Below the pieces are notes generated by a model, which saw only the letters and a list, made by a program, of their open reading frames with translations, made no database searches and was not told where the DNA came from. A program made the position numbers and the translations under genes. From NCBI RefSeq assembly GCF_001297705.1, contig NZ_LIRF01000006.1:191001-255000 (forward strand): a DNA stretch of 64,000 nt. The letters run 5' to 3'. The stretch's first letter is position 1. Every line of letters begins with the position of its first letter. The stretch comes from Chryseobacterium sp. ERMR1:04 (GTDB lineage Bacteria; Bacteroidota; Bacteroidia; Flavobacteriales; Weeksellaceae). Positions 1-64,000 of this stretch are shown piece after piece.

Positions 1-407
1 TGGGCTTTAAATTGTTTTTCATAAGCAGGATCTAGGATTGCCGTTTCTTTTTCGTGGGAATAAATGGCTGATCTGTCTTCTTTCCTTAGCTCAAATGCTT
101 TTTGACCTGCGGCTTTCATTAATCCTGCTTTGGTTAAGTCTTCCACTTTTTTGATGTTGATGGCACTCCAAATGCTCGTTGATTTTCTTGGCGTAAAACG
201 AATAGAGTAGCTTTCTTCATCAATAGATTTTCTCACGCCGTCTATCCAACCGAAACACAAAGCCTGATCCACGGATTCCGACCAGCTTATTGTTGGCTTT
301 TTACTGCCTACTTTATAAAAACCCACTAACAATTCTTTTTCTGTTGCATGGTTTTTCTCCAGCCATTCTCTGAATTTTTCCTGAATCTCGAAAAAAGTTG
401 CTGCCAT
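1..407 (-). CDS. YdeI/OmpD-associated family protein (3' end cut by window edge)
   Basis: The first 135 residues are visible, starting at an ATG at 407; the C-terminus lies beyond base 1. The sequence contains the family signatures GFYKVGSKKP, SWSESVDQALCFGWIDG and RFTPRKSTSIWS, typical of the YdeI or OmpD-associated (bacteriocin-protection) family. Members are small cytoplasmic proteins whose biochemical role is poorly defined; some have been linked to bacteriocin or polymyxin tolerance. It begins one base downstream of the stop of the HD-domain gene (409..942), so the two are very probably cotranscribed. Family call is good; function is not established. Confidence 0.8.
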   Translation of the reverse strand, partial: MAATFFEIQEKFREWLEKNHATEKELLVGFYKVGSKKPTISWSESVDQALCFGWIDGVRKSIDEESYSIRFTPRKSTSIWSAINIKKVEDLTKAGLMKAAGQKAFELRKEDRSAIYSHEKETAILDPAYEKQFKA

Positions 408-408
408 C

Positions 409-942
409 TTATTGATTGTATTCTTGAATTTTTTGTTCTAATCTTTTTTCCAGATATTCATTTCCTCCTCTCAGTTCATGGCGGATGATCTCGGCTTCCA
501 ATTTATATTTTTTAATCTTCTCTTCAGACCAATGAGCGGGTGGTGGTTGAAGGTTGGTAATTCTATCGGCTAATTTTACAGCCCACACTTCTTTGGGAAG
601 TTTTTTGATGCGGTTTAAGCTATCCATCATTTTTTCATCCTTATCCAAATCTGCATTTTTGGTTAATGCTAAAACGCCTTCTGCAACAGATTTACTAAAC
701 GTTTTTTCGAGTTCCTCATAAGGGGTTGGAGTATCTTCCAGCACATCATGAAGCAAAGCGAGCTGAATGGCAAATTCACCATCAAAATTTTCTGTTCGTT
801 CGGAAGCCAGTAAGATTTCCATAGCAACATTGCTCAAATGCACAATGTAAGGGAGATTGGTTCCCGGAATGGTTTGGTTTTGATCGGTGTGTTTCTGCGC
901 TGCAAATTGTATTGTTGTCTGATAAATATCCTGAATGCTCAT
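409..942 (-). CDS. HD-domain phosphohydrolase, RelA/SpoT hydrolase-like
   Basis: A 177-residue single-domain protein. It has the metal-binding pattern of the ppGpp-hydrolase branch of HD proteins: H35 in YIVHLSN, the HD pair at 65-66 followed by ED at 69-70 (LLHDVLED), and VKLADR at 122-127. The length fits stand-alone MESH1/small alarmone hydrolase-like enzymes; there is no synthetase domain. Related proteins hydrolyse (p)ppGpp or other nucleotides in the cytoplasm, but the substrate cannot be read from sequence. It is directly upstream of the YdeI-like gene with a 1-bp gap. A nucleotide pyrophosphohydrolase with another substrate is the main alternative. Confidence 0.75.
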   Translation of the reverse strand: MSIQDIYQTTIQFAAQKHTDQNQTIPGTNLPYIVHLSNVAMEILLASERTENFDGEFAIQLALLHDVLEDTPTPYEELEKTFSKSVAEGVLALTKNADLDKDEKMMDSLNRIKKLPKEVWAVKLADRITNLQPPPAHWSEEKIKKYKLEAEIIRHELRGGNEYLEKRLEQKIQEYNQ

Positions 943-1012
943 ATTTTAAAATTAATGATTTTAAATTACTATTGATCAAAACGTCTTTCGAAATCCGATT
1001 GTAGTGTTTCTG

Positions 1013-1109
1013 AGATTAAATTTTTCTCTTTAGGTAGTGTTTTCAAATTTATCATATCAATGTTTTCTGCTTTTTGAGATTAGATTAAATTTTTCTCTTT
1101 TAGGTAGTT
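1013..1109 (-). repeat. Short direct repeat of the 3' end of the 1080..1706 gene
   Basis: The last codons of the neighbouring gene (encoding YLKEKNLI and the stop, about 1083-1108) are repeated almost exactly at about 1013-1038, differing by one T in a homopolymer. The copy lies just downstream of the stop and has no ORF of its own. It could be a small tandem duplication or what is left of a decayed second gene copy. Confidence 0.6.
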
Positions 1110-1706
1110 TTTCATCATTTTCAGAAAGTTTTTTGACTTTTTAAGGAATTCTTTTTCAAAATTTTCACTACCTGTTTCATGTAAATTAACATATGCTCTG
1201 AATACAAATCTTCCTGCCATTTCATATTGCCCACTTACAAATAAAGTTCCTGATAACGAGAGGTATGAAACAAATTGATATTGAATATGATTTCTTTTAA
1301 AATACTCCAAAGGAATATTTTTGTTTAAATGTTGAAAATGGCTTACGATATTAATATCATCAAGATACTTTGTTCTCTCCATTACGAAATAATCGTCAAC
1401 AATTTCTCCCTCAAAATTTGCTTCTAAAATGTAATACCCTATAGGAATTAAATGTCCAATTTCAATCTCATTATTAAGATAAAGACTGATACGAGTATTA
1501 ATATTACAGTCAAAGAAATGATGTTGAATACCGAAAGTATAACCATCAAATATAGGTTTGAGTTCATTTATTTTATATCCATTAAGGAAATCCGGATCTT
1601 CATTATAGTTCTCTAAATAAAGCTTTTCAAAATTTTCAAAAGCTTTTTCTTTAAGATTATATTTTTCGCAAATATGGGTTAATTCTTGTTGAAGATTGAT
1701 TGTCAT
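1080..1706 (-). CDS. Hypothetical protein (208 aa)
   Basis: An unrecognised 208-residue protein with an ATG start at 1706. There is no signal peptide or membrane segment. It is rich in aromatic and charged residues and ends in a lysine-rich tail (KKSKNFLKMMKNYLKEKNLI). The composition and size resemble orphan immunity or lineage-specific proteins common in this group, but no motif supports a function. It stands alone between the HD gene and the DUF389 gene. Its 3' end is partly duplicated just downstream. Confidence 0.6.
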   Translation of the reverse strand: MTINLQQELTHICEKYNLKEKAFENFEKLYLENYNEDPDFLNGYKINELKPIFDGYTFGIQHHFFDCNINTRISLYLNNEIEIGHLIPIGYYILEANFEGEIVDDYFVMERTKYLDDINIVSHFQHLNKNIPLEYFKRNHIQYQFVSYLSLSGTLFVSGQYEMAGRFVFRAYVNLHETGSENFEKEFLKKSKNFLKMMKNYLKEKNLI

Positions 1707-1790
1707 TTTATTTTGAACTAAAAATTAAAATTACTTAATTCCTGCTAAAAATAAAGAAAATATTTCTATCTAGATTTCAGTTATCTGTTT

Positions 1791-3083
1791 CTATTTTTTA
1801 GTCTTTATCACAATAATATTATTGATTTTCAACTTGTTTTCCAGCCATTCCTTTAGTTTTTCTTCATCAATTTTAGTGTGAGATTCATAGATGAAAGCTG
1901 TTTGAACTCCGGTAGAATCTGGTTTATAGAATGTTTGCAGCTTTCCTAATGAAATTTCCTGTACTTCGGGGAATAAAATTCCTATTTCTTTTACAAGCTC
2001 AGGATTATCCATTTTGTATTTACTTAATTCTTCTTTTAATACATTGATTTGAATGTCTTTTTCACTAACCGTATTTTTTTGAGAATTAATTTCATTGAGG
2101 ATTTCACTTTTCAGATCGGTTGTATTTTGTTTGATAATTAAATTGGTATTATTGATCCCAAATTTTGTTAGCGTTTGATTCAGATTTTTTATTTCATGGC
2201 TGTCAAATTTTTTAGAGAGGAAGGCTAGCTCAATCGATTTTGGATTAGCAGTATAATTAATTTTCTTGTAAATAATAACATAGCCATTGTTATTAAACTC
2301 ATCATTAATAAAGTTTTCTACATTTTGATTATATCGTCTTTCGTTCAATAAATTATAAGCCAAATAAAAACTTGGGATAATCATCACAATAATAAGCACG
2401 GTGATGCCGTATCTGATTCTCTTTTCATAGATTTTATTGGTGAGAAGAACGGGCTGATATTGCAGAAACTTAATGACAAAAAAAGTGGCAATACAAATGA
2501 AGAAACAATTGATTGTATAGAGATAAAATGCTCCCAAGAAGAAAGAAAAATTTCCTGTGGCAATTCCAAATCCTGCCGTGCAGAGTGGTGGCATTAATGC
2601 GGTAGCGATGGCCACTCCCGGAATAGGATTTCCTTTTTCAACTCTCGTTATGGAAACAGCCCCCACAATTCCTCCGAAAAATGCAATCAGAACATCATAA
2701 ATATTGGGCGAAGTTCTTGCCAATAATTCTGATTGTGCTTCTTTAAAAGGGCTTAAATAAAAGTATAAAATAGAAACGGCTAAGCTTACAATGGTTGCTA
2801 TTAAAAGATTTTTCATGGATTTTTTTAATAGACTGAAATTGTAAGTGGCTAATGCAAAACCAGCTCCTACGATGGGACCCATCAAAGGAGAAATAAGCAT
2901 CGCCCCAATAATTACGGGGGTAGAATTTACATTCAGACCCACGGAAGCTATCAATATGGCACAAGCTAAGATCCATAGATTAGAACCCCGAAAAGAAACA
3001 TTTTGAGTAACATGGTCTAACACCAGTTTAGGTTCTTCTTCCCCAATATGCAGATCTAAGAAATCAGAAATAATTTTTTTCAT
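1791..3083 (-). CDS. DUF389 family integral membrane protein
   Basis: A 430-residue protein with a hydrophobic N-terminal half of about seven membrane spans (roughly 34-245). This region carries the DUF389/TIGR00341 signatures STPVIIGAMLISPLMGPIVG and GVAIATALMPPLCTAGFGIA. The C-terminal half (about 246-430) is soluble and contains a likely coiled coil around SEILNEINSQKNTVSEKDIQ. DUF389 proteins are inner-membrane proteins of uncertain function. The gene is monocistronic, with its start at 3083. Family assignment is strong. Confidence 0.88.
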   Translation of the reverse strand: MKKIISDFLDLHIGEEEPKLVLDHVTQNVSFRGSNLWILACAILIASVGLNVNSTPVIIGAMLISPLMGPIVGAGFALATYNFSLLKKSMKNLLIATIVSLAVSILYFYLSPFKEAQSELLARTSPNIYDVLIAFFGGIVGAVSITRVEKGNPIPGVAIATALMPPLCTAGFGIATGNFSFFLGAFYLYTINCFFICIATFFVIKFLQYQPVLLTNKIYEKRIRYGITVLIIVMIIPSFYLAYNLLNERRYNQNVENFINDEFNNNGYVIIYKKINYTANPKSIELAFLSKKFDSHEIKNLNQTLTKFGINNTNLIIKQNTTDLKSEILNEINSQKNTVSEKDIQINVLKEELSKYKMDNPELVKEIGILFPEVQEISLGKLQTFYKPDSTGVQTAFIYESHTKIDEEKLKEWLENKLKINNIIVIKTKK

Positions 3084-3127
3084 ATCATTCGATGTATTGG
3101 TATTAAAGTTAATTCAATTTAACGTGA

Positions 3128-3186
3128 TTTGTTAAAAAAATAAATACAAATAGCGAAATGAAAGTAAAAATTCATTTCGCTATTTG
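3128..3186 (-). terminator. Intrinsic terminator of the AraC/monooxygenase operon
   Basis: There is a perfect 16-bp stem (3147-3162 pairing with 3171-3186, arm CAAATAGCGAAATGAA) with an 8-nt loop. On the minus strand it is followed by a T-rich tract, and it lies about 70 bp past the monooxygenase stop. Confidence 0.85.
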
Positions 3187-3253
3187 TGAAAATATAGATG
3201 GCTTATTAATTTCTAAGAATTCTCTACGGTTAGGCTTTATGATAGTCTATGGA

Positions 3254-4402
3254 TTATTCTCCATTAAATACCTTCATAAGATTTTCAATCGCATTCTCAG
3301 AATGCATCAACACCGTATTTTCTAAGGTCAGTCTTGTTACCTCGGAAGCTCTTTCCAGCATCTTATTTTCATAAGATGAAATGGCAGTTTTTATATCTTT
3401 AAATTCATCATTTGTTAAGCTTTCAGCCAGCTCGTAAGCATCTTGCATCGCCATATTTACACCTTCTCCGGCATAAGGAGGCATTCGGTGGGCAGCATCA
3501 CCAAGCAAGGTGAGATTAGGAAGCGTTTCCCATTTTTGGTCGAGTGGATAATGATATTGCGGACGAGGGATGATTGAAATCTCATCTGTTTCAAATAATT
3601 CCTGCCAGATTTCATTCCACGAACTGTATTCTTTTTTAAACCAATCAGCGACCTGTTGTTTTTGAGTGAAATCAATTCCTGAATCTTTTACCCAATTTTC
3701 ATCGGTATTACATCCTGTATAAAAAGTTAAGGTTCCATCTTCTTTTGTACTGAACAATAAAGTCTGTTCGTTATCCAGAGCGAAAACTTTCCCCCCATTC
3801 ACGAGCTTCCAAATTTTAGGAGCATTTGTTTCAGCATGGTAAATATTCCCTTCAACCATGGTTACACCGGAATAAATAGGTTGAATGTCTGTAACATAAG
3901 GTCGGATTTTAGAATTCGCTCCATCTGCAGCAATCACGATATCTGCATAATGAGAAGTCCCATTTTTGAAATGCATTAACCAGCCTTCATGATGTTTTTC
4001 CATGGAAAGAAAATGACTGTCCCAAACTACCGTATCAGGTTGTAAAGATTCTAATAATATCTTACGAAGCGGAGTTCTGTCGATTTCAGGTCGGTCTTCA
4101 GAATGAGAACTTTCTTCAGCATGTTCATCTAAATATATGTTCAGATTTTTATCTATTACTTTTAATTTTCCGGCATTGGGACGGTAATGTGCTTTGAAAG
4201 CATCCATTAATCCGGCTCTTCGAAGGGCTTCTAAACCTGATTCTTCATGTAAATCCAATGTTGCTCCTTGCACACGAACTTCTTTGTTGATATCTCTTTC
4301 ATACACTTTTACCTCAGCATTTTTTAACTGTAAAAGTCTTGCTAAAGTCAATCCTCCGGGACCACCGCCAACAATGGCTATTTTTTTATCTTGTATCATC
4401 AT
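3254..4402 (-). CDS. FAD-dependent monooxygenase, Tet(X)-like
   Basis: A 382-residue group A flavoprotein hydroxylase. The FAD Rossmann motif IVGGGPGG (12-17 for the glycines) is followed by YERD, then ADGANSK. The second FAD motif GDAAHRMPPYAGEGVN lies at about 301-316. Co-linear similarity to Tet(X) is evident in TLDLHEESGLEALRRAGL and in the whole C-terminal block. The ORF extends to a TTG at 4423, but the tandem ATGs at 4402/4399 fit the family N-terminus better. By eye, positions matching the tetracycline contacts of Tet(X) (Gln192, Arg213, His234) appear to be Glu, Lys and Thr, so tetracycline inactivation is not assumed. It is coupled to the upstream AraC gene. Confidence 0.85.
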   Translation of the reverse strand: MMIQDKKIAIVGGGPGGLTLARLLQLKNAEVKVYERDINKEVRVQGATLDLHEESGLEALRRAGLMDAFKAHYRPNAGKLKVIDKNLNIYLDEHAEESSHSEDRPEIDRTPLRKILLESLQPDTVVWDSHFLSMEKHHEGWLMHFKNGTSHYADIVIAADGANSKIRPYVTDIQPIYSGVTMVEGNIYHAETNAPKIWKLVNGGKVFALDNEQTLLFSTKEDGTLTFYTGCNTDENWVKDSGIDFTQKQQVADWFKKEYSSWNEIWQELFETDEISIIPRPQYHYPLDQKWETLPNLTLLGDAAHRMPPYAGEGVNMAMQDAYELAESLTNDEFKDIKTAISSYENKMLERASEVTRLTLENTVLMHSENAIENLMKVFNGE

Positions 4403-4425
4403 AACGTTTATATTATGATGCAAAA

Positions 4426-5196
4426 TTACTTTTCAGGGAGAAGTGAAAATTGTATAAATCGGTCGTTTTTATTTTGATTGAGTTCTTTCGGAAGAAATCC
4501 TGACAATTTTTTGATCTCTTTAATGAAATGAGACTGATCCGTAAAATTCTGCTCAGGAAACAATTTTCCTTCTTTAATATGTTGAAAAGAAGCTCTGAAA
4601 CGGAGAATCCCACAATAGGATTTTAATGAAATACCAAATTGCTGATTAAATAGATTAAAAATTATTAAATAACGGTTGATCTGTCGTTCGCTCCATATCA
4701 CTTTTTCAGAAAGCTCTTTTACGGTTAATGCACCTTTTTCTGAATAAATGAGATCAAACAGCTTCCGTTTTCTTTCATCCATTTTTTGAGACTGAAGTTC
4801 TTTCTGTATTTTTTCGGATGCTTTTTGACAAAACTTTTCAAAATCATTTAAGTCATTGGCCGAAAAATTCCAGAAATCGAGGGGCAGACTTTTCGCTTCA
4901 TTTAATAATTCTGAAACTGAAGTATGAAGAATATATTCTGCGGCCAGTAAATTAAAACTCACGGCAAATATTTTAGTTTTTTCGGCAATGATGATTTGTT
5001 CGGGATGTGTACAAATTCCCAGTAAAACAATATGAAAAGGTTCTTTTGCAGATTGAGAAAAGATCAAATCAATCCTGCCGTCGGGGAGAAGAATAACATC
5101 TTTATTTTCCGACGGATTATCCAGCATCCAAAAACTTTCGACAACATCTTGAAGTGAAGGATCGGGTTGACTGGATTCATAAATTAAACTGCTCAT
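4426..5196 (-). CDS. AraC-family transcriptional regulator
   Basis: A 256-residue protein. The N-terminal domain contains LLPDGRIDLIFSQS and VSFNLLAAEYIL, typical of the DUF6597-type sensing domain of AraC regulators. The C-terminal third has two helix-turn-helix segments: LTVKELSEKVIWSERQINRY, and FTDQSHFIKEIKKLSGFLPK with the usual family ending. It is immediately upstream of, and probably cotranscribed with, the Tet(X)-like monooxygenase, suggesting local control of that enzyme in response to a small molecule. The effector is unknown. Confidence 0.87.
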   Translation of the reverse strand: MSSLIYESSQPDPSLQDVVESFWMLDNPSENKDVILLPDGRIDLIFSQSAKEPFHIVLLGICTHPEQIIIAEKTKIFAVSFNLLAAEYILHTSVSELLNEAKSLPLDFWNFSANDLNDFEKFCQKASEKIQKELQSQKMDERKRKLFDLIYSEKGALTVKELSEKVIWSERQINRYLIIFNLFNQQFGISLKSYCGILRFRASFQHIKEGKLFPEQNFTDQSHFIKEIKKLSGFLPKELNQNKNDRFIQFSLLPEK

Positions 5197-5206
5197 TAAA
5201 GCAAAT

Positions 5207-5674
5207 TTACTTAAAAACTAAAATAGTATAAGGCTCGTTTTCTTGTCCGGCTTTTGGAGAGACCAATCTGACGTGAGATTTATCCTTGAAATAATCAACA
5301 AAAGTTTCTCCACCGGGAATTTTTCCTGTTTCTGTTTTTTTGTAGCCTATATTGGTAATCGTTTTTAGATACTGATCATACTCTGTTTTGCCTTTAAACT
5401 GAAACTCTATTCTGTCTGATGATTTATTATTTTTATATTCGAATTTTCCGATTTTATATTGATAATCCGGACTGTCGTATTCATATAAATTAAACTCTGA
5501 ACTTTCAGTTTTATCATAATAAGAATATTTCAGTTTTTTAATTTCCTCTTTAAATGATGGCATATCCAGCTTGTTGAATTTTTCCAGTTGTTCCAGTTGA
5601 AAAGCCTGTCCAAATCCGTGAAAATGGAATACTAGGATGAATAAAACGGTTGATATAGTTTTGAAATAATTCAT
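5207..5674 (-). CDS. Small secreted hypothetical protein
   Basis: About 155 residues from the ATG at 5674. The ORF opens at a TTG further upstream, but the ATG is followed by a clean signal peptide (MNYFKTISTVLFILVFHFHGFGQ). The mature part is hydrophilic, with many Lys, Tyr and Glu residues, and ends in ILVFK. The start lies about 20 bp after the stop of the S41 protease gene, so it is probably the second gene of that transcript. No family was recognised; a secreted partner of the protease is only a guess from position. Confidence 0.65.
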   Translation of the reverse strand: MNYFKTISTVLFILVFHFHGFGQAFQLEQLEKFNKLDMPSFKEEIKKLKYSYYDKTESSEFNLYEYDSPDYQYKIGKFEYKNNKSSDRIEFQFKGKTEYDQYLKTITNIGYKKTETGKIPGGETFVDYFKDKSHVRLVSPKAGQENEPYTILVFK

Positions 5675-5694
5675 ATGAAATTCGGTTTTTAGTA

Positions 5695-6666
5695 TCAAAA
5701 TTTTGAGTCTTTTATTTTGCTGATGTAATCATTTAATTGATCACTTTTAACTTCAATATCAGCAGGAATTCCTTTTCCTACTTCTTTATAAGGATATTTT
5801 GTTCGGTCAATTAAAGTTCCTGTCGTAATCACTAAAAAGGCATTGTCCGGCAGTTTAAATTCTGAATTATCTGAGGTTAATCCCTGCGTATTGCAGCCTA
5901 CGATTTTTACATTTTTCTGCCCTTTAAAACTGGCTACCACAAATTCTCCTGAGCTTGCCGTTTTCTTATTGGTTAAGATATAAATGGGCTTATTTTTATT
6001 CTTGATCTTGATCTCCGAAATAGGAATCGTAGCTATTTTTTGCTTCCCGAAATAAATACCATCATTTTTACTCATGAAAAAACTTATCGCTCCTGAATTG
6101 TCCATAGATCCTGATGCGTTATCGGTATCTAAAAAAGGACGGATTGATTTTAACATGGGAGAAAACATTCCGCCTTCATTATCTCTAAGATCAATGATCC
6201 AGAGCTTGGGGTTCGCTTGATCTAATTTTTTAACTTTATCATAGAACGTCTGCACATATTCATTCCAGTCATCCTGATTCATATTTCCGATGGCAGGTAC
6301 GGTGATGTAAGCCATTGTATGATCAATCAAGCTGTCTTTTGGATAAGGGAATGCGGCTCCAACCTCTTTAAATCTTTTTAAATAGGCTTCAATAACTTCA
6401 GGCTCATAAAGTTTTGAATGCTGATCGCCTAATTTTCCAAGAATTTCTCTAATGATAGGGTAGGTTTCTCTAATGGTTTTCTTCTCGAGAGCTTGTTGTA
6501 GATAGGTTTCTTTTATTGTGGCCCAATCGATACTTTTTTTATTCACAGAATTTTGCTCCATAATCTGAATGGCCTTTCCAACATAGGAGGTCGTGGTTTC
6601 CTGTGAATGTATTTTGCCTGTAAAAAGAAATACGCAAAATAGCGAGAATAGGAGAATTCTTTTCAT
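5695..6666 (-). CDS. S41 family peptidase (tail-specific/IRBP-like)
   Basis: A 323-residue secreted protein with a signal peptide ending near residue 21 (GKIHSQ). The S41 domain is recognisable from WIIDLRDNEGG (156-166), the strand KPIYILTNKKTASSGEF with the TASSGE nucleophile motif at 236-241, and the downstream VGCNTQGLTSDN. No PDZ domain is apparent, which matches the short S41 proteases of Bacteroidota. It would act in the periplasm or at the outer membrane as a serine endopeptidase; the substrate is unknown. The following gene (5207..5674) is probably cotranscribed. Confidence 0.85.
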   Translation of the reverse strand: MKRILLFSLFCVFLFTGKIHSQETTTSYVGKAIQIMEQNSVNKKSIDWATIKETYLQQALEKKTIRETYPIIREILGKLGDQHSKLYEPEVIEAYLKRFKEVGAAFPYPKDSLIDHTMAYITVPAIGNMNQDDWNEYVQTFYDKVKKLDQANPKLWIIDLRDNEGGMFSPMLKSIRPFLDTDNASGSMDNSGAISFFMSKNDGIYFGKQKIATIPISEIKIKNKNKPIYILTNKKTASSGEFVVASFKGQKNVKIVGCNTQGLTSDNSEFKLPDNAFLVITTGTLIDRTKYPYKEVGKGIPADIEVKSDQLNDYISKIKDSKF

Positions 6667-6717
6667 AAGTATGGATTGGTTTTAATAAATCGAAGATACT
6701 TATAATATTTGTTTCAT

Positions 6718-7386
6718 TTATTCTTCAATTCCGTAGATTAATATTTTGTCAATATTCGGAATTTGAAGATTTTCTAATTCATTAATTTTAACAAGTTGTT
6801 GCGCGAAATTATTGAGTTCGGTTTTAGTATTTTCAACAGCAATTCTAAGTAATTATTCATCAACTACAATACTGTCTTCCAAAATAGGTGGAGCAAAATT
6901 TTCCTGAATTTCAGAATTTAAAAAGTCAAAAATAATTTTATTTTCGGACTTTTCAATTCTTGGAGATGGGTGTCCCATGTAAAAGAAACTGTAATCTTTA
7001 TTAAACAAATTTTTCCAATCTTCGATATCTCCTAAATTTCCACAGCATTGCGGGAAATATTGATCTATATTATTTATCTTTAAAATATAGCCTCCATCCA
7101 AAGGACATACTAAATCCTCGATTCCAAGATTTTCATCGGTCTGTTGTCTATCAATCTCTTTTTCAATAATTTTTAACAGATCAGAGTCAGAAATTTCACT
7201 TACTCTGTAAAATGAAGAACCTTTTGCATAAGGTTTTAAGTTTTGAGAATAGCCAGCTTTTATATTTGTTGAAATATGATAATCTTCCCATTCGTCAGAA
7301 AATCCCCAATAAGGACCTGTGGGAGGCATTGGAATATCCTGGTTGTAATTTGTGATTTCTATGACGGGTATTAATTCTATTTTCAT
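6718..7386 (-). pseudogene. Hypothetical gene with an in-frame stop near its 3' end
   Basis: The open frame 7386 to 6853 encodes 177 residues. It begins MKIELIPVIEITNYNQDIPM and has Trp/Tyr-rich blocks and a CPLDGGYILKINN...FPQCCG segment. It stops at a TAA (6853-6855), but the same frame continues without interruption for another 45 codons to a TAA at 6718-6720. The extra part encodes protein-like sequence (LENLQIPNIDKILIYGIEE at its end). Either the gene suffered a late nonsense mutation or the shorter protein is the functional form. The N-terminal part may be intact and expressed. No family was recognised. Confidence 0.5.
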
Positions 7387-7403
7387 TCAACTTATGTTTT
7401 ATT

Positions 7404-7862
7404 TTAATTCTGATTTTCAATTCTTTTTATCAACTTGTTGAGGGTGAGTTTTGTCAATGAATATTCTATAAAAAATAAACCGGTTGACAAAAGGGTTATG
7501 ACAATCATATAAATGACATCTTCATTAAAGCTTTTATCTAAGATTATTCTTACGATTAATGCAATAAAAAGTATCATTAAAAATACCATAAAAAAATACC
7601 CAAAAAAGCCGAGTCTAATGGTTGGATTTTGAAAATCAGTTTTATTAAATTTTATAATCAGATTAGGCAAAAATCTTCCAATGGGAGGTTTAATTCTGGA
7701 TATTTTAAGTTTTTTCTTTGTTTCTCTGCCGTAGAAAAGTTTATCCTCTTCTCTATGCCATGAAGTGGTATCGGCAAGATCTAAAATAATTGTTTTCTTT
7801 TTGGAAGAATTACGGACAGCATTTTCAATTTTTGCGCCTTCAAAATTTAAGTTGAGTTTCAT
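7404..7862 (-). CDS. Hypothetical membrane protein (152 aa)
   Basis: A 152-residue protein with a basic, soluble N-terminal half (to about residue 85). Two hydrophobic segments follow (FFGYFFMVFLMILFIALIV and VIYMIVITLLSTGLFFIEY) with a short basic tail, giving a likely helical hairpin in the inner membrane. It is 9 bp downstream of the stop of the 7872..8369 gene, part of a run of four unrecognised genes on this strand. No function can be assigned. Confidence 0.65.
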   Translation of the reverse strand: MKLNLNFEGAKIENAVRNSSKKKTIILDLADTTSWHREEDKLFYGRETKKKLKISRIKPPIGRFLPNLIIKFNKTDFQNPTIRLGFFGYFFMVFLMILFIALIVRIILDKSFNEDVIYMIVITLLSTGLFFIEYSLTKLTLNKLIKRIENQN

Positions 7863-7871
7863 GAAATGAGT

Positions 7872-8369
7872 TTAAAGATTTTGGTCATTAATTCTTTTAT
7901 TTAAAATCGAATCCAGAAGTTTGATTTGATCCTGAGTAAGGTTTTTTAAATAGAGTTTTGAAGTTTGCGACATCAAATAATCTCTCATGAAAATAATTTC
8001 TACATTGTCTTTTCCAATATTGAATTCTCTTACCTGTTTAGGTTTTCTGGTTTGTTGTGTGTATTTACTATTCGCTGTTGAATACACGAGATTGATTGGA
8101 CGGCTCGGAATAAAGTAAAAGCTCTTTGGAAATAAGAAAACAGAATTTTGATTCACTAATATATCAAATGTACACCATTCAAACCTTTGGCGTAACATTC
8201 CACTTTTGGTAACGATTGAACCGGAAATATTGGTAATTTCTTTAGAATCAGATTGTTTATAATTGGTAAGAATATTCCTTTTTTGGATTGAAAAATAAAC
8301 GATGGAAAGTATTGCCCAAGTAATCGGAACTAATACAATAGCAGGAAATTGAAATAATTGTTCAAACAT
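7872..8369 (-). CDS. Hypothetical membrane-anchored protein (165 aa)
   Basis: A 165-residue protein with one N-terminal membrane span (about residues 9-27, IVLVPITWAILSIVYFSI). The soluble domain behind it is rich in beta-strand-like alternation (SIVTKSGMLRQRFEWCTFDI, NSVFLFPKSFYFIPSRPINL). The pattern resembles PH-like membrane proteins, but this is impression, not motif evidence. It lies between a secreted protein gene upstream and the two-span membrane protein downstream, with short gaps, so an operon is likely. Confidence 0.65.
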   Translation of the reverse strand: MFEQLFQFPAIVLVPITWAILSIVYFSIQKRNILTNYKQSDSKEITNISGSIVTKSGMLRQRFEWCTFDILVNQNSVFLFPKSFYFIPSRPINLVYSTANSKYTQQTRKPKQVREFNIGKDNVEIIFMRDYLMSQTSKLYLKNLTQDQIKLLDSILNKRINDQNL

Positions 8370-8389
8370 TTTAGCAGTTTAGATTTAAA

Positions 8390-8902
8390 TTAACTCTCAA
8401 ATCTCCAATTGTCAAGAACCAATGTAATAATAGTTTTCGACCACAATTCAAAGTTTCTTAATTTGGGTTTAATCGGAATAATAGAAGTCTTAAACCAGCC
8501 TTTCTTTCCTACAACATTCATCATAGCATCATAATTCAAGAGTTTATCGAAAGGATTACTCACCTGGAGCATCATCCCTTTGTTCTGTCTACCCGAAACA
8601 TCTTGAGAAAATTCTAGCTCTATCGTTTTAGCAGGATTTATATTTTCTTTTACAACCTTTATTGACTGTATTTTATTATCTTTTACTTCAGCTTCAATAA
8701 AAATATGTTCACCGGGATAAATTTGTAAAATATCATCTTTTACTAAATATTTAGACCTTGCTACTTCTTGTTGATAAAATGTGGTAGAGTCAACGGCGAG
8801 TTTCAATGTAAATGCTTCACGATATTCATTGTCATTTTGAGCAAAGAAAAATTTGAAAACAAATAAAAATAACAGTAAAATTAATTTTTTGCTTTTATTC
8901 AT
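8390..8902 (-). CDS. Secreted hypothetical protein (170 aa)
   Basis: A 170-residue protein with a clear signal peptide (KKLILLLFLFVFKFFFAQ) cleaved around residue 21. The mature part is charged and has no cysteines or recognised motif; LQIYPGEHIFIEAEVKDNKI suggests a beta-rich fold. It is the first gene of the unrecognised minus-strand cluster 6718-8902. Its products are predicted to be one secreted, two membrane and one soluble protein, so an envelope-associated job is plausible but unproven. Confidence 0.65.
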   Translation of the reverse strand: MNKSKKLILLLFLFVFKFFFAQNDNEYREAFTLKLAVDSTTFYQQEVARSKYLVKDDILQIYPGEHIFIEAEVKDNKIQSIKVVKENINPAKTIELEFSQDVSGRQNKGMMLQVSNPFDKLLNYDAMMNVVGKKGWFKTSIIPIKPKLRNFELWSKTIITLVLDNWRFES

Positions 8903-9244
8903 GGGTTAGTAATAATCGCAAAAATAGTGATTTTAATTCTACACTCATTAAGAAGTACATTGAGAGTAAAAGGGATAATTTAAATACCATAGATAACCTT
9001 TTTTTAATTTGGAGGGCTTTATCCTAAATCTAATTAATAAATCTTATTTTAAGAGCCTGTTTAAATCTCTAAATTTAATTTTTTGTACAGTATATTTAAG
9101 CTCTCTAAAAATGTGTATTTTGGTGTTTATGTGTGATTTCATGTTTGAATTATTAGAATTTATCAAATATTAAAGGTATTGATAATCATATATATGAATT
9201 TTTTTGAAATGAAGTTTAAGAAAGTAATTGATTAAAACAAAAAT
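8903..9244. other. Intergenic region between divergent genes
   Basis: A very AT-rich spacer of 342 bp between a minus-strand and a plus-strand gene, so it should hold both promoters. A short less AT-rich patch (about 9052-9075) precedes long T/A runs. No ORF, RNA gene or clear hairpin was seen. Confidence 0.5.
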
Positions 9245-9997
9245 ATGTATAGAATAGTGGTTTTATTATTAGTGATAATGATATCTAATTATAAAGGACA
9301 ATATTTAAAATTAGATATCAGAGATACCTTATATACGTATACTATTAAAGATACTATCAGCCCCTTAAAAATTGAAGTTGAAATAACCAATATAACCAAT
9401 GTTGAGGTGGGGTTTATCCTTGATAATAAGAGCCTTGGTGTTTATGAATCTTTTAATAATTATTTAATTGAAGAAAATACACCAAAAGAAAGTGGTTTGT
9501 ATGAAAATATTTTTTCTCCAAGAATAATTGTATTCCCACATAATACATCTGATTCCTTAAAACTGGACTTTTATCTTAATGATGTTAATTTTACAAGAAA
9601 AGCACTTTTAAAAGAATATAATAGACAAAAAAAGATACAAGAAAAAGAAATTTTAAATTTAAAAAAATATCAGTATAACTATTTTCGAAATAAGTCTTTA
9701 CAGTTTGTGGAAAAAGCGAAATATATAAATGAAAATTTCATGATTTTAAAGCCTAACGAGAAGAAAAAAATTATCATCCTATTTGATCCTAAAATATATA
9801 AAAATGAAGGGAGTTTTAATGGCATAGGCTTTCCTATACAAAAAGATAATCAATACGATTTTATAATTAAAATTCATACTGATGCAAATAAAACAATGTG
9901 GTATTTAAATAATGAAAATAAAGGATTAATTAAAAATAATATCAAGTTAATTTCTGAAGATCTATATTCAAAAAGATTATATTTTAATACACAATAA
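9245..9997 (+). CDS. Secreted hypothetical protein (250 aa)
   Basis: A 250-residue protein with a signal peptide (MYRIVVLLLVIMISNYKGQ). The mature protein is lysine- and asparagine-rich and includes alternating hydrophobic stretches (KIEVEITNITNVEVGFIL; KKKIIILFDPKIY) that suggest an immunoglobulin-like beta fold. It is the only plus-strand gene in the first 23 kb and its base composition is even lower in GC than its neighbours, which hints at an accessory origin. No family was recognised. Confidence 0.6.
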   Translation: MYRIVVLLLVIMISNYKGQYLKLDIRDTLYTYTIKDTISPLKIEVEITNITNVEVGFILDNKSLGVYESFNNYLIEENTPKESGLYENIFSPRIIVFPHNTSDSLKLDFYLNDVNFTRKALLKEYNRQKKIQEKEILNLKKYQYNYFRNKSLQFVEKAKYINENFMILKPNEKKKIIILFDPKIYKNEGSFNGIGFPIQKDNQYDFIIKIHTDANKTMWYLNNENKGLIKNNIKLISEDLYSKRLYFNTQ

Positions 9998-10065
9998 GAT
10001 ATTTTGATTTCAAAACAAAAGAAAGCTATAATAATGAAATAGGGAAAATATATTATCAGACATAT

Positions 10066-10911
10066 TTAAATTCTATTTTCTTTACTACTTTTAAGAGATT
10101 CTAGATATTGATTTGGTGGGTTTTGTAATCCAAAACTTGACCAAGATTTATTATAATCCAAAATGATTTCCTGCCAAAAAGGAATTATCTTAGATGGATG
10201 ATATTTATAATCATCATCATGAATTTTTTGAGCTTCATCGTTAAGATCTGAATAATACTGCTGATCTTCCTCATCATAAACATCTTTCCAAATATCCAAA
10301 TAGTATTTTAATTCGTTTATTAAATAAGTTCTTAATGTCCATCCGTAAACAATAGTGTCAGTTCCCCAGATTGATAAAATTGGTCTGTGCTTCAATGTAA
10401 TGTCACTAACGACAAATCTATGTGATTTTATTGGAATAAGTTGTGGGGATTTTTGAAAAACATCAGTGAATAATTTTCTTTTTTCTTCTTTAGATTCGGG
10501 CCTTTTCCCCCATGAATCTAACCAAAAAGGATGATTCGTTTCTCTAAGTATATCACGTGAAACTTCTTCAAATGGCCAGGTTAACTTCCTTTTAATTTCT
10601 TCATCATCTTCAAGCCAATTATAAAAAAAAGAATTTTCTTCAATGATAAGTTCTTCATCATCCAAATATTCATATTTTTCTTTCCTATCAAGAGTATGTA
10701 ATATCTTCAAAAATTCTCTATGTTCAGGAGTAAATTTTATAATATATTTTTCTTCAACTTCGTCTATTTGATTATTTGTCATTCCTATCCATTTAACACC
10801 ATGAAGCCATTTTTCAAAATGGAAAGCTTCGGGATCTTGTCCCCACAGAGATTCTGTTTCATTTTTTATCCAATAGAGAAATTCGATAAAATTTTCAGGA
10901 ATAATTTTCAT
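10066..10911 (-). CDS. SUKH (SMI1/KNR4-like) domain protein
   Basis: A 281-residue soluble protein. Residues about 40-75 (WIGMTNNQIDEVEEKYIIKF then TPEHREFLKILH) match the start of SMI1/KNR4 domains: a Trp, a hydrophobic-threonine-x-x-x-Ile pattern, a Glu, and a short FTPEHREFL segment. SUKH proteins often serve as immunity proteins against polymorphic toxins, but many are solitary with unknown roles. No toxin gene is adjacent; the nearest upstream gene is the Kdp-associated histidine kinase 28 bp away on the same strand. The domain call is moderate and the function unknown. Confidence 0.6.
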   Translation of the reverse strand: MKIIPENFIEFLYWIKNETESLWGQDPEAFHFEKWLHGVKWIGMTNNQIDEVEEKYIIKFTPEHREFLKILHTLDRKEKYEYLDDEELIIEENSFFYNWLEDDEEIKRKLTWPFEEVSRDILRETNHPFWLDSWGKRPESKEEKRKLFTDVFQKSPQLIPIKSHRFVVSDITLKHRPILSIWGTDTIVYGWTLRTYLINELKYYLDIWKDVYDEEDQQYYSDLNDEAQKIHDDDYKYHPSKIIPFWQEIILDYNKSWSSFGLQNPPNQYLESLKSSKENRI

Positions 10912-10939
10912 TAATATTTTGATTTAAATGAAAAAAAAA

Positions 10940-12655
10940 TTAAACCAAAGGCAACTTAAAATAAAAAGTACTTCCCTGATTCAGCGAGCTATTCACACCA
11001 ATTTCGCCATTTTGTTTTTCAATGAAATTTTTGGAAATCGCTAGGCCTAAACCTGTTCCGTTTTGATGTTCTCCGGGAACCTGAAAATAACGGTCGAAGA
11101 TCTGACGATGGTATTTTTCATCAATTCCGCTTCCTGTATCGGTGATACTGAAGGTCACGAAGGCATCTGATTTTTCTACGACGATCCGAATATTTTCATC
11201 CTGAAAAGAATGTTTGATGGCATTGCTCAGGAAATTATTCATGACCCAAACTGTTTTATCAAAATCGGCAGAAACAAAATTGTTTTCCTCTAACGAGCAT
11301 TGAAAATTAATGGATATATTTTTCTGTTCAGCCAGTTTTTCAACATTTTTAATGGCGGTCTGAACAATGTTTTTGGGCGAACAATTTTCTATATGTAACC
11401 TGATATTTCCTGTTTCCACTTGTGATAAATTGAGGAGTTCACTGGTAATATCCAATAAACGTTGTCCGTCTTCGTTAATGCTTTTCAATAATTCTTTTTG
11501 CTGCTCATTTAGGTCACCGAATTTTTGATTTCCTAACAATTGAACGCCCATTTTTATGGCTGAAATTGGAGTTTTCAGTTCGTGAGAAATGGTGGCTATA
11601 AAATTAGTTTTAGCAAAATCTAATTCTTTAAAAGGCGTAATATTTCGGAGTAAAATTACTTTTCCGATGTATTTTTTCTCTTTTTCTCCGGTTTTTACAA
11701 TGTTGATGGGAACAATTTCCTGTTCAAAATAATTCTCTTTATTATCGGTGACAATTTTTATCGGTTCTTTTACGGGATGATCAATGTTTTTTAAAAGTTC
11801 TCTTACCAAATCATTGTTAATTGCTACTTCATGAGCTGTTTTTCCGATGATCTCTTCTTTTCTAAGATTGGTAATTTTTAAAGCTTCATCATTGATCATG
11901 TAGATAAAATGATTTTCATCCAAACCGATGACAGCATCGTGCATATTATTAACCAGTGTTTCAATTCTTTTTTTATCCATCAGTTGCGTAGAAAGGGTAC
12001 TGCTTTCATATTCCTGAAGTTTTTCGGCCATGATGTTGAAAGAATTGGCAAGGTCATTAAATTCTTCACTTCCTTTAAAATGAACTCTTTCGTTATAATT
12101 TTTATTGGCAATTTGCTTGATACTAAAAGTCAGTTGATTGATAGGTTCTGCAATGGTCTGAGGTAAATTGAACAACAGGATAAAGGCAATCAGAAAACAG
12201 ACGGTTCCAATACTTACAATCCAGAAAGTGGCATTTTCAGCGGTAATAATGGCGATATCGCTTTTACGTTCGATGCCTTTCATATTCAGCGACATAATTT
12301 TAGCCAAATCTTCACGAATAAGTTTTTCTTTTTCGTTGGTAGGCTGCTGTAAATAGCTGTCGAAATGCAGATTAAGATTTTGAGTGGCTTCTCTTTCTCC
12401 AAATTCAGTGAGATTTTTCTCCTGTAAAGCATTGTTTTTTTGAAAATCTTTGATGGCAATGGCACTGTCTGTACTTATTTTATCCAATGCCAACAGCATG
12501 TTTTTGGAGAATTCTAAACTGTTGTAATTGGCGGTAAGAATTTTTTCGGTATCCGATTTTAATTTATTGATATACACAGAGCCGATCACCGAAAGTAAAA
12601 CGATCAGTAAGAATAAAAGACCTACGCCGAGGGTCAGTTTGGTTTTAATTTTCAT
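10940..12655 (-). CDS. HAMP/PAS sensor histidine kinase of the Kdp locus
   Basis: A 571-residue membrane kinase. TM1 is at about 8-29, followed by a roughly 110-residue periplasmic helical domain, TM2 at about 143-163, HAMP at 164-216 and PAS at about 233-335. The dimerisation domain carries phospho-acceptor His358 (ISHELKTPIS), and the ATPase domain has NNFLSNAIKHS, DTGSGI and GTGLGLAIS. Its start lies 5 bp after the stop of the KdpD-sensor gene, so both are cotranscribed. Because the KdpD protein here lacks a kinase, this protein probably supplies that activity, signalling to the NtrC-type regulator at 21638..22966. The partnership is inferred from position. Confidence 0.88.
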   Translation of the reverse strand: MKIKTKLTLGVGLLFLLIVLLSVIGSVYINKLKSDTEKILTANYNSLEFSKNMLLALDKISTDSAIAIKDFQKNNALQEKNLTEFGEREATQNLNLHFDSYLQQPTNEKEKLIREDLAKIMSLNMKGIERKSDIAIITAENATFWIVSIGTVCFLIAFILLFNLPQTIAEPINQLTFSIKQIANKNYNERVHFKGSEEFNDLANSFNIMAEKLQEYESSTLSTQLMDKKRIETLVNNMHDAVIGLDENHFIYMINDEALKITNLRKEEIIGKTAHEVAINNDLVRELLKNIDHPVKEPIKIVTDNKENYFEQEIVPINIVKTGEKEKKYIGKVILLRNITPFKELDFAKTNFIATISHELKTPISAIKMGVQLLGNQKFGDLNEQQKELLKSINEDGQRLLDITSELLNLSQVETGNIRLHIENCSPKNIVQTAIKNVEKLAEQKNISINFQCSLEENNFVSADFDKTVWVMNNFLSNAIKHSFQDENIRIVVEKSDAFVTFSITDTGSGIDEKYHRQIFDRYFQVPGEHQNGTGLGLAISKNFIEKQNGEIGVNSSLNQGSTFYFKLPLV

Positions 12656-12660
12656 TGTGT

Positions 12661-13773
12661 TTAAGATAAAATAATAATATCGATCTGTCGCTCATTCAAT
12701 CGGTTCATCAGGGTGTAGATCCAGCTGTAGCCTGAAAGCCTTTGCCAAAGCCTGGCGTGAGGTTTTCCGATGCATACCGTGGTGATATTATGCTCAATCA
12801 CATAATCTAAAATTCCTTTATGCACGCTGTTCTCTTTTATTCGGATTACTTTTGCGCCCAATTCTTGTGCTAAATTAAAATTATTAATCAAATATCTTTG
12901 TTTAGCAAGGGCAATTTTTTCAGGATTTTCAGAGGGTTTCTGCACATATAAAACCGTCCATGGACTATTATAATAACTCGCTAATCTTGAGGTTTTCCGA
13001 ATAATATTTTTGGCGATTTTTTCGTTACTGCTGATGCAGGCAAGGAATTTTATGGGTTTAAAGTTTTCTGTTTTAACTTCTGTTTCTACCTTTTTTTCAA
13101 CGTGCGTGGCAACTTCTTTTAAGGCCAATTCGCGAAGCTGTAAAATATGTCCGCTTTGAAAGAAATTACTAAGTGCTGTCTGAATTTTTTCCTTTTTATA
13201 AATCTTACCTTCTTTCAGTCTTGTTAAAAGTTCATCTGCGGTTAAATCGATATTCACCACCTCATCTGCCAACGCCAAAATTTTATCGGGAACGCGCTCT
13301 GAAACTTCAATTCCTGTGATTTTTTTTACCTCTTCATTCAAACTTTCAATATGCTGAATATTCATCGCACTGATGACATTAATCCCATTGTCGAGGATTT
13401 CCAACACATCCTGCCATCTTTTTTTGTTTTTTGAACCTTCCACATTCGTATGTGCCAATTCATCCACCAAAACAACTTCCGGATGTTCATTAAGAATGGT
13501 CTGAAGATCCATTTCCTCAAGATTTTTGCCTTTATAAAATGCAGATCTTCGAGGTATTTCAGGAATTCCGTCTACTAAAGCTACCGTTTCTTCTCTTCCA
13601 TGAGTTTCGATGTAGCCAATCTTTACATCAATACCATTTCGCAACAAAGCATGTGCTTCCTGAAGCATTCGGAATGTTTTTCCGACGCCTGCACTCATCC
13701 CAATATAGATCTTAAATTTTCCTTTTTTGGATTTTTGAATGAGCTCTAAAAATTGCTTTGCTGATGATGACAT
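12661..13773 (-). CDS. kdpD: KdpD sensor module (KdpD N-terminal plus USP domain), no kinase
   Basis: A 370-residue protein from the ATG at 13773; the frame also opens at a GTG at 13809. The KdpD N-terminal domain has a Walker A-like GMSAGVGKTF (about 25-34) and LVDELAHTN. A universal-stress-like domain follows, ending LYVQKPSENP...TVCIGKPHARLWQRLSG. Canonical KdpD continues into four membrane spans and a histidine kinase; here the protein ends before them, and a separate HAMP/PAS kinase follows after 5 bp. In canonical KdpD this module senses cytoplasmic K+/nucleotide state and tunes kinase/phosphatase activity, so it may act in trans here. Confidence 0.9.
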   Translation of the reverse strand: MSSSAKQFLELIQKSKKGKFKIYIGMSAGVGKTFRMLQEAHALLRNGIDVKIGYIETHGREETVALVDGIPEIPRRSAFYKGKNLEEMDLQTILNEHPEVVLVDELAHTNVEGSKNKKRWQDVLEILDNGINVISAMNIQHIESLNEEVKKITGIEVSERVPDKILALADEVVNIDLTADELLTRLKEGKIYKKEKIQTALSNFFQSGHILQLRELALKEVATHVEKKVETEVKTENFKPIKFLACISSNEKIAKNIIRKTSRLASYYNSPWTVLYVQKPSENPEKIALAKQRYLINNFNLAQELGAKVIRIKENSVHKGILDYVIEHNITTVCIGKPHARLWQRLSGYSWIYTLMNRLNERQIDIIILS

Positions 13774-13822
13774 TGATTTTATTCTTTTTAGTTTTATTTT
13801 TTCAAACACAAAATATTCAATT

Positions 13823-13900
13823 TAAAAACCACAAAAGGAACAAAAGTTTTAAACACTTTAGTTTATCCAAAAAGCTTTTGACTCTTTTGTGGTTAAAATT
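13823..13900. repeat. Imperfect inverted-repeat element (AACCACAAAAG family, copy 1)
   Basis: Arms of 20 bp at 13827-13846 and 13875-13894 pair with three mismatches. The element fills the gap between a porin gene and kdpD. A second member with the same arms and a shared internal ACTAAAGTGTT lies at 41271-41455, so it looks like a small dispersed palindromic element. Confidence 0.65.
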
Positions 13901-13916
13901 TGCGATTGTTAACTTC

Positions 13917-15005
13917 TTAAAACCAAGCTGCTAAACTCGTTGTAATAAAAAAGTTTCCTTGTTTAAGTTCATCGTTCTTTACAAAGATCGCATCTTTTGA
14001 CGTAAAACCTCTTGCTTCTGTACGGAATACCACATTCTTTAAAATCGCATAATCTACGTTCAACGAATATCCTAAAGTCTGAAAGCCGTTGGGCGTTTTC
14101 GTGTTGATGATTACGCCGTTTTTATCATTGTAATATTCCAGTCTTCCGGACAGTGCCCATTGATTATCCAATTGATATTTCATTAAAATATTGGGACTGT
14201 ACCAAAGATTATATTGCTCGCTTCCTTTTGATTTTTGCTCTGCTCCAATATCGAATCCAAGAATGGTAGAAAACTGTTTCGTTACTTGAAAGATGCCATG
14301 TAAATCATGAAAATAACGCATTTTTTTCTCTTCTCTTGATTTGTCATTTCCGATAAATGAGCTGCTGTTCAACGTGATTTTATCATTCGGTTTATACGTT
14401 ACCTGATGTCCGAAAGAAAGCGTTTGATTGCCTTCAACTTTTGCAATACGTTGCCATCCGTTCAGAACCAATCCGCTTAGGAACCATTTTCCGCTGTCTG
14501 AAGTGTAGGAAATTTTGGCTCCCGTTTCAAAGTAAGGCGAATTTTCTGCCGCCAAACTTCTTGTAAGATTCATATTATCTTTTCCAATAGCACTTTCCCA
14601 ACCAATGTGGGAAGGCATAATTCCGGCATCAACCCATAAGTTCTTGTTTTTCGATATTTTAATTCCAATATTAGCTTCATTTACATAGCGTAAAGCATCT
14701 TGCTCTGCGGCCATATTATCTTGGGCATACGTTCCTGCCATTAAAGCAAAATTAGCACGGAGATTTTCACTTTGATACGCTGCTTTTACAAGTCCTAAAT
14801 TAAGGTTCAATTCATTATGACGATTATAGGAGTATAAAAAATTCTGACGAAGATGATTGGCAGGTTCATTAAAATCATAGGTGTAAAATAGTTCAGCATA
14901 GGCTGAAAAAGTTACTTTATGCTGGTCTGTTTTTATTGAATCTGAAGATTGCGCTTTTGCGTCGAAAATTCCCAATAGTGCACCAATGGCAATATATTTT
15001 TTCAT
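13917..15005 (-). CDS. Outer-membrane beta-barrel porin (bbp2/OmpL-like), Kdp-associated
   Basis: A 362-residue protein with a signal peptide (MKKYIAIGALLGIFDAKAQ) and a mature sequence made of alternating strands, ending in an aromatic residue (TSLAAWF) as outer-membrane barrels do. Phrases such as FSAYAELFYTYDFNEPANHL and WVDAGIMPSHIGWESAIGKD are typical of the putative porin-2 (bbp2) family. Together with the next gene upstream it sits between kdpC and the sensor genes. A role letting K+ or other solutes cross the outer membrane under K+ limitation is inference from this placement. Confidence 0.82.
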   Translation of the reverse strand: MKKYIAIGALLGIFDAKAQSSDSIKTDQHKVTFSAYAELFYTYDFNEPANHLRQNFLYSYNRHNELNLNLGLVKAAYQSENLRANFALMAGTYAQDNMAAEQDALRYVNEANIGIKISKNKNLWVDAGIMPSHIGWESAIGKDNMNLTRSLAAENSPYFETGAKISYTSDSGKWFLSGLVLNGWQRIAKVEGNQTLSFGHQVTYKPNDKITLNSSSFIGNDKSREEKKMRYFHDLHGIFQVTKQFSTILGFDIGAEQKSKGSEQYNLWYSPNILMKYQLDNQWALSGRLEYYNDKNGVIINTKTPNGFQTLGYSLNVDYAILKNVVFRTEARGFTSKDAIFVKNDELKQGNFFITTSLAAWF

Positions 15006-15038
15006 GGTAGTTTTACAAATTATTTAATCAAATTAAAA

Positions 15039-16409
15039 TTACAGTCTGAACATTACCGCTAAGGTAAATCTGCTGTCAGACTTTCTTAAATCGGGTCTCC
15101 ATGAGTCTATCGGAGTGTCGATCCATCCATCCGGGCTGGTTGTTCCGCCAGAACCTGCGAAATAAGGAATATTGCTTTTTCTGAATCCGTATTCTAACCT
15201 GAATGTTATGAATTGGTTAGGCATTAGATCAACGGTTGCTGTTCCCTGAAACATTTTTAGTTTTTCTCCTTTTGCGATGGCGTCATTAAAATCATTGTTA
15301 GGAACCGGAGAAGGGGAGAAGGCTAAGTAAGCCCCCGGATTTGAAACGGCATCTGCTCTCAGCGATAAAGCCACCTTATTGTGATGAAACCAAAGCCTAT
15401 TGGCGATAGAAGTCCCAATCATATAATTGTCTTTGGCTTTTACACCACCTCCGGTCTGAAACCCATAATGGTTATTGATACTGAAGGCAGCCTGAGATAA
15501 TCCATTGCTTTCTTTGTTGTTATAATATCTCGCTACAATGCTGTGATCATGGTGAAAACGTTTAACATCAGGATTGTTACGGGTATCTTTTCCGTTTAAA
15601 TAAAAATTGGCAACGAGCTGAATGTTTTCATTCGGGCGGTAGTAGTTTGAAACGCCTAATCCAAGACCGGTATTCCATGAATTATAGGTCTGCCAACCGT
15701 TGAGAACCCAAAGTTCAACTTTGTATTTTTTTGAAGGATAGGCTTGAATTCTGGCTCCCTGAAAATAGAAAGGCGTAAAATCACATACTAAACTTCTTTG
15801 GTAATTCCAGTTTTCACCTAACACGTAACTTTCCAATCCAATATAACTCATGAAAATTCCGGCTTCTACATTCAATCCATGCATGACGTTGAAATGATAT
15901 CCTGCAGCCGCTTCACGAATATATTTTAAATTGCTTCCGCTAGTATTTTTACCGTGATTTAGGGTTCCGTCCAAATCCTGAACAATAGAACCCATTTGTC
16001 CAAATTGTAGCCACAAACGGCCGATCATATTTTTATAATTGGTTTCCAACCCAATGCTTGCCATATTAATCGTTACTTCATTTGAACGACCAATTGCTGA
16101 TGAAATGGTATGGGTATTATCTTGCGGATGGCGAAAATCATAATTGTAATAGGCATCTACATACGTTACACCCGTTAAAATTGTTTCTCCATCTTTATCT
16201 TTTAAGGTTAAAGGGAAATCTGTCTGACGGTTTTGTCCGTTGATCCAACTTAGATCATAGCCGTCAAAAGGGATTTTAGAATCAGTTTTGTTTAATAAGG
16301 AATCTTTAGGCTTCATGGTAATGGAGTCTTTTTGAATTTCCTGAGCATTAATTTGACTTACAGCAGCCAATGCTAAAAAAAATGCAGCCTGAATAGTTTT
16401 TGATTTCAT
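15039..16409 (-). CDS. Outer-membrane beta-barrel porin (bbp2/OmpL-like), Kdp-associated paralog
   Basis: A 456-residue protein with a signal peptide ending near INAQ and a C-terminal barrel signature (SRFTLAVMFRL). It shares the layout and several motifs of the following porin (VTYVDAYYNYDFRHPQDN; GIFMSYIGLESYVLGENWNY), so the two are diverged paralogs. It starts 253 bp after kdpC; the long gap contains an inverted repeat. The barrel call is strong. The transported solute is unknown, though clustering with kdp points to the potassium-limitation regulon. Confidence 0.82.
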   Translation of the reverse strand: MKSKTIQAAFFLALAAVSQINAQEIQKDSITMKPKDSLLNKTDSKIPFDGYDLSWINGQNRQTDFPLTLKDKDGETILTGVTYVDAYYNYDFRHPQDNTHTISSAIGRSNEVTINMASIGLETNYKNMIGRLWLQFGQMGSIVQDLDGTLNHGKNTSGSNLKYIREAAAGYHFNVMHGLNVEAGIFMSYIGLESYVLGENWNYQRSLVCDFTPFYFQGARIQAYPSKKYKVELWVLNGWQTYNSWNTGLGLGVSNYYRPNENIQLVANFYLNGKDTRNNPDVKRFHHDHSIVARYYNNKESNGLSQAAFSINNHYGFQTGGGVKAKDNYMIGTSIANRLWFHHNKVALSLRADAVSNPGAYLAFSPSPVPNNDFNDAIAKGEKLKMFQGTATVDLMPNQFITFRLEYGFRKSNIPYFAGSGGTTSPDGWIDTPIDSWRPDLRKSDSRFTLAVMFRL

Positions 16410-16662
16410 TATATAAATATTGATAATGACGTTGTTATTTAAATTAAAAGGATGATATAAACGACTTAGGAGTTGGAGGCGTTAAGAAAATGAGTGCTGA
16501 GAACGTTAAGAAAATTCTAATGTTTGAGCACGAGACCAATTTAGAACCGAAGAACAAATAGTAAATTCGTGCGAGTTTTAGAATTTTTAGAGAGCAGAAA
16601 TAATTTTTAGCCGACAAATCCAGTCTTGAATTTTTGTTTATTTTGTTTTAAGACAAAAGAAA
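16410..16662. repeat. Inverted-repeat spacer between kdpC and the porin genes
   Basis: A gene-free 253-bp stretch. Two nested arm pairs are visible: AAAATTCTAA (16511-16520) with TTAGAATTTT (16578-16587), and GCACGA (16528-16533) with TCGTGC (16567-16572). The spacer ends in a smaller TTTTGT/ACAAAA hairpin. It may be a dispersed intergenic element or an RNA structure that lowers expression of the downstream porins. Confidence 0.5.
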
Positions 16663-17220
16663 TTATTTAGTTTGATCCAAAGCGATATTTAGCTTTAAAA
16701 CATTAATCTTTGATGGTCCGAAAAGCCCCAACAAAGGTTTTTCTGTTTGATGATTAATTAGATTTTCAATTTTTTCAAGGGAAAGATTTCTTTCTTTAGC
16801 AATTCTTTTGGCTTGGTATAAAGCACCTTCTTCAGAAATATCAGGATCTAATCCGCTTCCGCTTGCGGTTACCAATTCTACAGGAACTTTCGCCGTATTC
16901 ATTTCCGGATTTTGCATTTTCAGCGTATCAATTCTTTTCTGTACAGTTTCAAGATATTCTTTATTGCTTGGTCCTTTGTTGCTTCCTGCACTTCCTGCCG
17001 CATTGTAATCTACAGCAGATGGGCGACCGTGAAAATATTTTACAGACTTGAAATCCTGACCAATATTGGCATAAAATTTTTGTCCGTTATGGTTGATGAT
17101 CTCTGCATTTCCCTGAGTAGGCAATACTTTTGAACCTGCATATACAATAATCAAATAGATGCCCACAATAACCAGCATGACGATAGTGAGTCTGAAAGCT
17201 GATACAATATAATTTTTCAT
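16663..17220 (-). CDS. kdpC: Potassium-transporting ATPase KdpC subunit
   Basis: A 185-residue protein from the ATG at 17220; an upstream TTG would add 11 unlikely residues. It has one N-terminal membrane span (about 4-27, AFRLTIVMLVIVGIYLIIVY). KdpC signatures follow: KYFHGRPSAVDYNAAGSAGSN, VTASGSGLDPDISEEGALYQ and the C-terminal LLGLFGPSKINVLKLNIAL. KdpC stabilises the complex and helps nucleotide binding by KdpB. It begins 13 bp after the kdpB stop, in the normal kdpFABC order. Confidence 0.97.
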   Translation of the reverse strand: MKNYIVSAFRLTIVMLVIVGIYLIIVYAGSKVLPTQGNAEIINHNGQKFYANIGQDFKSVKYFHGRPSAVDYNAAGSAGSNKGPSNKEYLETVQKRIDTLKMQNPEMNTAKVPVELVTASGSGLDPDISEEGALYQAKRIAKERNLSLEKIENLINHQTEKPLLGLFGPSKINVLKLNIALDQTK

Positions 17221-17233
17221 TTTTATTAAATTT

Positions 17234-19273
17234 TTAAAAGAACAAACTGACAAATAAATCGATAATCTTTATTCCAATGAATGGCGCGATAATTCCTCCC
17301 AAACCATAGATCAAAAGATTTCTTCTTAATAATGCACTTGCCCCAATCGGCTTATAAGCAACACCTTTTAAAGCCAATGGAATTAGGATCGGAATGATGA
17401 CCGCATTGAAAATAATGGCTGATAAAATCGCTGATTCCGGACTGTGAAGATTCATGATATTCAATTTCTGAAGCGCCGGAATAAACGTGATAAACAATGC
17501 CGGAATAATGGCAAAATATTTAGCAACATCATTTGCAATACTGAAGGTAGTCAACGTTCCACGGGTCATTAACAACTGTTTTCCAATTTCTACAATCTCA
17601 ATCAATTTTGTGGGATCATTATCCAGATCCACCATGTTTCCGGCTTCTTTGGCTGCTTGGGTTCCACTGTTCATCGCAACGCCAACATCAGCTTGGGCTA
17701 GAGCGGGAGCGTCGTTTGTTCCATCCCCCATCATCGCAACCAGTTTTCCTTCCTGCTGTTCTTTTTTGATGTAATTCATTTTATCTTCAGGTTTGGCTTC
17801 TGCGATAAAATCATCTACACCGGCTTTCTCAGCGATAAATTTGGCGGTTAAAGGATTATCTCCTGTTACCATCACCGTTTTCACACCCATTTTTCTTAAT
17901 CGTTGAAAACGCTCCTGAATTCCTGTTTTGATAATATCCTGAAGTTCAATAACGCCCCAAACTTGTTCATTCACAGAAACGACTAAAGGAGTCCCTCCGT
18001 TTTCAGAAATTTTAGTGGTTGCTTCCTGAGTTTCTGGAGGGAAAATATTTCCGGCTTTTTCAGTCAGTTTTTTAATTGTGTCGTAAGCTCCTTTTCTAAT
18101 TCTTGTGTTTTCAAAATCAATACCTGAAGTTCTGGTTTCAGCCGTAAAATCAATGTAGACAGGATTGGGAACAAGCAAGTCTTCAGATTGTAATTGGCTT
18201 AATTCAATAATAGATTTTCCTTCCGGAGTTTCATCGGCAACAGAACTTAATGCCGAAGCTTTTATAAATTCATTACTATCAATAGTATTGGATGGGTGAA
18301 ATTGGGTTGCTTTACGGTTTCCAATGGTGATTGTTCCTGTTTTATCCAGTAATAAGACATCAATATCTCCGGCAGTTTCAACCGCTTTACCACTTTTTGT
18401 GATGACGTTGGCTCTTAAGGCTCTGTCCATCCCCGCAATTCCAATCGCAGAAAGCAGACCTCCAATCGTTGTGGGTATCAAACAAACGAAAAGTGATATA
18501 AATGCCGCAATGGTGATTGGCGTCTGCGAATAATCTGCAAAAGGTTTTAAAGTAACTGTAACGATAATGAAAGTAAGGGTAAACCCAGCCAGCAATATGG
18601 TTAAAGCGATCTCGTTAGGTGTTTTTTGTCTTGATGCGCCTTCTACAAGGGCAATCATTTTATCTAGAAAAGATTCACCTGGTTTTGTGGTGACTTTTAC
18701 TTTTATTCTGTCGGAAAGTACTTTTGTACCGCCTGTTACGGAGCTTTTATCTCCACCTGATTCTCTGATCACGGGGGCACTTTCTCCGGTAATGGCAGAT
18801 TCATCGATTGTTGCTAAACCTTCGATAATTTCACCATCCATCGGGATCTGATCGCCTGTTTCACAAAGAAAGATATCTCCAAGTTTCATTTCCGCAGACA
18901 TTTTTAAAGCGGTTTCTACTTGGAATCCAGGTTTGTTGTCTACGATTAATTTAGCAGGAGTTTCTTCTCTGGTTTTTCTCAAGGTATCTGCCTGTGCTTT
19001 TCCTCTTGCCTCGGCAATGGCTTCGGCGAAATTGGCAAATAAAACAGTGAAAAATAAGATAATGAATACTAAGAAATTATAAGTAAAACTGCCCTGTGTT
19101 TTGTCACCCGATAAGCTAAATAAGCTCACGATGAACATAACGATTGTTCCGATTTCTACCAGAAACATGACAGGGTTTTTAAACATGATTTTCGGATTCA
19201 GCTTAACGAAAGACTGTCTGATCGCTTCGTTGACTAAATCTTTTTGAAACAATGTTTGTGATTGATTTTTCAT
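17234..19273 (-). CDS. kdpB: Potassium-transporting P-type ATPase KdpB subunit
   Basis: A 679-residue type IA P-type ATPase. It contains the actuator TGES (in ITGESAPVI), the phosphorylation motif DKTGT with the aspartate at about 310, the nucleotide-binding KGAYD segment, TGDNPLTA and the hinge [12 protein letters not shown]. About seven membrane helices are visible. It hydrolyses ATP to drive K+ import through KdpA. The chosen ATG (19273) begins [17 protein letters not shown], which fits Bacteroidota KdpB; an in-frame ATG at 19315 would add 14 residues. The gap to kdpA is 165 bp, unusually long for this operon, and I see no gene in it. Confidence 0.97.
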
Positions 19274-19438
19274 TTTTTTGAAATAGTTATATAATTGTAA
19301 ACCAGCGGTAACCATTAAGGTGAATAAAGAAGTAAGTAATGAAATGGATACTATTATTCAAGTGAATGATTCTATGAGAGGTAGACTAGTTTTCTTACTG
19401 TCTTCAATTCCTTAATGGATTACCATTGATTTTAATTT

Positions 19439-21133
19439 TTATTTAGAAAAATATTGAAGTTGTTCTGCAATAGGGCCTAGCGTAAGAGCAGGGAAGAAAG
19501 ACAGGGCGGCGATTAAAAGAATGACCGCTAAAGTCATAAATCCAAAAGTTGCGGTATCTGTTTTCAAAGTTCCTGCACTTTCCGGGATGTATTTTTTCTG
19601 AGCTAAACATCCTGCAATCGCAATCGGGCCGATGATCGGGATAAATCTTGATAACAGCAGCACAACTCCTGTTGAGATATTCCACCAAGGGGTGTTGTCT
19701 CCCAATCCTTCAAATCCGGATCCGTTATTGGCGGATGATGAAGTGAATTCATATAGCATTTCACTAAAACCATGGAAGCCCGGATTATTTAATGTCTTCG
19801 CTCCGAATTCAGGGAAGTAAGCCGTTAAAGCTGTTCCTACAAGAATTAAAAAAGGGTGAAATAAAGCAACGATCATCGCGATTTTCATTTCTTTAGCTTC
19901 TATTTTTTTACCCATAAATTCGGGGGTTCGTCCGACCATCAGACCGCTCATAAATACGGCAAGAATGATGAATATGAAGTAATTTAGAATTCCAACGCCA
20001 CAACCACCGTAGAAACAGTTGATCATCATGGCTAAAAGCTCATTCATTCCTGAAAGTGGCATGGTGCTGTCGTGCATCGAGTTCACAGAACCTGTAGAAA
20101 TTACGGTGGTTGCAATACTCCAATATCCTGAAGCTGCACTTCCGAAACGGATTTCTTTCCCTTCCATTGCTCCCAAATGATTATCGGTTCCCATTTCTGT
20201 AATTAATGGATTTCCACGAGTTTCATTTACAACATTTGGTACGGCAAGTGCCAGAAAACCAATGGTCATTACGGTGAAAATAGTCCATGAAAGTTTTCTT
20301 TTCTTTAAATAGAATCCTAAGGCAAAAACCAATGCAAAAGGAATGATCATCTGCGTAACCATTTCCGTCATATTGGTCATGTAATTGGTGTTTTCAAGCG
20401 GATGCGCAGAGTTGGCTCCAAAGAAACCTCCTCCGTTGGTACCTAAGTGTTTGATCGCCACAAAAGCAGCAACCGGACCTCTGGAAACATCAACTTTATG
20501 ACCTTCAAGATTGGTGATATGATCTTTCCCTTCGAAAGTCATCGGCGTTCCGTTGGCAGAAAGAATAAAAGCCACCACAATACTGATCGGGATTAATATT
20601 CTGATCATTGACTTGGTGAAAAAATCGAAGAAATTACCTAATTCTGTGGTTGTTTTTTCTTTAAATGCTTTGAAAAGTACCGCCATTGCCGCCATTCCGG
20701 TTGCAGCTGTTACAAACTGTAAAAACATTAAGTATAACTGACTTAAATAACTGACTCCCGTTTCTCCTGAATAATGCTGTAGATTACAGTTAACCAAGAA
20801 AGAAATTGCGGTATTAAAAGCCAGATCGGGCGACATATCCGGGTTTCCGTCTGGGTTTAACGGAAGAAATGACTGATTTAATAAGATGAAAAATCCGATG
20901 ATGAACCAAACTAAATTAATGGCCAGCATGGCAAACATATTCTGTTTCCAAGTCATCTGACGGTTAGGGTTGATCCCTGAAACTTTATAAATACCATTTT
21001 CAATCGGTTGGAAAATTCTATCTAAAAAAGTTTTTTTATAACCGTAAACATCGGCAATGTATTTCCCTAAGAAAATCCCAATACCTAATGTGATTGCGAA
21101 CATCGCTATGATGCCTAAAATTTCTGTATTCAT
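19439..21133 (-). CDS. kdpA: Potassium-transporting ATPase KdpA subunit
   Basis: A 564-residue membrane protein with about ten hydrophobic helices and the KdpA selectivity-filter-like glycine motifs: LVNCNLQHYSGE, HLGTNGGGFFGANSAHPLEN, CFYGGCGVGILN and SSANNGSGFEG. It forms the K+ pathway of the KdpFABC complex, related to the SKT/Trk channel superfamily. Length and motif order are normal. The start at 21133 lies 8 bp after the kdpF stop, with kdpB next downstream. Confidence 0.97.
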   Translation of the reverse strand: MNTEILGIIAMFAITLGIGIFLGKYIADVYGYKKTFLDRIFQPIENGIYKVSGINPNRQMTWKQNMFAMLAINLVWFIIGFFILLNQSFLPLNPDGNPDMSPDLAFNTAISFLVNCNLQHYSGETGVSYLSQLYLMFLQFVTAATGMAAMAVLFKAFKEKTTTELGNFFDFFTKSMIRILIPISIVVAFILSANGTPMTFEGKDHITNLEGHKVDVSRGPVAAFVAIKHLGTNGGGFFGANSAHPLENTNYMTNMTEMVTQMIIPFALVFALGFYLKKRKLSWTIFTVMTIGFLALAVPNVVNETRGNPLITEMGTDNHLGAMEGKEIRFGSAASGYWSIATTVISTGSVNSMHDSTMPLSGMNELLAMMINCFYGGCGVGILNYFIFIILAVFMSGLMVGRTPEFMGKKIEAKEMKIAMIVALFHPFLILVGTALTAYFPEFGAKTLNNPGFHGFSEMLYEFTSSSANNGSGFEGLGDNTPWWNISTGVVLLLSRFIPIIGPIAIAGCLAQKKYIPESAGTLKTDTATFGFMTLAVILLIAALSFFPALTLGPIAEQLQYFSK

Positions 21134-21141
21134 GATTTTGG

Positions 21142-21219
21142 TTAAAATTTTTCAGGTTTCGTTAAAACATAACAGATGTACCCAAAGGCTAGTATTGAAA
21201 GGATAAATAAACTCCACAT
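21142..21219 (-). CDS. kdpF: KdpF small membrane subunit (25 aa)
   Basis: The frame from ATG 21219 to TAA 21142 encodes MWSLFILSILAFGYICYVLT followed by KPEKF. It is a single membrane span with the short Lys/Pro/Glu-Phe tail seen in KdpF peptides of this phylum. Its position directly before kdpA (8 bp) is the canonical kdpF place. KdpF stabilises the Kdp complex by binding between subunits. Confidence 0.85.
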   Translation of the reverse strand: MWSLFILSILAFGYICYVLTKPEKF

Positions 21220-21224
21220 AATTT

Positions 21225-21308
21225 TTATATTTTGTCGAAAAATTCAATAGATTTGTATAAAAGCCAAAACAGAACTGCGAAAAGCAGTATTAAACTAATG
21301 AGCATCAT
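21225..21308 (-). CDS. Small membrane ORF upstream of kdpF (27 aa)
   Basis: The frame from ATG 21308 to TAA 21225 encodes MMLISLILLFAVLFWLLYKS then IEFFDKI: one hydrophobic span with a charged tail. The stop is 5 bp before the kdpF ATG, and its ATGATG overlaps the stop of the preceding small ORF, a tight coupling typical of translated genes. It is not a recognised Kdp subunit; it could be a second KdpF-like peptide or a regulatory leader. Calling such a short ORF is uncertain, but packing and composition support it. Confidence 0.55.
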   Translation of the reverse strand: MMLISLILLFAVLFWLLYKSIEFFDKI

Positions 21309-21412
21309 GATGTTACAATTAAGGTTAATAAAGTAAAAAGTACATACGATACAATCAAAAGGCTGAATTTTGAATGCTCCCGTTTTTTGAACGTTTTTCT
21401 TGAAGTTGTCAT
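21305..21412 (-). CDS. Small membrane ORF, first of the kdp transcript (35 aa)
   Basis: The frame from ATG 21412 to TGA 21305 encodes a basic N-terminus (MTTSRKTFKKREHSK) followed by one hydrophobic segment (FSLLIVSYVLFTLLTLIVTS) up to the stop. That is the topology of a single-pass peptide with its N-terminus inside. Its TGA overlaps the ATGATG of the next small ORF. It looks like the first translated unit of the kdp operon. Function unknown; it may be a structural accessory of Kdp or a leader peptide. Confidence 0.5.
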   Translation of the reverse strand: MTTSRKTFKKREHSKFSLLIVSYVLFTLLTLIVTS

Positions 21413-21521
21413 TTTTAGAATATTTTATTTAAACTCTATATGCCAAAAGAAGAACCGTTTTATTAAAAACGAGGTAAGTTATTTTATGATAGTGTGTTGC
21501 GGGATTTATAGATGATGCCAT

Positions 21522-21552
21522 AAAACAGAAAAGCCTATCATTTTGATAGGCT
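21522..21552 (-). terminator. Intrinsic terminator of the response-regulator gene
   Basis: A 9-bp perfect stem (AGCCTATCA at 21532-21540 with 21544-21552) and 3-nt loop, followed on the minus strand by TTTTCTGTTTT. It separates the regulator gene from the kdp structural genes, so the latter should have their own promoter in 21413-21521. No sigma-54 -24/-12 pair with correct spacing was found there by eye. Confidence 0.85.
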
Positions 21553-21637
21553 CATTATTATAATGATAGGATGCTTTGGCAGACTTTAGCGTAATAATTT
21601 AAAACTCTTTAACACTAAAATTCTCAAACCCTCAAAC

Positions 21638-22966
21638 TCATCGCAGTTCGTACTCTTCCAATTTGCGATATAAAGTGGCAATACCAATTTCCAGCAATCT
21701 TGCGGCTTCTGCTTTATTTCCTTTGGTGTATTGAATTACTTTTTGGATGTGCTCTTTTTCTAAAGATCGCATGCTCAACGAATCATTTTCTGTAGAACTC
21801 ACTTTTTCAGAATAATGAGGCAGACTTTCTGTATCTAAAATATTGTCGTTCATTAAGATTAAACTTCTTTCGATGGTATTTCTTAATTCGCGGATGTTTC
21901 CTTTCCAGTCGTTTTTTTCTAATTCTTTATAGTATTCAGGGGAAACCTGAACGGATGACAAATGCAGTTTATTCGAAAAAATATCAATAAAGTTTTTAGC
22001 TAACACTTTTAAATCTTCTTTTCTTTCACGTAGAGGAGGAAGATTGATTTCGAAAACATTCAATCTGAAATACAGATCTTCTCTGAAATGACCTTGTTTT
22101 ATTTCGTCTTCTAAATTTCTGTTGGTCGCAGCAATTAATCTGAAATCTGATTTGGAGACCTTCGTTTCACCCATTTTCATGAATTCTTTGGTTTCCAAGA
22201 CACGAAGTAATTTTGCTTGAAGCTCGATTGGCATTTCACCAATTTCATCAAGGAATAAAGTTCCGCCGTTAGCCTCTTCTACAAGCCCTTTTTTGTCTTT
22301 TATAGCTCCGGTAAAAGAGCCCTGCTTGTGTCCGAAAAGTTCGCTTTCTAAAATTTCTTTACTGAATGCCGAACAATTAATCGCTACAAAATTATTTTTC
22401 TTTCTGTCGCTTCCCTCATGAATGGCATTGGCAAAAACCTCTTTTCCGGTTCCTGTTTCTCCTGTTAAAAGAACGGTTGCATCGGTTAAGGCAACTCTTT
22501 CAGCTAATTTTTTAGACTGAATAATTAAAGGAGAAATTCCAATAATTTGATTGAAACCTTGCAGAGTGGCACATTTTTGAACGGTTTTAGAGCGATTGTA
22601 TTTTCCTTTTTCTAATGCTTTATAGACGAGCGGAATAATTTTGTCATTATCATCGCCTTTCACTAAATAATCGTAAGCTCCGTTTTTCATGGCCTGCACC
22701 GCATCTGTGATATTTCCAAAGGCCGTCATTAAAATGATTTCTAAATGAGGATATTTTGATTGGATAGATTTCACAAGATCAACCCCGAAAGCATCAGGAA
22801 GCCGGACATCACTTAGGACAACATCAAAGTCATACTGCTCAAGCATGGTCATTGCAGAGCGTGCTGTAGAAGCTTCTTTTACGTTAAAATTTTCTTGGGA
22901 AAGGATCATTCCTAATAATTTCAGGAGCTTGATCTCATCATCGATGATCAGAATGTTTCCGGACAT
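21638..22966 (-). CDS. Sigma-54-dependent NtrC-family response regulator
   Basis: A 442-residue protein in three parts. A receiver domain has phospho-acceptor Asp53 (LSDVRLPD). An AAA+ domain has Walker A GETGTGKE at 169-176, the sigma-54 contact loop GSFTGA (Ser for the usual Ala) at 216-221, and Walker B GGTLFLDEIGEMP. A Fis-type HTH lies at the C-terminus (GNKAEAARLLEIGIATLYRK). It activates transcription with RNA polymerase sigma-54. Its place directly upstream of kdpFABC suggests it is the cognate regulator of the kinase at 10940..12655, replacing the OmpR-type KdpE of Proteobacteria; that link is inference. Confidence 0.9.
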   Translation of the reverse strand: MSGNILIIDDEIKLLKLLGMILSQENFNVKEASTARSAMTMLEQYDFDVVLSDVRLPDAFGVDLVKSIQSKYPHLEIILMTAFGNITDAVQAMKNGAYDYLVKGDDNDKIIPLVYKALEKGKYNRSKTVQKCATLQGFNQIIGISPLIIQSKKLAERVALTDATVLLTGETGTGKEVFANAIHEGSDRKKNNFVAINCSAFSKEILESELFGHKQGSFTGAIKDKKGLVEEANGGTLFLDEIGEMPIELQAKLLRVLETKEFMKMGETKVSKSDFRLIAATNRNLEDEIKQGHFREDLYFRLNVFEINLPPLRERKEDLKVLAKNFIDIFSNKLHLSSVQVSPEYYKELEKNDWKGNIRELRNTIERSLILMNDNILDTESLPHYSEKVSSTENDSLSMRSLEKEHIQKVIQYTKGNKAEAARLLEIGIATLYRKLEEYELR

Positions 22967-22992
22967 GGTTGTAATTTTGGGAAAACTTATTG

Positions 22993-23000
22993 CAAACTTA
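22993..23000 (-). promoter_or_regulatory. TAnnTTTG -7 element before the response-regulator gene
   Basis: TAAGTTTG on the minus strand, 27 bp upstream of the ATG at 22966, matches the Bacteroidota -7 consensus. The -33 element is weak. Confidence 0.45.
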
Positions 23001-23053
23001 GATAATTATTTTGTAAAAAGACTAAGAAGACTGAGATGGATTTTGTTGCTGGA

Positions 23054-23087
23054 AGCCTTGTCAAGGTTTTAAAACCTTGACAAGGCT
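23054..23087. repeat. 34-bp perfect palindrome
   Basis: Arms AGCCTTGTCAAGGTTTT (23054-23070) and its exact reverse complement (23071-23087) meet without a loop. Each arm itself contains the near-palindrome CCTTGTCAAGG. It lies between divergent genes and could form a cruciform or serve as a dispersed repeat. Confidence 0.85.
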
Positions 23088-23099
23088 CTTGACAAATAC

Positions 23100-23215
23100 C
23101 TAGCCGTGATAGTAACGGTTACCCCGCAACAAGAAATGAAGGGCAAAGGGTTTGGTGTCGGATGCATTGGCGTGAGGAGTATGAGTGGATAGCGCGAAAT
23201 AGCTCCTGAAAAATA
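23100..23215. repeat. GC-richer intergenic element, probably a dispersed repeat
   Basis: About 115 bp that are clearly richer in G and C than everything around them, ending in AGCGCGAAATAGCTCCTG. An ORF runs through it on the minus strand, but the peptide (STHTPHANASDTKPFALHFL) is not protein-like. I recall similar stretches in intergenic regions of related genomes, so I list it as a repeat or structured element; copy number cannot be checked here. Confidence 0.4.
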
Positions 23216-23303
23216 AATAATGCGTAATTGGTAATAAGTAATTAATTATCGTCACCATAGATGTAATAATAGGAAAAGTAGAAAGTGTTCTTTTTTGATT
23301 GCT

Positions 23304-23311
23304 TACATTTG
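23304..23311 (+). promoter_or_regulatory. TAnnTTTG -7 element before the M16 protease gene
   Basis: TACATTTG, 22 bp upstream of the ATG at 23334, fits the Bacteroidota -7 consensus. No convincing -33 TTTG at the usual spacing was seen. Confidence 0.4.
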
Positions 23312-23333
23312 TATACATTCTAATCTTAAAAGA

Positions 23334-26219
23334 ATGAAAATGAATTTATATATGACCGACAATAGATATAAGGAGACGATTCATACCGATAAAAGCAACT
23401 ACTCATACACTACCATAACTCAGGACGAAAATAAAGTAAGAATATATACCCTAAAAAATGGGTTGCAGGTTTTTCTTGCTCAAAATTTTGATGCCCCGAG
23501 GATTCAGACCTTTATTCCTGTGAGAACGGGAAGTAATAATGATCCGGCTGACAATACAGGATTGGCGCATTATCTTGAACATATGATGTTTAAAGGAACG
23601 TCAAGATTAGGAACTCAAAATTGGGAAAAGGAAAAAGTATTGCTGGACCAAATTTCTGACTTATACGAACAACATAAAGCAGAACAGGATCCTGAAAAAA
23701 AGAAAGACCTCTACACAAAAATAGATGAAGTTTCTCAGGAGGCGAGTCAGTATGCGATCGCGAATGAATATGATAAAGTAATTTCTTCATTAGGAGCGAG
23801 CGGAACGAATGCTCACACTTGGTTTGACGAAACGGTTTACAAAAATAATATTCCGAATAACGAACTTGAAAAATGGCTGAAAGTCGAAAAAGAAAGATTT
23901 TCGGAAATGGTGTTACGTCTTTTCCACACAGAGTTGGAATCGGTGTATGAAGAGTTCAACAGAGCGCAAGATAATGATTCCAGATTGGTGAATTATGAAC
24001 TGATGGATGCGCTTTTTCCAACGCATCCTAATGGTCAGCAAACGACTTTAGGAAAACCGGAGCATTTGAAAAATCCTTCTATGAAGGCTATTCATAAATA
24101 TTTTGATGAATATTATGTTCCTAATAATTATGCCATGGTGTTGGTGGGTGATCTGGATTTTGAAGAAACTGTTCAGCTTGTAGATCAGTATTTTGGAGCT
24201 ATTCCTTACAAAGAATTACCAAAGAAAACGCCAATCATTGAAAAACCACTGACGGAGATTGTAGAAAGAACCGTAAAAAGCCCGACAACCCCAAGAACTC
24301 AATTGGCTTGGAGAACCGATAGCTACGGAAGCAGAGAGGCAATATTAGCTGATATTGTAGCGAATATTCTAAGCAATAGAGGAGAAGCGGGATTACTAGA
24401 TTTAAATATCAACCAGACGCAAAGAATGCTTTGGGCACAGGCTTTTTCGGTTGGATTGAAAGAATACGGATATTTTTCAATTGTTGCCGTTCCAAAAGAA
24501 ATGCAGACATTGAATGAAGCGAAAGAAATGGTTCTGGAGCAGATCGAATTATTGAAAAAAGGAGATTTTCCGGATTGGATGCTTCCTGCCATCATCAATG
24601 ATTTTAAACTTCAAAGAATGAAAGCGCTGGAAACAGCGGAAGGCCTTGCAACAAATCTTTATGATACTTATATTAAAGGCAGATCTTGGGAAGAGGAACT
24701 GAGTGAGATGGATGAATATGCTACTGTTACTAAAGAGGAAGTTGTAGATTTTGCCAATGAATTCTTTAAAGATAATTACGTTATCATCAACAAAGAAAAA
24801 GGCGTTAACGATAAATTATTAAGAGTTGATAACCCTGGAATTACACCGATAAAAATCAACCGTGAAGCTCAATCTGAATTTTTACAAGAGATTGTATCAG
24901 AAAAAACAGAAGATATTCAACCTGAATTTATTGATTATCAAAAAGAAATAAGAACGGATACTGTTAAAGATAAAAAACTGAGTTTCGTTAAAAATAATTA
25001 TAACGATATCGCTCAGGTTCATTTTATTTTCCCTTTTGGGAGTGATCACGACAGAGATTTGGGAATTTCTACCCAAGTTATTCAATATCTTGGAACCAAA
25101 AAATTATCCCCTGAAGATCTTAAAAAAGAGTTCTTTAAAATTGGGGTGAGCAATGACTTTAAAACCAATGCCGATCAACTTTCGATCTCATTGAGCGGAT
25201 TAGAAGAAAACCTTGAAAAAGGAATTGAATTGCTGAAAGACTGGATGAATGATGTAGAACCTGATCAGGAGATTTACAATCAGTTTGTAGATACGATTCT
25301 TGAAAATCGTGAAGCGGTAAAGAAAGATAAAAACCGCATTATGACCGCTTTGACGAATTATACAAAGTTGGGTGGATTCTCTCGTTTTACAGATATTATT
25401 TCAAAAGAAGAGTTGGAAACTTCCAATGTTGAGGTATTTACAGACCGAATGAAAAAACTGTTTGATTATCCTTACCAAATATTTTTCTACGGGAAAAACT
25501 TTGAAAATTTTAGTCAGTATATTGAAAAATATATAGAAACGGCAAGTCTTCAAATTCCTGAACCAAAAAAATACCCTGAACCGGAAACCAAAGGAAATGT
25601 CTATTTCATGAATTATGATATGGTACAAATGGAGATGAGCAAAATCGGAAGAGGAAATGATGTGAACACAGCGAATTTCGGAAAGATCAATGTTTTCAAT
25701 GAATATTTCGGAAGAGGATTGTCGTCTATTGTTTTTCAGGAAATCCGTGAAAGCAAGAGTTTGGCGTATTCTGCGTATGTTTCGTATTCAGCCAATTCAA
25801 AATCGGGACATCCGGATTATATTACGACGTATATTGGAACACAACCCGATAAATTGCAGATTGCAGTTGATACGATGAGTGAGTTGATCAACGAGCTTCC
25901 TGAGGTACCGACTCAGTTTGAAAATGCTAAAAGTGCAGCGTTAAAACAAATAGCATCCACAAGAATTAAACGAACGACTATTTTCTTCAATACGTTGAGG
26001 TTAAAAAAAATAGGGATTTCGCATGATTTTAGAAAAGATATTTATCAACAAATTGAAGGATTGAAATTTGAAGATGTGAAGCAGTTTTATCAGACCGAAA
26101 TAAAACCCGTATATTTCAATACCGCCATTATTGGGAAGAAAGAAAACCTTAATATGGACGCCGTGAATGAAATGGGAACATTTACAGAACTCAGTTTAGA
26201 AGATGTTTTTGGAAACTAA
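23334..26219 (+). CDS. M16 family (insulinase/pitrilysin-like) metallopeptidase
   Basis: A 961-residue protein from the ATG at 23334. The inverted zinc motif HYLEH is at about 79-83 within GLAHYLEHMMFKGTS, and the third ligand region ELESVYEEFNRAQD is about 120 residues later. The C-terminal half repeats the fold without the zinc site, with the substrate-clamp R/Y motif region in the last third (SIVFQEIRESKSLAYSAYVS). This is the one-chain, two-half M16 architecture. No signal peptide is evident, so a cytoplasmic peptide-degrading role is likely. The gene is monocistronic and closed by a bidirectional terminator. Confidence 0.9.
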   Translation: MKMNLYMTDNRYKETIHTDKSNYSYTTITQDENKVRIYTLKNGLQVFLAQNFDAPRIQTFIPVRTGSNNDPADNTGLAHYLEHMMFKGTSRLGTQNWEKEKVLLDQISDLYEQHKAEQDPEKKKDLYTKIDEVSQEASQYAIANEYDKVISSLGASGTNAHTWFDETVYKNNIPNNELEKWLKVEKERFSEMVLRLFHTELESVYEEFNRAQDNDSRLVNYELMDALFPTHPNGQQTTLGKPEHLKNPSMKAIHKYFDEYYVPNNYAMVLVGDLDFEETVQLVDQYFGAIPYKELPKKTPIIEKPLTEIVERTVKSPTTPRTQLAWRTDSYGSREAILADIVANILSNRGEAGLLDLNINQTQRMLWAQAFSVGLKEYGYFSIVAVPKEMQTLNEAKEMVLEQIELLKKGDFPDWMLPAIINDFKLQRMKALETAEGLATNLYDTYIKGRSWEEELSEMDEYATVTKEEVVDFANEFFKDNYVIINKEKGVNDKLLRVDNPGITPIKINREAQSEFLQEIVSEKTEDIQPEFIDYQKEIRTDTVKDKKLSFVKNNYNDIAQVHFIFPFGSDHDRDLGISTQVIQYLGTKKLSPEDLKKEFFKIGVSNDFKTNADQLSISLSGLEENLEKGIELLKDWMNDVEPDQEIYNQFVDTILENREAVKKDKNRIMTALTNYTKLGGFSRFTDIISKEELETSNVEVFTDRMKKLFDYPYQIFFYGKNFENFSQYIEKYIETASLQIPEPKKYPEPETKGNVYFMNYDMVQMEMSKIGRGNDVNTANFGKINVFNEYFGRGLSSIVFQEIRESKSLAYSAYVSYSANSKSGHPDYITTYIGTQPDKLQIAVDTMSELINELPEVPTQFENAKSAALKQIASTRIKRTTIFFNTLRLKKIGISHDFRKDIYQQIEGLKFEDVKQFYQTEIKPVYFNTAIIGKKENLNMDAVNEMGTFTELSLEDVFGN

Positions 26220-26310
26220 AATGGGGAGCCACAAAGTGGCGATTTAACAAAGGATAGGATGAAGTCCTGTCAAAAATACAATAGAATTCCAAAGTAATAG
26301 TAAAATAAAA

Positions 26311-26337
26311 AAGAGGCTTACAAGAGCCTCTTTTTTT
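26311..26337. terminator. Bidirectional intrinsic terminator
   Basis: The 8-bp stem AAGAGGCT/AGCCTCTT (26311-26318, 26325-26332) has T-runs on both sides when read from either strand. It ends the M16 gene on plus and the GNAT/deacetylase operon on minus. Confidence 0.9.
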
Positions 26338-27415
26338 ATGTCATAACACAGTCACCATCGCCATCCTGGAAATGAGGATCAAAGTCTTGGGGAAGGTTTT
26401 TAATAAACTGTTTGTGGAGCATATACCGTCTTTCCATATTTCGCTGGTGGATGCTTGGAAATATATTCATGGATTCTGCTTTTTTATTGAATTCTGTTTG
26501 ATAGCTCGTTAAATCATTCAATTTATTCTTGACAATAAAATAGCTTAAAAAGGTTATGAATTGCTCTGAATCAGAGGTTGAAAACAAATAAGAAATTTTT
26601 AAGTGGCCATCTCTTACAAATAAAAGAGCACAGGTTTCCAGAGTATTTTTATGGTCATAAATTTTTATCCAGTAATAGTTGAAGCTTTCAGCAAAGCTGG
26701 AAAATAAGTACTTCTCTTCTTTACTTTTACTTTCCAATACCCACGGATTTTCTATCGCCCAATTGAGTTCTTCAGCATTTCTATTGCTGTGAAAGGCTGA
26801 GACAAAATCAGCACTTTCATGATCTATGCTGTCAAGAATTTCAAATTTGAAACCAGGCTTTCGAATAAAAGCATTTCTTACTGAAATACATGAATTTAAT
26901 ATGAAATCTCCCCATCTAAAAATAGGCTGTAAACCTTTTGTTTTAGGCTTTTTGGAAGGAATTATCGTAGCCAGATCTGTACGGAAATAATATCTCTTAC
27001 CCACTTTAGGCTGGATATATTCAAAAGTACCCATTTTGTTATAGAGTCCTTCTGCTTCCTTCGTAAATTCGGTGAGCGCCAGATTTTCATGATATTCTTC
27101 AAACGCTTTTTGCAAAAGGGATTGAGCAATTCTTTTTCCTCGGAAATTACAGCTTACATACAAGGTACTCAACCATGCATAATTGAATACTTTTCCATCA
27201 ATAATAAAATGATCAGGGAAGCAACCAATATAACCAGCTAAATTGTCATCGTCAAATGCTAAAATAAGTAACGTTTGATCATCATTTGCCTTTGGATTAT
27301 TGATGTGAGAATATGCTCTATGCGCTGTAATAGGAAGGAAATCGTATTTCTTGAAATCTCCGGATGATACAAATTCTTCCAATTGTTTTTTATTAAATGT
27401 CTTTAAATGTATCAT
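26336..27415 (-). CDS. GNAT family N-acetyltransferase, two-domain
   Basis: A 359-residue protein. The N-terminal part (about 50-135) has a GNAT fold with motif A-like LSTLYVSCNFRGKRIAQSLL, the acetyl-CoA pyrophosphate-binding segment (R/Q-x-x-G/A form RGKRIA). The C-terminal half (about 160-359) is a further domain typical of longer acyltransferase-like proteins in this group. Its start overlaps the end of the polysaccharide deacetylase gene by 4 bp, so translation is coupled. Cell-surface or glycolipid acylation is possible from this pairing, but unproven. Confidence 0.8.
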   Translation of the reverse strand: MIHLKTFNKKQLEEFVSSGDFKKYDFLPITAHRAYSHINNPKANDDQTLLILAFDDDNLAGYIGCFPDHFIIDGKVFNYAWLSTLYVSCNFRGKRIAQSLLQKAFEEYHENLALTEFTKEAEGLYNKMGTFEYIQPKVGKRYYFRTDLATIIPSKKPKTKGLQPIFRWGDFILNSCISVRNAFIRKPGFKFEILDSIDHESADFVSAFHSNRNAEELNWAIENPWVLESKSKEEKYLFSSFAESFNYYWIKIYDHKNTLETCALLFVRDGHLKISYLFSTSDSEQFITFLSYFIVKNKLNDLTSYQTEFNKKAESMNIFPSIHQRNMERRYMLHKQFIKNLPQDFDPHFQDGDGDCVMT

Positions 27416-28410
27416 TTCCTTAGAATTTTATTTTTATTTAAAATACCTTTTAATTGATAGTAGGCAATTTCTTTTTTTAAGATTAATGCTGCATCTTCTC
27501 CTGTTTCCATCGGGATTCGTTGGATATTTTTTGAAATGCTGTCGAGTTTTATTCCTGCACTTCCAAAGGTACAGAATAGGTCTTTATTTTTAAATAATTC
27601 ATCAAAAAAAGCTTTTTCAACACCGAAATCTGTAAAAGGAAAAGCAAAACTTTCGTAGAGAAAATCATTGTTCTTTAAGTAATCAAACGTTTTGTTGGTC
27701 GTTTTTAGTTTATCACTTAATGATAATTCATTATACAAAGGATGATCCCAACTGTGAGATGAAATTCCAAATCCTTTCTGCGTTAATGATTGTAATTGAT
27801 CGAAAGTTAAATAAGGTTGTTGTTCTTTTAAGAATGAATTGATATTAATTCCAAGTGCTTCTGTAAGCCTGTCCAGAATTTCTGTCTGATGATAATTTAG
27901 CTGTAATACTTTCTGTTTAATTGCTAAATTAGAATCATTTTTAGACTTAAAAATATGATCAATTTCTGGGTTTATCTCTTTGTTTTTTTCAATTTCATTG
28001 ATAATCAAACTTGCTTTGCAACGAAACATTAAGTCTTTGTTATCAATGAAAGCAGGATTGATAAAATTAACAGCATAAATTCCTTTTCTCTCTAAAATAG
28101 GGAGAATTACATCATAAAATTCTCTGAAGCCATCATCAAAAGTAAGAAGGGCTATTTTCTTTTTAGGGTTGAAATTTCCGTTGATAAAATCTTTAAATTC
28201 TCCCCAATTCACAAACTGAAAATACTTTGATAAGTAGTCCAGATCTTGCTCAAACTGTGTTGTGTTTTTGTAGTTGATGATTTGATTGAGATGAGGTAGG
28301 TTTTCATCCGAAACACAATGATAAACGGGAATACAATAGGGGAGTGGAAATGATTTCTCGATATCATTTCCTGCAAAATGGGCTAATAAATTTATGATTT
28401 GCTCTTTCAT
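27412..28410 (-). CDS. Polysaccharide deacetylase (NodB-like, CE4) family protein
   Basis: A 332-residue protein. Motif 1 of the NodB homology domain is LLTFDDGFREFYD (catalytic/metal Asp pair), and motif 2 is SSHSWDHPLYNELS (SHSxxHP metal histidines). Together they predict a metal-dependent de-N-acetylase acting on an N-acetylglucosamine-containing polymer. No signal peptide is obvious, so location is uncertain. The gene is the first of a two-gene transcript with the GNAT protein (4-bp overlap). Confidence 0.87.
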   Translation of the reverse strand: MKEQIINLLAHFAGNDIEKSFPLPYCIPVYHCVSDENLPHLNQIINYKNTTQFEQDLDYLSKYFQFVNWGEFKDFINGNFNPKKKIALLTFDDGFREFYDVILPILERKGIYAVNFINPAFIDNKDLMFRCKASLIINEIEKNKEINPEIDHIFKSKNDSNLAIKQKVLQLNYHQTEILDRLTEALGININSFLKEQQPYLTFDQLQSLTQKGFGISSHSWDHPLYNELSLSDKLKTTNKTFDYLKNNDFLYESFAFPFTDFGVEKAFFDELFKNKDLFCTFGSAGIKLDSISKNIQRIPMETGEDAALILKKEIAYYQLKGILNKNKILRK

Positions 28411-28413
28411 ACA

Positions 28414-28463
28414 ATAAAAAAGAATCTATTTAAATTAGTATTGAAAATTTAAATAGATTCTTA
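28414..28463 (-). terminator. Intrinsic terminator of the S46 peptidase gene
   Basis: A 16- to 17-bp perfect stem (28420-28436 with 28446-28462) with a short loop, followed on the minus strand by TTTTTTATTG. It lies 20 bp past the peptidase stop and just before the deacetylase start. Confidence 0.88.
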
Positions 28464-28481
28464 AAGTTATCATTAAAAAAA

Positions 28482-30620
28482 TTACTTTATCACTTTCATT
28501 TCATCGATCAGCCATTTAGAGTCGGCATATTTATCAATAATGAAAAGAATATATTTGGTATCAACCATGATATTTCGGCTGAAACGTGGATCATAATTGA
28601 TGTCACTCATCGTTCCTTCCCACTGTCTGTCGAAATTCAGACCTACAAGGTTTCCATTAGCATCCAAAACCGGACTTCCTGAGTTTCCTCCTGTTGTATG
28701 GTTTGTTGCCGTGAATCCTACAGGAACATCGCCTGTTTTATCTTTATAGTTTCCGAAGTCTTTTTTATTGTAAAGATCGATTAGTTTTTTTGGAACATCA
28801 AACTCATAATCTCCGGGAACATATTTTTCAATAACTCCCGCCAAATGCGTTTGGAAACTATAAGAAACGGCATCTCTTGGTGTAGAACCTTTCACTTTTC
28901 CGTATGTTACACGAAGCGTAGAATTAGCATCCGGGAAGAATTTTCTGTCTTTATCCGTATCAATTTGCTGTGCCATATACGTTTTTTGTAACGCATCAAT
29001 TTTTGTCTGAAGAGATGTAAATTGAGGATCAGCTGTTTTCATATACGTATCTCTTATAGATACATACAACTGGTAAACAGGATCTTTTTTTAGATTTTTG
29101 ATCAACTTATCCTGATTAGAGAAAGCTTTCTCAATGTCTGTGCTAAGATTGGCTCCGTTCACAGCAGTTCTTCCTGTAATAATAGAATTTTTTGAAATTT
29201 CTTCTATAGCAGGGATATTCTGAGCTTCATTTTTATACTTGTCAAAACCTGCAGGTAAGAATTGCGGCGCTGTTTTATTAGCATATAAAGCCAACAGTTT
29301 TGCTGTTACTTTCGCATCCAATTCTGGGCTGTAATCTTTATAGAATGAAGTTAATTTTGTTTTAAGCTTAGTGAGTTCTTTTTCATCCATTCTGCCGGAT
29401 TCTACAGAAGAAATGTAAGTGTAATAATCACTCGCAAGTTTCAATGTTTCTGCATTTTTAATGACTTCTGTGTAGTAAGCATTATTTAAAGCAAAAGGAG
29501 ATTGGTCGTTGTATAATTTATTCAATTGGTCTAACGTTGCCTTAACTTGGGAATTTTTAGCAACCAAAGAACCTTCATACATTACTTTTTTCTCAACAGC
29601 GTTGGATTTTTTTAATCCTTCAACTTCACCGATCCATTTTTTCCAATAATTGGCAACAGAAGCAAATTTTGAAGCATATTTAATACGGGTAGCATCGTCA
29701 GCACGCATTTTTTCGTCCAATGTTTTCAATGCAACATCACGTACCGCAATTCTTGCAGGATCGATCTCTTTCATGATCTTTTCTACAGCAATCGCAGGAA
29801 GATATTCCGTTGTTTTTCCAGGGAATCCGAATACGAAAGTGAAATCATTTTCGTTTTTATCCTTGATGGAAACCGGAAGATAATGTTTTGGAGTATAAGG
29901 AACGTTGTCTTTTGAATATTCTGCAGGCTTATTGTTTTTGTCAGCATAAATTCTGAACATAGAGAAATCACCTGTGTGTCTTGGCCAAACCCAGTTATCG
30001 GTATCAGAACCGAATTTTCCGATACTTTGTGGTGGTGCGCCTACCAAACGAATGTCTTTATACGTTTCGATCGTGTAAGCGTAGTATTTATTTCCATAAT
30101 ACATTGGTTTCACAGAAATAGATTGAAAAGATTCTGTTTTTTGAGAGTTTTTGTAAACCTCAATATTGGTACTGATTTTTTTCGCTAAATCAGGCTCTGT
30201 AAGGTTGTCTGTACCTTCTAAAATTTGATTAGAAACATCTTTGATGTCTACAATAAAGTCTACAGTTACTCCCGGATTTGGAAGTTCTGTACTCATATTT
30301 TGTGCCCAAAAACCGTTCGATAGAAGGTCATTTTGTACAGTAGAATGAGCTTGGATCTGACCATATCCACAGTGGTGGTTCGTCAATAATAATCCTTTTG
30401 GAGAAATGATCTCGGCAGTACAACCTCCGTTGAACTGTACTACAGCATCTTTTATGCTTGCTTTTTGAGTGTTGAAGATGTCTTTGGCAGAGATTTTCAT
30501 TCCCAAATCTTTCATTTCCTTTTCATTAAGCTCTGTCGGTATCCACATTCCTCCGTATTGCTGTGCAAAAGCCATGGCAGCCGGCAAAAGAAATACAGAT
30601 AAAAGTATCTTTTTTGTCAT
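28482..30620 (-). CDS. S46 family dipeptidyl-peptidase, DPP11-like
   Basis: A 712-residue secreted protease from the ATG at 30620, with a signal peptide ending AFAQQ. The S46 triad regions are LLTNHHCGYG (His near 83), SDTDNWVWPRHTGDF (Asp) and TTGGNSGSPVLDANG (Ser near 649). Sixteen residues after the serine is an Arg in NFDRQWEG. In this family an Arg at that place marks DPP11 (Asp/Glu at P1), whereas a Gly marks DPP7, so the acidic-specific type is likely. It would release dipeptides from peptides in the periplasm for amino-acid nutrition. Confidence 0.88.
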   Translation of the reverse strand: MTKKILLSVFLLPAAMAFAQQYGGMWIPTELNEKEMKDLGMKISAKDIFNTQKASIKDAVVQFNGGCTAEIISPKGLLLTNHHCGYGQIQAHSTVQNDLLSNGFWAQNMSTELPNPGVTVDFIVDIKDVSNQILEGTDNLTEPDLAKKISTNIEVYKNSQKTESFQSISVKPMYYGNKYYAYTIETYKDIRLVGAPPQSIGKFGSDTDNWVWPRHTGDFSMFRIYADKNNKPAEYSKDNVPYTPKHYLPVSIKDKNENDFTFVFGFPGKTTEYLPAIAVEKIMKEIDPARIAVRDVALKTLDEKMRADDATRIKYASKFASVANYWKKWIGEVEGLKKSNAVEKKVMYEGSLVAKNSQVKATLDQLNKLYNDQSPFALNNAYYTEVIKNAETLKLASDYYTYISSVESGRMDEKELTKLKTKLTSFYKDYSPELDAKVTAKLLALYANKTAPQFLPAGFDKYKNEAQNIPAIEEISKNSIITGRTAVNGANLSTDIEKAFSNQDKLIKNLKKDPVYQLYVSIRDTYMKTADPQFTSLQTKIDALQKTYMAQQIDTDKDRKFFPDANSTLRVTYGKVKGSTPRDAVSYSFQTHLAGVIEKYVPGDYEFDVPKKLIDLYNKKDFGNYKDKTGDVPVGFTATNHTTGGNSGSPVLDANGNLVGLNFDRQWEGTMSDINYDPRFSRNIMVDTKYILFIIDKYADSKWLIDEMKVIK

Positions 30621-30843
30621 AATCAAAATTTTGCCCTAATTTACAAAGAAAAATAAAATTAGTGCTTATGAAAAGAATGAATTATGGTCGTTAACTGTTA
30701 ATTTTAAATTTCATCATGGTATTGATAATTTTTTATTACCAAATGAGAGATGATATTTGTAGGAAATAAACTAAAAAATCGGGTCGGCTTAATTTTTGTT
30801 CGTTGAATTCTATCTTATTATTAATATATTTAAATTATTCATC

Positions 30844-31308
30844 ATGACCAAATTACAAATTTCAGGGATTATAGCATTGGCATTTTTGGCTTCTTGCTCT
30901 CCAAAAGAAAAGACCAATGAAGCATCTACCAATCTCTCAACCGATTCTATCACCGTTCAGAAATCTATAGAGCCTGCGGAGGCTGCTCACAATTCACAAA
31001 ACTCGCTTGACTGGAACGGAACCTACGAAGCCGTAGTTCCTTGCGCAGACTGCCCAGGAATCAAAACTTCTCTTACATTGAATAAGGATAAAACCTTTAC
31101 GATTACGGAAGAATATATTGAAAGAAATTCAAAAAATAATGATAAAGGTACTTTTGATTGGGATGCTACAGGAAGTGTGATTACCCTTAATGGAAAAAGT
31201 GCAAAGTATAAATATAAAGTGGGTGAAAATAAACTTTCTCAATTGGATATGGATGGTAAAGAAATCGATGGACCCAATAAAGATCTCTATGTTTTCCATA
31301 AAAAATAA
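30844..31308 (+). CDS. NlpE-like copper-resistance lipoprotein
   Basis: A 154-residue protein from the ATG at 30844. The lipoprotein signal FLASC fixes the acylated Cys near residue 19. After a Ser/Thr-rich linker comes an NlpE N-terminal domain: WNGTYEAVVPCADCPGIKTS contains the CxxC and the GxY opening strand. Homologs are outer-membrane lipoproteins linked to envelope and copper stress sensing in enterobacteria; in Bacteroidota most are uncharacterised single-domain forms. The stop codon is inside the terminator stem. Divergent from the S46 gene. Confidence 0.82.
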   Translation: MTKLQISGIIALAFLASCSPKEKTNEASTNLSTDSITVQKSIEPAEAAHNSQNSLDWNGTYEAVVPCADCPGIKTSLTLNKDKTFTITEEYIERNSKNNDKGTFDWDATGSVITLNGKSAKYKYKVGENKLSQLDMDGKEIDGPNKDLYVFHKK

Positions 31309-31332
31309 AGGCAATTGGCCTTTATTTTTTTG
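31304..31332. terminator. Bidirectional intrinsic terminator
   Basis: The 9-bp stem AATAAAGGC/GCCTTTATT (31304-31312, 31318-31326) is followed by a T-run on plus and an A/T-run on the other side. It serves the convergent NlpE-like and MgtC genes. Confidence 0.85.
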
Positions 31333-31337
31333 TCTTT

Positions 31338-31982
31338 TTAAAACTGATAAGCAATTATTTTTGGATCATTCATCAGTTGCTTAATTAAAGTTTCATGACG
31401 TTTATTTTTGCCGGTGAGTCGCCAGGTTGTTGAAAGGTTTCCCAACGTATATTGCTGTCCTATCATCAGGTGTTTCAAGTTATTATTTCTGAATAACTCT
31501 TCACAGTGTCTTATCTGTTCTGAGCTTGTAACAGCGATTTTATATTCTCTTATTTTATGATTATTGTCTATAAAACCCTGTAAATATGTCAGTGAATGTA
31601 AAATAAATAATATCAATGCTGTTCCCAACAATGACAGGTAAACATATCCTGATCCTACCGCCATCCCGATAGAAGCAGTTGCCCAAATGGTTGTTGCGGT
31701 GGTAATTCCTTCAATTTTATTGTCACCTTTAAAAATAACGCCGGCACCGAGGAAACCAATTCCTGTAATGATATTGGCCGCTAAACGATCCGGATTTCCG
31801 ATACCAATTTTAATGGAAAGGACAGTGAATAAACAAGATCCAAAGCAAACCAATATAAAAGTACGCAGGCCAGCCGACTTGTTTTGATATTCCCGTTCTG
31901 CACCTATGAAAAGCCCAAGAATCACTGAAATAAATATCAGCAACAGTTCATTTTGAATAGAATGGTCCTTTAAAAAATCCAT
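31338..31982 (-). CDS. MgtC/SapB family membrane protein
   Basis: A 214-residue protein. Four to five membrane helices occupy residues 12-130, including the MgtC hallmarks GLFIGAEREYQNKSAGLRTF, GIGFLGAGVIF and TTATTIWATASIGMAVGSG. The C-terminal roughly 80 residues form a small soluble domain (REYKIAVTSSEQIRHCEELF). Family members affect Mg2+ homeostasis or growth at low Mg2+ through effects on membrane ATPases. The gene is monocistronic. Confidence 0.9.
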   Translation of the reverse strand: MDFLKDHSIQNELLLIFISVILGLFIGAEREYQNKSAGLRTFILVCFGSCLFTVLSIKIGIGNPDRLAANIITGIGFLGAGVIFKGDNKIEGITTATTIWATASIGMAVGSGYVYLSLLGTALILFILHSLTYLQGFIDNNHKIREYKIAVTSSEQIRHCEELFRNNNLKHLMIGQQYTLGNLSTTWRLTGKNKRHETLIKQLMNDPKIIAYQF

Positions 31983-32040
31983 ATTTACAATTTTAACTTC
32001 TTAAAAATAAAATTACGATAAAATTTGTATTCATAATGCA

Positions 32041-32069
32041 AAAAAGACTGCCTACAAAGACAGTCTTTA
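32041..32069 (-). terminator. Intrinsic terminator of the T9SS cargo gene
   Basis: The 8-bp stem AAAGACTG/CAGTCTTT with a 10-nt loop is followed by TTTTTT on the minus strand, 20 bp past the stop at 32090. Confidence 0.85.
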
Positions 32070-32089
32070 GTTTTGATATTGTGTTTACA

Positions 32090-34687
32090 TTAATTTTTAA
32101 TAAACTTCTGAGTCATCATTTTATCTTTTGTAGATAATTTGATGATATAGTTTCCTTTTGCAAGTTCAGAAACATTCATTGAGTTGTCTGTAACACTTAT
32201 AGTCTTTAAAACTCTTCCAGCTGCATCATAAATCTCAGCTTTTACAATTTTATCTTTTGATTGAATAGATAAAACGTCTTTTACAGGATTCGGATAAATA
32301 GTGAAAATGCTTTTGTAATTATTGATTTCTGATGTTGCTAATACATTCTGAACCGATGTTGTATATGTATTTGTAATGATTGGATGGTTATAATCAAAAT
32401 AAATATTAGCCGTATTACTAAAGCTATCACCCAAATTTAATGTAGATTTTGTCTTGATTTTAAATGAAATATATCCGTCATTATTCGCATCATCAAAAGG
32501 AAGTTGAATATTTTCAAAAATAAATTCAACCGTATTTGGATTGGTAATTCTTGTTACAAAACTATGACTTCCGTTCAATGCAATTAAACTTGATAAATCG
32601 AATTTAGAAGTATCAATAACATCTTTTACAACAATGTTTTGTGCATTTGCTGTTCCTGTATTTTCAAATCTGATTAGATAATGAACATAATCTCCAACTT
32701 TAGCCTGAGAAATTGAAGTTCCTTCCAAGCATGTTTTATCATTTGGGTCAAAAGAATTGACAACCGTTTGATGCAGAGTAAATATATTATCTAAAGGTGT
32801 TTCGTCTGTTCCTGCATTAATTTGAGTTGTAAAATGTAGAATGTCTCCACCGTTCAAAGCAGGAGTTTGCGTTGGAGTATTTAATTTAAAAGTTACCGTA
32901 ATTTCTTTTGTTTCAAAGGGTAAAAGATTGGCGAAATTCCAGTTTACAACTCCTGTTGATTGAGAGTTTGGAACAATCGTGGTGTTCAAATAATCCATTA
33001 AATTATCATTATAATTAAATGAAATTGTTCCTGATTGCGTTATTGTTCCTTTATTTTTATAAATAATTTTATATTTTGCATCAAAGCTAGGAGTTGCAGC
33101 GGTAAGAGGAATAATCACTATTTCCAAATCATTATGCGTTCCGTTGGCTGTAAGGCAGAAATTTTGTGTTAATGGACTTGTTTGTGTAGGGAAATTAGCG
33201 GTTACACTTGTTGGTGAAACATTGAAATAGGTAGGATTTTCAATAATTGGAGTTATTGTATGTGCACCTGGCTGTACAGGAGTTGAATAATTCCCGGAAT
33301 TTCCCGCAACAAAAGTCCCTGTAATGAATCCATCTGTAATATTGAACTTCTGGAAAGCTTTGTTAACATCATTATTATCACAGCCATTGTTGTTACTGTC
33401 ATATTTTATATTTCCCTGAATTGTATAAAAAGTTCCTCCAGGGGTAAAAGAACAGTACGTATTAACTACAGTATTTGTTAGATTCATTGATGAAACTGCC
33501 GAACTTAGATAAAATAATTCTTCAGGATCACAACAAATGTACTGAAGCTGTGGAACGTTATAAAAAGTGAAAAGATTAGCTCCTGTTGCGTAATTATTTC
33601 TCCCGTTTTTTGTAATTAAAACTTTAAGGTAAGGGTTATTGGAACAATCACCTAAGCCAAGGAAAGAGTTTTGACTTAAATCTACAGTAGTAAGATGATT
33701 ATTGCTGCAATCTAGTTGATAAACATATTTTATTTGATCTAATGCTAGGCTTTGTAATTGATTATTTTTCAAAAACAATCTTGTCAAATAGGTATTGTTA
33801 TTAAATGTTAAACTGTTTAAGAGGTTATTCTCCAAGTATATTGAATTAATTACACTACATGCGCTGAAATCCAAATTGGTAAGCTGATTATATGATGCCT
33901 CAAATATTTTCAACCCTGTATATGAACTAAGATTAAAATTTTGGAACAGGTTACTACCAATATTAATATTTTCTACTAAAGAAGGATTAGTTAATGATAA
34001 ATTACTTAATTTATTATTGTTTAAATTTAATTTTTTAATAGAAATATCATTAGTGAAATTGACAGCCGTAAGTACTGAATTACCTCCTATTGAAACATCT
34101 TCTAATAAATTTTGATTACTCAGATCTAAGTTTTGGATGTTAGAGTTACTTATACCAATTTTTTTAAGATTTGAGATATTTGCTAAGTTTAAATGATGTA
34201 TTGGATTATTATTAAACCTCATTTCATTAACTGAAGTGTTGATAATATTGACTGAATTTGCTCCCATAGAAGAGTCAATCAGTTCTAAGGAATTCATATT
34301 TTCAATAGTAAGATTACCATTACCAATGTTTCCTCCCGAAATTTTAATAATTTTTAAACTTGGGTAATTAGTAAAAGTTAAATTTAGATTTGTAGAATTA
34401 GGATTAAATAGTTGTAATTCTTGCAGTGCCAAAAATGCTTCTAATCCTGTAAAATTATTAATTCCACTATTAGGCATATTTAGGGTAATTCGAAAAACAG
34501 ATTGAGTTTCAGAAATTTGAATTTCTCCATCATTATTGGAATCAATATTAACAGGATTACCTAAAGAGTTATAAGCTGTTCCGTAAGCCAATAACTTCGT
34601 TTTCAAATTAGCATCCGGAATATTCACAATCTGCGCCTTAAACACAGAAAACAAAATCATAAATATGATTAAGTAGATTTTCTTCAT
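32090..34687 (-). CDS. T9SS-secreted leucine-rich-repeat protein with type A sorting domain
   Basis: An 865-residue protein with a signal peptide (LIIFMILFSVFKAQ). Residues about 60-390 are degenerate Asn-rich leucine-rich repeats (LKKLNLNNNKLSNLSLTN; LTNLDFSACSVINSIYLENN). Beta-sandwich domains follow, with DPNDKTCLEG and a DUF11/DUF7619-like segment (YLIRFENTGTANAQNIVVKD). The last 75 residues are a type A sorting domain (TIYPNPVKDVLSIQSKDK; ending GNYIIKLSTKDKMMTQKFI). It should cross the outer membrane by the type IX system and stay on the surface or be released; an adhesin role is inference. Confidence 0.92.
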   Translation of the reverse strand: MKKIYLIIFMILFSVFKAQIVNIPDANLKTKLLAYGTAYNSLGNPVNIDSNNDGEIQISETQSVFRITLNMPNSGINNFTGLEAFLALQELQLFNPNSTNLNLTFTNYPSLKIIKISGGNIGNGNLTIENMNSLELIDSSMGANSVNIINTSVNEMRFNNNPIHHLNLANISNLKKIGISNSNIQNLDLSNQNLLEDVSIGGNSVLTAVNFTNDISIKKLNLNNNKLSNLSLTNPSLVENINIGSNLFQNFNLSSYTGLKIFEASYNQLTNLDFSACSVINSIYLENNLLNSLTFNNNTYLTRLFLKNNQLQSLALDQIKYVYQLDCSNNHLTTVDLSQNSFLGLGDCSNNPYLKVLITKNGRNNYATGANLFTFYNVPQLQYICCDPEELFYLSSAVSSMNLTNTVVNTYCSFTPGGTFYTIQGNIKYDSNNNGCDNNDVNKAFQKFNITDGFITGTFVAGNSGNYSTPVQPGAHTITPIIENPTYFNVSPTSVTANFPTQTSPLTQNFCLTANGTHNDLEIVIIPLTAATPSFDAKYKIIYKNKGTITQSGTISFNYNDNLMDYLNTTIVPNSQSTGVVNWNFANLLPFETKEITVTFKLNTPTQTPALNGGDILHFTTQINAGTDETPLDNIFTLHQTVVNSFDPNDKTCLEGTSISQAKVGDYVHYLIRFENTGTANAQNIVVKDVIDTSKFDLSSLIALNGSHSFVTRITNPNTVEFIFENIQLPFDDANNDGYISFKIKTKSTLNLGDSFSNTANIYFDYNHPIITNTYTTSVQNVLATSEINNYKSIFTIYPNPVKDVLSIQSKDKIVKAEIYDAAGRVLKTISVTDNSMNVSELAKGNYIIKLSTKDKMMTQKFIKN

Positions 34688-34723
34688 GGGTTGTTATTAG
34701 TTTGTTATTTCTTTAATCAAGGG

Positions 34724-34761
34724 CAAAAATAAGCCATTCAGAATCAATCTCAATGGCTTAT
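34724..34761 (-). terminator. Intrinsic terminator of ligA, overlapping the next promoter
   Basis: The 10-bp stem ATAAGCCATT/AATGGCTTAT (34729-34738, 34752-34761) is followed on the minus strand by TTTTTG. The same bases include TATTTTTG (34731-34724), a good -7 element for the T9SS gene starting at 34687. Confidence 0.8.
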
Positions 34762-34783
34762 GTAAAGTTTTATGTTAAATCTA

Positions 34784-36823
<2,040 letters not shown>

Positions 36824-37005
36824 CTAATTGCATTTAAAAAAATAAGACAATTAAATATGGTGAGAAAGTTAATATCGCGTAACATATTCCAACGGATTGA
36901 TTAGGTATAGGATAAAATACATGTTTAAACTTAGTTAACATAATGTTCTAATTTAATTACAAAAATGTTAAAATTCTGTTAAACACTAAGCCCCTAAAGT
37001 CAAGG

Positions 37006-37013
37006 TAGCTTTG
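37006..37013 (+). promoter_or_regulatory. TAnnTTTG -7 element before the Oar-like receptor gene
   Basis: TAGCTTTG, 19 bp upstream of the ATG at 37032, matches the Bacteroidota -7 consensus. A -33 element is not clear. Confidence 0.45.
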
Positions 37014-37031
37014 CACAGCTAATTTGAAGAT

Positions 37032-40000
37032 ATGAAAAAAGTAAAGATTGTATTAGGGTTATTGTTTATGAGTTTGGGAACTGTTGCATACGCACAGACC
37101 ACACAGGCTTCCATTGTTGGAAAGGTTGTGAAGAGCGGAAACAATGCTCAGGAGAAAGTAAAAGTGACCATTATCAATGAGTCTACGGGTTTCAAAACTG
37201 AAACCGAAACCAACTCAAAAGGAGAGTACATCTTTAAAGAAATTCCTCTTGGTGGACCTTACACAGTTATCGTAAATGATGAGAAAAAAGAAGGCTACAC
37301 GGTGAATTTTGGTGATCAGGTAACGGTAAACGTAGACTTGGCCAACAAAGAGAAAAGCATTCAGGAGGTTGTAATCACAGGTAACTTGAAAAATAAAATC
37401 GGAAACTTAGGAGCTGCAACAGCAATCTCAGCTAAGAATATCGGGATTTTACCGGTGAACGGACGAAATTTCGCCAATCTTACAGAACTTTCTCCACTCA
37501 GTGGAAAAGGAGGAAACCTTTCCGGACAGTTAGGTTCTTCTACCAATTTTACGATTGACGGAATGACCGCGAAAAATCCTACATCTGCGGGAGCTACAAC
37601 AAGCCGAAGCGGTGCACCTTTCTCTATTTCAATTGAAGCAGTTCGTGAATTTAAAATTACAACCAACCAATATGATGTAACGTTGGGAAGAAGTGGTGGA
37701 GGAACGGTAAGTGCTGTTACAAAATCCGGAACGAATAAATTTTCAGGAAGTGCTTGGGAATATCTGAGAACAAATTGGCTTTCGAGTCCGTATGATATCA
37801 GAGGGAATAAAAGAACGAATGATTTCTCAACTTCTCAGTTCGGATTTTCATTGGGCGGACCAATTATTAAAAATAAATTACACTTTTTCGCAGCTTGGGA
37901 TCACCAGTTGGATTCAAGACCGTTAGTGATTGCGGATGTTCAGTCTAAAGAAGATGCGTTGAGATTTGGGGTTACGAATGAAACGCTTAACCAAGTTTTA
38001 GACATCGGAAGAGCAAAATATGGTATTGGAAACTCACCGCAATTCGGAACTTTTGATAAAGTAAGAAATTCTGATGCAGGATTTTTACGTTTAGACTGGC
38101 AGATTAACGATAAAAACTTATTAACCTTAAGAAATAACTTTACGTATGATTTAAATAAAAACGGATTGACTGATAACACGGCGATTAATTTCTTTGAATC
38201 TTATGCGAATGATAAAAACTTAGACAACAGTTTGTTATTGACATTAAGATCCAACTTAAAACCAAATGTAACCAACGAATTAAAAGTACAATATTTATAT
38301 ACTTTCCAAGACAGTTATCAGAATGATGAGTTGGGGCATCCGGTTCCAAGAGCAATTGTAGAGCGTGTGCAATCGGTTATTGATGATAAGAATAAGCCAA
38401 CAACAAGTATTCAGTTCGGAGGACATCGTTTTGCGCAGGAGGGTTTTAGGAATAATGTTTTCCAGATTGTTGATAATTTATATTATAACACAGATAAAAT
38501 TAAATATACTTTCGGTGCAGATTTGATGTACACAGGCTCAAAATCAATATACGGAAGTGAGGTTAACGGAAGATTTCATTTTGATGGATTAACCAATTTT
38601 AATAACCTTGTTTCAAACAGATTTTACAGAGAAGTTCCTTTGGTGGATGATACTTCTGTAAGATCTAATATTTGGAATATTGGTGTTTATGGACAAATTC
38701 AGACTAAAATTGCAAAAGGTCTGGATTTAATGGCTGGTTTAAGACTAGATTACGGAGGTTATCCAAAAGCTGAACTGAACCAAAAGCTGCTTGATGAAAT
38801 GGGAATCAGAACGGATAATCAGATTAAATCATTTGTGATTCAGCCAAGATTTCAGTTTGAGTGGAATATCAATGAAGGAAATAAAGATTTCTTAAAATTT
38901 GGTGCCGGAATTTTCTCTTCTGATATTAATAATTATATGGTCATTAATAACTTGGTTTTTGATGGGAAGCATTTTGCAACAGTAGATGAGAATCCTTCAA
39001 AAATTGGCTTGACTCCTGATTTTGTAAGCTATAGAAATGATTACGGAACAGTTCCTAAGCTTACTCAATATCAGCTTCCAACGATTAATTATACAGGAAA
39101 GGATGCGAAAATCCCGATTGTTTATAAAGCAAATATTTCATATACTCATTTCTTTAATGAAAGATTCAGAGCAGGACTTGCAGGATATATGGCTTTGGGA
39201 AGAAACAATTATTTCTATTATGACAGAAACATGAGGGCAAATCCTTTTTTCACGCTTGATAATGAAGGGGGAAGAGGAGTATTTGTCCCTGTGAACACAA
39301 TAAATCCTACAAATGGAAAAATTGACTGGAAAGAGGGAACAATCAACAAAAACTTCGGAAGAGTATTGGAACTTGTGAGTGACGGTAAAGTAAACCAATT
39401 TTCATTTGTGGTTGATACAAGTTACCGTTATTGGAGAGACGGAGAAATTACCGCAAGTTACACATGGTCTGATATTAAGGACAATACTTCTTACAACGGA
39501 AACGTAGCGAATTCAGCGACATTGTCTACGCTTGTTCAGAGTGATCCGAGAGATTTAAGAATGACGTATTCTGATAATCAGTTCCGTAATAAAGTCGTGT
39601 TGTATGGTAACTCACCAACAATCGCAGGATTTACCATTGGTTTAAGATATTCAGGAATTGGAGGGACACGTTTCTCTCTAACTTCAGGAGGTAACATTAA
39701 TGGAGATTTTGTTGATACCAATGATTTAGCATATATTTTCCCAAATCTTACCCAACCTTTGCTTGATGATCCAGAAGTCGGTAAAGCATTAAAAAATTAT
39801 ATTACAGACTATAATAATAAAATTGCAGAAAGAAATGGCGGTAAAAACGGATTCTACGGAGTTTGGGATGTTCGTGTAGCAAAGAAAATCAAGTTTGATA
39901 AAATCGGTGCATTTGAACTTTCGGTTGATATTTTTAACGTGGCCAATTTGCTTAACAAAGAGTGGGGGGTAAACAAATCATATGGAAACACCGCATTGTA

Positions 40001-40121
40001 CAGAATTGACAAGTTTGACCCGATTACAAAACAATTTGTGTATGCTAAAAATACCAGTGGTTTAGCCCCGTTATCCGGGAATCCGTATCAAATTCAAATC
40101 GGAGCGAAATATAGTTTCTAA
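37032..40121 (+). CDS. Oar-like TonB-dependent outer-membrane receptor
   Basis: A 1029-residue protein with a signal peptide (LLFMSLGTVAYAQ). An N-terminal carboxypeptidase-regulatory-like domain lies at about 25-110 (SIVGKVVKSGNNAQEKVKVT). A plug domain follows (VNGRNFANLTELSPL, FTIDGMTAKNPTSAG, EFKITTNQYDVTLGRSGGGT), then a long beta barrel ending NPYQIQIGAKYSF with a terminal Phe. This layout is the Oar/OmpA-related TonB-dependent family, which imports or exports large substrates in Bacteroidota and myxobacteria. The substrate is unknown. It stands alone with a promoter-like element upstream. Confidence 0.9.
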   Translation: MKKVKIVLGLLFMSLGTVAYAQTTQASIVGKVVKSGNNAQEKVKVTIINESTGFKTETETNSKGEYIFKEIPLGGPYTVIVNDEKKEGYTVNFGDQVTVNVDLANKEKSIQEVVITGNLKNKIGNLGAATAISAKNIGILPVNGRNFANLTELSPLSGKGGNLSGQLGSSTNFTIDGMTAKNPTSAGATTSRSGAPFSISIEAVREFKITTNQYDVTLGRSGGGTVSAVTKSGTNKFSGSAWEYLRTNWLSSPYDIRGNKRTNDFSTSQFGFSLGGPIIKNKLHFFAAWDHQLDSRPLVIADVQSKEDALRFGVTNETLNQVLDIGRAKYGIGNSPQFGTFDKVRNSDAGFLRLDWQINDKNLLTLRNNFTYDLNKNGLTDNTAINFFESYANDKNLDNSLLLTLRSNLKPNVTNELKVQYLYTFQDSYQNDELGHPVPRAIVERVQSVIDDKNKPTTSIQFGGHRFAQEGFRNNVFQIVDNLYYNTDKIKYTFGADLMYTGSKSIYGSEVNGRFHFDGLTNFNNLVSNRFYREVPLVDDTSVRSNIWNIGVYGQIQTKIAKGLDLMAGLRLDYGGYPKAELNQKLLDEMGIRTDNQIKSFVIQPRFQFEWNINEGNKDFLKFGAGIFSSDINNYMVINNLVFDGKHFATVDENPSKIGLTPDFVSYRNDYGTVPKLTQYQLPTINYTGKDAKIPIVYKANISYTHFFNERFRAGLAGYMALGRNNYFYYDRNMRANPFFTLDNEGGRGVFVPVNTINPTNGKIDWKEGTINKNFGRVLELVSDGKVNQFSFVVDTSYRYWRDGEITASYTWSDIKDNTSYNGNVANSATLSTLVQSDPRDLRMTYSDNQFRNKVVLYGNSPTIAGFTIGLRYSGIGGTRFSLTSGGNINGDFVDTNDLAYIFPNLTQPLLDDPEVGKALKNYITDYNNKIAERNGGKNGFYGVWDVRVAKKIKFDKIGAFELSVDIFNVANLLNKEWGVNKSYGNTALYRIDKFDPITKQFVYAKNTSGLAPLSGNPYQIQIGAKYSF

Positions 40122-40135
40122 ACAGAATATAAACC

Positions 40136-40231
40136 ATGAATGGTCAATTTTACTTAGTGAGTTCATAGTCAATTATAAAAAACGGTTACTTTAAAAATTA
40201 ATAACAAGTTCATTTACTATTGGCCATTCAT
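40136..40231. repeat. Imperfect long inverted repeat
   Basis: ATGAATGGTCAA (40136-40147) pairs with TTGGCCATTCAT (40220-40231) with one mismatch, enclosing about 70 bp. It lies just after the Oar-like gene, too far apart and without a T-run to be a standard terminator. Confidence 0.5.
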
Positions 40232-40297
40232 TTTTAAATTTAATATTACCTTTATCAGAGAGTTTCACAACTTATATATTAATTATCTAATTATATT

Positions 40298-41044
40298 ATG
40301 AAAAATTTTATCTTAGGGTTAGCAGTTTTAAGCACATTAGTAATGAAGGCACAAACCCAGATTATCGCGCACAGAGGTTATTGGCAGACGCAACCTCCGA
40401 CAACGGAAAATTCAATTAAATCATTAGAAAATGCTCAGAATCTAAAAATTTATGGATCTGAGTTTGATGTGAGAATGACGAAAGATGGTGTTTTGGTTGT
40501 TAACCATGACGAGCACCATAATAAATTGGAAATCTCTGAAACAAACTTCAAAGATTTAGAAAAATTTAAATTATCAAACGGTGAAAACTTTCCCACGTTG
40601 AAAGATTATTTAAAACAGGGAAAGAAAGATAAATCATTAAAATTAATTGTTGAGATCAAGCCTGATAAGACAAAGGAAAAAGAAGATGAATTGACGGCAA
40701 AAACAATCAAGATGATTAAAGATATGAAGTTGGAGTCTCAAAGTGAATTTATTTCTTTCAGTTTAAATATCTGCAAAGAGATTAAAAAAGCAGAGCCTAA
40801 ATTCATCGTTCAATATCTGAATGGAGAATTATCCCCTGAACAAATCAAAAAAGAAGGTTTGGACGGTCTTGATTATCATTACAGTATTTTCGATAAAAAC
40901 CCAACGTGGATCTCGGAAGCAAAAGCATTAGGCTTAATCACAAATGCTTGGACGGTAAATGATGTTGCAGTATATGATAAATTAAAAGCTCAGGGAATTG
41001 GTTTTATCACCACAAATATTCCTGATCAATTAAAAAAGAAATAA
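40298..41044 (+). CDS. Glycerophosphodiester phosphodiesterase family protein
   Basis: A 248-residue secreted protein with a signal peptide (MKNFILGLAVLSTLVMKAQ). The GDPD signature is complete: AHRGYW with the catalytic His and Arg, TENSIKSLENA, GSEFDVRMTKDGVLVVNHDE with the metal Glu and Asp and the second His, then VEIKPDK. The C-terminus has TNAWTVNDVAVYDKLKAQGI. It would hydrolyse glycerophosphodiesters from lipid turnover in the periplasm to glycerol 3-phosphate. Followed by an intrinsic terminator. Confidence 0.9.
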   Translation: MKNFILGLAVLSTLVMKAQTQIIAHRGYWQTQPPTTENSIKSLENAQNLKIYGSEFDVRMTKDGVLVVNHDEHHNKLEISETNFKDLEKFKLSNGENFPTLKDYLKQGKKDKSLKLIVEIKPDKTKEKEDELTAKTIKMIKDMKLESQSEFISFSLNICKEIKKAEPKFIVQYLNGELSPEQIKKEGLDGLDYHYSIFDKNPTWISEAKALGLITNAWTVNDVAVYDKLKAQGIGFITTNIPDQLKKK

Positions 41045-41081
41045 AAAATTATCAAAACAGTATAACTTATCTTGCATTCAG

Positions 41082-41113
41082 CCTGTCTCTTTTTATGAGG
41101 CAGGTTTTTTTTG
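41082..41113 (+). terminator. Intrinsic terminator of the glycerophosphodiesterase gene
   Basis: The 8-bp stem CCTGTCTC/GAGGCAGG (one wobble pair) with a 7-nt loop is followed by eight T residues. Confidence 0.87.
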
Positions 41114-41270
41114 TTTATTTATTATATCAAACTTGTTTAAAGTTTTTATTCGAAGAGAAATACCTTGAGGCTTGCCTCGGGGTCAAAAGAGGAAAAGTAT
41201 GAAAAACGGATGGTTTTTCATAAAACTAAAAATAGAATCTCTTACATTGAATACCCTGGGGCTCATTTAT

Positions 41271-41455
41271 TTAACCACAAAAGGTACAAAAGCTATTCGC
41301 AGATTCTTAAACATTGTTTAATTGTTAGAAAGCAAAAGCGACTCAAAAGAATAAAAATCAAAGATTTTTAAAACTTATGTGCCCTTATTAGCGGTTTAAT
41401 AATTAACTAAAAATACTAAAGTGTTAATCTTTTGTTTCTTTTGCGGTTAAATTTA
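41271..41455. repeat. Inverted-repeat element (AACCACAAAAG family, copy 2)
   Basis: Arms of 20 bp at 41273-41292 and 41429-41448 pair with few mismatches. Arms and the internal ACTAAAGTGTT are shared with the element at 13823-13900, but the interior here is about 100 bp longer. The 68-residue ORF crossing it (41165-41371) has no protein-like features and is not annotated as a gene. Confidence 0.65.
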
Positions 41456-41551
41456 AAATTGGTTTAAACAAACTTACATTCTTATAGATATTACAAATGA
41501 TATATTTTAATTAAATCTACCTTCAATGAGAGTTGTAAGAATATGGTTTTG

Positions 41552-41559
41552 TAAATTTG
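41552..41559 (+). promoter_or_regulatory. TAnnTTTG -7 element before the SDR gene
   Basis: TAAATTTG, 26 bp upstream of the ATG at 41585. A TTG at 41533-41535 sits 16 bp further upstream and could be the -33 element. Confidence 0.45.
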
Positions 41560-41584
41560 CAGGACGAAAAAAATACGACGAATT

Positions 41585-42298
41585 ATGAATATAAAAGGAA
41601 AAAATGCCATCGTGACAGGTGGAGGAAGAGGTCTTGGTAAAGCAGTTGCTTTAGCATTAGCAAATGAAGGGGTGAATATTGGTATTACAGGAAGAAATGA
41701 GGAAAATCTTAAAATGACTGGGGAAGAGATCAAGAATCTTGGGGTCAACGCAGGATATGCAGTTTTCTCTGTTGATAACGAAATTCATGTAAAAGCAGGA
41801 ATTGAATCTTTAGCAGAACAATTGGGCGGAGTAGATATTTTAATTAATAATGCAGGAATCGGAGACTTCGGTTCTATAGAAGAAATGCCTTCTGAAACTT
41901 GGGAGCAGGTAATTAAAACCAATCTTTTCGGAGTGTATTATGCAGCGAAAGCAGTTCATCCTTTCATGAAAGCAAAAGGAGAGGGAGATATCGTGAATGT
42001 AGCATCAACAGCAGGATTAAAAGGCGGACCGAACATGTCTGCGTATGCAGCTTCTAAAGCAGCGGTGGTTTCTTTATCTCAGTCTATGATGGCGGAATGG
42101 AGAAAACAAAACATTCGTGTGATTACATTAACGCCAAGTACAATTGCATCCGATATGTCTATCCAAGGTGGATTAACAGACGGAAACCCGGATACTGTTC
42201 TTCAACCGGAAGATTTCGCAGAATGGGTAAGAGATATTTTGAAAATGAACAGAAGAGCATTAATTGCTAACGGTTCTATTTTCTCTACAAATCCGTAA
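41585..42298 (+). CDS. Short-chain dehydrogenase/reductase, FabG-like
   Basis: A 237-residue classical SDR. It has the NAD(P) motif TGGGRGLG at 11-18, NNAG at 88-91, and the catalytic set Ser141 (NVASTAG), Tyr154 and Lys158 (YAASK). The arrangement resembles 3-ketoacyl-ACP reductases of the FabG type, although this subgroup often acts on other ketones and the true fabG usually lies with fatty-acid genes. A cytoplasmic oxidoreductase with unknown substrate is the safe call. Monocistronic. Confidence 0.88.
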   Translation: MNIKGKNAIVTGGGRGLGKAVALALANEGVNIGITGRNEENLKMTGEEIKNLGVNAGYAVFSVDNEIHVKAGIESLAEQLGGVDILINNAGIGDFGSIEEMPSETWEQVIKTNLFGVYYAAKAVHPFMKAKGEGDIVNVASTAGLKGGPNMSAYAASKAAVVSLSQSMMAEWRKQNIRVITLTPSTIASDMSIQGGLTDGNPDTVLQPEDFAEWVRDILKMNRRALIANGSIFSTNP

Positions 42299-42327
42299 TA
42301 GATTTAAAATTTTAAAACATCAATAGG

Positions 42328-42352
42328 AGTGGGCTTTAGTCCACTTTTTTTT
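42328..42352 (+). terminator. Intrinsic terminator of the SDR gene
   Basis: A six- to seven-bp stem, AGTGGGC with its complement in AGTCCACT, is followed by eight T residues about 30 bp past the stop. Confidence 0.75.
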
Positions 42353-42656
42353 ATGGTCATTGCGAGGAGCGAAGCGACGAAGCAATCTCAAAGATTAAAC
42401 AAAATTGAATGCAAAGTTTGTTATTCTGAACTGAAAAAATTGAGAGTGAGAAGCTTATTAAGATAGATTCTTCCTTCGTCAGAATGACAAAAGGCTGTTA
42501 AAAGATTGGTATTCTTTACCAAGTGAAATACCTTTGCAAACTTAAAAACATAAAGCAATTCAAAAAAACTTGCGCTCTTTGTATAAAAAAAATATTTCGA
42601 CTTCGCTCAATGTGATATCTCTACTACTAACTCATAAAATTGTGATGTTAATTCTT

Positions 42657-42664
42657 TATTTTTG
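42657..42664 (+). promoter_or_regulatory. TAnnTTTG -7 element before prmA
   Basis: TATTTTTG ends 15 bp before the ATG at 42680. Transcription from here would begin downstream of the alternative TTG at 42662, which supports the ATG as the true start. Confidence 0.5.
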
Positions 42665-42679
42665 CAACAAATTATTCAC

Positions 42680-43507
42680 ATGCAAAATTATTTAGAATTC
42701 GATTTCAAGATTTCTCCGCTTCAGCCTTGGAGTGATATATTAATGGCAGAACTTATTGAAATAGGTTTTGACAGTTTCACAGAAGAGTTGGAAGGTATTT
42801 TAGGATATATTCAGAAAGATTTATTTAAGGAAGAAGAGCTTACAGCATTACCGCTTTTCCAAAACGAAGACGTGAAAATTGAATACTCTTTCAAGGAAAT
42901 GCCAAATATCAACTGGAACGAAGAATGGGAAAAGAATTTCTCTCCAATAAATATTGATGATAAAGTATTAATCAGAGCAGAATTCCACGAATCTGTTCCG
43001 GGAATGCATGAAATTATCATTCAGCCTAAAATGTCATTTGGAACAGGCCATCATCCAACAACGCATTTGATGATCCAACAGATGATGGATATTGATTTTA
43101 ATGGTAAAAAAGTGCTGGATATGGGTTGTGGAACTTCGGTGTTGGCTATTTATGCAAAGCAACAAGGTGCAGGGGATACAAAAGCAATTGATATTGATGA
43201 ATGGTCAGTAGAAAATTCAAAAGAAAACTCAGTAAGAAACGGCGTTGAATTAGATATCGAACAAGGGACTGCAGATAATTTAGGAAAAGAAAACTACGAT
43301 ATTATTTTAGCGAATATCAACCGTAATATTCTAATTTCTGACATTCCAACCTATGTTTCTGTACTGAATGAAGGCGGAAAACTATTGCTTTCAGGATTGT
43401 GTTTCTTTGATGTAGATGATATTTTAGAAGTTTGTAAAGAAAACGGACTTGAATTGAAAAAGAAACTTCAAAGAGAAGAGTGGGTAAGTTTATTACTTGA
43501 GAAATAA
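42680..43507 (+). CDS. prmA: Ribosomal protein L11 methyltransferase PrmA
   Basis: A 275-residue protein from the ATG at 42680. The N-terminal substrate-binding domain (YLEFDFKISPLQPWSDILMA) is followed by the linker MSFGTGHHPTTHLM. The class I SAM-methyltransferase domain has VLDMGCGTSVLAIYAKQQGA, the acidic DIDEW and the PrmA motif DIILANINRNIL. It trimethylates ribosomal protein L11. Length and motifs are standard for the Bacteroidota form. The SH3-like secreted protein gene follows with a 19-bp gap. Confidence 0.94.
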   Translation: MQNYLEFDFKISPLQPWSDILMAELIEIGFDSFTEELEGILGYIQKDLFKEEELTALPLFQNEDVKIEYSFKEMPNINWNEEWEKNFSPINIDDKVLIRAEFHESVPGMHEIIIQPKMSFGTGHHPTTHLMIQQMMDIDFNGKKVLDMGCGTSVLAIYAKQQGAGDTKAIDIDEWSVENSKENSVRNGVELDIEQGTADNLGKENYDIILANINRNILISDIPTYVSVLNEGGKLLLSGLCFFDVDDILEVCKENGLELKKKLQREEWVSLLLEK

Positions 43508-43526
43508 AATGTTCCAAAATAGTAAT

Positions 43527-44372
43527 ATGAAATCTTTATTATCCGTTTTATTTTTATTAATCATTCAGATTTTTTCTGCGCAAGAAGAGGAAATGACTTA
43601 TGCCAACGGGATTTTTCATTTTGAAGAAAATAAACCCCAGAAAATTTTCACAGATTGGACAAGAGTAAGGCAGTCACCAAAAGTCGATGCTCAAATTTTG
43701 GATTCTTTGCCCACCAATCAACAGGTTTTGATCATTAAACAGGATGAGAACATTTTAAAACTTGGAGAACGAAGATCAAATTGGTATAAAGTGTCTTATC
43801 AAAAAGATGATAAAACCTCAGAAGGTTATATTTGGGGAGGAAATCTTTGTGTAGGCTATAGAAATAAAAATGGCTACGATTTTCTTTTTGGCTTAACGAA
43901 AACAGTTAATAAAAAAGATAAACAGTATCCGAATATCATCAATAACCAAAATATCGCTGCCGTAAAAGTCTTGGAAGGAAATGCCTTAATTGATGAGGTT
44001 TCCTTTGATACCGGATCGGGTGAAAGCTTAAGCTATGGAACATTCACCATAGAAAGCAATCATAAGCTGGAGAATGTTGAATTAACATTAAAAGCAATGG
44101 TTTCCGGCGAAGCATGCGGGATTGCTTCTTATGACCAATATATTCTTTTTAAAGATAAAAAATTGATAGCCCTTCCACAATTAATGAATGTTGGTGATGC
44201 AGATATTTATTATCATACCGAAGTATTTATTTTTCCAAATGATAAAGGCGGAATTCCCAATGCTTTCATTCTTAAAACGGAAGAAATGGAAAGAGATGAT
44301 AAAGACAGAGAAAAGAAAAAACGATCTTCTAAAACGTATCTCTGGGACGGAAGTTCTTATAAGTTGAAGTAA
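43527..44372 (+). CDS. Secreted SH3-like domain protein
   Basis: A 281-residue protein from the ATG at 43527, chosen because it opens directly into a signal peptide (KSLLSVLFLLIIQIFSAQ); ATG 43509 would add six residues. Residues about 40-110 look like a bacterial SH3 (SH3b) domain: TDWTRVRQSPKVDAQILDSL, then NWYKVSYQKDDKTSEGYIWG. The remaining two thirds are beta-rich and unrecognised. SH3b domains often bind cell-wall peptides. It is probably cotranscribed with prmA and closed by a terminator. Confidence 0.75.
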   Translation: MKSLLSVLFLLIIQIFSAQEEEMTYANGIFHFEENKPQKIFTDWTRVRQSPKVDAQILDSLPTNQQVLIIKQDENILKLGERRSNWYKVSYQKDDKTSEGYIWGGNLCVGYRNKNGYDFLFGLTKTVNKKDKQYPNIINNQNIAAVKVLEGNALIDEVSFDTGSGESLSYGTFTIESNHKLENVELTLKAMVSGEACGIASYDQYILFKDKKLIALPQLMNVGDADIYYHTEVFIFPNDKGGIPNAFILKTEEMERDDKDREKKKRSSKTYLWDGSSYKLK

Positions 44373-44393
44373 AATATTTAAATGCTAAATTTG

Positions 44394-44426
44394 AAAACCA
44401 CTGTGTATTTACGGTGGTTTTTGTTT
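44394..44426 (+). terminator. Intrinsic terminator after the SH3-like gene
   Basis: The 8-bp stem AAAACCAC/GTGGTTTT (44394-44401, 44414-44421) is followed by TTGTTTT. Confidence 0.82.
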
Positions 44427-44443
44427 TAGATAACACTAATATT

Positions 44444-44941
44444 ATGGATTATTTTGTATACGGACTTGAGCATATCTATATGGATGAGACTCATACAGAT
44501 TGTAAGTTTTTAGGATACTTTGACGATTTGGAGAAGTTGGAACAAGCAAAAGAAAATACTTTAACTTTCCCTGGATTTTCAGATTATCCAGATGGATTGG
44601 TTATTAAAAAATGTCAATTAAACAAAATTCATTGGGAAAATGGATTTAACACTGTCATAGGAGAAATCGGGCGAGATTATTTGGATGAAGAAGATGTTAT
44701 AGCTAAAGGTAGTAAATCAATAAAAGAGTTGAATTTAGAATATGTTTTTCAAATAAGTCACACGTACACCATTCACAATTTTTTAGATGATGAGAGAATA
44801 ATTGGAGTATTTTTAGATGAAAATAAGGTTAACGAGATTGTTGATACTCTAAAAAAGAAGAAAGGTTTTAAGAATTATCCTGATGATTTTATAGTTGATC
44901 AATTTACCTTAAATGATCTATTATGGACTTCGGGATTCTAG
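44444..44941 (+). CDS. Hypothetical protein made of two repeated domains
   Basis: A 165-residue protein from the ATG at 44444. Two copies of a roughly 65-residue unit are evident: YFVYGLEHIYMDETH...GYFDDLEKLEQAK...GFSDYPDGLVIKKCQLNKIH WENGF, and YVFQISHTYTIHNF...GVFLDENKVNEIV...GFKNYPDDFIVDQFTLNDLLWTSGF (quoted in parts). The pattern resembles the small DUF7336-type domain found in many bacterial accessory proteins. No signal peptide or membrane span is present. Role unknown; the tandem duplication is clear. Confidence 0.7.
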   Translation: MDYFVYGLEHIYMDETHTDCKFLGYFDDLEKLEQAKENTLTFPGFSDYPDGLVIKKCQLNKIHWENGFNTVIGEIGRDYLDEEDVIAKGSKSIKELNLEYVFQISHTYTIHNFLDDERIIGVFLDENKVNEIVDTLKKKKGFKNYPDDFIVDQFTLNDLLWTSGF

Positions 44942-44964
44942 TCAAATATTTCAGCAAAAATAAT

Positions 44965-45222
44965 ATGAAAAGCAATATCTTCAGAATATTTATTACAAGT
45001 ATTATCGTTTTGTCAATAACTGCTTATGTATTTGGGCTTACAGATAGTGCTTTTCAAGATGTCTATCATTCTGAAAATGGAATATATTACCTTATTAATT
45101 CTGTGAAATATTTTGTTTTATGGGTGTTGCCTTATTGGTGGGCAATAATATTGGGTAGCTCTTTGGTATCTACTTTCTTATATTGGGTGTTTAAAAAAAT
45201 AGTTGAAATATTTCGTAAATAG
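44965..45222 (+). CDS. Small two-span membrane protein
   Basis: About 85 residues from the ATG at 44965; the frame extends upstream into the previous gene but without a good start. Two hydrophobic segments are present (IFRIFITSIIVLSITAYVFG and YFVLWVLPYWWAIILGSSLV) with a basic tail (FKKIVEIFRK). It lies 23 bp after the two-domain protein and 6 bp before a lipoprotein gene, so all three are likely in one transcript. No family was recognised. Confidence 0.6.
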   Translation: MKSNIFRIFITSIIVLSITAYVFGLTDSAFQDVYHSENGIYYLINSVKYFVLWVLPYWWAIILGSSLVSTFLYWVFKKIVEIFRK

Positions 45223-45228
45223 TATAAA

Positions 45229-45687
45229 ATGAAATATATTATATTGTTGTTCATTCTAATAATGTCTTCCTGCCAGAAAAGTCAATACTCAAGTCCTTAC
45301 AGTTATAACGTGATTAAATTGTATGAATATAATGGAAAGCCATGGGATGATGATGCGGCTAATAATATGATTTACAAAAGTCATTTATCGGATAGTAATC
45401 TTTATTCTGAAATAGAAAAATTAAATTATAGTTTCAAAGGAGCTTTTAAATCAAGTCTGAAATTAGATGCTATTCTTTTTAAAGAAAAATATGAAGAATA
45501 TATGCCTGAACCAAGGTGTCCTGCTGGTTACAATCATGTTTTATTACTCTATGATGGTTCTAAATTAAAATATGTAGTTAAATTTAACGAGTATTGTAGC
45601 GAGTGTTTTTTAATGAATTCTGATGCAAATAAATTATATTATTTGAAATTTGGATATGAAGATTTTATGAAATTAATAAAAAATTAA
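45229..45687 (+). CDS. Hypothetical lipoprotein (152 aa)
   Basis: A 152-residue protein with a lipoprotein signal (LFILIMSSCQK; acylated Cys near 15). The mature part ends in a Cys-containing region (MPEPRCPAGYNHVLLLYDGS ... NEYCSECFLMNSDANKLYYL). Its TAA overlaps the ATG of the next ORF (TAATG). The last about 70 codons, with the beginning of the following ORF, are repeated 1.13 kb downstream at 46617-46872. Function unknown. Confidence 0.68.
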   Translation: MKYIILLFILIMSSCQKSQYSSPYSYNVIKLYEYNGKPWDDDAANNMIYKSHLSDSNLYSEIEKLNYSFKGAFKSSLKLDAILFKEKYEEYMPEPRCPAGYNHVLLLYDGSKLKYVVKFNEYCSECFLMNSDANKLYYLKFGYEDFMKLIKN

Positions 45688-45738
45688 TGAAGAAAGCCCT
45701 CTTTAAAAAGATGTATAAATATTTCGTACACCTAGTAA
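45484..45738 (+). repeat. Direct repeat A, left copy (255 bp)
   Basis: Near-identical to 46617-46872; differences include one extra A and a few substitutions. It spans the 3' end of one lipoprotein gene and the first 17 codons of the next. The pair brackets a block of about 880 bp. Confidence 0.92.
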
Positions 45739-45836
45739 ATGGAGAAGTAGGACTTAGAAAAGGTATATCTGTTAAGTCGAGAAAATATCCATTTGGAGAA
45801 GGAAGGATAAATATTAAAAAAAAAGATGGTAAATAA
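45687..45836 (+). CDS. Chimeric small ORF at the edge of repeat A (49 aa)
   Basis: The first 17 codons (MKKALFKKMYKYFVHLV) are the same as those of the lipoprotein gene at 46821. The reading frame then enters unrelated sequence (GLRKGISVKSRKYPFGEGRI...) and stops at 45836. This is what a recombination junction would create: a truncated gene start fused to whatever followed. The basic tail could itself be the C-terminal end of another gene. It overlaps the next ORF by 11 bp. Expression is doubtful. Confidence 0.45.
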   Translation: MKKALFKKMYKYFVHLVNGEVGLRKGISVKSRKYPFGEGRINIKKKDGK

Positions 45837-46497
45837 TAGGAAAAAGGATTTAAAAAAGGTTGAAATCTATCAAATTCTTTCCAGAATTATTGGATATGAT
45901 TTTAACGAAAATATTGGGGATATTACTAACGAAAATTTTTTAGGTTTTTTTCGATGGAATAATGGAAAAGATGATGAATTAGAATACAAAAGTAAATGCA
46001 AAATTGCATTAGAATATTTCAAGACATGCTTTAGTAATTCTTCCAATGATATTATAATTGTTTCTTCACTTTTTATTTCTGCAAAAAGAATAAAAAGGAA
46101 AAAGAATACGATAGAGTATTTGTTATCAACAACAGGATATATACTTCCTATTGCGGAAAAGATTTATCTTTATGATGAGCATTTATATAATGATAAGACA
46201 TTACTAGACTCAGATCATAAGTTAAATGAGTTGACTTCATCTTTTAGAATTTTTCATAATGCCAGTTTTCAGACAATTATTGATTTGGCATCTATTATGA
46301 TGGAATCAGACATTATGAGCAGTAACAGTGGATACCTATTCTTTATAATACCTATGTATAATGTTGTTATTTATTCACATGATGATATAGGTTTTGGTTG
46401 TTATAGTATGAATGAAAAAGGATTAGAGTTTGGAAACATGTTCATACAGAATATTAAAAAATTTGATAATAGATTTGAATATATTCTAAGAAACTAG
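45826..46497 (+). CDS. Hypothetical protein, possible immunity-type (223 aa)
   Basis: A soluble 223-residue protein beginning MVNNRKKDLKKVEIYQILSR and rich in Ile, Lys, Asn and Asp, with no signal peptide. It lies inside the block bracketed by repeat A. A shortened and diverged relative of residues about 20-90 is found at 49003-49190. Low GC, small size and scattered fragments are features of orphan immunity genes in polymorphic-toxin loci, but no toxin is visible here and the sequence was not recognised. Confidence 0.6.
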   Translation: MVNNRKKDLKKVEIYQILSRIIGYDFNENIGDITNENFLGFFRWNNGKDDELEYKSKCKIALEYFKTCFSNSSNDIIIVSSLFISAKRIKRKKNTIEYLLSTTGYILPIAEKIYLYDEHLYNDKTLLDSDHKLNELTSSFRIFHNASFQTIIDLASIMMESDIMSSNSGYLFFIIPMYNVVIYSHDDIGFGCYSMNEKGLEFGNMFIQNIKKFDNRFEYILRN

Positions 46498-46550
46498 ATT
46501 CTTGGGAACTCATAATGGCGCAAGCATCTTGCTCGTGCCTAGTAAGTATA

Positions 46551-46610
46551 AAAAAATTCATCTAACCCCGAGTAAGTATCCCCAAAAATTTATCCTGCGC
46601 ATCATATTCA
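46551..46610. repeat. Direct repeat C, copy 1
   Basis: About 60 bp matching 50147-50204 at roughly four of five positions. Read on the minus strand both copies encode a similar peptide end, YDAQDKFLGILTRG-stop here and YAQDKLLEMFTWG-stop there, so they may be remnants of the same 3' gene end. Confidence 0.6.
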
Positions 46611-46616
46611 TTAAAT

Positions 46617-46821
46617 GAAAAAATATGAAGAATATATGCCTGAACCAAGGTGTCCTGCTGGTTATAATCATATTTTATTACTCTATGATGGTTCTAAATT
46701 AAAATATGCAGTTAAATTTAACGAGTATTGTAGCGAGTGTTTTTTAATGAATTCTGATGCAAATAAATTATATTATTTGAAATTTGGATACAAATATTTT
46801 ATGAAATTAATGAAAAATTAA
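46617..46821 (+). pseudogene. Lipoprotein gene fragment, 5'-truncated copy of 45229..45687
   Basis: Encodes only the last about 67 residues of the lipoprotein (from KYEEYMPEPRCPAGYNH) with a few substitutions and no signal sequence. The first ATG at 46615 is fortuitous. The TAATG overlap with the following gene is preserved, showing that the whole junction was duplicated. Confidence 0.85.
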
Positions 46822-46872
46822 TGAAGAAAGCCCTCTTTAAAAAGATGTATAAATATTTCGTACACTTAGTAA
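46617..46872 (+). repeat. Direct repeat A, right copy (256 bp)
   Basis: Partner of 45484-45738. Homologous recombination between the two would delete about 1.13 kb and recreate a simple two-lipoprotein operon. Confidence 0.92.
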
Positions 46873-47384
46873 GTGCTATGGTTCTATTTTCTTGTAATGA
46901 AAAGAGGGGATTCAAAAAGAATACGATTGAAAATGTGTCTTTTGAGTCTCCTAAGTCATTTATTGTTAAAAAAGAAAATAGTGAAGACTCAGTGGTCTAT
47001 AGTATTACAGTAGAAAATAAGATTATTGGTTATATTTATTATGGAGATTATAACGCTTTTGAAGAGACTACGTATTTTATTACTGAGGAAAAGGAGTTAT
47101 TTGAAAAATTTAAAAATAGAGAATTGAAGGCATATTTTTCTGAAAATATGGATAGAGACTACAGAAATGGTATTTTTAATGATAATTATTACTATTATGA
47201 TACTATTAATAAAAATATTGCTCAAATAATGCTTCCAAAGAAATCTAATAAAGGATTAATTGGAATTTACTTTGATAGTGTAAACACTTATGAAAATAAA
47301 TTAGCAATTATTAGTAATGATTTAAGTGAAGAAAATAAGGAGATATTTTTGCGGATTTTTAAAACAATTAAGATAAATCGATAG
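46821..47384 (+). CDS. Hypothetical lipoprotein (187 aa)
   Basis: A 187-residue protein. After MKKALFKKMYKYFVHLVSAM comes a lipobox VLFSC with the acylated Cys near residue 25. The mature part is Asn/Lys/Tyr-rich with the stretch NVSFESPKSFIVKKENSEDS, suggesting a beta-rich PsbP- or DUF-like fold, not confirmed. It is probably the original downstream partner of the lipoprotein at 45229..45687, separated from it by the inserted block. Confidence 0.65.
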   Translation: MKKALFKKMYKYFVHLVSAMVLFSCNEKRGFKKNTIENVSFESPKSFIVKKENSEDSVVYSITVENKIIGYIYYGDYNAFEETTYFITEEKELFEKFKNRELKAYFSENMDRDYRNGIFNDNYYYYDTINKNIAQIMLPKKSNKGLIGIYFDSVNTYENKLAIISNDLSEENKEIFLRIFKTIKINR

Positions 47385-47467
47385 AATTGAAATAAATATT
47401 TTAAAAAGCTCAAGCCAATTCAAAATGTATTATTAATACTATAAAATGATTCATTAAAAATTTGATA

Positions 47468-47791
47468 ATGAGAAAAGAGGAACTGTACGATTTAAAATAT
47501 ACTTTATCCGAAAGTATTTATCCAATGCTCAAAGCTTTTAAAGATAAATTAGATAAAAAGGAGATGCCAAGTTTGCCTAAATTCAAAGATGAAAGCTGTT
47601 TTGAAGATAAAAAGAGGACTGTGGATTTAATGTATAAGTTTTGGAGTGAAAGGCTCGAAGAAATGATTTTTCCTTTTGAATATTATTGTTACCCAGAGAA
47701 TTTTGAGAATATACGAATAGATGAAAGGAAAGAAAAAATCCAAAAAGGATTAGATGTTTTTGCAAAATATTTCAATGATTTATGGATTTGA
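47468..47791 (+). CDS. Hypothetical protein (107 aa)
   Basis: About 107 residues from the ATG at 47468 (a TTG two codons earlier opens the frame). It is strongly helical in pattern and charged (RKEELYDLKYTLSESIYPML; FWSERLEEMIFPFEYYCYP), without signal or membrane segment. It is 83 bp after the lipoprotein gene and convergent with the next gene. Small soluble proteins like this are frequent in immunity arrays, but nothing specific was recognised. Confidence 0.55.
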   Translation: MRKEELYDLKYTLSESIYPMLKAFKDKLDKKEMPSLPKFKDESCFEDKKRTVDLMYKFWSERLEEMIFPFEYYCYPENFENIRIDERKEKIQKGLDVFAKYFNDLWI

Positions 47792-47809
47792 TTTTCTGTA
47801 ATTTGGATT

Positions 47810-48667
47810 TTAATTAAATTGGTCATATAAATTCTCTTGGAACTTTAATAGATGATTTAATCCTTTAAAAGAGCTAAGATTCTGTTGATCTATTTCGTAA
47901 ACTATTTCTTGGGTCTTATCATTAATGAAAACTATTTTCTTTTCATAAGGCAGATCTTGATAACCCTCTAAAATGATTTCCCAATATGAATTTTTATCAT
48001 CAAAAACTCTTCTTATTTTTGTTGAAGGATAATTATATTTATCCGCAATTTGGGCTATTTGATAATAAGACATTCTATAAATTTTCTCATGATTTATATG
48101 TTTTAATATTTTGCCTGTTTCATCATAAATATACCAGTCTCCTGCAGGAAAACTTCCGTTCGAGTTGGAGTTATATTGTCTTACGATATGAATTTTTTTG
48201 GTAGGATAAAAATCAATGACTGTATGTATGGCTTGTTCAAAATATCCAGATTCAAAATATTTGTTCTCTCTTGGAACAAGGTTCTTGTCATCTAATTTCG
48301 TTACAATTTTTATAAGCTTGTCATTCTTAAACGTATATTTTTCAATGTAATATGGATCTTTTTGTAAGCTTATTTCTAGATCTTCTAAGTTGTTTTGAGG
48401 AAGGGACATAGAATATTTTCCTATTCTTTTTACATTCATTGCAATGTCTTCCTTTATGGAGTCATTTGGCTTACGGTAATGAATATTATTTATACTTATT
48501 TCAATAATATCATTTTTCATATCAACTAATTCAGATAATTGAGGGATTCTAATATTGTTTATATTGGGTATTTTAATTTTATTGTACTTTTTGAAGGCGG
48601 TTTCTTTTTTCTGTGCAATACAATTTGTAAGTATTAAAGAAAGTACAATTATTAATATTTTTCTCAT
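47810..48667 (-). CDS. Hypothetical lipoprotein (285 aa)
   Basis: A 285-residue protein with a lipoprotein signal (IIVLSLILTNCIAQ; Cys near 16). The mature part contains several strand-turn-strand segments (YFEQAIHTVIDFYPTKKIHI; FPAGDWYIYDETGKILKHIN) like those of the MORN/toxin-antitoxin YwqK-type repeats in Bacteroidota lipoproteins. That resemblance is weak. It is the only minus-strand gene in 41-50 kb. Confidence 0.62.
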   Translation of the reverse strand: MRKILIIVLSLILTNCIAQKKETAFKKYNKIKIPNINNIRIPQLSELVDMKNDIIEISINNIHYRKPNDSIKEDIAMNVKRIGKYSMSLPQNNLEDLEISLQKDPYYIEKYTFKNDKLIKIVTKLDDKNLVPRENKYFESGYFEQAIHTVIDFYPTKKIHIVRQYNSNSNGSFPAGDWYIYDETGKILKHINHEKIYRMSYYQIAQIADKYNYPSTKIRRVFDDKNSYWEIILEGYQDLPYEKKIVFINDKTQEIVYEIDQQNLSSFKGLNHLLKFQENLYDQFN

Positions 48668-49002
48668 TTTTTCTTATGATATTTTATGGCAAGAGAAATA
48701 TGAATTTTCTTTTGCAAATGTAAAATAATCCTTCAGTGAATATACATCACAATTTATGAATACAACAATTAGATAGTTATATATCATTCATGTTTCAATA
48801 CTAAAAATTAAAATTGTATCATTTTATGATACCTTGAAAAGATGAATTTGTCCTCTGGAAATAATACGATCAATTATTGGAATGATAATCATAGCTTTAA
48901 GTTTGTAATGTAATGAGAGTATAGCCGATATGTTCGTATCAGTATAGGAATAATTCATTTTTTAATTGTATTACTTTGTATTTTCATAATTTATTGATAA
49001 TA
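48668..49002. other. Intergenic region, nothing recognised
   Basis: AT-rich spacer upstream of the minus-strand lipoprotein gene and before a gene fragment. No ORF with protein-like content, RNA gene or clear hairpin was seen. Confidence 0.5.
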
Positions 49003-49190
49003 TTTGTTGGATATGATTTTAACGAGAATTTTTCAGATTTTTTTCGATGGAATAATGGAAAAGATGATGAACTAGAATGCAAAAGTAAATGCAAAATTGC
49101 ATTAGAATATTTCAAGACATGCTTTAGTAATTCTTTCAATGATATTATAATTGTTTCTTTGCTTTTTATTTTTGCAAAAATTATAAAATG
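49003..49190 (+). pseudogene. Fragment related to the 45826..46497 gene
   Basis: Encodes GYDFNENFSDFFRWNNGKDD ELECKSKCKIALEYFKTCFS and about 20 further residues (quoted in parts), matching residues about 28-90 of the 223-residue protein at over 80% identity. An internal deletion of about 11 codons is present. The start is missing and it stops at 49190, so it is a broken partial copy. Confidence 0.82.
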
Positions 49191-49222
49191 AAGTAATAAG
49201 AAGAGAAAAATAATAATGAACA

Positions 49223-50044
49223 ATGATAATTAATGAAATTTTAGAAATTCTTAGCTATACAAATTCAAATCATTCGGGAGTCCTTTTAAATAGCCTTTAT
49301 GATCAGTTCAGGGAAGGGAGAGATCCCAATGATATTTTAACACTATTAAATTCTGAGGATGAGCAAATAAGGTATTTTGGTTGTAGTATTGTGAATGAAA
49401 CAGTTATTAAAGATAAAAAGGCTCATCAAGCAATAATGGATAAACTCTATGATATCCTTAAGAATGATACAAGTAGTAATAATATGGTTAGAGCTTATCA
49501 TGCTTTATACGGGATGTATTGTGAAAATGATGATGAGAATGGATATATTTTGCTATGTGAAGAGATGATAAAACATCCAGTTAATGATATTAGAGATGGT
49601 GCAAAAGAATTTATTGAAAGAAATAAAAATAAGTCACAACCAGATATTATTTTTGAAATTTCAAAAATTTTAAGTTATAATAATAGGCATCATATAGATA
49701 TACTTTTGGATAATCTTTACTTCCAATTTGGATTTAGACGAGATCTAAATGATATTTTAATATTACTAAATTCTGATAATCAAAAAATGGTCGATTTTGG
49801 TTGTCATTTTGCAAATGCAGTTAATATTAAAGATAGAAACTTACTAGAAGAAATTATAGATAAGCTAAATGATATTCTAAAAAAAAGTAAAATTGTTTAC
49901 CAAAGAGAAAGATCTTTTGATGCCTTATGTAGATTTTACACGGAAGATAATGATGAATACAGACTTATACTGCTCTGTAAAGAATTGGAAAATGATGAGA
50001 ATGATAAAATCAGGAAATTTTCCAGAGAATTTATTAATCAATAA
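49223..50044 (+). CDS. HEAT-like repeat protein, internally duplicated
   Basis: A 273-residue soluble, helical protein. Two halves of about 135 residues are clearly homologous: INEILEILSYTNSNHSGVLL with DPNDILTLLNSEDEQIRYFG, and FEISKILSYNNRHHIDILLD with DLNDILILLNSDNQKMVDFG. Helix pairs and lengths fit HEAT/ARM-type repeats. The two halves are similar enough to show a tandem duplication within the gene. It may be a scaffold or an immunity-type protein of this accessory stretch. A hairpin with a T-run follows. Confidence 0.7.
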   Translation: MIINEILEILSYTNSNHSGVLLNSLYDQFREGRDPNDILTLLNSEDEQIRYFGCSIVNETVIKDKKAHQAIMDKLYDILKNDTSSNNMVRAYHALYGMYCENDDENGYILLCEEMIKHPVNDIRDGAKEFIERNKNKSQPDIIFEISKILSYNNRHHIDILLDNLYFQFGFRRDLNDILILLNSDNQKMVDFGCHFANAVNIKDRNLLEEIIDKLNDILKKSKIVYQRERSFDALCRFYTEDNDEYRLILLCKELENDENDKIRKFSREFINQ

Positions 50045-50112
50045 TGTATTGATTATTAGAGTGTTTTTGTGTTTTCTTTTGTTGGAGTGAACATACGGTT
50101 AATATAAAATTA

Positions 50113-50143
50113 AAATCCAGGAAATTATTTTCTTGAATTTTTT
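50113..50143 (+). terminator. Intrinsic terminator of the HEAT-like gene
   Basis: An 11-bp AT-rich stem with two wobble pairs (AATCCAGGAAA with TTTCTTGAATT) followed by TTTTG. Confidence 0.6.
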
Positions 50144-50146
50144 GTA

Positions 50147-50204
50147 AAACAATTCATCTAACCCCAAGTAAACATCTCCAACAATTTATCCTGTGCATAA
50201 TATA
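50147..50204. repeat. Direct repeat C, copy 2
   Basis: Partner of 46551-46610; the shared minus-strand peptide end suggests remnants of one gene family. Confidence 0.6.
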
Positions 50205-50594
50205 GGCTCAATCTCAAAACTTGGGGAGAAAATAGATAAATTTTTTGTTGTCTTTTATAAGTGGAACGGCTTTGTGAAGCTTAGACCAACTGGTTGTCAA
50301 AAAAACTTTGTGGGCTCTGTCTTCAAAGTATAATAGTTAAGCTGAGGTAAGTATTGTTGTCATTTGCTGAGTGGAACGCCATTGCAACCGAAAATAGTTG
50401 TAATGAGATGCAAAGCCTTAGCGATCGATAGCGTTAAAGAGAAAATAAAGAATTTTTTTAGTCTTGTTTTCTAATACTATGCTTAGATCCCTGCGGGGAT
50501 GACAAACTTTATGGATATAAATTTAATCGTCCCCCAAGTTTTGTCCTTGATCCATAATATATGTAAGTAAAGAATATAACAATAACACATAAAC

Positions 50595-50628
50595 AAAAAA
50601 CCTCACAACTTACGTTATGAGGTTTTTT
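50595..50628. terminator. Terminator of the left tRNA array
   Basis: An 11-bp stem AAAAAACCTCA/TGAGGTTTTTT, with T-runs in both reading directions. Located just past tRNA-Arg on the minus strand. Confidence 0.9.
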
Positions 50629-50632
50629 TAAG

Positions 50633-50706
50633 TGAGCGCGTCAGGATTCGAACCTGAGACCGTCTGCTTAGAAGGCAGATGCTCTATCCAGCTGAGCTAC
50701 GCACCC
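50633..50706 (-). tRNA. tRNA-Arg (anticodon TCT), copy 1
   Basis: A 74-nt cloverleaf on the minus strand. The acceptor GGGTGCG pairs with CGCGCTC, the anticodon loop CTTCTAA reads TCT, and the T arm contains TTCGAAT. No CCA is encoded. It decodes AGA. Confidence 0.95.
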
Positions 50707-50738
50707 ATTGAATAATTTTGATAAAACTATTAAAACAG

Positions 50739-50813
50739 TCGGGGCGGCAGGATTCGAACCTGCGACCTCCTGGTCCCAAACCAGGCGCGATGACCGGACT
50801 ACGCTACGCCCCG
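50739..50813 (-). tRNA. tRNA-Pro (anticodon TGG), copy 1
   Basis: A 75-nt cloverleaf on the minus strand. The acceptor CGGGGCG pairs with CGCCCCG, the anticodon loop TTTGGGA reads TGG, and the T loop is TTCGAAT. It is transcribed before tRNA-Arg in the same array. Confidence 0.95.
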
Positions 50814-50860
50814 ATTAGGTCATCTAAAAACAGTGTATATTACCTTGTTTTTTGTGAATG

Positions 50861-50868
50861 CAAAGATA
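50861..50868 (-). promoter_or_regulatory. -7 promoter element of the left tRNA array
   Basis: TATCTTTG on the minus strand, 48 bp upstream of tRNA-Pro. The same element in the same context precedes the right array (63066-63073), strong support for a real TAnnTTTG promoter. Confidence 0.7.
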
Positions 50869-51260
50869 GGATACTTTTTTAAATAAAAAAATAAAAAAAC
50901 TCACAATTTCTTGAGAGGCTTTGTGACAATGATATGATCATTTTCGAGCACTTTTTAACTAAAAACCCTCTGCTCAAAGAAGCATCATTGGGGAGCATCA
51001 AGAGCCCATTGAGTGACCCCCTCTTTCTTTTTGGCAAACATGTGCATATTCTAATAATAGCGGCATATTGCTGAAATAAGTGTAGATAGCCGTTAATGAA
51101 AATCCAACAATAGATGCGAACAACAACCAACAATACGAGGGCCTTCTACATTTAAGAAATAATTATGAACGGATAATATATACAATAATAATTTCTCATT
51201 TGGTAATGGATATTTGATTTGGTTGTTCTAATTTTTTTAGAATAATTATAAATAAAGAGA

Positions 51261-51268
51261 TAAATTTG
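51261..51268 (+). promoter_or_regulatory. Candidate -7 element of the pyrimidine operon
   Basis: TAAATTTG, about 110 bp upstream of the mmsA reading frame. No clear -33 partner was seen; tentative. Confidence 0.3.
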
Positions 51269-51377
51269 GATAAGACTAATATTATTGATAATTTGCTTAT
51301 CGTTAAAAATTATTACAAAATTATTAAAGAATATGGTTAAATATTGAAAAGTTAATAATTATATTAACGGAAGTCCT

Positions 51378-52793
51378 GTGGCTACGGTTACTGACAGATG
51401 GTTGAATGTAGAATCTCCACTCACAGGAGAAATAATTGCGGAAGTCGCAGTTTCCTCAAAAGAAGATTTGGATAAAGCAGTCGCTGCAGCAAAATCAGCT
51501 TTCGAAGTTTGGTCAAAAACCCCGATAAAAGAGAGGGTTCAGATTTTCTTTCGATATAAAACTTTACTTGAGGAAAATATGCAACAACTTGCCGAACTGG
51601 TTCAGGAAGAAAACGGGAAAACTTTTGATGAAGCCAAAGCTGAAGTCGAAAAAAGTATAGAGCTTACTGAATTTGCAACCTCGCTTTCGCAGCTTATACA
51701 AGGAGAAATTATGGAAGTAAGCCGTGGTGTGGAATGCAGAACTGAAAAAGTTGCCTTGGGAGTTGTTGCTTCCATTGTCCCGTTTAATTTTCCGTCAATG
51801 GTTCCGAATTGGACAATTCCCAATGCAATTACTTTAGGAAATTGTATGATCCTTAAAACTTCGGAACTCGTTCCTCTCAGTGCTATGAAGATTGCTGAGC
51901 TTCTAAAAAAAGCAGGACTTCCTGATGGAGTTCTCAATATTATTCACGGTGAAAAAGAAATTGTAGAAGCCATTTGCGATCACCCCGATATCGAAGCGGT
52001 TTCTTTCGTAGGTTCTACAAAAGTGGCAAAAATTGTTTATCAGAGAGCTACCGCCAACCTCAAAAGATGTTTGGCTTTAGGTGGAGCAAAAAACCACTTG
52101 TTGGTTTTACCTGATGCAAACCCTGAAATGACGGCATCGAATGTTACAGCTTCCATGTCCGGGTGTGCAGGTCAGCGCTGTATGGCTGCTTCCACAATGG
52201 TTGCAGTAGGACAAACTGATCATATCATCGAAAAAATGGTAGAAGAAGCCAAAAAAGTGATCCCTGGGAAAAATCTGGGCTCAGTAATTTCCAAGGCTGC
52301 TAAAGAAAGAATTGAAGGATACATTGATCAGGCTGAAAAAGATGGAGCAAGAATCCTTCTGGATGGAAGAAATTGTAAAGTAGAAGGAAAAGAAAACGGA
52401 TATTACGTTGGTCTTACCATTATTGATTTTGTAACACAGGAAATGTCTGTTGCAAAAGAAGAAATCTTCGGTCCGGTAGTTTCCATTATAAGAAGTAGAA
52501 CGTTACATGATGCGATCAAAATTGAAAATGCAAACCCTTACGGAAATGCAGCTTCTGTATTCACACAAAGCGGAGGTTTGGCAAGATATGTCATGGAGCA
52601 CGCTTCCGCAGGAATGATTGGAGTAAATATAGGAGTTCCTGTTCCAAGAGAACCTTTTTCTTTTGGTGGCTGGAATGAATCAAGATTCGGAGTAGGAGAT
52701 ATTACCGGTAAAAGTTCTATTGAATTTTGGACTAAATTGAAAAAAATGACTACCAAATGGAGCCCGGAGGCAGGAATTAACTGGATGAGTTAA
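51378..52793 (+). CDS. mmsA: CoA-acylating (methyl)malonate-semialdehyde dehydrogenase
   Basis: A 471-residue ALDH-superfamily protein. It shows VPFNFPSMVPNWTIPNAITL, the catalytic Cys in SGCAGQRCMAAS and EEIFGPVVSI. MmsA converts malonic or methylmalonic semialdehyde to acetyl- or propionyl-CoA, the last step after beta-alanine transamination. The only usable start is the GTG at 51378, yet the 15 codons before it in frame continue the family N-terminus (NNYINGSPV) back to a TGA at 51345. The original start therefore seems lost, perhaps by a one-base change in an A-run. The missing 10-15 residues may or may not matter. Confidence 0.88.
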   Translation: MATVTDRWLNVESPLTGEIIAEVAVSSKEDLDKAVAAAKSAFEVWSKTPIKERVQIFFRYKTLLEENMQQLAELVQEENGKTFDEAKAEVEKSIELTEFATSLSQLIQGEIMEVSRGVECRTEKVALGVVASIVPFNFPSMVPNWTIPNAITLGNCMILKTSELVPLSAMKIAELLKKAGLPDGVLNIIHGEKEIVEAICDHPDIEAVSFVGSTKVAKIVYQRATANLKRCLALGGAKNHLLVLPDANPEMTASNVTASMSGCAGQRCMAASTMVAVGQTDHIIEKMVEEAKKVIPGKNLGSVISKAAKERIEGYIDQAEKDGARILLDGRNCKVEGKENGYYVGLTIIDFVTQEMSVAKEEIFGPVVSIIRSRTLHDAIKIENANPYGNAASVFTQSGGLARYVMEHASAGMIGVNIGVPVPREPFSFGGWNESRFGVGDITGKSSIEFWTKLKKMTTKWSPEAGINWMS

Positions 52794-53019
52794 AATTTTA
52801 AAATATATGACCGAAGTGAATAAGTTGGAATTTGAAAAATCATTACAATTAAAAAAATGAATTTGAAAATTGTTTGAAAAGAAGCTGTTTTTTTAACCCC
52901 ATACTTTAGCCCTTATTTCCGAGTATATTTCAAACAAAAAATAGAGAGAGTCTTAAATATTGACCATAAATTCACTATAAAAATCTTTTATAAATAATAA
53001 CATAAATTTTTAAATAAAG

Positions 53020-54369
53020 ATGTCAGAAACATTAGGAAATAAAATCAACAGGCAGGAAGTAATAGATAATGCCCTCAATCATACAATTATGTCGTGGTCT
53101 AAACAGAAAGGGATTGAACCATTTGCGATAGAACGCGCAGAAGGAGTTTATTTATATGATTTTAACGGGCAGAAAATTATCGATTTTTCTTCCGGTCTGA
53201 TGAATTCCAATATCGGCTACGGTAATCAGCGTGTTACAGATGCGGTGGTAAAGCAAATGCAGCAGGTTGCCTTCATTTCTCCCGCTTGTGTTTCTAAGGT
53301 TCGTGGAGATTTGGGAAAAAAATTAGCAGAGATATGTCCTGGAGATTTAAATCGTGCTTTCTTCACACTTTGCGGTGCAAGTGCTATTGAAAATGCTGTT
53401 AAATTAGCAAGGCTTTATACAGGACGTCACAAAATTTTCACGAGATATCAATCCTATCACAGTGCAACGATCGGAGCTATTTCTGCAGGAGGAGATCCTA
53501 GAAAATTTCCGGTAGATTCTCAGCAGGCGCCAAATTTTATTCATTTTGACCTTCCGGTTGCCTATCGTTATGAATACGGTGAAGAAAATCTTTTGAAAGA
53601 TTCTATTGCTGCTTTGGAAAGGCAGATCGAATATGAAGGTCCTAATAATATTGCAGCCATCCTTTTAGAAGGCGAATCAGGAACTTCCGGTTGTTTACAA
53701 TACCCAAAAGGTTATCTCAAAGAAGTACGAAAAATTTGTGACAAATATGGGATTTTATTGATTATGGATGAAGTAATGTCTGGTTTCGGAAGGACGGGAA
53801 AATGGTTTGGTTTTCAGAATCATGATATTATTCCCGATATGATCTGCATGGCAAAAGGTCTTACCTGTGGATATCTTCCTTTGGGATGTGTGATGGTTTC
53901 CGAAAAAATTGCGCAAAAATACGATGATACTGTTTTACCATTAGGTTTAACGTATTCAGCTCACTCAGTTTGCTGTTCCGCTGCTTTGGAAGTTTTGAAA
54001 ATTTATGAAGAAGATCATCTGATTGAACGTGCTTCAGAAATGGGAAAATATATAGAAGAAAAAATCGAAGAAATGAAAGCTATCCATCCTTCGATCGGAG
54101 AATTCCGGAATACAGGATTATTAGGTTGCCTTGAATTGGTGAAAAATAGAAAAACCAAGGAACCGATGGCTCCTTTCAATGCGAAACCTGAAGAAATGGT
54201 AGTCATGAATCAGGTGGCAGCAAAAATAAAAGAACTTGGAATGTACACATTTGTAAGATGGGGATACATTTTCATTGCACCGCCACTCACGATTACAAAA
54301 GAAGAAGTGCAAGAAGGTTTAGCGATCATTTCCGAAGCATTGAAGATTGCAGATCAAGCAGTTATTTAA
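53020..54369 (+). CDS. Class III aminotransferase (beta-alanine transaminase type)
   Basis: A 449-residue PLP enzyme. The cofactor-binding features are the GASAIENAVKLAR segment, LIMDEVMSGFGRTG with the ring-binding Asp, and the Schiff-base Lys279 in CMAKGLTCGYLPLG. In this operon it most likely moves the amino group of beta-alanine (from uracil) or 3-aminoisobutyrate (from thymine) to pyruvate or 2-oxoglutarate, giving the semialdehyde used by MmsA. Substrate is inferred from neighbours; the sequence only proves the aminotransferase class. Confidence 0.9.
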   Translation: MSETLGNKINRQEVIDNALNHTIMSWSKQKGIEPFAIERAEGVYLYDFNGQKIIDFSSGLMNSNIGYGNQRVTDAVVKQMQQVAFISPACVSKVRGDLGKKLAEICPGDLNRAFFTLCGASAIENAVKLARLYTGRHKIFTRYQSYHSATIGAISAGGDPRKFPVDSQQAPNFIHFDLPVAYRYEYGEENLLKDSIAALERQIEYEGPNNIAAILLEGESGTSGCLQYPKGYLKEVRKICDKYGILLIMDEVMSGFGRTGKWFGFQNHDIIPDMICMAKGLTCGYLPLGCVMVSEKIAQKYDDTVLPLGLTYSAHSVCCSAALEVLKIYEEDHLIERASEMGKYIEEKIEEMKAIHPSIGEFRNTGLLGCLELVKNRKTKEPMAPFNAKPEEMVVMNQVAAKIKELGMYTFVRWGYIFIAPPLTITKEEVQEGLAIISEALKIADQAVI

Positions 54370-54370
54370 T

Positions 54371-54634
54371 CTGAGAATAGATTTTGAAACCATTGACTGG
54401 TCAGAAGCGCCTAAAAGTAGAATGTCCGGAGAAATAGACAAGGCTTATTGGTAAACCAGACAATATGATGGTATAAGAGTGAGGATTCTTGGATATTCTA
54501 AAAAGTATTAGCCTATCAATGATCTTAGAAAGGACATATTGTACTTTTTACACGGAGAGCTTACAAGTGAAGAAAAGAATGGAATAAAACGAATGATCAT
54601 AGATGATAATTTTTTAAAACAAGTTAAAAAATAA
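54371..54634 (+). pseudogene. Decayed DHCW-motif cupin gene
   Basis: One frame runs from 54371 to a TAA at 54632-54634, broken by stops at 54452 and 54509. Ignoring these it reads IDFETIDWSEAPKSRMSGEI then DKAYW/TRQYDGIRVRILGYS and DILYFLHGELTSEEKNG, recognisably the small DHCW-motif cupin family. The region holding the DHCW motif itself is scrambled and there is no start codon. It sits between the aminotransferase and transporter genes, so it was probably once an operon member. Confidence 0.72.
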
Positions 54635-54637
54635 AAT

Positions 54638-56204
54638 ATGGATGAAAAGTTAAATCTGGAAACCTCCTCCCTTTATAATGAAGATCTTGCTCCAGTTCCT
54701 CAACAGAAAAGAACATGGGGAACTTGGAATTTTGCTTCATTGTGGATCAGTATGTCAATGTGTATTCCGACATATATGCTTGCAAGTTCTTTAATAGAAG
54801 GAGGAATGAACTGGTGGCAATCTGTTCTTACCATTTTTTTGGGAAACCTGATTGTGCTGATTCCAATGATTCTGAATGGGCATGCAGGAACAAAATACGG
54901 GATTCCGTTTCCGGTTTTGGCAAGAGCAAGTTTTGGAACATCAGGAGCGAATATTCCTGCTTTATTACGGGCTATTGTAGCCTGTGGCTGGTTTGGGATT
55001 CAAGCTTGGATTGGCGGTGTTTCTCTTTATCAGATATTGAGAGTCTGGATTCCTTCACTTCCGGAACCGTTAATTACAGGATTTTTCCCACCATTTCCAG
55101 AAATGCTTTGCTTTGTAATTTTTCTGCTTCTTAATATGGTTGTAGTATATTTTGGGGTAGAAAGTATCAGGAAGCTTTTGGTTTTCAAAGCCATATTTTT
55201 ACCGGCTGCTGCGTTTGCATTATTGTTTTGGGCTATTTATTCTACAAAAGGATTAGGTGAAATTCTTAATCAACCCTCAAAATTCCAATCATCTCCAGAA
55301 TTCTGGAAATTCTTTTTTCCGGCTCTTACAGGAATGGTAGGATTTTGGGCTACATTATCGCTCAATATTCCGGATTTTACGAGATATGCTAAATCGCAAA
55401 ATGAACAGATAAAAGGGCAAATGATTGGCTTACCACCATCAATGGCTGTTTTCTCCTTTATTGGGGTTGTAGTAACATCGGCGACTACCATTATTACGGA
55501 TATGCTAAATCGCAAATGAACAGATAAAAGGGCAAATGATTGGCTTACCACCATCAATGGCTGTTTTCTCCTTTATTGGGGTTGTAGTAACATCGGCGAC
55601 TACCATTATTTACGGAACTACCATTTGGGATCCGGTAATTCTTGCTGGAAAATTTGAAAATAAGATTATTGTTACATTGGCAATGCTTGCCATTGCAATT
55701 TCTACATTAGCAACTAACATTGCCGCTAACATTGTAAGCCCTGCAAACGATTTTGCCAATCTTAATCCGAAAAAAATAAGCTTCAGGACAGGAGGTTATA
55801 TAACAGGAATTATAGGGTTTTTAATCTGCCCTTGGAAACTGATTGCCGATCCGTCCGGTTATATTTTCACTTGGCTGGTCGGATATTCAGGTCTGCTGGG
55901 ACCGATCGGTGGAATCATGATTTGTGATTATTTCTTGATCAGAAAAAAAGAACTGATTTTGGAAGATTTATATAACGAAAATAAAAGTTATTCCTATAAA
56001 AATGGTTTTAATGCTAAAGCAATTGTTTCATTAATTCTTGGGATTCTGCCAAACATCCCTGGTTTTCTAGTAACAATAAAAGTGATTCCCAAAACTTCCG
56101 TTCCGGAATGGCTTACCAATCTTTATCATTATGGTTGGTTTGTAGGATTTTTTATCAGTGCTATTGTGTATTACATCATAATGAAAAACAGAAAACCAAG
56201 TTAA
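54638..56204 (+). pseudogene. NCS1-family nucleobase/hydantoin transporter, frameshifted by a tandem duplication
   Basis: The first part (54638-55519) holds the N-terminal half of an NCS1 permease: WASFNFASLWI-like opening (TWGTWNFASLWISMSMCIPT), VLARASFGTSGANIPALLRA and GIQAWIGG. The second part (from about 55499 in another frame, ORF 55536-56204) holds the rest, ending in membrane helices. Removing the roughly 115-bp extra copy of 55383-55495 gives one continuous frame of about 483 codons, the normal length. Intact, it would import uracil, thymine or a hydantoin. As read, it is broken; an assembly error is possible. Confidence 0.85.
55383..55610 (+). repeat. Tandem duplication of about 113 bp inside the transporter gene
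   Basis: Copy 1 is 55383-55495 and copy 2 is 55499-55610. They are identical except for one A missing in copy 2 (CGCAAAATG versus CGCAAATG). Net extra length is 115 bp, which is not a multiple of three. Confidence 0.95.
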
Positions 56205-56234
56205 TTTATAATTCAACATTCACAATTATCAGAT

Positions 56235-57617
56235 ATGAGCATTTTAATTAAAAACGGAAATATCGTTACAGCTTCGGAAAATTTTGTAGGAGATATTTTT
56301 ATCGAAAACGAAACCATTTCTGCGATCGGAAGAAATTTAAATTTTCAGGCAGATGAAATCATTGATGCTTCCGGAAAACTGATTTTCCCTGGCGGAATAG
56401 ACCCTCATGTCCATCTGGAGATGCCTTTTATGGGAACATTTTCCAGCGATACTTACGAAACGGGAACCCGTGCTGCGCTTTTCGGCGGAACAACGGTGGT
56501 GATTGATTTTATTCTACAGGTTCAGGGAAAATCTCTCCGTTCTGCTTTAGAAGAATGGAAAGGAAGAAGCAATGGAAATGCAGTTGGAGATTACAGTTTT
56601 CACATGGCTGTTACTGATTTTAATGAAAATACAAAACCTGAGATCCGTGAAATGATTGAAGAGGAGGGAATTACCTCTTTCAAAACTTTTATGGCTTACA
56701 AAGGAGCATTGATGATCGATGACCATCAAATGGTGGGATTGATGGAAGAAGTGAAAAAACATGGCGGGATGATCAATGTTCATGCAACCAATGGGGATAT
56801 GATCAATTATCTCGTTCAGAAAAACAGAAGCAAGGGAAACAGGGCTCCAATTTACCATTACCTTTCACAGCCGGAAGTAACGGAAGCAGAAGCAAGCGAA
56901 CGATTTGTAGATATGACCAATTTTACAGGTTGCCCCGGTTATATCGTTCATCTCACTTGTGAAGGTGCTTTGAAAGCCGTTAGAAATGCAACCAAAAGAA
57001 ACCAGCATGTTTTTGTTGAAACCTGTATTCAGTATCTTATTTTGGATGCTTCACTTTACGAAAAGGATTTTGAAGGCGCAAAATGGGTTATGTCACCGCC
57101 TTTGCGTGAAAAGAAAGATCAGGAAACACTGTGGGCCGGAATTAACCAAGGATTGGTAAATGTGGTGGCAACAGACCATTGTCCGTTTATGTGGGAGCAA
57201 AAATTAATGGGAAAAGACGATTTTTCTAAAATCCCGAATGGGCATCCTGCTGTTGAAAATCGGATGGAGCTTCTTTATTCCGAAGGGGTGGATAAAGGAA
57301 GGATTACATTGAATAGATTTGTGGAAGTCGCCTGTACAAATCCTGCGAAAATTTTCGGAATGTTTCCTAAGAAAGGAACTATTTCAGTGGGTTCTGATGC
57401 AGATTTGGTGATTTTTGATCCTAATAAAAAGCATACACTTTCTACAAAAACACACCACATGAATGTAGATTATAGCGGCTATGAAGGTTGGGAAGTCACA
57501 GGAAAAGTAATGACCGTCCTTCTTCGTGGAAAAGTGGTGATTAATAACAATGAATGTCTTGTAGAAAAAGGCTATGGACAATTCATAAAACGAAATAAGG
57601 TTACAGATAAAATCTAA
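56235..57617 (+). CDS. hydA: Dihydropyrimidinase
   Basis: A 460-residue cyclic amidohydrolase. The binuclear metal site is visible: HVHLE with His58 and His60, Lys150 in SFKTFMAYKG (the carbamylated lysine), histidines in NVHATNGD and YIVHLT, and Asp in ATDHCPF. Enzymes of this family open dihydrouracil or dihydrothymine to the N-carbamoyl beta-amino acid, and many also open 5-substituted hydantoins. Position next to the PreTA and ureidopropionase genes fixes the pathway role. Confidence 0.93.
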   Translation: MSILIKNGNIVTASENFVGDIFIENETISAIGRNLNFQADEIIDASGKLIFPGGIDPHVHLEMPFMGTFSSDTYETGTRAALFGGTTVVIDFILQVQGKSLRSALEEWKGRSNGNAVGDYSFHMAVTDFNENTKPEIREMIEEEGITSFKTFMAYKGALMIDDHQMVGLMEEVKKHGGMINVHATNGDMINYLVQKNRSKGNRAPIYHYLSQPEVTEAEASERFVDMTNFTGCPGYIVHLTCEGALKAVRNATKRNQHVFVETCIQYLILDASLYEKDFEGAKWVMSPPLREKKDQETLWAGINQGLVNVVATDHCPFMWEQKLMGKDDFSKIPNGHPAVENRMELLYSEGVDKGRITLNRFVEVACTNPAKIFGMFPKKGTISVGSDADLVIFDPNKKHTLSTKTHHMNVDYSGYEGWEVTGKVMTVLLRGKVVINNNECLVEKGYGQFIKRNKVTDKI

Positions 57618-57644
57618 ATCAATTAATAATTTAAAATTGAATAC

Positions 57645-58511
57645 ATGTCTCGAATCATAAAATCTGGATTGATACAAATGTCTCTCGCCAAAACAGAAGG
57701 AGAGGGGAATATTGATGAAATCAAACAGGCAATGCTGGAAAAACATCTTCCTTATATTGATGAAGCTGGAAAACAAGGTGTACAGATCCTTTGTTTTCAG
57801 GAAATATTCAATACGCCGTATTTCTGCCCTGGTCAGGATTCCAAATGGTATGAATCTGCGGAAACAGTTCCTGGTCCGACTACGGATCTTATGTCGGAAT
57901 ATGCTAAAAAATATCAAATGGTAATCATCGTCCCTATTTATGAGAAAGATGGAGCAGGGATTTTATATAATACCGCTGCTGTAATAGATGCAGACGGAAA
58001 ATATCTAGGAAAATACCGTAAAAATCATATTCCACAGACAGGGGGATTTTGGGAAAAATACTTTTTTAAGCCTGGAAATATGGGGTATCCGGTTTTTCAG
58101 ACCCGATATGCAAAAGTAGGTATTTATATCTGTTACGACAGGCATTTTCCGGAAGGAGCCAGAGCTTTGGGAGTTAATGGGGCTGAAATCGTATATAATC
58201 CATCTGCGACTACAGTCGGACAATCTCAATATTTATGGAAACTGGAACAGCCGGCTCATGCCGTGGCGAATGGATATTTTATGGGATGTATTAATCGGGT
58301 GGGGATAGAAAAGCCATGGAATCTTGGAGAGTTTTATGGAACTTCCTATTTCGTTAATCCTCTTGGAGAAATTTTCGCCTGTGCTTCCGAAGATAAAGAC
58401 GAACTTTTAATTGCAGAATTTGATTTGGATATGATAGATCAGGTACGTTCTAAATGGCAATTTTATCGGGACAGAAGGCCGGAAACCTATGAAGATTTAA
58501 CAAAACTTTAA
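57645..58511 (+). CDS. Beta-ureidopropionase, nitrilase superfamily
   Basis: A 288-residue carbon-nitrogen hydrolase with the full Glu-Lys-Cys set: Glu53 in CFQEIFNTPYF, Lys126 in YRKNHIP, Cys163 in GIYICYDRHFPEG. The motif NTPYFCPGQD and the sequence after Cys163 fit the N-carbamoyl-beta-alanine amidohydrolase / N-carbamoylputrescine amidase branch. Following dihydropyrimidinase, it should split N-carbamoyl-beta-alanine to beta-alanine, CO2 and ammonia. It starts 27 bp after the hydA stop. Confidence 0.88.
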   Translation: MSRIIKSGLIQMSLAKTEGEGNIDEIKQAMLEKHLPYIDEAGKQGVQILCFQEIFNTPYFCPGQDSKWYESAETVPGPTTDLMSEYAKKYQMVIIVPIYEKDGAGILYNTAAVIDADGKYLGKYRKNHIPQTGGFWEKYFFKPGNMGYPVFQTRYAKVGIYICYDRHFPEGARALGVNGAEIVYNPSATTVGQSQYLWKLEQPAHAVANGYFMGCINRVGIEKPWNLGEFYGTSYFVNPLGEIFACASEDKDELLIAEFDLDMIDQVRSKWQFYRDRRPETYEDLTKL

Positions 58512-58598
58512 TAATGTATGTTGAATATTAAAATTTCACAGCATTTAATGCAAACATAAATTTAAAATTCAACATTCAAAATATAAAATAGAATAAAT

Positions 58599-59936
58599 AT
58601 GATCGTCAATAACCGTCTTACCTTTGAACAATATCAGGAAAATTTTGCAGATATTCATCCGCCTTTCGAAAATCGTGAAGGAGCAGTGATAGAAGCAAAC
58701 CGTTGCATTATGTGCTACGATGCCCCTTGTATAAAGATGTGCCCTACTCATATCAACATTCCGAAATTCATCAAGCAGATTGCTACAGAGAATCTGAAAG
58801 GTTCGGCGAAAACTATTTTTACAGATAATATTATGGGAGCAAGTTGTTCTAAAGTTTGCCCTGTAGAAATACTTTGTGAAGGATCATGTGTTTATAATCT
58901 GCTTCATGAAGAGCCCATCCAGATTGCACGCTTACAAAGATATTCTACAGAAAAAGCAATGGAAAACAATTGGCAGCTTTTCGAAAAAAAGACCTCTGTC
59001 GGAAAAAAAGTTGCGGTGGTAGGAGCAGGCCCAGCCGGGCTTTCCTGTGCTTTTAATCTTGCAAAAGAAGGTGTAGAGGTTACCATTTTTGAGAAAGAAA
59101 CAAAAGGAGGTGGATTGATGACTTACGGAATTGCAGCTTATAAAGTGACCCCTGAGTTTTGTGAAGAAGAGGTGAAATATATTACTTCAATTGGCGGAAT
59201 TGATATCAAATACAACCAGGAGCTCGGGAAAGATTTCCAGTTGAAGGATCTGCAGACAAATTATGATGCAGTATTCCTCGGAATCGGAGTAGGTATTGCA
59301 AGGCAGTTGGATATTAATGGGGAAAATTCGGGAGGAGTTGAAGATGCAATTTCTTATATCCACCATCTTAGAACCAATGATTTTTCAAATATTCCTGTTG
59401 GTGAGAGAGTAGCGGTTATCGGTCTTGGAATGACGGCAATAGATGCGGCAACTCAGACGAAAAGACTTGGAGCAAAACAAGTAACCATAGTTTACAGAAG
59501 AACTGAAAATGAAAAACCATGCACGGACGTTGAATTGAATATCGCCAAATTAGACGGATGTAATCTGGAATATCTTGCTGCTCCGAAAGAGATTATTTCT
59601 GAAAACGGCAATGTAAAAACTTTGATCTGTAGACGTATGAAATTAGGTGAAGCTGATGCTTCGGGAAGAAGAAGTCCGGTTGATACAGGAGAAACCTTTG
59701 AAATAGATTGTGATATGATCATAAAAGCGGCAGGACAAACCCCATTTGAAGATTTAATTTCGAATTTCGAATTACAAAATTCATCTGGAAAAGTTTCTGT
59801 AAATTCTGATTATGAAACCAATTGGAAAGGAGTGTTTGCAGGAGGCGATTGTATCAATGGTGGAAAAGAAGTGGTAAATGCAGCACAAGACGGAAAACTC
59901 GCAGCTCGTTCTATTTTAGAATATATCCTAAATTGA
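58599..59936 (+). CDS. preT: Dihydropyrimidine dehydrogenase, NAD(P)-oxidoreductase subunit PreT
   Basis: A 445-residue flavoprotein of the glutamate-synthase small-subunit type. The N-terminal iron-sulfur domain has CIMCYDAPCIKMCPTHINIP and CSKVCPVEILCEGSC. A FAD motif follows (VAVVGAGPAGLSCAFNLAKE), then a nucleotide motif VIGLGMTAIDAAT and the final FAD segment GVFAGGDCINGG. It passes electrons from NAD(P)H through flavin and clusters to PreA. Gene order preT-preA matches that of Escherichia coli. Confidence 0.92.
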   Translation: MIVNNRLTFEQYQENFADIHPPFENREGAVIEANRCIMCYDAPCIKMCPTHINIPKFIKQIATENLKGSAKTIFTDNIMGASCSKVCPVEILCEGSCVYNLLHEEPIQIARLQRYSTEKAMENNWQLFEKKTSVGKKVAVVGAGPAGLSCAFNLAKEGVEVTIFEKETKGGGLMTYGIAAYKVTPEFCEEEVKYITSIGGIDIKYNQELGKDFQLKDLQTNYDAVFLGIGVGIARQLDINGENSGGVEDAISYIHHLRTNDFSNIPVGERVAVIGLGMTAIDAATQTKRLGAKQVTIVYRRTENEKPCTDVELNIAKLDGCNLEYLAAPKEIISENGNVKTLICRRMKLGEADASGRRSPVDTGETFEIDCDMIIKAAGQTPFEDLISNFELQNSSGKVSVNSDYETNWKGVFAGGDCINGGKEVVNAAQDGKLAARSILEYILN

Positions 59937-59972
59937 AAAATAATTCAAAATCTATAAATTAAAATTCAAAAA

Positions 59973-61241
59973 ATGGCAGATATATCTTGTAATTTTTTAG
60001 GCATAAAATCTCCAAATCCTTTTTGGCTGGCTTCTGCTCCGCCAACGGATAAAAAAATAAATGTAATGCGTGCTTTCGAGGCAGGCTGGGGTGGTGTTGT
60101 TTGGAAAACCCTCGGTTCGCAGGTAAAGAATGTTTCTTCCCGGTATTCTGCGATCAATTTCAATGGGCAGCGTATCGCAGGTTTCAATAATATAGAATTG
60201 ATTTCCGACCGTCCTTTAGAAATTAATCTTCGGGAAATTGAAGAAGTGATAAAAGAATTTCCGGATAGGGCAATGATTATTTCTCTTATGGCAGATAATA
60301 CCAGAGAAGCATGGCACGACATGGTAAAACGTTGTGAACAAACCGGAGCTCATGGTTTTGAACTTAATTTCGGCTGTCCGCATGGAATGACGGAAAGAGG
60401 AATGGGAGCTGCAGTGGGACAAGACCCGGAAATTGCAGGTATGATCGTGGAGTGGGTGATGGAAGTTGCCACTTTGCCGGTCATTACAAAACTTACCCCA
60501 AATGTTCACTCTGTCGTTCCTACAGGAAAAGCAGCGGTAAATGCTGGATCAAACGCATTATCATTAATTAATACCATTCAGTCTGTCACGGGAATTGATC
60601 TGGATAGTTTTGTCCCGAATCCGAATGTTGGTGGGAAATCTGTTTTTGGAGGGTATTGCGGACCTGCTGTTAAACCAATTGCCTTGAAAATGCTTACGAA
60701 CATTGCAAAAGATCCAATCACTTCCAGAGTTCCGATTTCTGGAAGTGGCGGAGTTTCGACTTGGCAGGACGCTGTGGAATTTATGTTGCTGGGTTCAACT
60801 TCCGTTCAGGTTTGCACGGCTGCGATGAAATATGGTTTCCGGATAATTGAAGATTTAAATGAAGGTCTTAACAACTGGATGGATGAAAAAGGTTTTGAAA
60901 AAATTACTGATTTTATCGGAAAATCTGTTCCTGCCATTACAGAATGGGAAGAGCTTGATCTTAACTTTCACATTGTTGCCAACATTGATCAAGATAAATG
61001 CATTCATTGTGGATTGTGCCACATCGTCTGTGAAGATACTTCACACCAGGCAATTTTCAAAGCAGATGGAATGCCGTATAATACTTATACGATTAATGAG
61101 CCGGAATGTGTAGGCTGTAACCTATGCAAATTAGTTTGCCCGGTAGACAATTGTATTTCAATGGTAGAAAAACGGGTTGCTCCGGATTATCTCAACTGGA
61201 CCAAATTTCAGGAGCTCGGACTTCCGTTAAACGATCATTAA
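59973..61241 (+). CDS. preA: Dihydropyrimidine dehydrogenase, catalytic subunit PreA
   Basis: A 422-residue protein. The FMN-binding TIM barrel, of the dihydroorotate-dehydrogenase type, occupies about 1-320 (NPFWLASAPPTD, GFELNFGCPHGMTERGMGAA with the active Cys region, SGSGGVSTWQDA). The C-terminal ferredoxin domain has two 4Fe-4S motifs, CIHCGLCHIVCED and CVGCNLCKLVCPVDNC. It reduces the 5,6 double bond of uracil and thymine. Length is typical. The preT partner is 36 bp upstream. Confidence 0.93.
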   Translation: MADISCNFLGIKSPNPFWLASAPPTDKKINVMRAFEAGWGGVVWKTLGSQVKNVSSRYSAINFNGQRIAGFNNIELISDRPLEINLREIEEVIKEFPDRAMIISLMADNTREAWHDMVKRCEQTGAHGFELNFGCPHGMTERGMGAAVGQDPEIAGMIVEWVMEVATLPVITKLTPNVHSVVPTGKAAVNAGSNALSLINTIQSVTGIDLDSFVPNPNVGGKSVFGGYCGPAVKPIALKMLTNIAKDPITSRVPISGSGGVSTWQDAVEFMLLGSTSVQVCTAAMKYGFRIIEDLNEGLNNWMDEKGFEKITDFIGKSVPAITEWEELDLNFHIVANIDQDKCIHCGLCHIVCEDTSHQAIFKADGMPYNTYTINEPECVGCNLCKLVCPVDNCISMVEKRVAPDYLNWTKFQELGLPLNDH

Positions 61242-61273
61242 TTTTAAAATCTATTAATCTCTTAATTAAATAA

Positions 61274-62512
61274 ATGAATATCAATTCTGCACGCCTGGAA
61301 AATTTCTTTACCGAAATGAGTACAATTGGTAAGATCGGTGAAACCGGAACCAACAGACCCGCTCATTCTTCTGAAGAAAAGAAAGCATTTGAACTGGCTT
61401 CCTCGTGGATGAAACAGGCAGGAATGACAACAAAAATTGACAATTTCGGTAATCTTATCGGTAAATTAGAGGGTAAAAACCCTGATTTACCTGTTCTGGT
61501 GGTGGGCTCACATCTGGATTCTCAACCTTACGGAGGAAGATATGACGGAGTTGCGGGTGTTTTATGTGCTATTGAGGCAGCTATTACAATGCACGAAAAT
61601 GGAATACAACCGGAACGCTCTTTGGAGATTATTTCCTTTGCAGATGAAGAAGGCTGGCGTTTCAATAAAGGATTATTTGGTTCTCGCGGAATTTTGGGAC
61701 GATTGGAAGAAAAAGAATTGCAGCGTGCCGATGCCAACGGAATTACAAGAGAACAGGCTCTGAAGGAATTTGGCTGTGATGTTACAAAATTTAAAGAATC
61801 CGAGTATAAGAATGGCAGTATTTACTGTTATCTGGAACTGCATATAGAACAAGGTCCGGTCTTGGACGTCGGAAATAAACCCATAGCTGTGGTATCTGGG
61901 ATTTCAGGACCGATTTGGCTTACTGTGAAACTGAAAGGTATGGCGGGACACGCTGGTTCTGTTCCGATGCCGATGCGTAAAGATGCTTTAGTAGGTGCTT
62001 CAGAAATTATTGTTGCCCTAAACAAAATTGCAAATCAGGTTCCGGGAAATCCGACCGTTGGAACATGCGGAACAATTAAAGTTTTTCCGGCTTCCCGAAA
62101 CATCATTCCGGAAGAAGTGGAATTTACTCTTGATTTAAGGGATATCGATCTAGAAAGAAGAAACCGTTATGAAAAGCAATTGATGAATGCAATAGATGAA
62201 GTAGCTCAAAAGCATGGCCTTTCGTATGAGATTTCTGAAGACTGGAAAAGTGAACCGCGATATTGTGCAGATTGGATTAAAAACATTATAAGAAACAATT
62301 GTGAAAGAATCGGGTTGAATGATGTCCCTGAATTGATGAGCGGACCATTTCACGATGCAATGGCCATTTCTTATGCCTGCGACTACGGGATGATATTTGT
62401 ACGGTGTAAAGACGGGATTTCGCACAACCCTCTGGAGTTTTCTTCTCCCGAAGATCTGGCTTTAGGCGCAGAAGTTTTATATGGAACAATACTGGATATT
62501 CTGGATAAATAA
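61274..62512 (+). CDS. M20-family N-carbamoyl amino acid hydrolase / allantoate amidohydrolase-like
   Basis: A 412-residue metallo-hydrolase. Binuclear metal ligands are in VGSHLDSQPYGGRYDG (His, Asp), FADEEGWRFNKGLFGSRGI (Glu-Glu), LHIEQGPVLD (His) and the late SGPFHDAM (His). The dimerisation insert contains KGMAGHAGSVPMPMRKD. The family includes L-carbamoylases, allantoate amidohydrolases and bacterial beta-ureidopropionases. In this operon it is a second candidate for N-carbamoyl-beta-alanine or N-carbamoyl-3-aminoisobutyrate hydrolysis, beside the nitrilase-fold enzyme. It ends the operon; a bidirectional terminator follows. Confidence 0.88.
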   Translation: MNINSARLENFFTEMSTIGKIGETGTNRPAHSSEEKKAFELASSWMKQAGMTTKIDNFGNLIGKLEGKNPDLPVLVVGSHLDSQPYGGRYDGVAGVLCAIEAAITMHENGIQPERSLEIISFADEEGWRFNKGLFGSRGILGRLEEKELQRADANGITREQALKEFGCDVTKFKESEYKNGSIYCYLELHIEQGPVLDVGNKPIAVVSGISGPIWLTVKLKGMAGHAGSVPMPMRKDALVGASEIIVALNKIANQVPGNPTVGTCGTIKVFPASRNIIPEEVEFTLDLRDIDLERRNRYEKQLMNAIDEVAQKHGLSYEISEDWKSEPRYCADWIKNIIRNNCERIGLNDVPELMSGPFHDAMAISYACDYGMIFVRCKDGISHNPLEFSSPEDLALGAEVLYGTILDILDK

Positions 62513-62576
62513 TGATAATTTCTTATTTGGTTATCTTGTAAAGAATATAACAATAACACATGAATTAAATATAAAC

Positions 62577-62610
62577 AAAAAACCTCACAACTTACGTTAT
62601 GAGGTTTTTT
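62577..62610. terminator. Bidirectional terminator between the pyrimidine operon and right tRNA array
   Basis: Same 11-bp hairpin as at 50595-50628. T-runs on both sides let it end the plus-strand operon and the minus-strand tRNA transcript. Confidence 0.9.
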
Positions 62611-62613
62611 AAG

Positions 62614-62687
62614 TGAGCGCGTCAGGATTCGAACCTGAGACCGTCTGCTTAGAAGGCAGATGCTCTATCCAGCTGAGCTACGCACCC
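62614..62687 (-). tRNA. tRNA-Arg (anticodon TCT), copy 2
   Basis: Identical in sequence to the copy at 50633-50706; the cloverleaf and TCT anticodon are intact. Confidence 0.95.
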
Positions 62688-62719
62688 ATTAAATAATTTT
62701 GAGAAAACTATTAAAACAG

Positions 62720-62794
62720 TCGGGGCGGCAGGATTCGAACCTGCGACCTCCTGGTCCCAAACCAGGCGCGATGACCGGACTACGCTACGCCCCG
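62720..62794 (-). tRNA. tRNA-Pro (anticodon TGG), copy 2
   Basis: Identical to the copy at 50739-50813; TGG anticodon. Confidence 0.95.
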
Positions 62795-62837
62795 ATTAGG
62801 TCATCTAAAAAAAACAATGTGTATTACTTTGTTTTTG

Positions 62838-62911
62838 TGAGCGCGTCAGGATTCGAACCTGAGACCGTCTGCTTAGAAGGCAGATGCTCTATCCAGCTGA
62901 GCTACGCACCC
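62838..62911 (-). tRNA. tRNA-Arg (anticodon TCT), copy 3
   Basis: Third identical Arg copy. It lies about 150 bp upstream (in transcription) of copy 2, in the same array. Confidence 0.95.
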
Positions 62912-62943
62912 ATTAAATAATTTTGAGAAAACTATTAAAACAG

Positions 62944-63018
62944 TCGGGGCGGCAGGATTCGAACCTGCGACCTCCTGGTCCCAAACCAGGCGCGATGACC
63001 GGACTACGCTACGCCCCG
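62944..63018 (-). tRNA. tRNA-Pro (anticodon TGG), copy 3
   Basis: Third identical Pro copy and the first gene of the right array transcript. Confidence 0.95.
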
Positions 63019-63362
63019 ATTAAGTCATCTAAAACAATGCATATTGCCTTGTTTTTTTGTGGGTGCAAAGATAGGATACTTTTTTAAATAAAAAAACAAA
63101 AAGCTAAATAGTTTTTAATGGTTTTTTTTAATTAAATAAATGGTAAGGTTACTCGTTTAGTAACCATTGAGTTAACATAATTTGTAGTGTGGGAAAATAA
63201 TGATGATTTTTTACACTTTTATTTTTCCTTTGATGATATAGGAGGATGTTGGGAAAGAATTTAGAAAAAAAGAGATTGTAAAATTTCAGTGTAAATAAAA
63301 TGAAAAAAGCATGACTTTATTGTTTTTTGATGCTAAAATGTAAGTGAGGAGAGGGATGAAAA
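63019..63362. other. Intergenic region holding the right array promoter
   Basis: Apart from the array promoter at 63066-63073 the stretch is AT-rich and shows no ORF with protein-like content. It separates the tRNA array from the serine hydrolase terminator. Confidence 0.5.
63066..63073 (-). promoter_or_regulatory. -7 promoter element of the right tRNA array
   Basis: TATCTTTG on the minus strand, 48 bp upstream of the first tRNA, conserved with the left array in position and flanks. Confidence 0.7.
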
Positions 63363-63402
63363 ACAGAAAAAACTCACAATTTTTATTGTGAGTTTTTTCT
63401 GT
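63363..63402 (-). terminator. Intrinsic terminator of the serine hydrolase gene
   Basis: An 18-bp perfect stem (63363-63380 with 63385-63402) with a TTTT loop, including six consecutive A-T pairs that give the T-run on either strand. It ends 17 bp past the stop. Confidence 0.88.
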
Positions 63403-63418
63403 GAGGATGAAAAGATGA

Positions 63419-64000
63419 TTATTGAACTGTGGAGTTTTTTACTTTTTGTAAATCTAAATCCTGAAAATCGAAGCTGAAATCAATATCCGGAGAGATGCCT
63501 TTCATTTTTATACGTTGCGCCTTGCCCTCTTCATCTAAACTAAAGATAGCAAAGGCATCACAATTCATATCCTTGTACTCCCATTTAATGGCAAAAGTAT
63601 TTGCTTTGTAAAAGCTCATAGGTCCATTGAGCTTGGGTGAACGATATGATTTAAACCATAATTGATTTCCTTTTAAGAAAACTTCAACTTTTCCAAACCA
63701 CTTATCTTCATACAGCCCGATCAAATCTTCATTTTTTAAGGTGGTATTTTTTGCTTTGCTTACAGTTTCCCAAACTTTTTGAGTGACTTCATCTCCAGAT
63801 TTTTTTTGTGATTGAAAATGAGAGGCATACTTATCTACCCATCCAAAATCATTCAGTCCTAAATAACTGTCAATAATGGTTTGGCTTACCGATGAGAAAA
63901 CACCAGCACCTCCATTTTCTGTATTGGTTAAAATAACGATACCTAAATTTAAATCTGGGATCATAGTCACAATTGAAAGCATTCCTGGTAGTCCACCAGT
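63419..64000 (-). CDS. Serine hydrolase (class C beta-lactamase-like), C-terminal part
   Basis: The last 193 residues are visible; the gene continues beyond base 64000. The visible start reads TGGLPGMLSIVTMIPDLNLG, matching the HTGG-like third motif of the beta-lactamase/penicillin-binding-protein class C fold (its His is outside the window), then VILTNTENGG. A C-terminal DUF3471-type domain follows (LKNEDLIGLYEDKWFGKVEV ... FSLDEEGKAQRIKMKGISPD). Such proteins are usually secreted esterases or peptidases of unknown substrate, not antibiotic-resistance enzymes. Confidence 0.82.
   Translation of the reverse strand, partial: TGGLPGMLSIVTMIPDLNLGIVILTNTENGGAGVFSSVSQTIIDSYLGLNDFGWVDKYASHFQSQKKSGDEVTQKVWETVSKAKNTTLKNEDLIGLYEDKWFGKVEVFLKGNQLWFKSYRSPKLNGPMSFYKANTFAIKWEYKDMNCDAFAIFSLDEEGKAQRIKMKGISPDIDFSFDFQDLDLQKVKNSTVQ

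Follow-up and report, generated by a model that had tools for sequence, protein, structure and literature searches.

A predicted pyrimidine-degradation operon lies between repeated tRNA-Arg/tRNA-Pro units at a variable locus of Chryseobacterium

The window analysed here, a stretch of 64,000 nucleotides from Chryseobacterium sp. ERMR1:04 (GCF_001297705.1, contig NZ_LIRF01000006.1, positions 191,001 to 255,000), contains six tRNA genes in total, all on the minus strand and arranged as Arg(tct)/Pro(tgg) pairs (Table 1). ARAGORN thus confirmed the three pairs in one orientation reported in a preliminary description of this DNA. A fourth pair, A4, lies 1.4 kb past the window (C6:256379-256560) with a tRNA-Ser(GCT) gene behind it. 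From left to right, the locus consists of small genes, array unit A1, the operon, A2-A3, a serine-hydrolase gene and the Ser-bearing A4. A2 and A3 form a tandem within one unit, with the terminator side retained in A2 and the promoter side in A3, and the genome has three array units with four Arg/Pro pairs.

The pairs had also been described as identical with the same flanks. The tRNA genes of all four copies are letter-identical and tRNA-Arg is complete in each, whereas the whole units differ (identical positions: A1-A2, 258/267; A1-A3, 261/274; A2-A3, 220/231), with longest identical runs of 108 nt for A1-A2 and 186 nt for A2-A3. Within the window the array repeat measures 224 nt and occurs in three copies, two of which match the reference copy at 92 and 94% identity, at spacings of 11,981 and 224 nt; the first of these replaces the 11,971 bp given earlier. 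Judged by eye, the left flanks of A1, A2 and A4 have one common sequence and terminator, and a similar left flank and terminator occur at the right arrays of six relatives (G006, G043, G046, G077, G096 and G110). Among the 20 relatives compared, G074 and G089 are the nearest, with 89% DNA identity at the right anchor; neither the two arrays of G074 nor the single complete array of G089 carries the A1/A2/A4 terminator.

Table 1. Features of the locus, in window coordinates (tRNA positions from ARAGORN; terminators and promoters by eye).
Feature	Position	Strand	Evidence or remark
Left anchor of the probable hotspot: PrmA-like methyltransferase (42662-43504), SH3-domain protein (43497-44369)	42662..44369	+	PF06325, E 2.1e-48; PF08239, E 1.1e-6
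Left cargo: small, mostly hypothetical genes	44414..50044		about 5.6 kb
Array unit A1: terminator, tRNA-Arg(TCT) 50632-50706, tRNA-Pro(TGG) 50738-50813, promoter-side flank	50570..50897	-	pair 50632-50813
Stretch between A1 and operon homology	50900..51230		~300 bp; in neither array unit nor operon homology
Methylmalonate/malonate-semialdehyde dehydrogenase (CoA-acylating)	51378..52793	+	TIGR01722, 543 bits (cut-off 448.5)
Class III aminotransferase, likely beta-alanine aminotransferase	53020..54369	+	NF004718, 482 bits (cut-off 472); substrate suggested by operon
NCS1 nucleobase permease gene, two frames (54638-55519, 55536-56204)	54638..56204	+	split by duplication
Dihydropyrimidinase	56235..57617	+	TIGR02033, 597 bits (cut-off 393)
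Carbon-nitrogen hydrolase (nitrilase-like), candidate beta-ureidopropionase	57645..58511	+	best family TIGR03381, below cut-off; putative role
PreT-like NAD(P)H-binding subunit, dihydropyrimidine dehydrogenase	58599..59936	+	NF009410/TIGR01316 relatives, below cut-offs; named from PreA adjacency
PreA, dihydropyrimidine dehydrogenase subunit	59973..61241	+	NF006183, 649 bits (cut-off 335)
Hydantoinase/carbamoylase-family amidase, second candidate beta-ureidopropionase	61274..62512	+	TIGR01879, 450 bits (cut-off 204); putative role
Array unit A2: terminator side, tRNA-Arg 62613-62687, tRNA-Pro 62719-62794	62541..62821	-	pair 62613-62794
Array unit A3, in tandem with A2: tRNA-Arg 62837-62911, tRNA-Pro 62943-63018, promoter-side flank	62822..63102	-	pair 62837-63018
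PF00144 beta-lactamase-family serine hydrolase gene, part	63419..64000	-	right cargo; runs past window in another frame

Operons for reductive pyrimidine degradation (PreTA/PydA) are a known kind, and one such operon occupies the greater part of the 12-kb interval from A1 to A2. Its enzyme set is backed by NCBIfam profiles, and with PreA, dihydropyrimidinase and a beta-ureidopropionase candidate above the cut-offs (NF006183, TIGR02033 and TIGR01879) it is predicted to encode the reductive pathway. The NCS1 permease gene is broken by an imperfect tandem duplication of ~115 bp; the duplicated segment is single-copy, with overlapping subject ranges, in L033-L035, where operon-homologous DNA occurs in the same order. 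GC content is 0.385 in the operon versus 0.329 in positions 1-50000 of the window. However, the GC3 of the operon (0.29-0.35) is covered by the range of 25 long open stretches in those positions (0.17-0.38), and composition was therefore set aside as evidence.

That nothing but the operon lies between the arrays holds for most of the 12 kb, but not for the ~300 bp at its left (about 50900-51230). This stretch has no second genomic copy beyond a 36-nt match and its ORF is without a Pfam match; the idea of a transposase remnant at this place was rejected on these grounds. An imperfect 30-nt direct repeat, outside the tRNAs, is present on both sides of the operon. A search at E<=0.001, a threshold that short fragments could escape, gave no further array-unit match in the A1-A2 interval. 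Nor was a mobility gene recognised in the 12-kb operon segment, where the operon ORFs are enzymes and the permease. In the neighbouring cargo, some genes to the left (clusters c22, c23 and c24) sit across the array in relatives, and the serine hydrolase to the right, whose PF00144 match falls on its outer part (L009, past the window), is common to this genome and G046.

Repeated arrays without the operon occur across the genus. Exact Arg/Pro pairs, a tally that undercounts, number two or more in at least 103 of 173 genus genomes, one in 53 and none in 17. By BLAST, at least 21 of 23 same-genus relatives have two or more strong array places among the matches listed; among those same matches, the remaining two have one, in G018 with partial pieces at contig ends and in G021 by itself. 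The arrays are 0.9-23.6 kb apart in 25 stretches and up to about 169 kb apart elsewhere, and the genes between them differ from species to species in the stretches read. Two arrays around variable cargo are also found in single-contig genomes (e.g., G020 and G045).

The right border of the locus is fixed: a chromosomal tRNA-Arg/Pro/Ser array is followed by an amidase gene. The amidase cluster lies right of the Ser array in 25/25 stretches and aspA in 23/25; left of the first array, within the flanks fetched, the PrmA cluster is found in 11/25 and the SH3 cluster in 13/25. Inside this border stand one or more further full Arg-Pro transcription units, each with a terminator, two tRNAs and a promoter flank. 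With a crude ORF finder (at least 90 aa), 164 ORFs were called between arrays in the 25 stretches, 71 of them in a single genome only, and 77 of 102 clusters took an inter-array position in one genome only (this locus alone was measured). Eleven clusters vary in position, being found left of the first array or between arrays depending on the genome, which gain or loss of array copies could explain as an alternative to gene movement.

The array as plasmid or phage cargo was also considered and rejected: the best 20 plasmid and best 20 phage matches gave partial tRNA similarity only, and in none did a single place span 80% of the query. A targeted search of open-licence literature found no title or abstract that describes the array hotspot. 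The excerpt of a C. indologenes report includes a genomic-island figure that marks a tRNA-Arg, of the same or another array than here (PMC12382657).

Copies of the array within one genome resemble each other more than chance predicts. In genome-level shuffles, which ignore the tree, spacer similarity across 30 genomes was 0.594 within versus 0.337 between genomes (permutation p 0.0002), left-flank similarity was 0.267 versus 0.166 (p 0.002), and a T-arm variant was mixed in 2 genomes versus 11.3 expected, a value as low in 0 of 10,000 shuffles. Weighing against this, the genome's own paralogue equalled or exceeded the best orthologous Ser copy in similarity in only 11/30 genomes for the spacer and 4/30 for the left flank. 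The coupling suggests that arrays within a genome recombine. In the 14 kb of G074 used for comparison, similarity left of the right anchor was confined to array units of ~300 bp and a 32-nt match at the terminator; G074 has two array units versus three here, and the extra unit borders the operon. The additional unit and the sequence coupling together make recombination between arrays credible.

Integration at the arrays is indicated in relatives as well. Large serine recombinases of a mobile type adjoin the tRNA-Arg 3' end of arrays, and recombinase ORFs lie beside arrays in G094, G020, G050, G048, G075 and G073, also in G113, G009 and G108. The G094 recombinase has resolvase, recombinase and zinc-ribbon domains; recombinases at least 91% identical to it were found at 14 places, six of them 459-480 bp from an array in the same orientation. 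G094 and G020 share the 2.3-kb recombinase module at 95.4% identity, compared with 69-84% for their other common blocks. The common block starts, by eye, beside a T-loop-like motif, and a chromosomal tRNA fragment was not found at its left end. In one IMG/VR contig, 84 bp separate the Arg gene of an Arg-Pro-Ser array from the end of a tyrosine integrase that belongs to the adjacent prophage. Ten ORFs sampled from long intervals of G075 and G050 included no conjugation genes. The recombinases beside the tRNA-Arg 3' end point to the arrays as integration targets.

The preliminary description regarded the operon as accessory, and its distribution supports this reading. At E<=1e-100, PreA was found in 1/173 genomes of the genus and 4/320 of the family; G074 and G089 have other DNA at the operon's place and PreA nowhere in either genome. 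A relative with a single array and no operon had been predicted: both closest relatives do lack the operon, but G089 has a second array, inside which its contig ends, and 11 kb of other genes in between, and it was rejected as such a strain. In each of the three sister-genus genomes with the operon, a single strong array match was found, and PreA lies on a different contig. Fourfold-site identity to the sister genus is 0.28-0.48 for the operon, 0.41-0.47 for gyrB, 0.55-0.59 for rpoB and 0.28 for aspA, and the PreA tree does not nest this genome within the sister-genus pair (an open fork). Because the operon has diverged about as much as gyrB, a recent transfer from the sampled donors is not demonstrated, and recent transfer from the sister genus was dropped as an explanation.

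These data suggest that the locus is probably a genus-wide hotspot bounded by whole tRNA transcription units, in which the operon is the cargo of one species and lies next to an additional array copy. Most sampled relatives carry repeated units with different genes between them, which suggests that the units did not arrive with the operon and that the tRNA copies mark an old gene-swapping site. The proposed joining of the operon to an array duplication finds no support in these genus-wide counts or in the sister-genus carriers. This reading, in which a single array was duplicated at the operon's arrival and the array pair is the footprint of one event, could draw on the one unit more than in G074, bordering the operon, and on the terminator that the complete arrays of G074 and G089 lack. 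It is nevertheless improbable, and in its strict form contradicted: pairs or larger sets of arrays commonly occur in the genus with no operon, and each sister-genus carrier has a single strong array match. Old inheritance, with the operon already in the common ancestor of the two genera and retained within this genus only here, would fit both the gyrB-like divergence and the PreA fork, but is highly improbable, as it needs loss in 172 of 173 sampled genus genomes together with placement in the hotspot, and the operon is missing from the stretches read of G074 and G089. That repeats joined unrelated contigs during assembly might be suspected from two genes in the region that appear frame-broken and from arrays that end contigs in relatives (G089). 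The four copies have distinct flanks, however, the whole stretch is in one 341-kb contig, and the single-contig genomes show the same arrangement, leaving the chance of an artefact close to nil.

The operon would have entered by homologous recombination or through a decayed integrative element. In the latter case a recombinase targeted the 3' part of tRNA-Arg and its gene was later lost, the arrays being only a target. The recombinase ORFs in nine relatives, the prophage integrase, the ~300 bp outside array unit and operon homology and the imperfect 30-nt repeat all speak for such an element. However, a serine recombinase and a tyrosine integrase, the two tblastn queries, found no match better than E 0.11 in the window and next 7.5 kb (L009), the left flanks of A1, A2 and A4 resemble the right arrays of relatives and not the end of a recombinase element (by eye), and the interval between A1 and A2 gave no further array-unit match at E<=0.001. 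We consider a decayed element possible but doubtful. The earlier observation that no integrase is present accordingly stands for these two queries in the window, although recombinases do adjoin these arrays in relatives.

If the locus is a hotspot bounded by whole tRNA units, the array duplication would be older than the operon, and two processes may feed the site. In one, recombinase-bearing elements would use the 3' part of tRNA-Arg as their insertion site; in the other, array copies would recombine homologously and so add, remove and re-sort the segments between them. The operon may have entered without its own recombinase, most simply through a crossover between a chromosomal array and array-bearing DNA, which is the least certain step. 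Such a crossover would also leave an additional array (A2-A3); in reverse, it would remove the operon, and a complete array would stay behind. A more speculative and rather unlikely extension is that the Arg-Pro units are portable homology borders, each cargo segment travelling with one unit. If so, crossovers at any resident unit would build a cassette array that needs no integrase, gains a unit with each insertion and drops one with each loss, with tRNA supply never broken.

Hotspots between conserved core genes have, in the excerpted account, a fixed flanking gene, fast content turnover and often no integrase, and double homologous recombination at the flanking core genes is proposed (PMC5635113). 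The locus described here likewise has a fixed flanking gene and fast turnover. Unlike those hotspots as excerpted, it contains whole tRNA transcription units that repeat inside and bound individual cargo segments, which places homology within the hotspot and not at its ends alone. Many bacterial hotspots are without integrases and their mode of turnover is unsettled, according to the same excerpt (PMC5635113); here the fixed right border, the repeated intact tRNA units and 173 genus genomes make the homologous-recombination route directly testable. A tRNA gene on either side of an operon need not signal one insertion event.

ICECspPOL2, an integrative and conjugative element of Chryseobacterium, is described in the part of its report available to us as located at a tRNA-Glu 3' end with an 18-bp direct repeat, an integrase and conjugation genes (PMC8694125). 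Set against that partial description, the present locus is alike in the tRNA 3' end as target and in the bacterial group. It differs in its repeat, an entire ~300-bp unit whose two tRNAs are intact, and in the lack of any recognised mobility gene in the 12 kb. Compared with known PreTA/PydA operons, the operon likewise carries PreA, dihydropyrimidinase, amidohydrolase, semialdehyde dehydrogenase and NCS1 permease genes in one direction; the enzymes show no notable difference, and the permease gene is broken here.

Three tRNA-Arg(TCT)/tRNA-Pro(TGG) pairs were located by tRNA gene search where the preliminary description had placed them, with repeat spacings of 11,981 and 224 nt. They lie in three repeats of 224 nt; measured against one of these, the other two show 92 and 94% identity. 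A genome search revealed a fourth pair (A4; A1-A3 are those in the window), beyond which come tRNA-Ser(GCT), the gene of an amidase and that of a lyase of the fumarase/aspartase family, which we take to be aspA. Since A1, A2 and A4 have one terminator-side flank in common, and A1 and A3 one promoter-side flank, the pairs form three units, the middle one a tandem pair. A1 and A2, between which the reductive pyrimidine-degradation operon lies, are 96.6% identical over 267 bp, with a longest identical run of 108.

Coordinates of features at the operon locus and of one array-side phage gene (window positions unless otherwise named)
Feature	Position	Remark
A4 Arg-Pro pair	C6:256379-256560	C6, contig of the window's genome
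NCS1 permease gene	54638-56204	broken by an imperfect ~115-bp tandem duplication
Identical 97 nt of the permease duplication	55399-55495; 55514-55610	
Imperfect 30-nt direct repeat	51178-51207; 62505-62534	near both operon ends
Homology to sister-genus operon loci (L033-L035)	51230-51306 to 62490-62525	
PF00144 serine-hydrolase gene	63419-64000 and L009 753-1499	L009, DNA just right of the window
Prophage tyrosine integrase	L176 10343-11897	IMG/VR contig

The operon products are a semialdehyde dehydrogenase, an aminotransferase, an NCS1 permease, a dihydropyrimidinase, two amidohydrolase candidates, a PreT-like protein and PreA. PreA (E≤1e-100) was present in 1 of 173 genomes of the genus and in 4 of 320 of the family, the other three all belonging to one sister genus, where L033-L035 match the operon in gene content and order, with individual DNA blocks ~76-83% identical. 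Each of these three carriers has one strong Arg-Pro place, an Arg-Pro-Ser array on a different contig from PreA; no tRNA was found in 21 kb around PreA in L033 and L034, or in the 4.3 kb examined around it in L136, from the third carrier. Fourfold-site divergence of the operon from L033-L035 is like that of gyrB, and a PreA tree of 18 rows (17 of 80 fetched loci) joined the window protein to L033-L035 at 100/99, resolving only L033+L034 inside this group. From the distribution, gain of the operon in this lineage is the simplest reading, whatever its donor and date. PreA is absent in G089 and G074, the closest of 20 relatives compared, at 88.9 and 88.8% identity across the 3 kb to the right of tRNA-Ser (81.4% in the next closest); they have six other genes and 0.9 kb between their arrays, respectively. 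When the window's genome was compared with 14 kb of G074, nothing left of the right anchor was homologous except the array units and a match of 32 nt in the terminator.

The segment duplicated in the permease gene is single in L033-L035, and the split may be a mutation or an assembly error. The PF00144 gene appears in two overlapping frames, against one 522-aa frame in G046. The 30-nt repeat, picked post hoc before statistics, has a best 19-mer of 17/19; its score was reached by 5 of 2000 shuffles and by none of the random real pairs (up to 2000, those <400 bp apart being skipped), and no good match was found in L033-L035 (at most 19/30).

By our own tally, 103 of the 173 genomes have at least two exact Arg-Pro pairs, 53 have a single one and 17 lack them; the exact pattern misses variants, as several genomes with no or one hit (e.g., G002, G010, G013 and G019) have at least two strong BLAST places. 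In 25 stretches, the inter-array distance was 0.94 kb at its shortest (G074) and 23.6 kb at its longest; coordinates gave longer distances of about 58, 153, 166 and 169 kb in G009, G047, G048 and G075. The amidase cluster stood right of the Ser-bearing array in 25/25 stretches, whereas left of the first array a PrmA cluster was seen in 11/25 and an SH3 cluster in 13/25, within the fetched flanks. Between arrays, 71 of 164 ORFs were confined to one genome. In G075, molybdenum-cofactor and molybdopterin-oxidoreductase genes are found no more than about 14 kb from the first array, so metabolic cargo is not peculiar to the window's genome. Two array copies have opposite orientation in G101 and G063; those of G101 (L145, L146) are ~86 kb apart and would permit inversion, not deletion. 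Near arrays of G046, G006, G043, G022, G077, G110 and G103 (L117, L121, L129, L123, L132, L152 and L157), members of a single cluster of small proteins (90-99 aa) were observed; one of the nine was scanned and gave a GIY-YIG match, and a homing-type role is speculative.

In 30 genomes, Ser and non-Ser copies were more similar within than between genomes in the spacer (0.594 and 0.337; p 0.0002) and left flank (0.267 and 0.166; p 0.002), with p values that ignore kinship; G089 and G076, whose contigs end in arrays, were excluded, having one complete array each. Of 70 tRNA-Arg copies, 15 have a T-arm variant; 5 genomes have it in every copy and 2 are mixed, where 11.3 mixed genomes were expected (kinship ignored). 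The own paralogue was at least as close as the best orthologue in 11/30 genomes for the spacer and 4/30 for the left flank; because in most genomes it was not closer, homogenisation would be at best partial. Eleven gene clusters, a recombinase cluster among them, vary in position, some genomes having them left of the first array and others between arrays; c10 and c12 occupy each of the two positions in three or four genomes. Array copies gained or lost would produce this picture just as gene movement would.

The arrays are probable integration targets and are also long direct repeats. ORFs of 390-587 aa, one of them split (371 and 150 aa), stand left of an array and point toward it in G094, G020, G050, G073, G048 and G075; the serine-recombinase likeness of the ORF starts was judged by eye, with a domain scan of the G094 protein only, which showed resolvase, recombinase and zinc-ribbon domains. 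Between G094 and G020, the modules show 95.4% identity across 2.3 kb and the other shared blocks 69-84%. Relatives of the G094 protein (E≤1e-60) occur in 105/173 genomes. Among the matches listed, 14 places had at least 91% identity: 6 sit at 459-480 bp from an array and share its orientation, another 3 are located between arrays, one is 140 kb away, the contig of one has no exact array, and for three no array place is listed (distances script-checked for 11/14). More distant relatives listed also lie, by coordinates, at most about 0.5 kb from arrays in G047, G012, G112 and G021, and many others are elsewhere in their genomes.

A decayed integrative element is a possible carrier of the operon. 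The window's genome has one relative of the G094 recombinase, found in neither the window nor L009. As no recombinase or element end was seen and an extra unit borders the operon, the favoured reading is that the operon entered at an array through homologous recombination. A crossover between A1 and A2 is predicted to delete the operon; no such deletion was observed. Hotspots without integrases that turn over through homologous recombination have already been described (PMC5635113), as have ICEs targeting tRNA in this bacterial group (PMC8694125); no title or abstract in our literature search dealt with a hotspot divided by repeated whole tRNA units. In L176, only 84 bp separate the end of the prophage integrase from the tRNA-Arg in an Arg-Pro-Ser array, so elsewhere this tRNA may also be a phage target.
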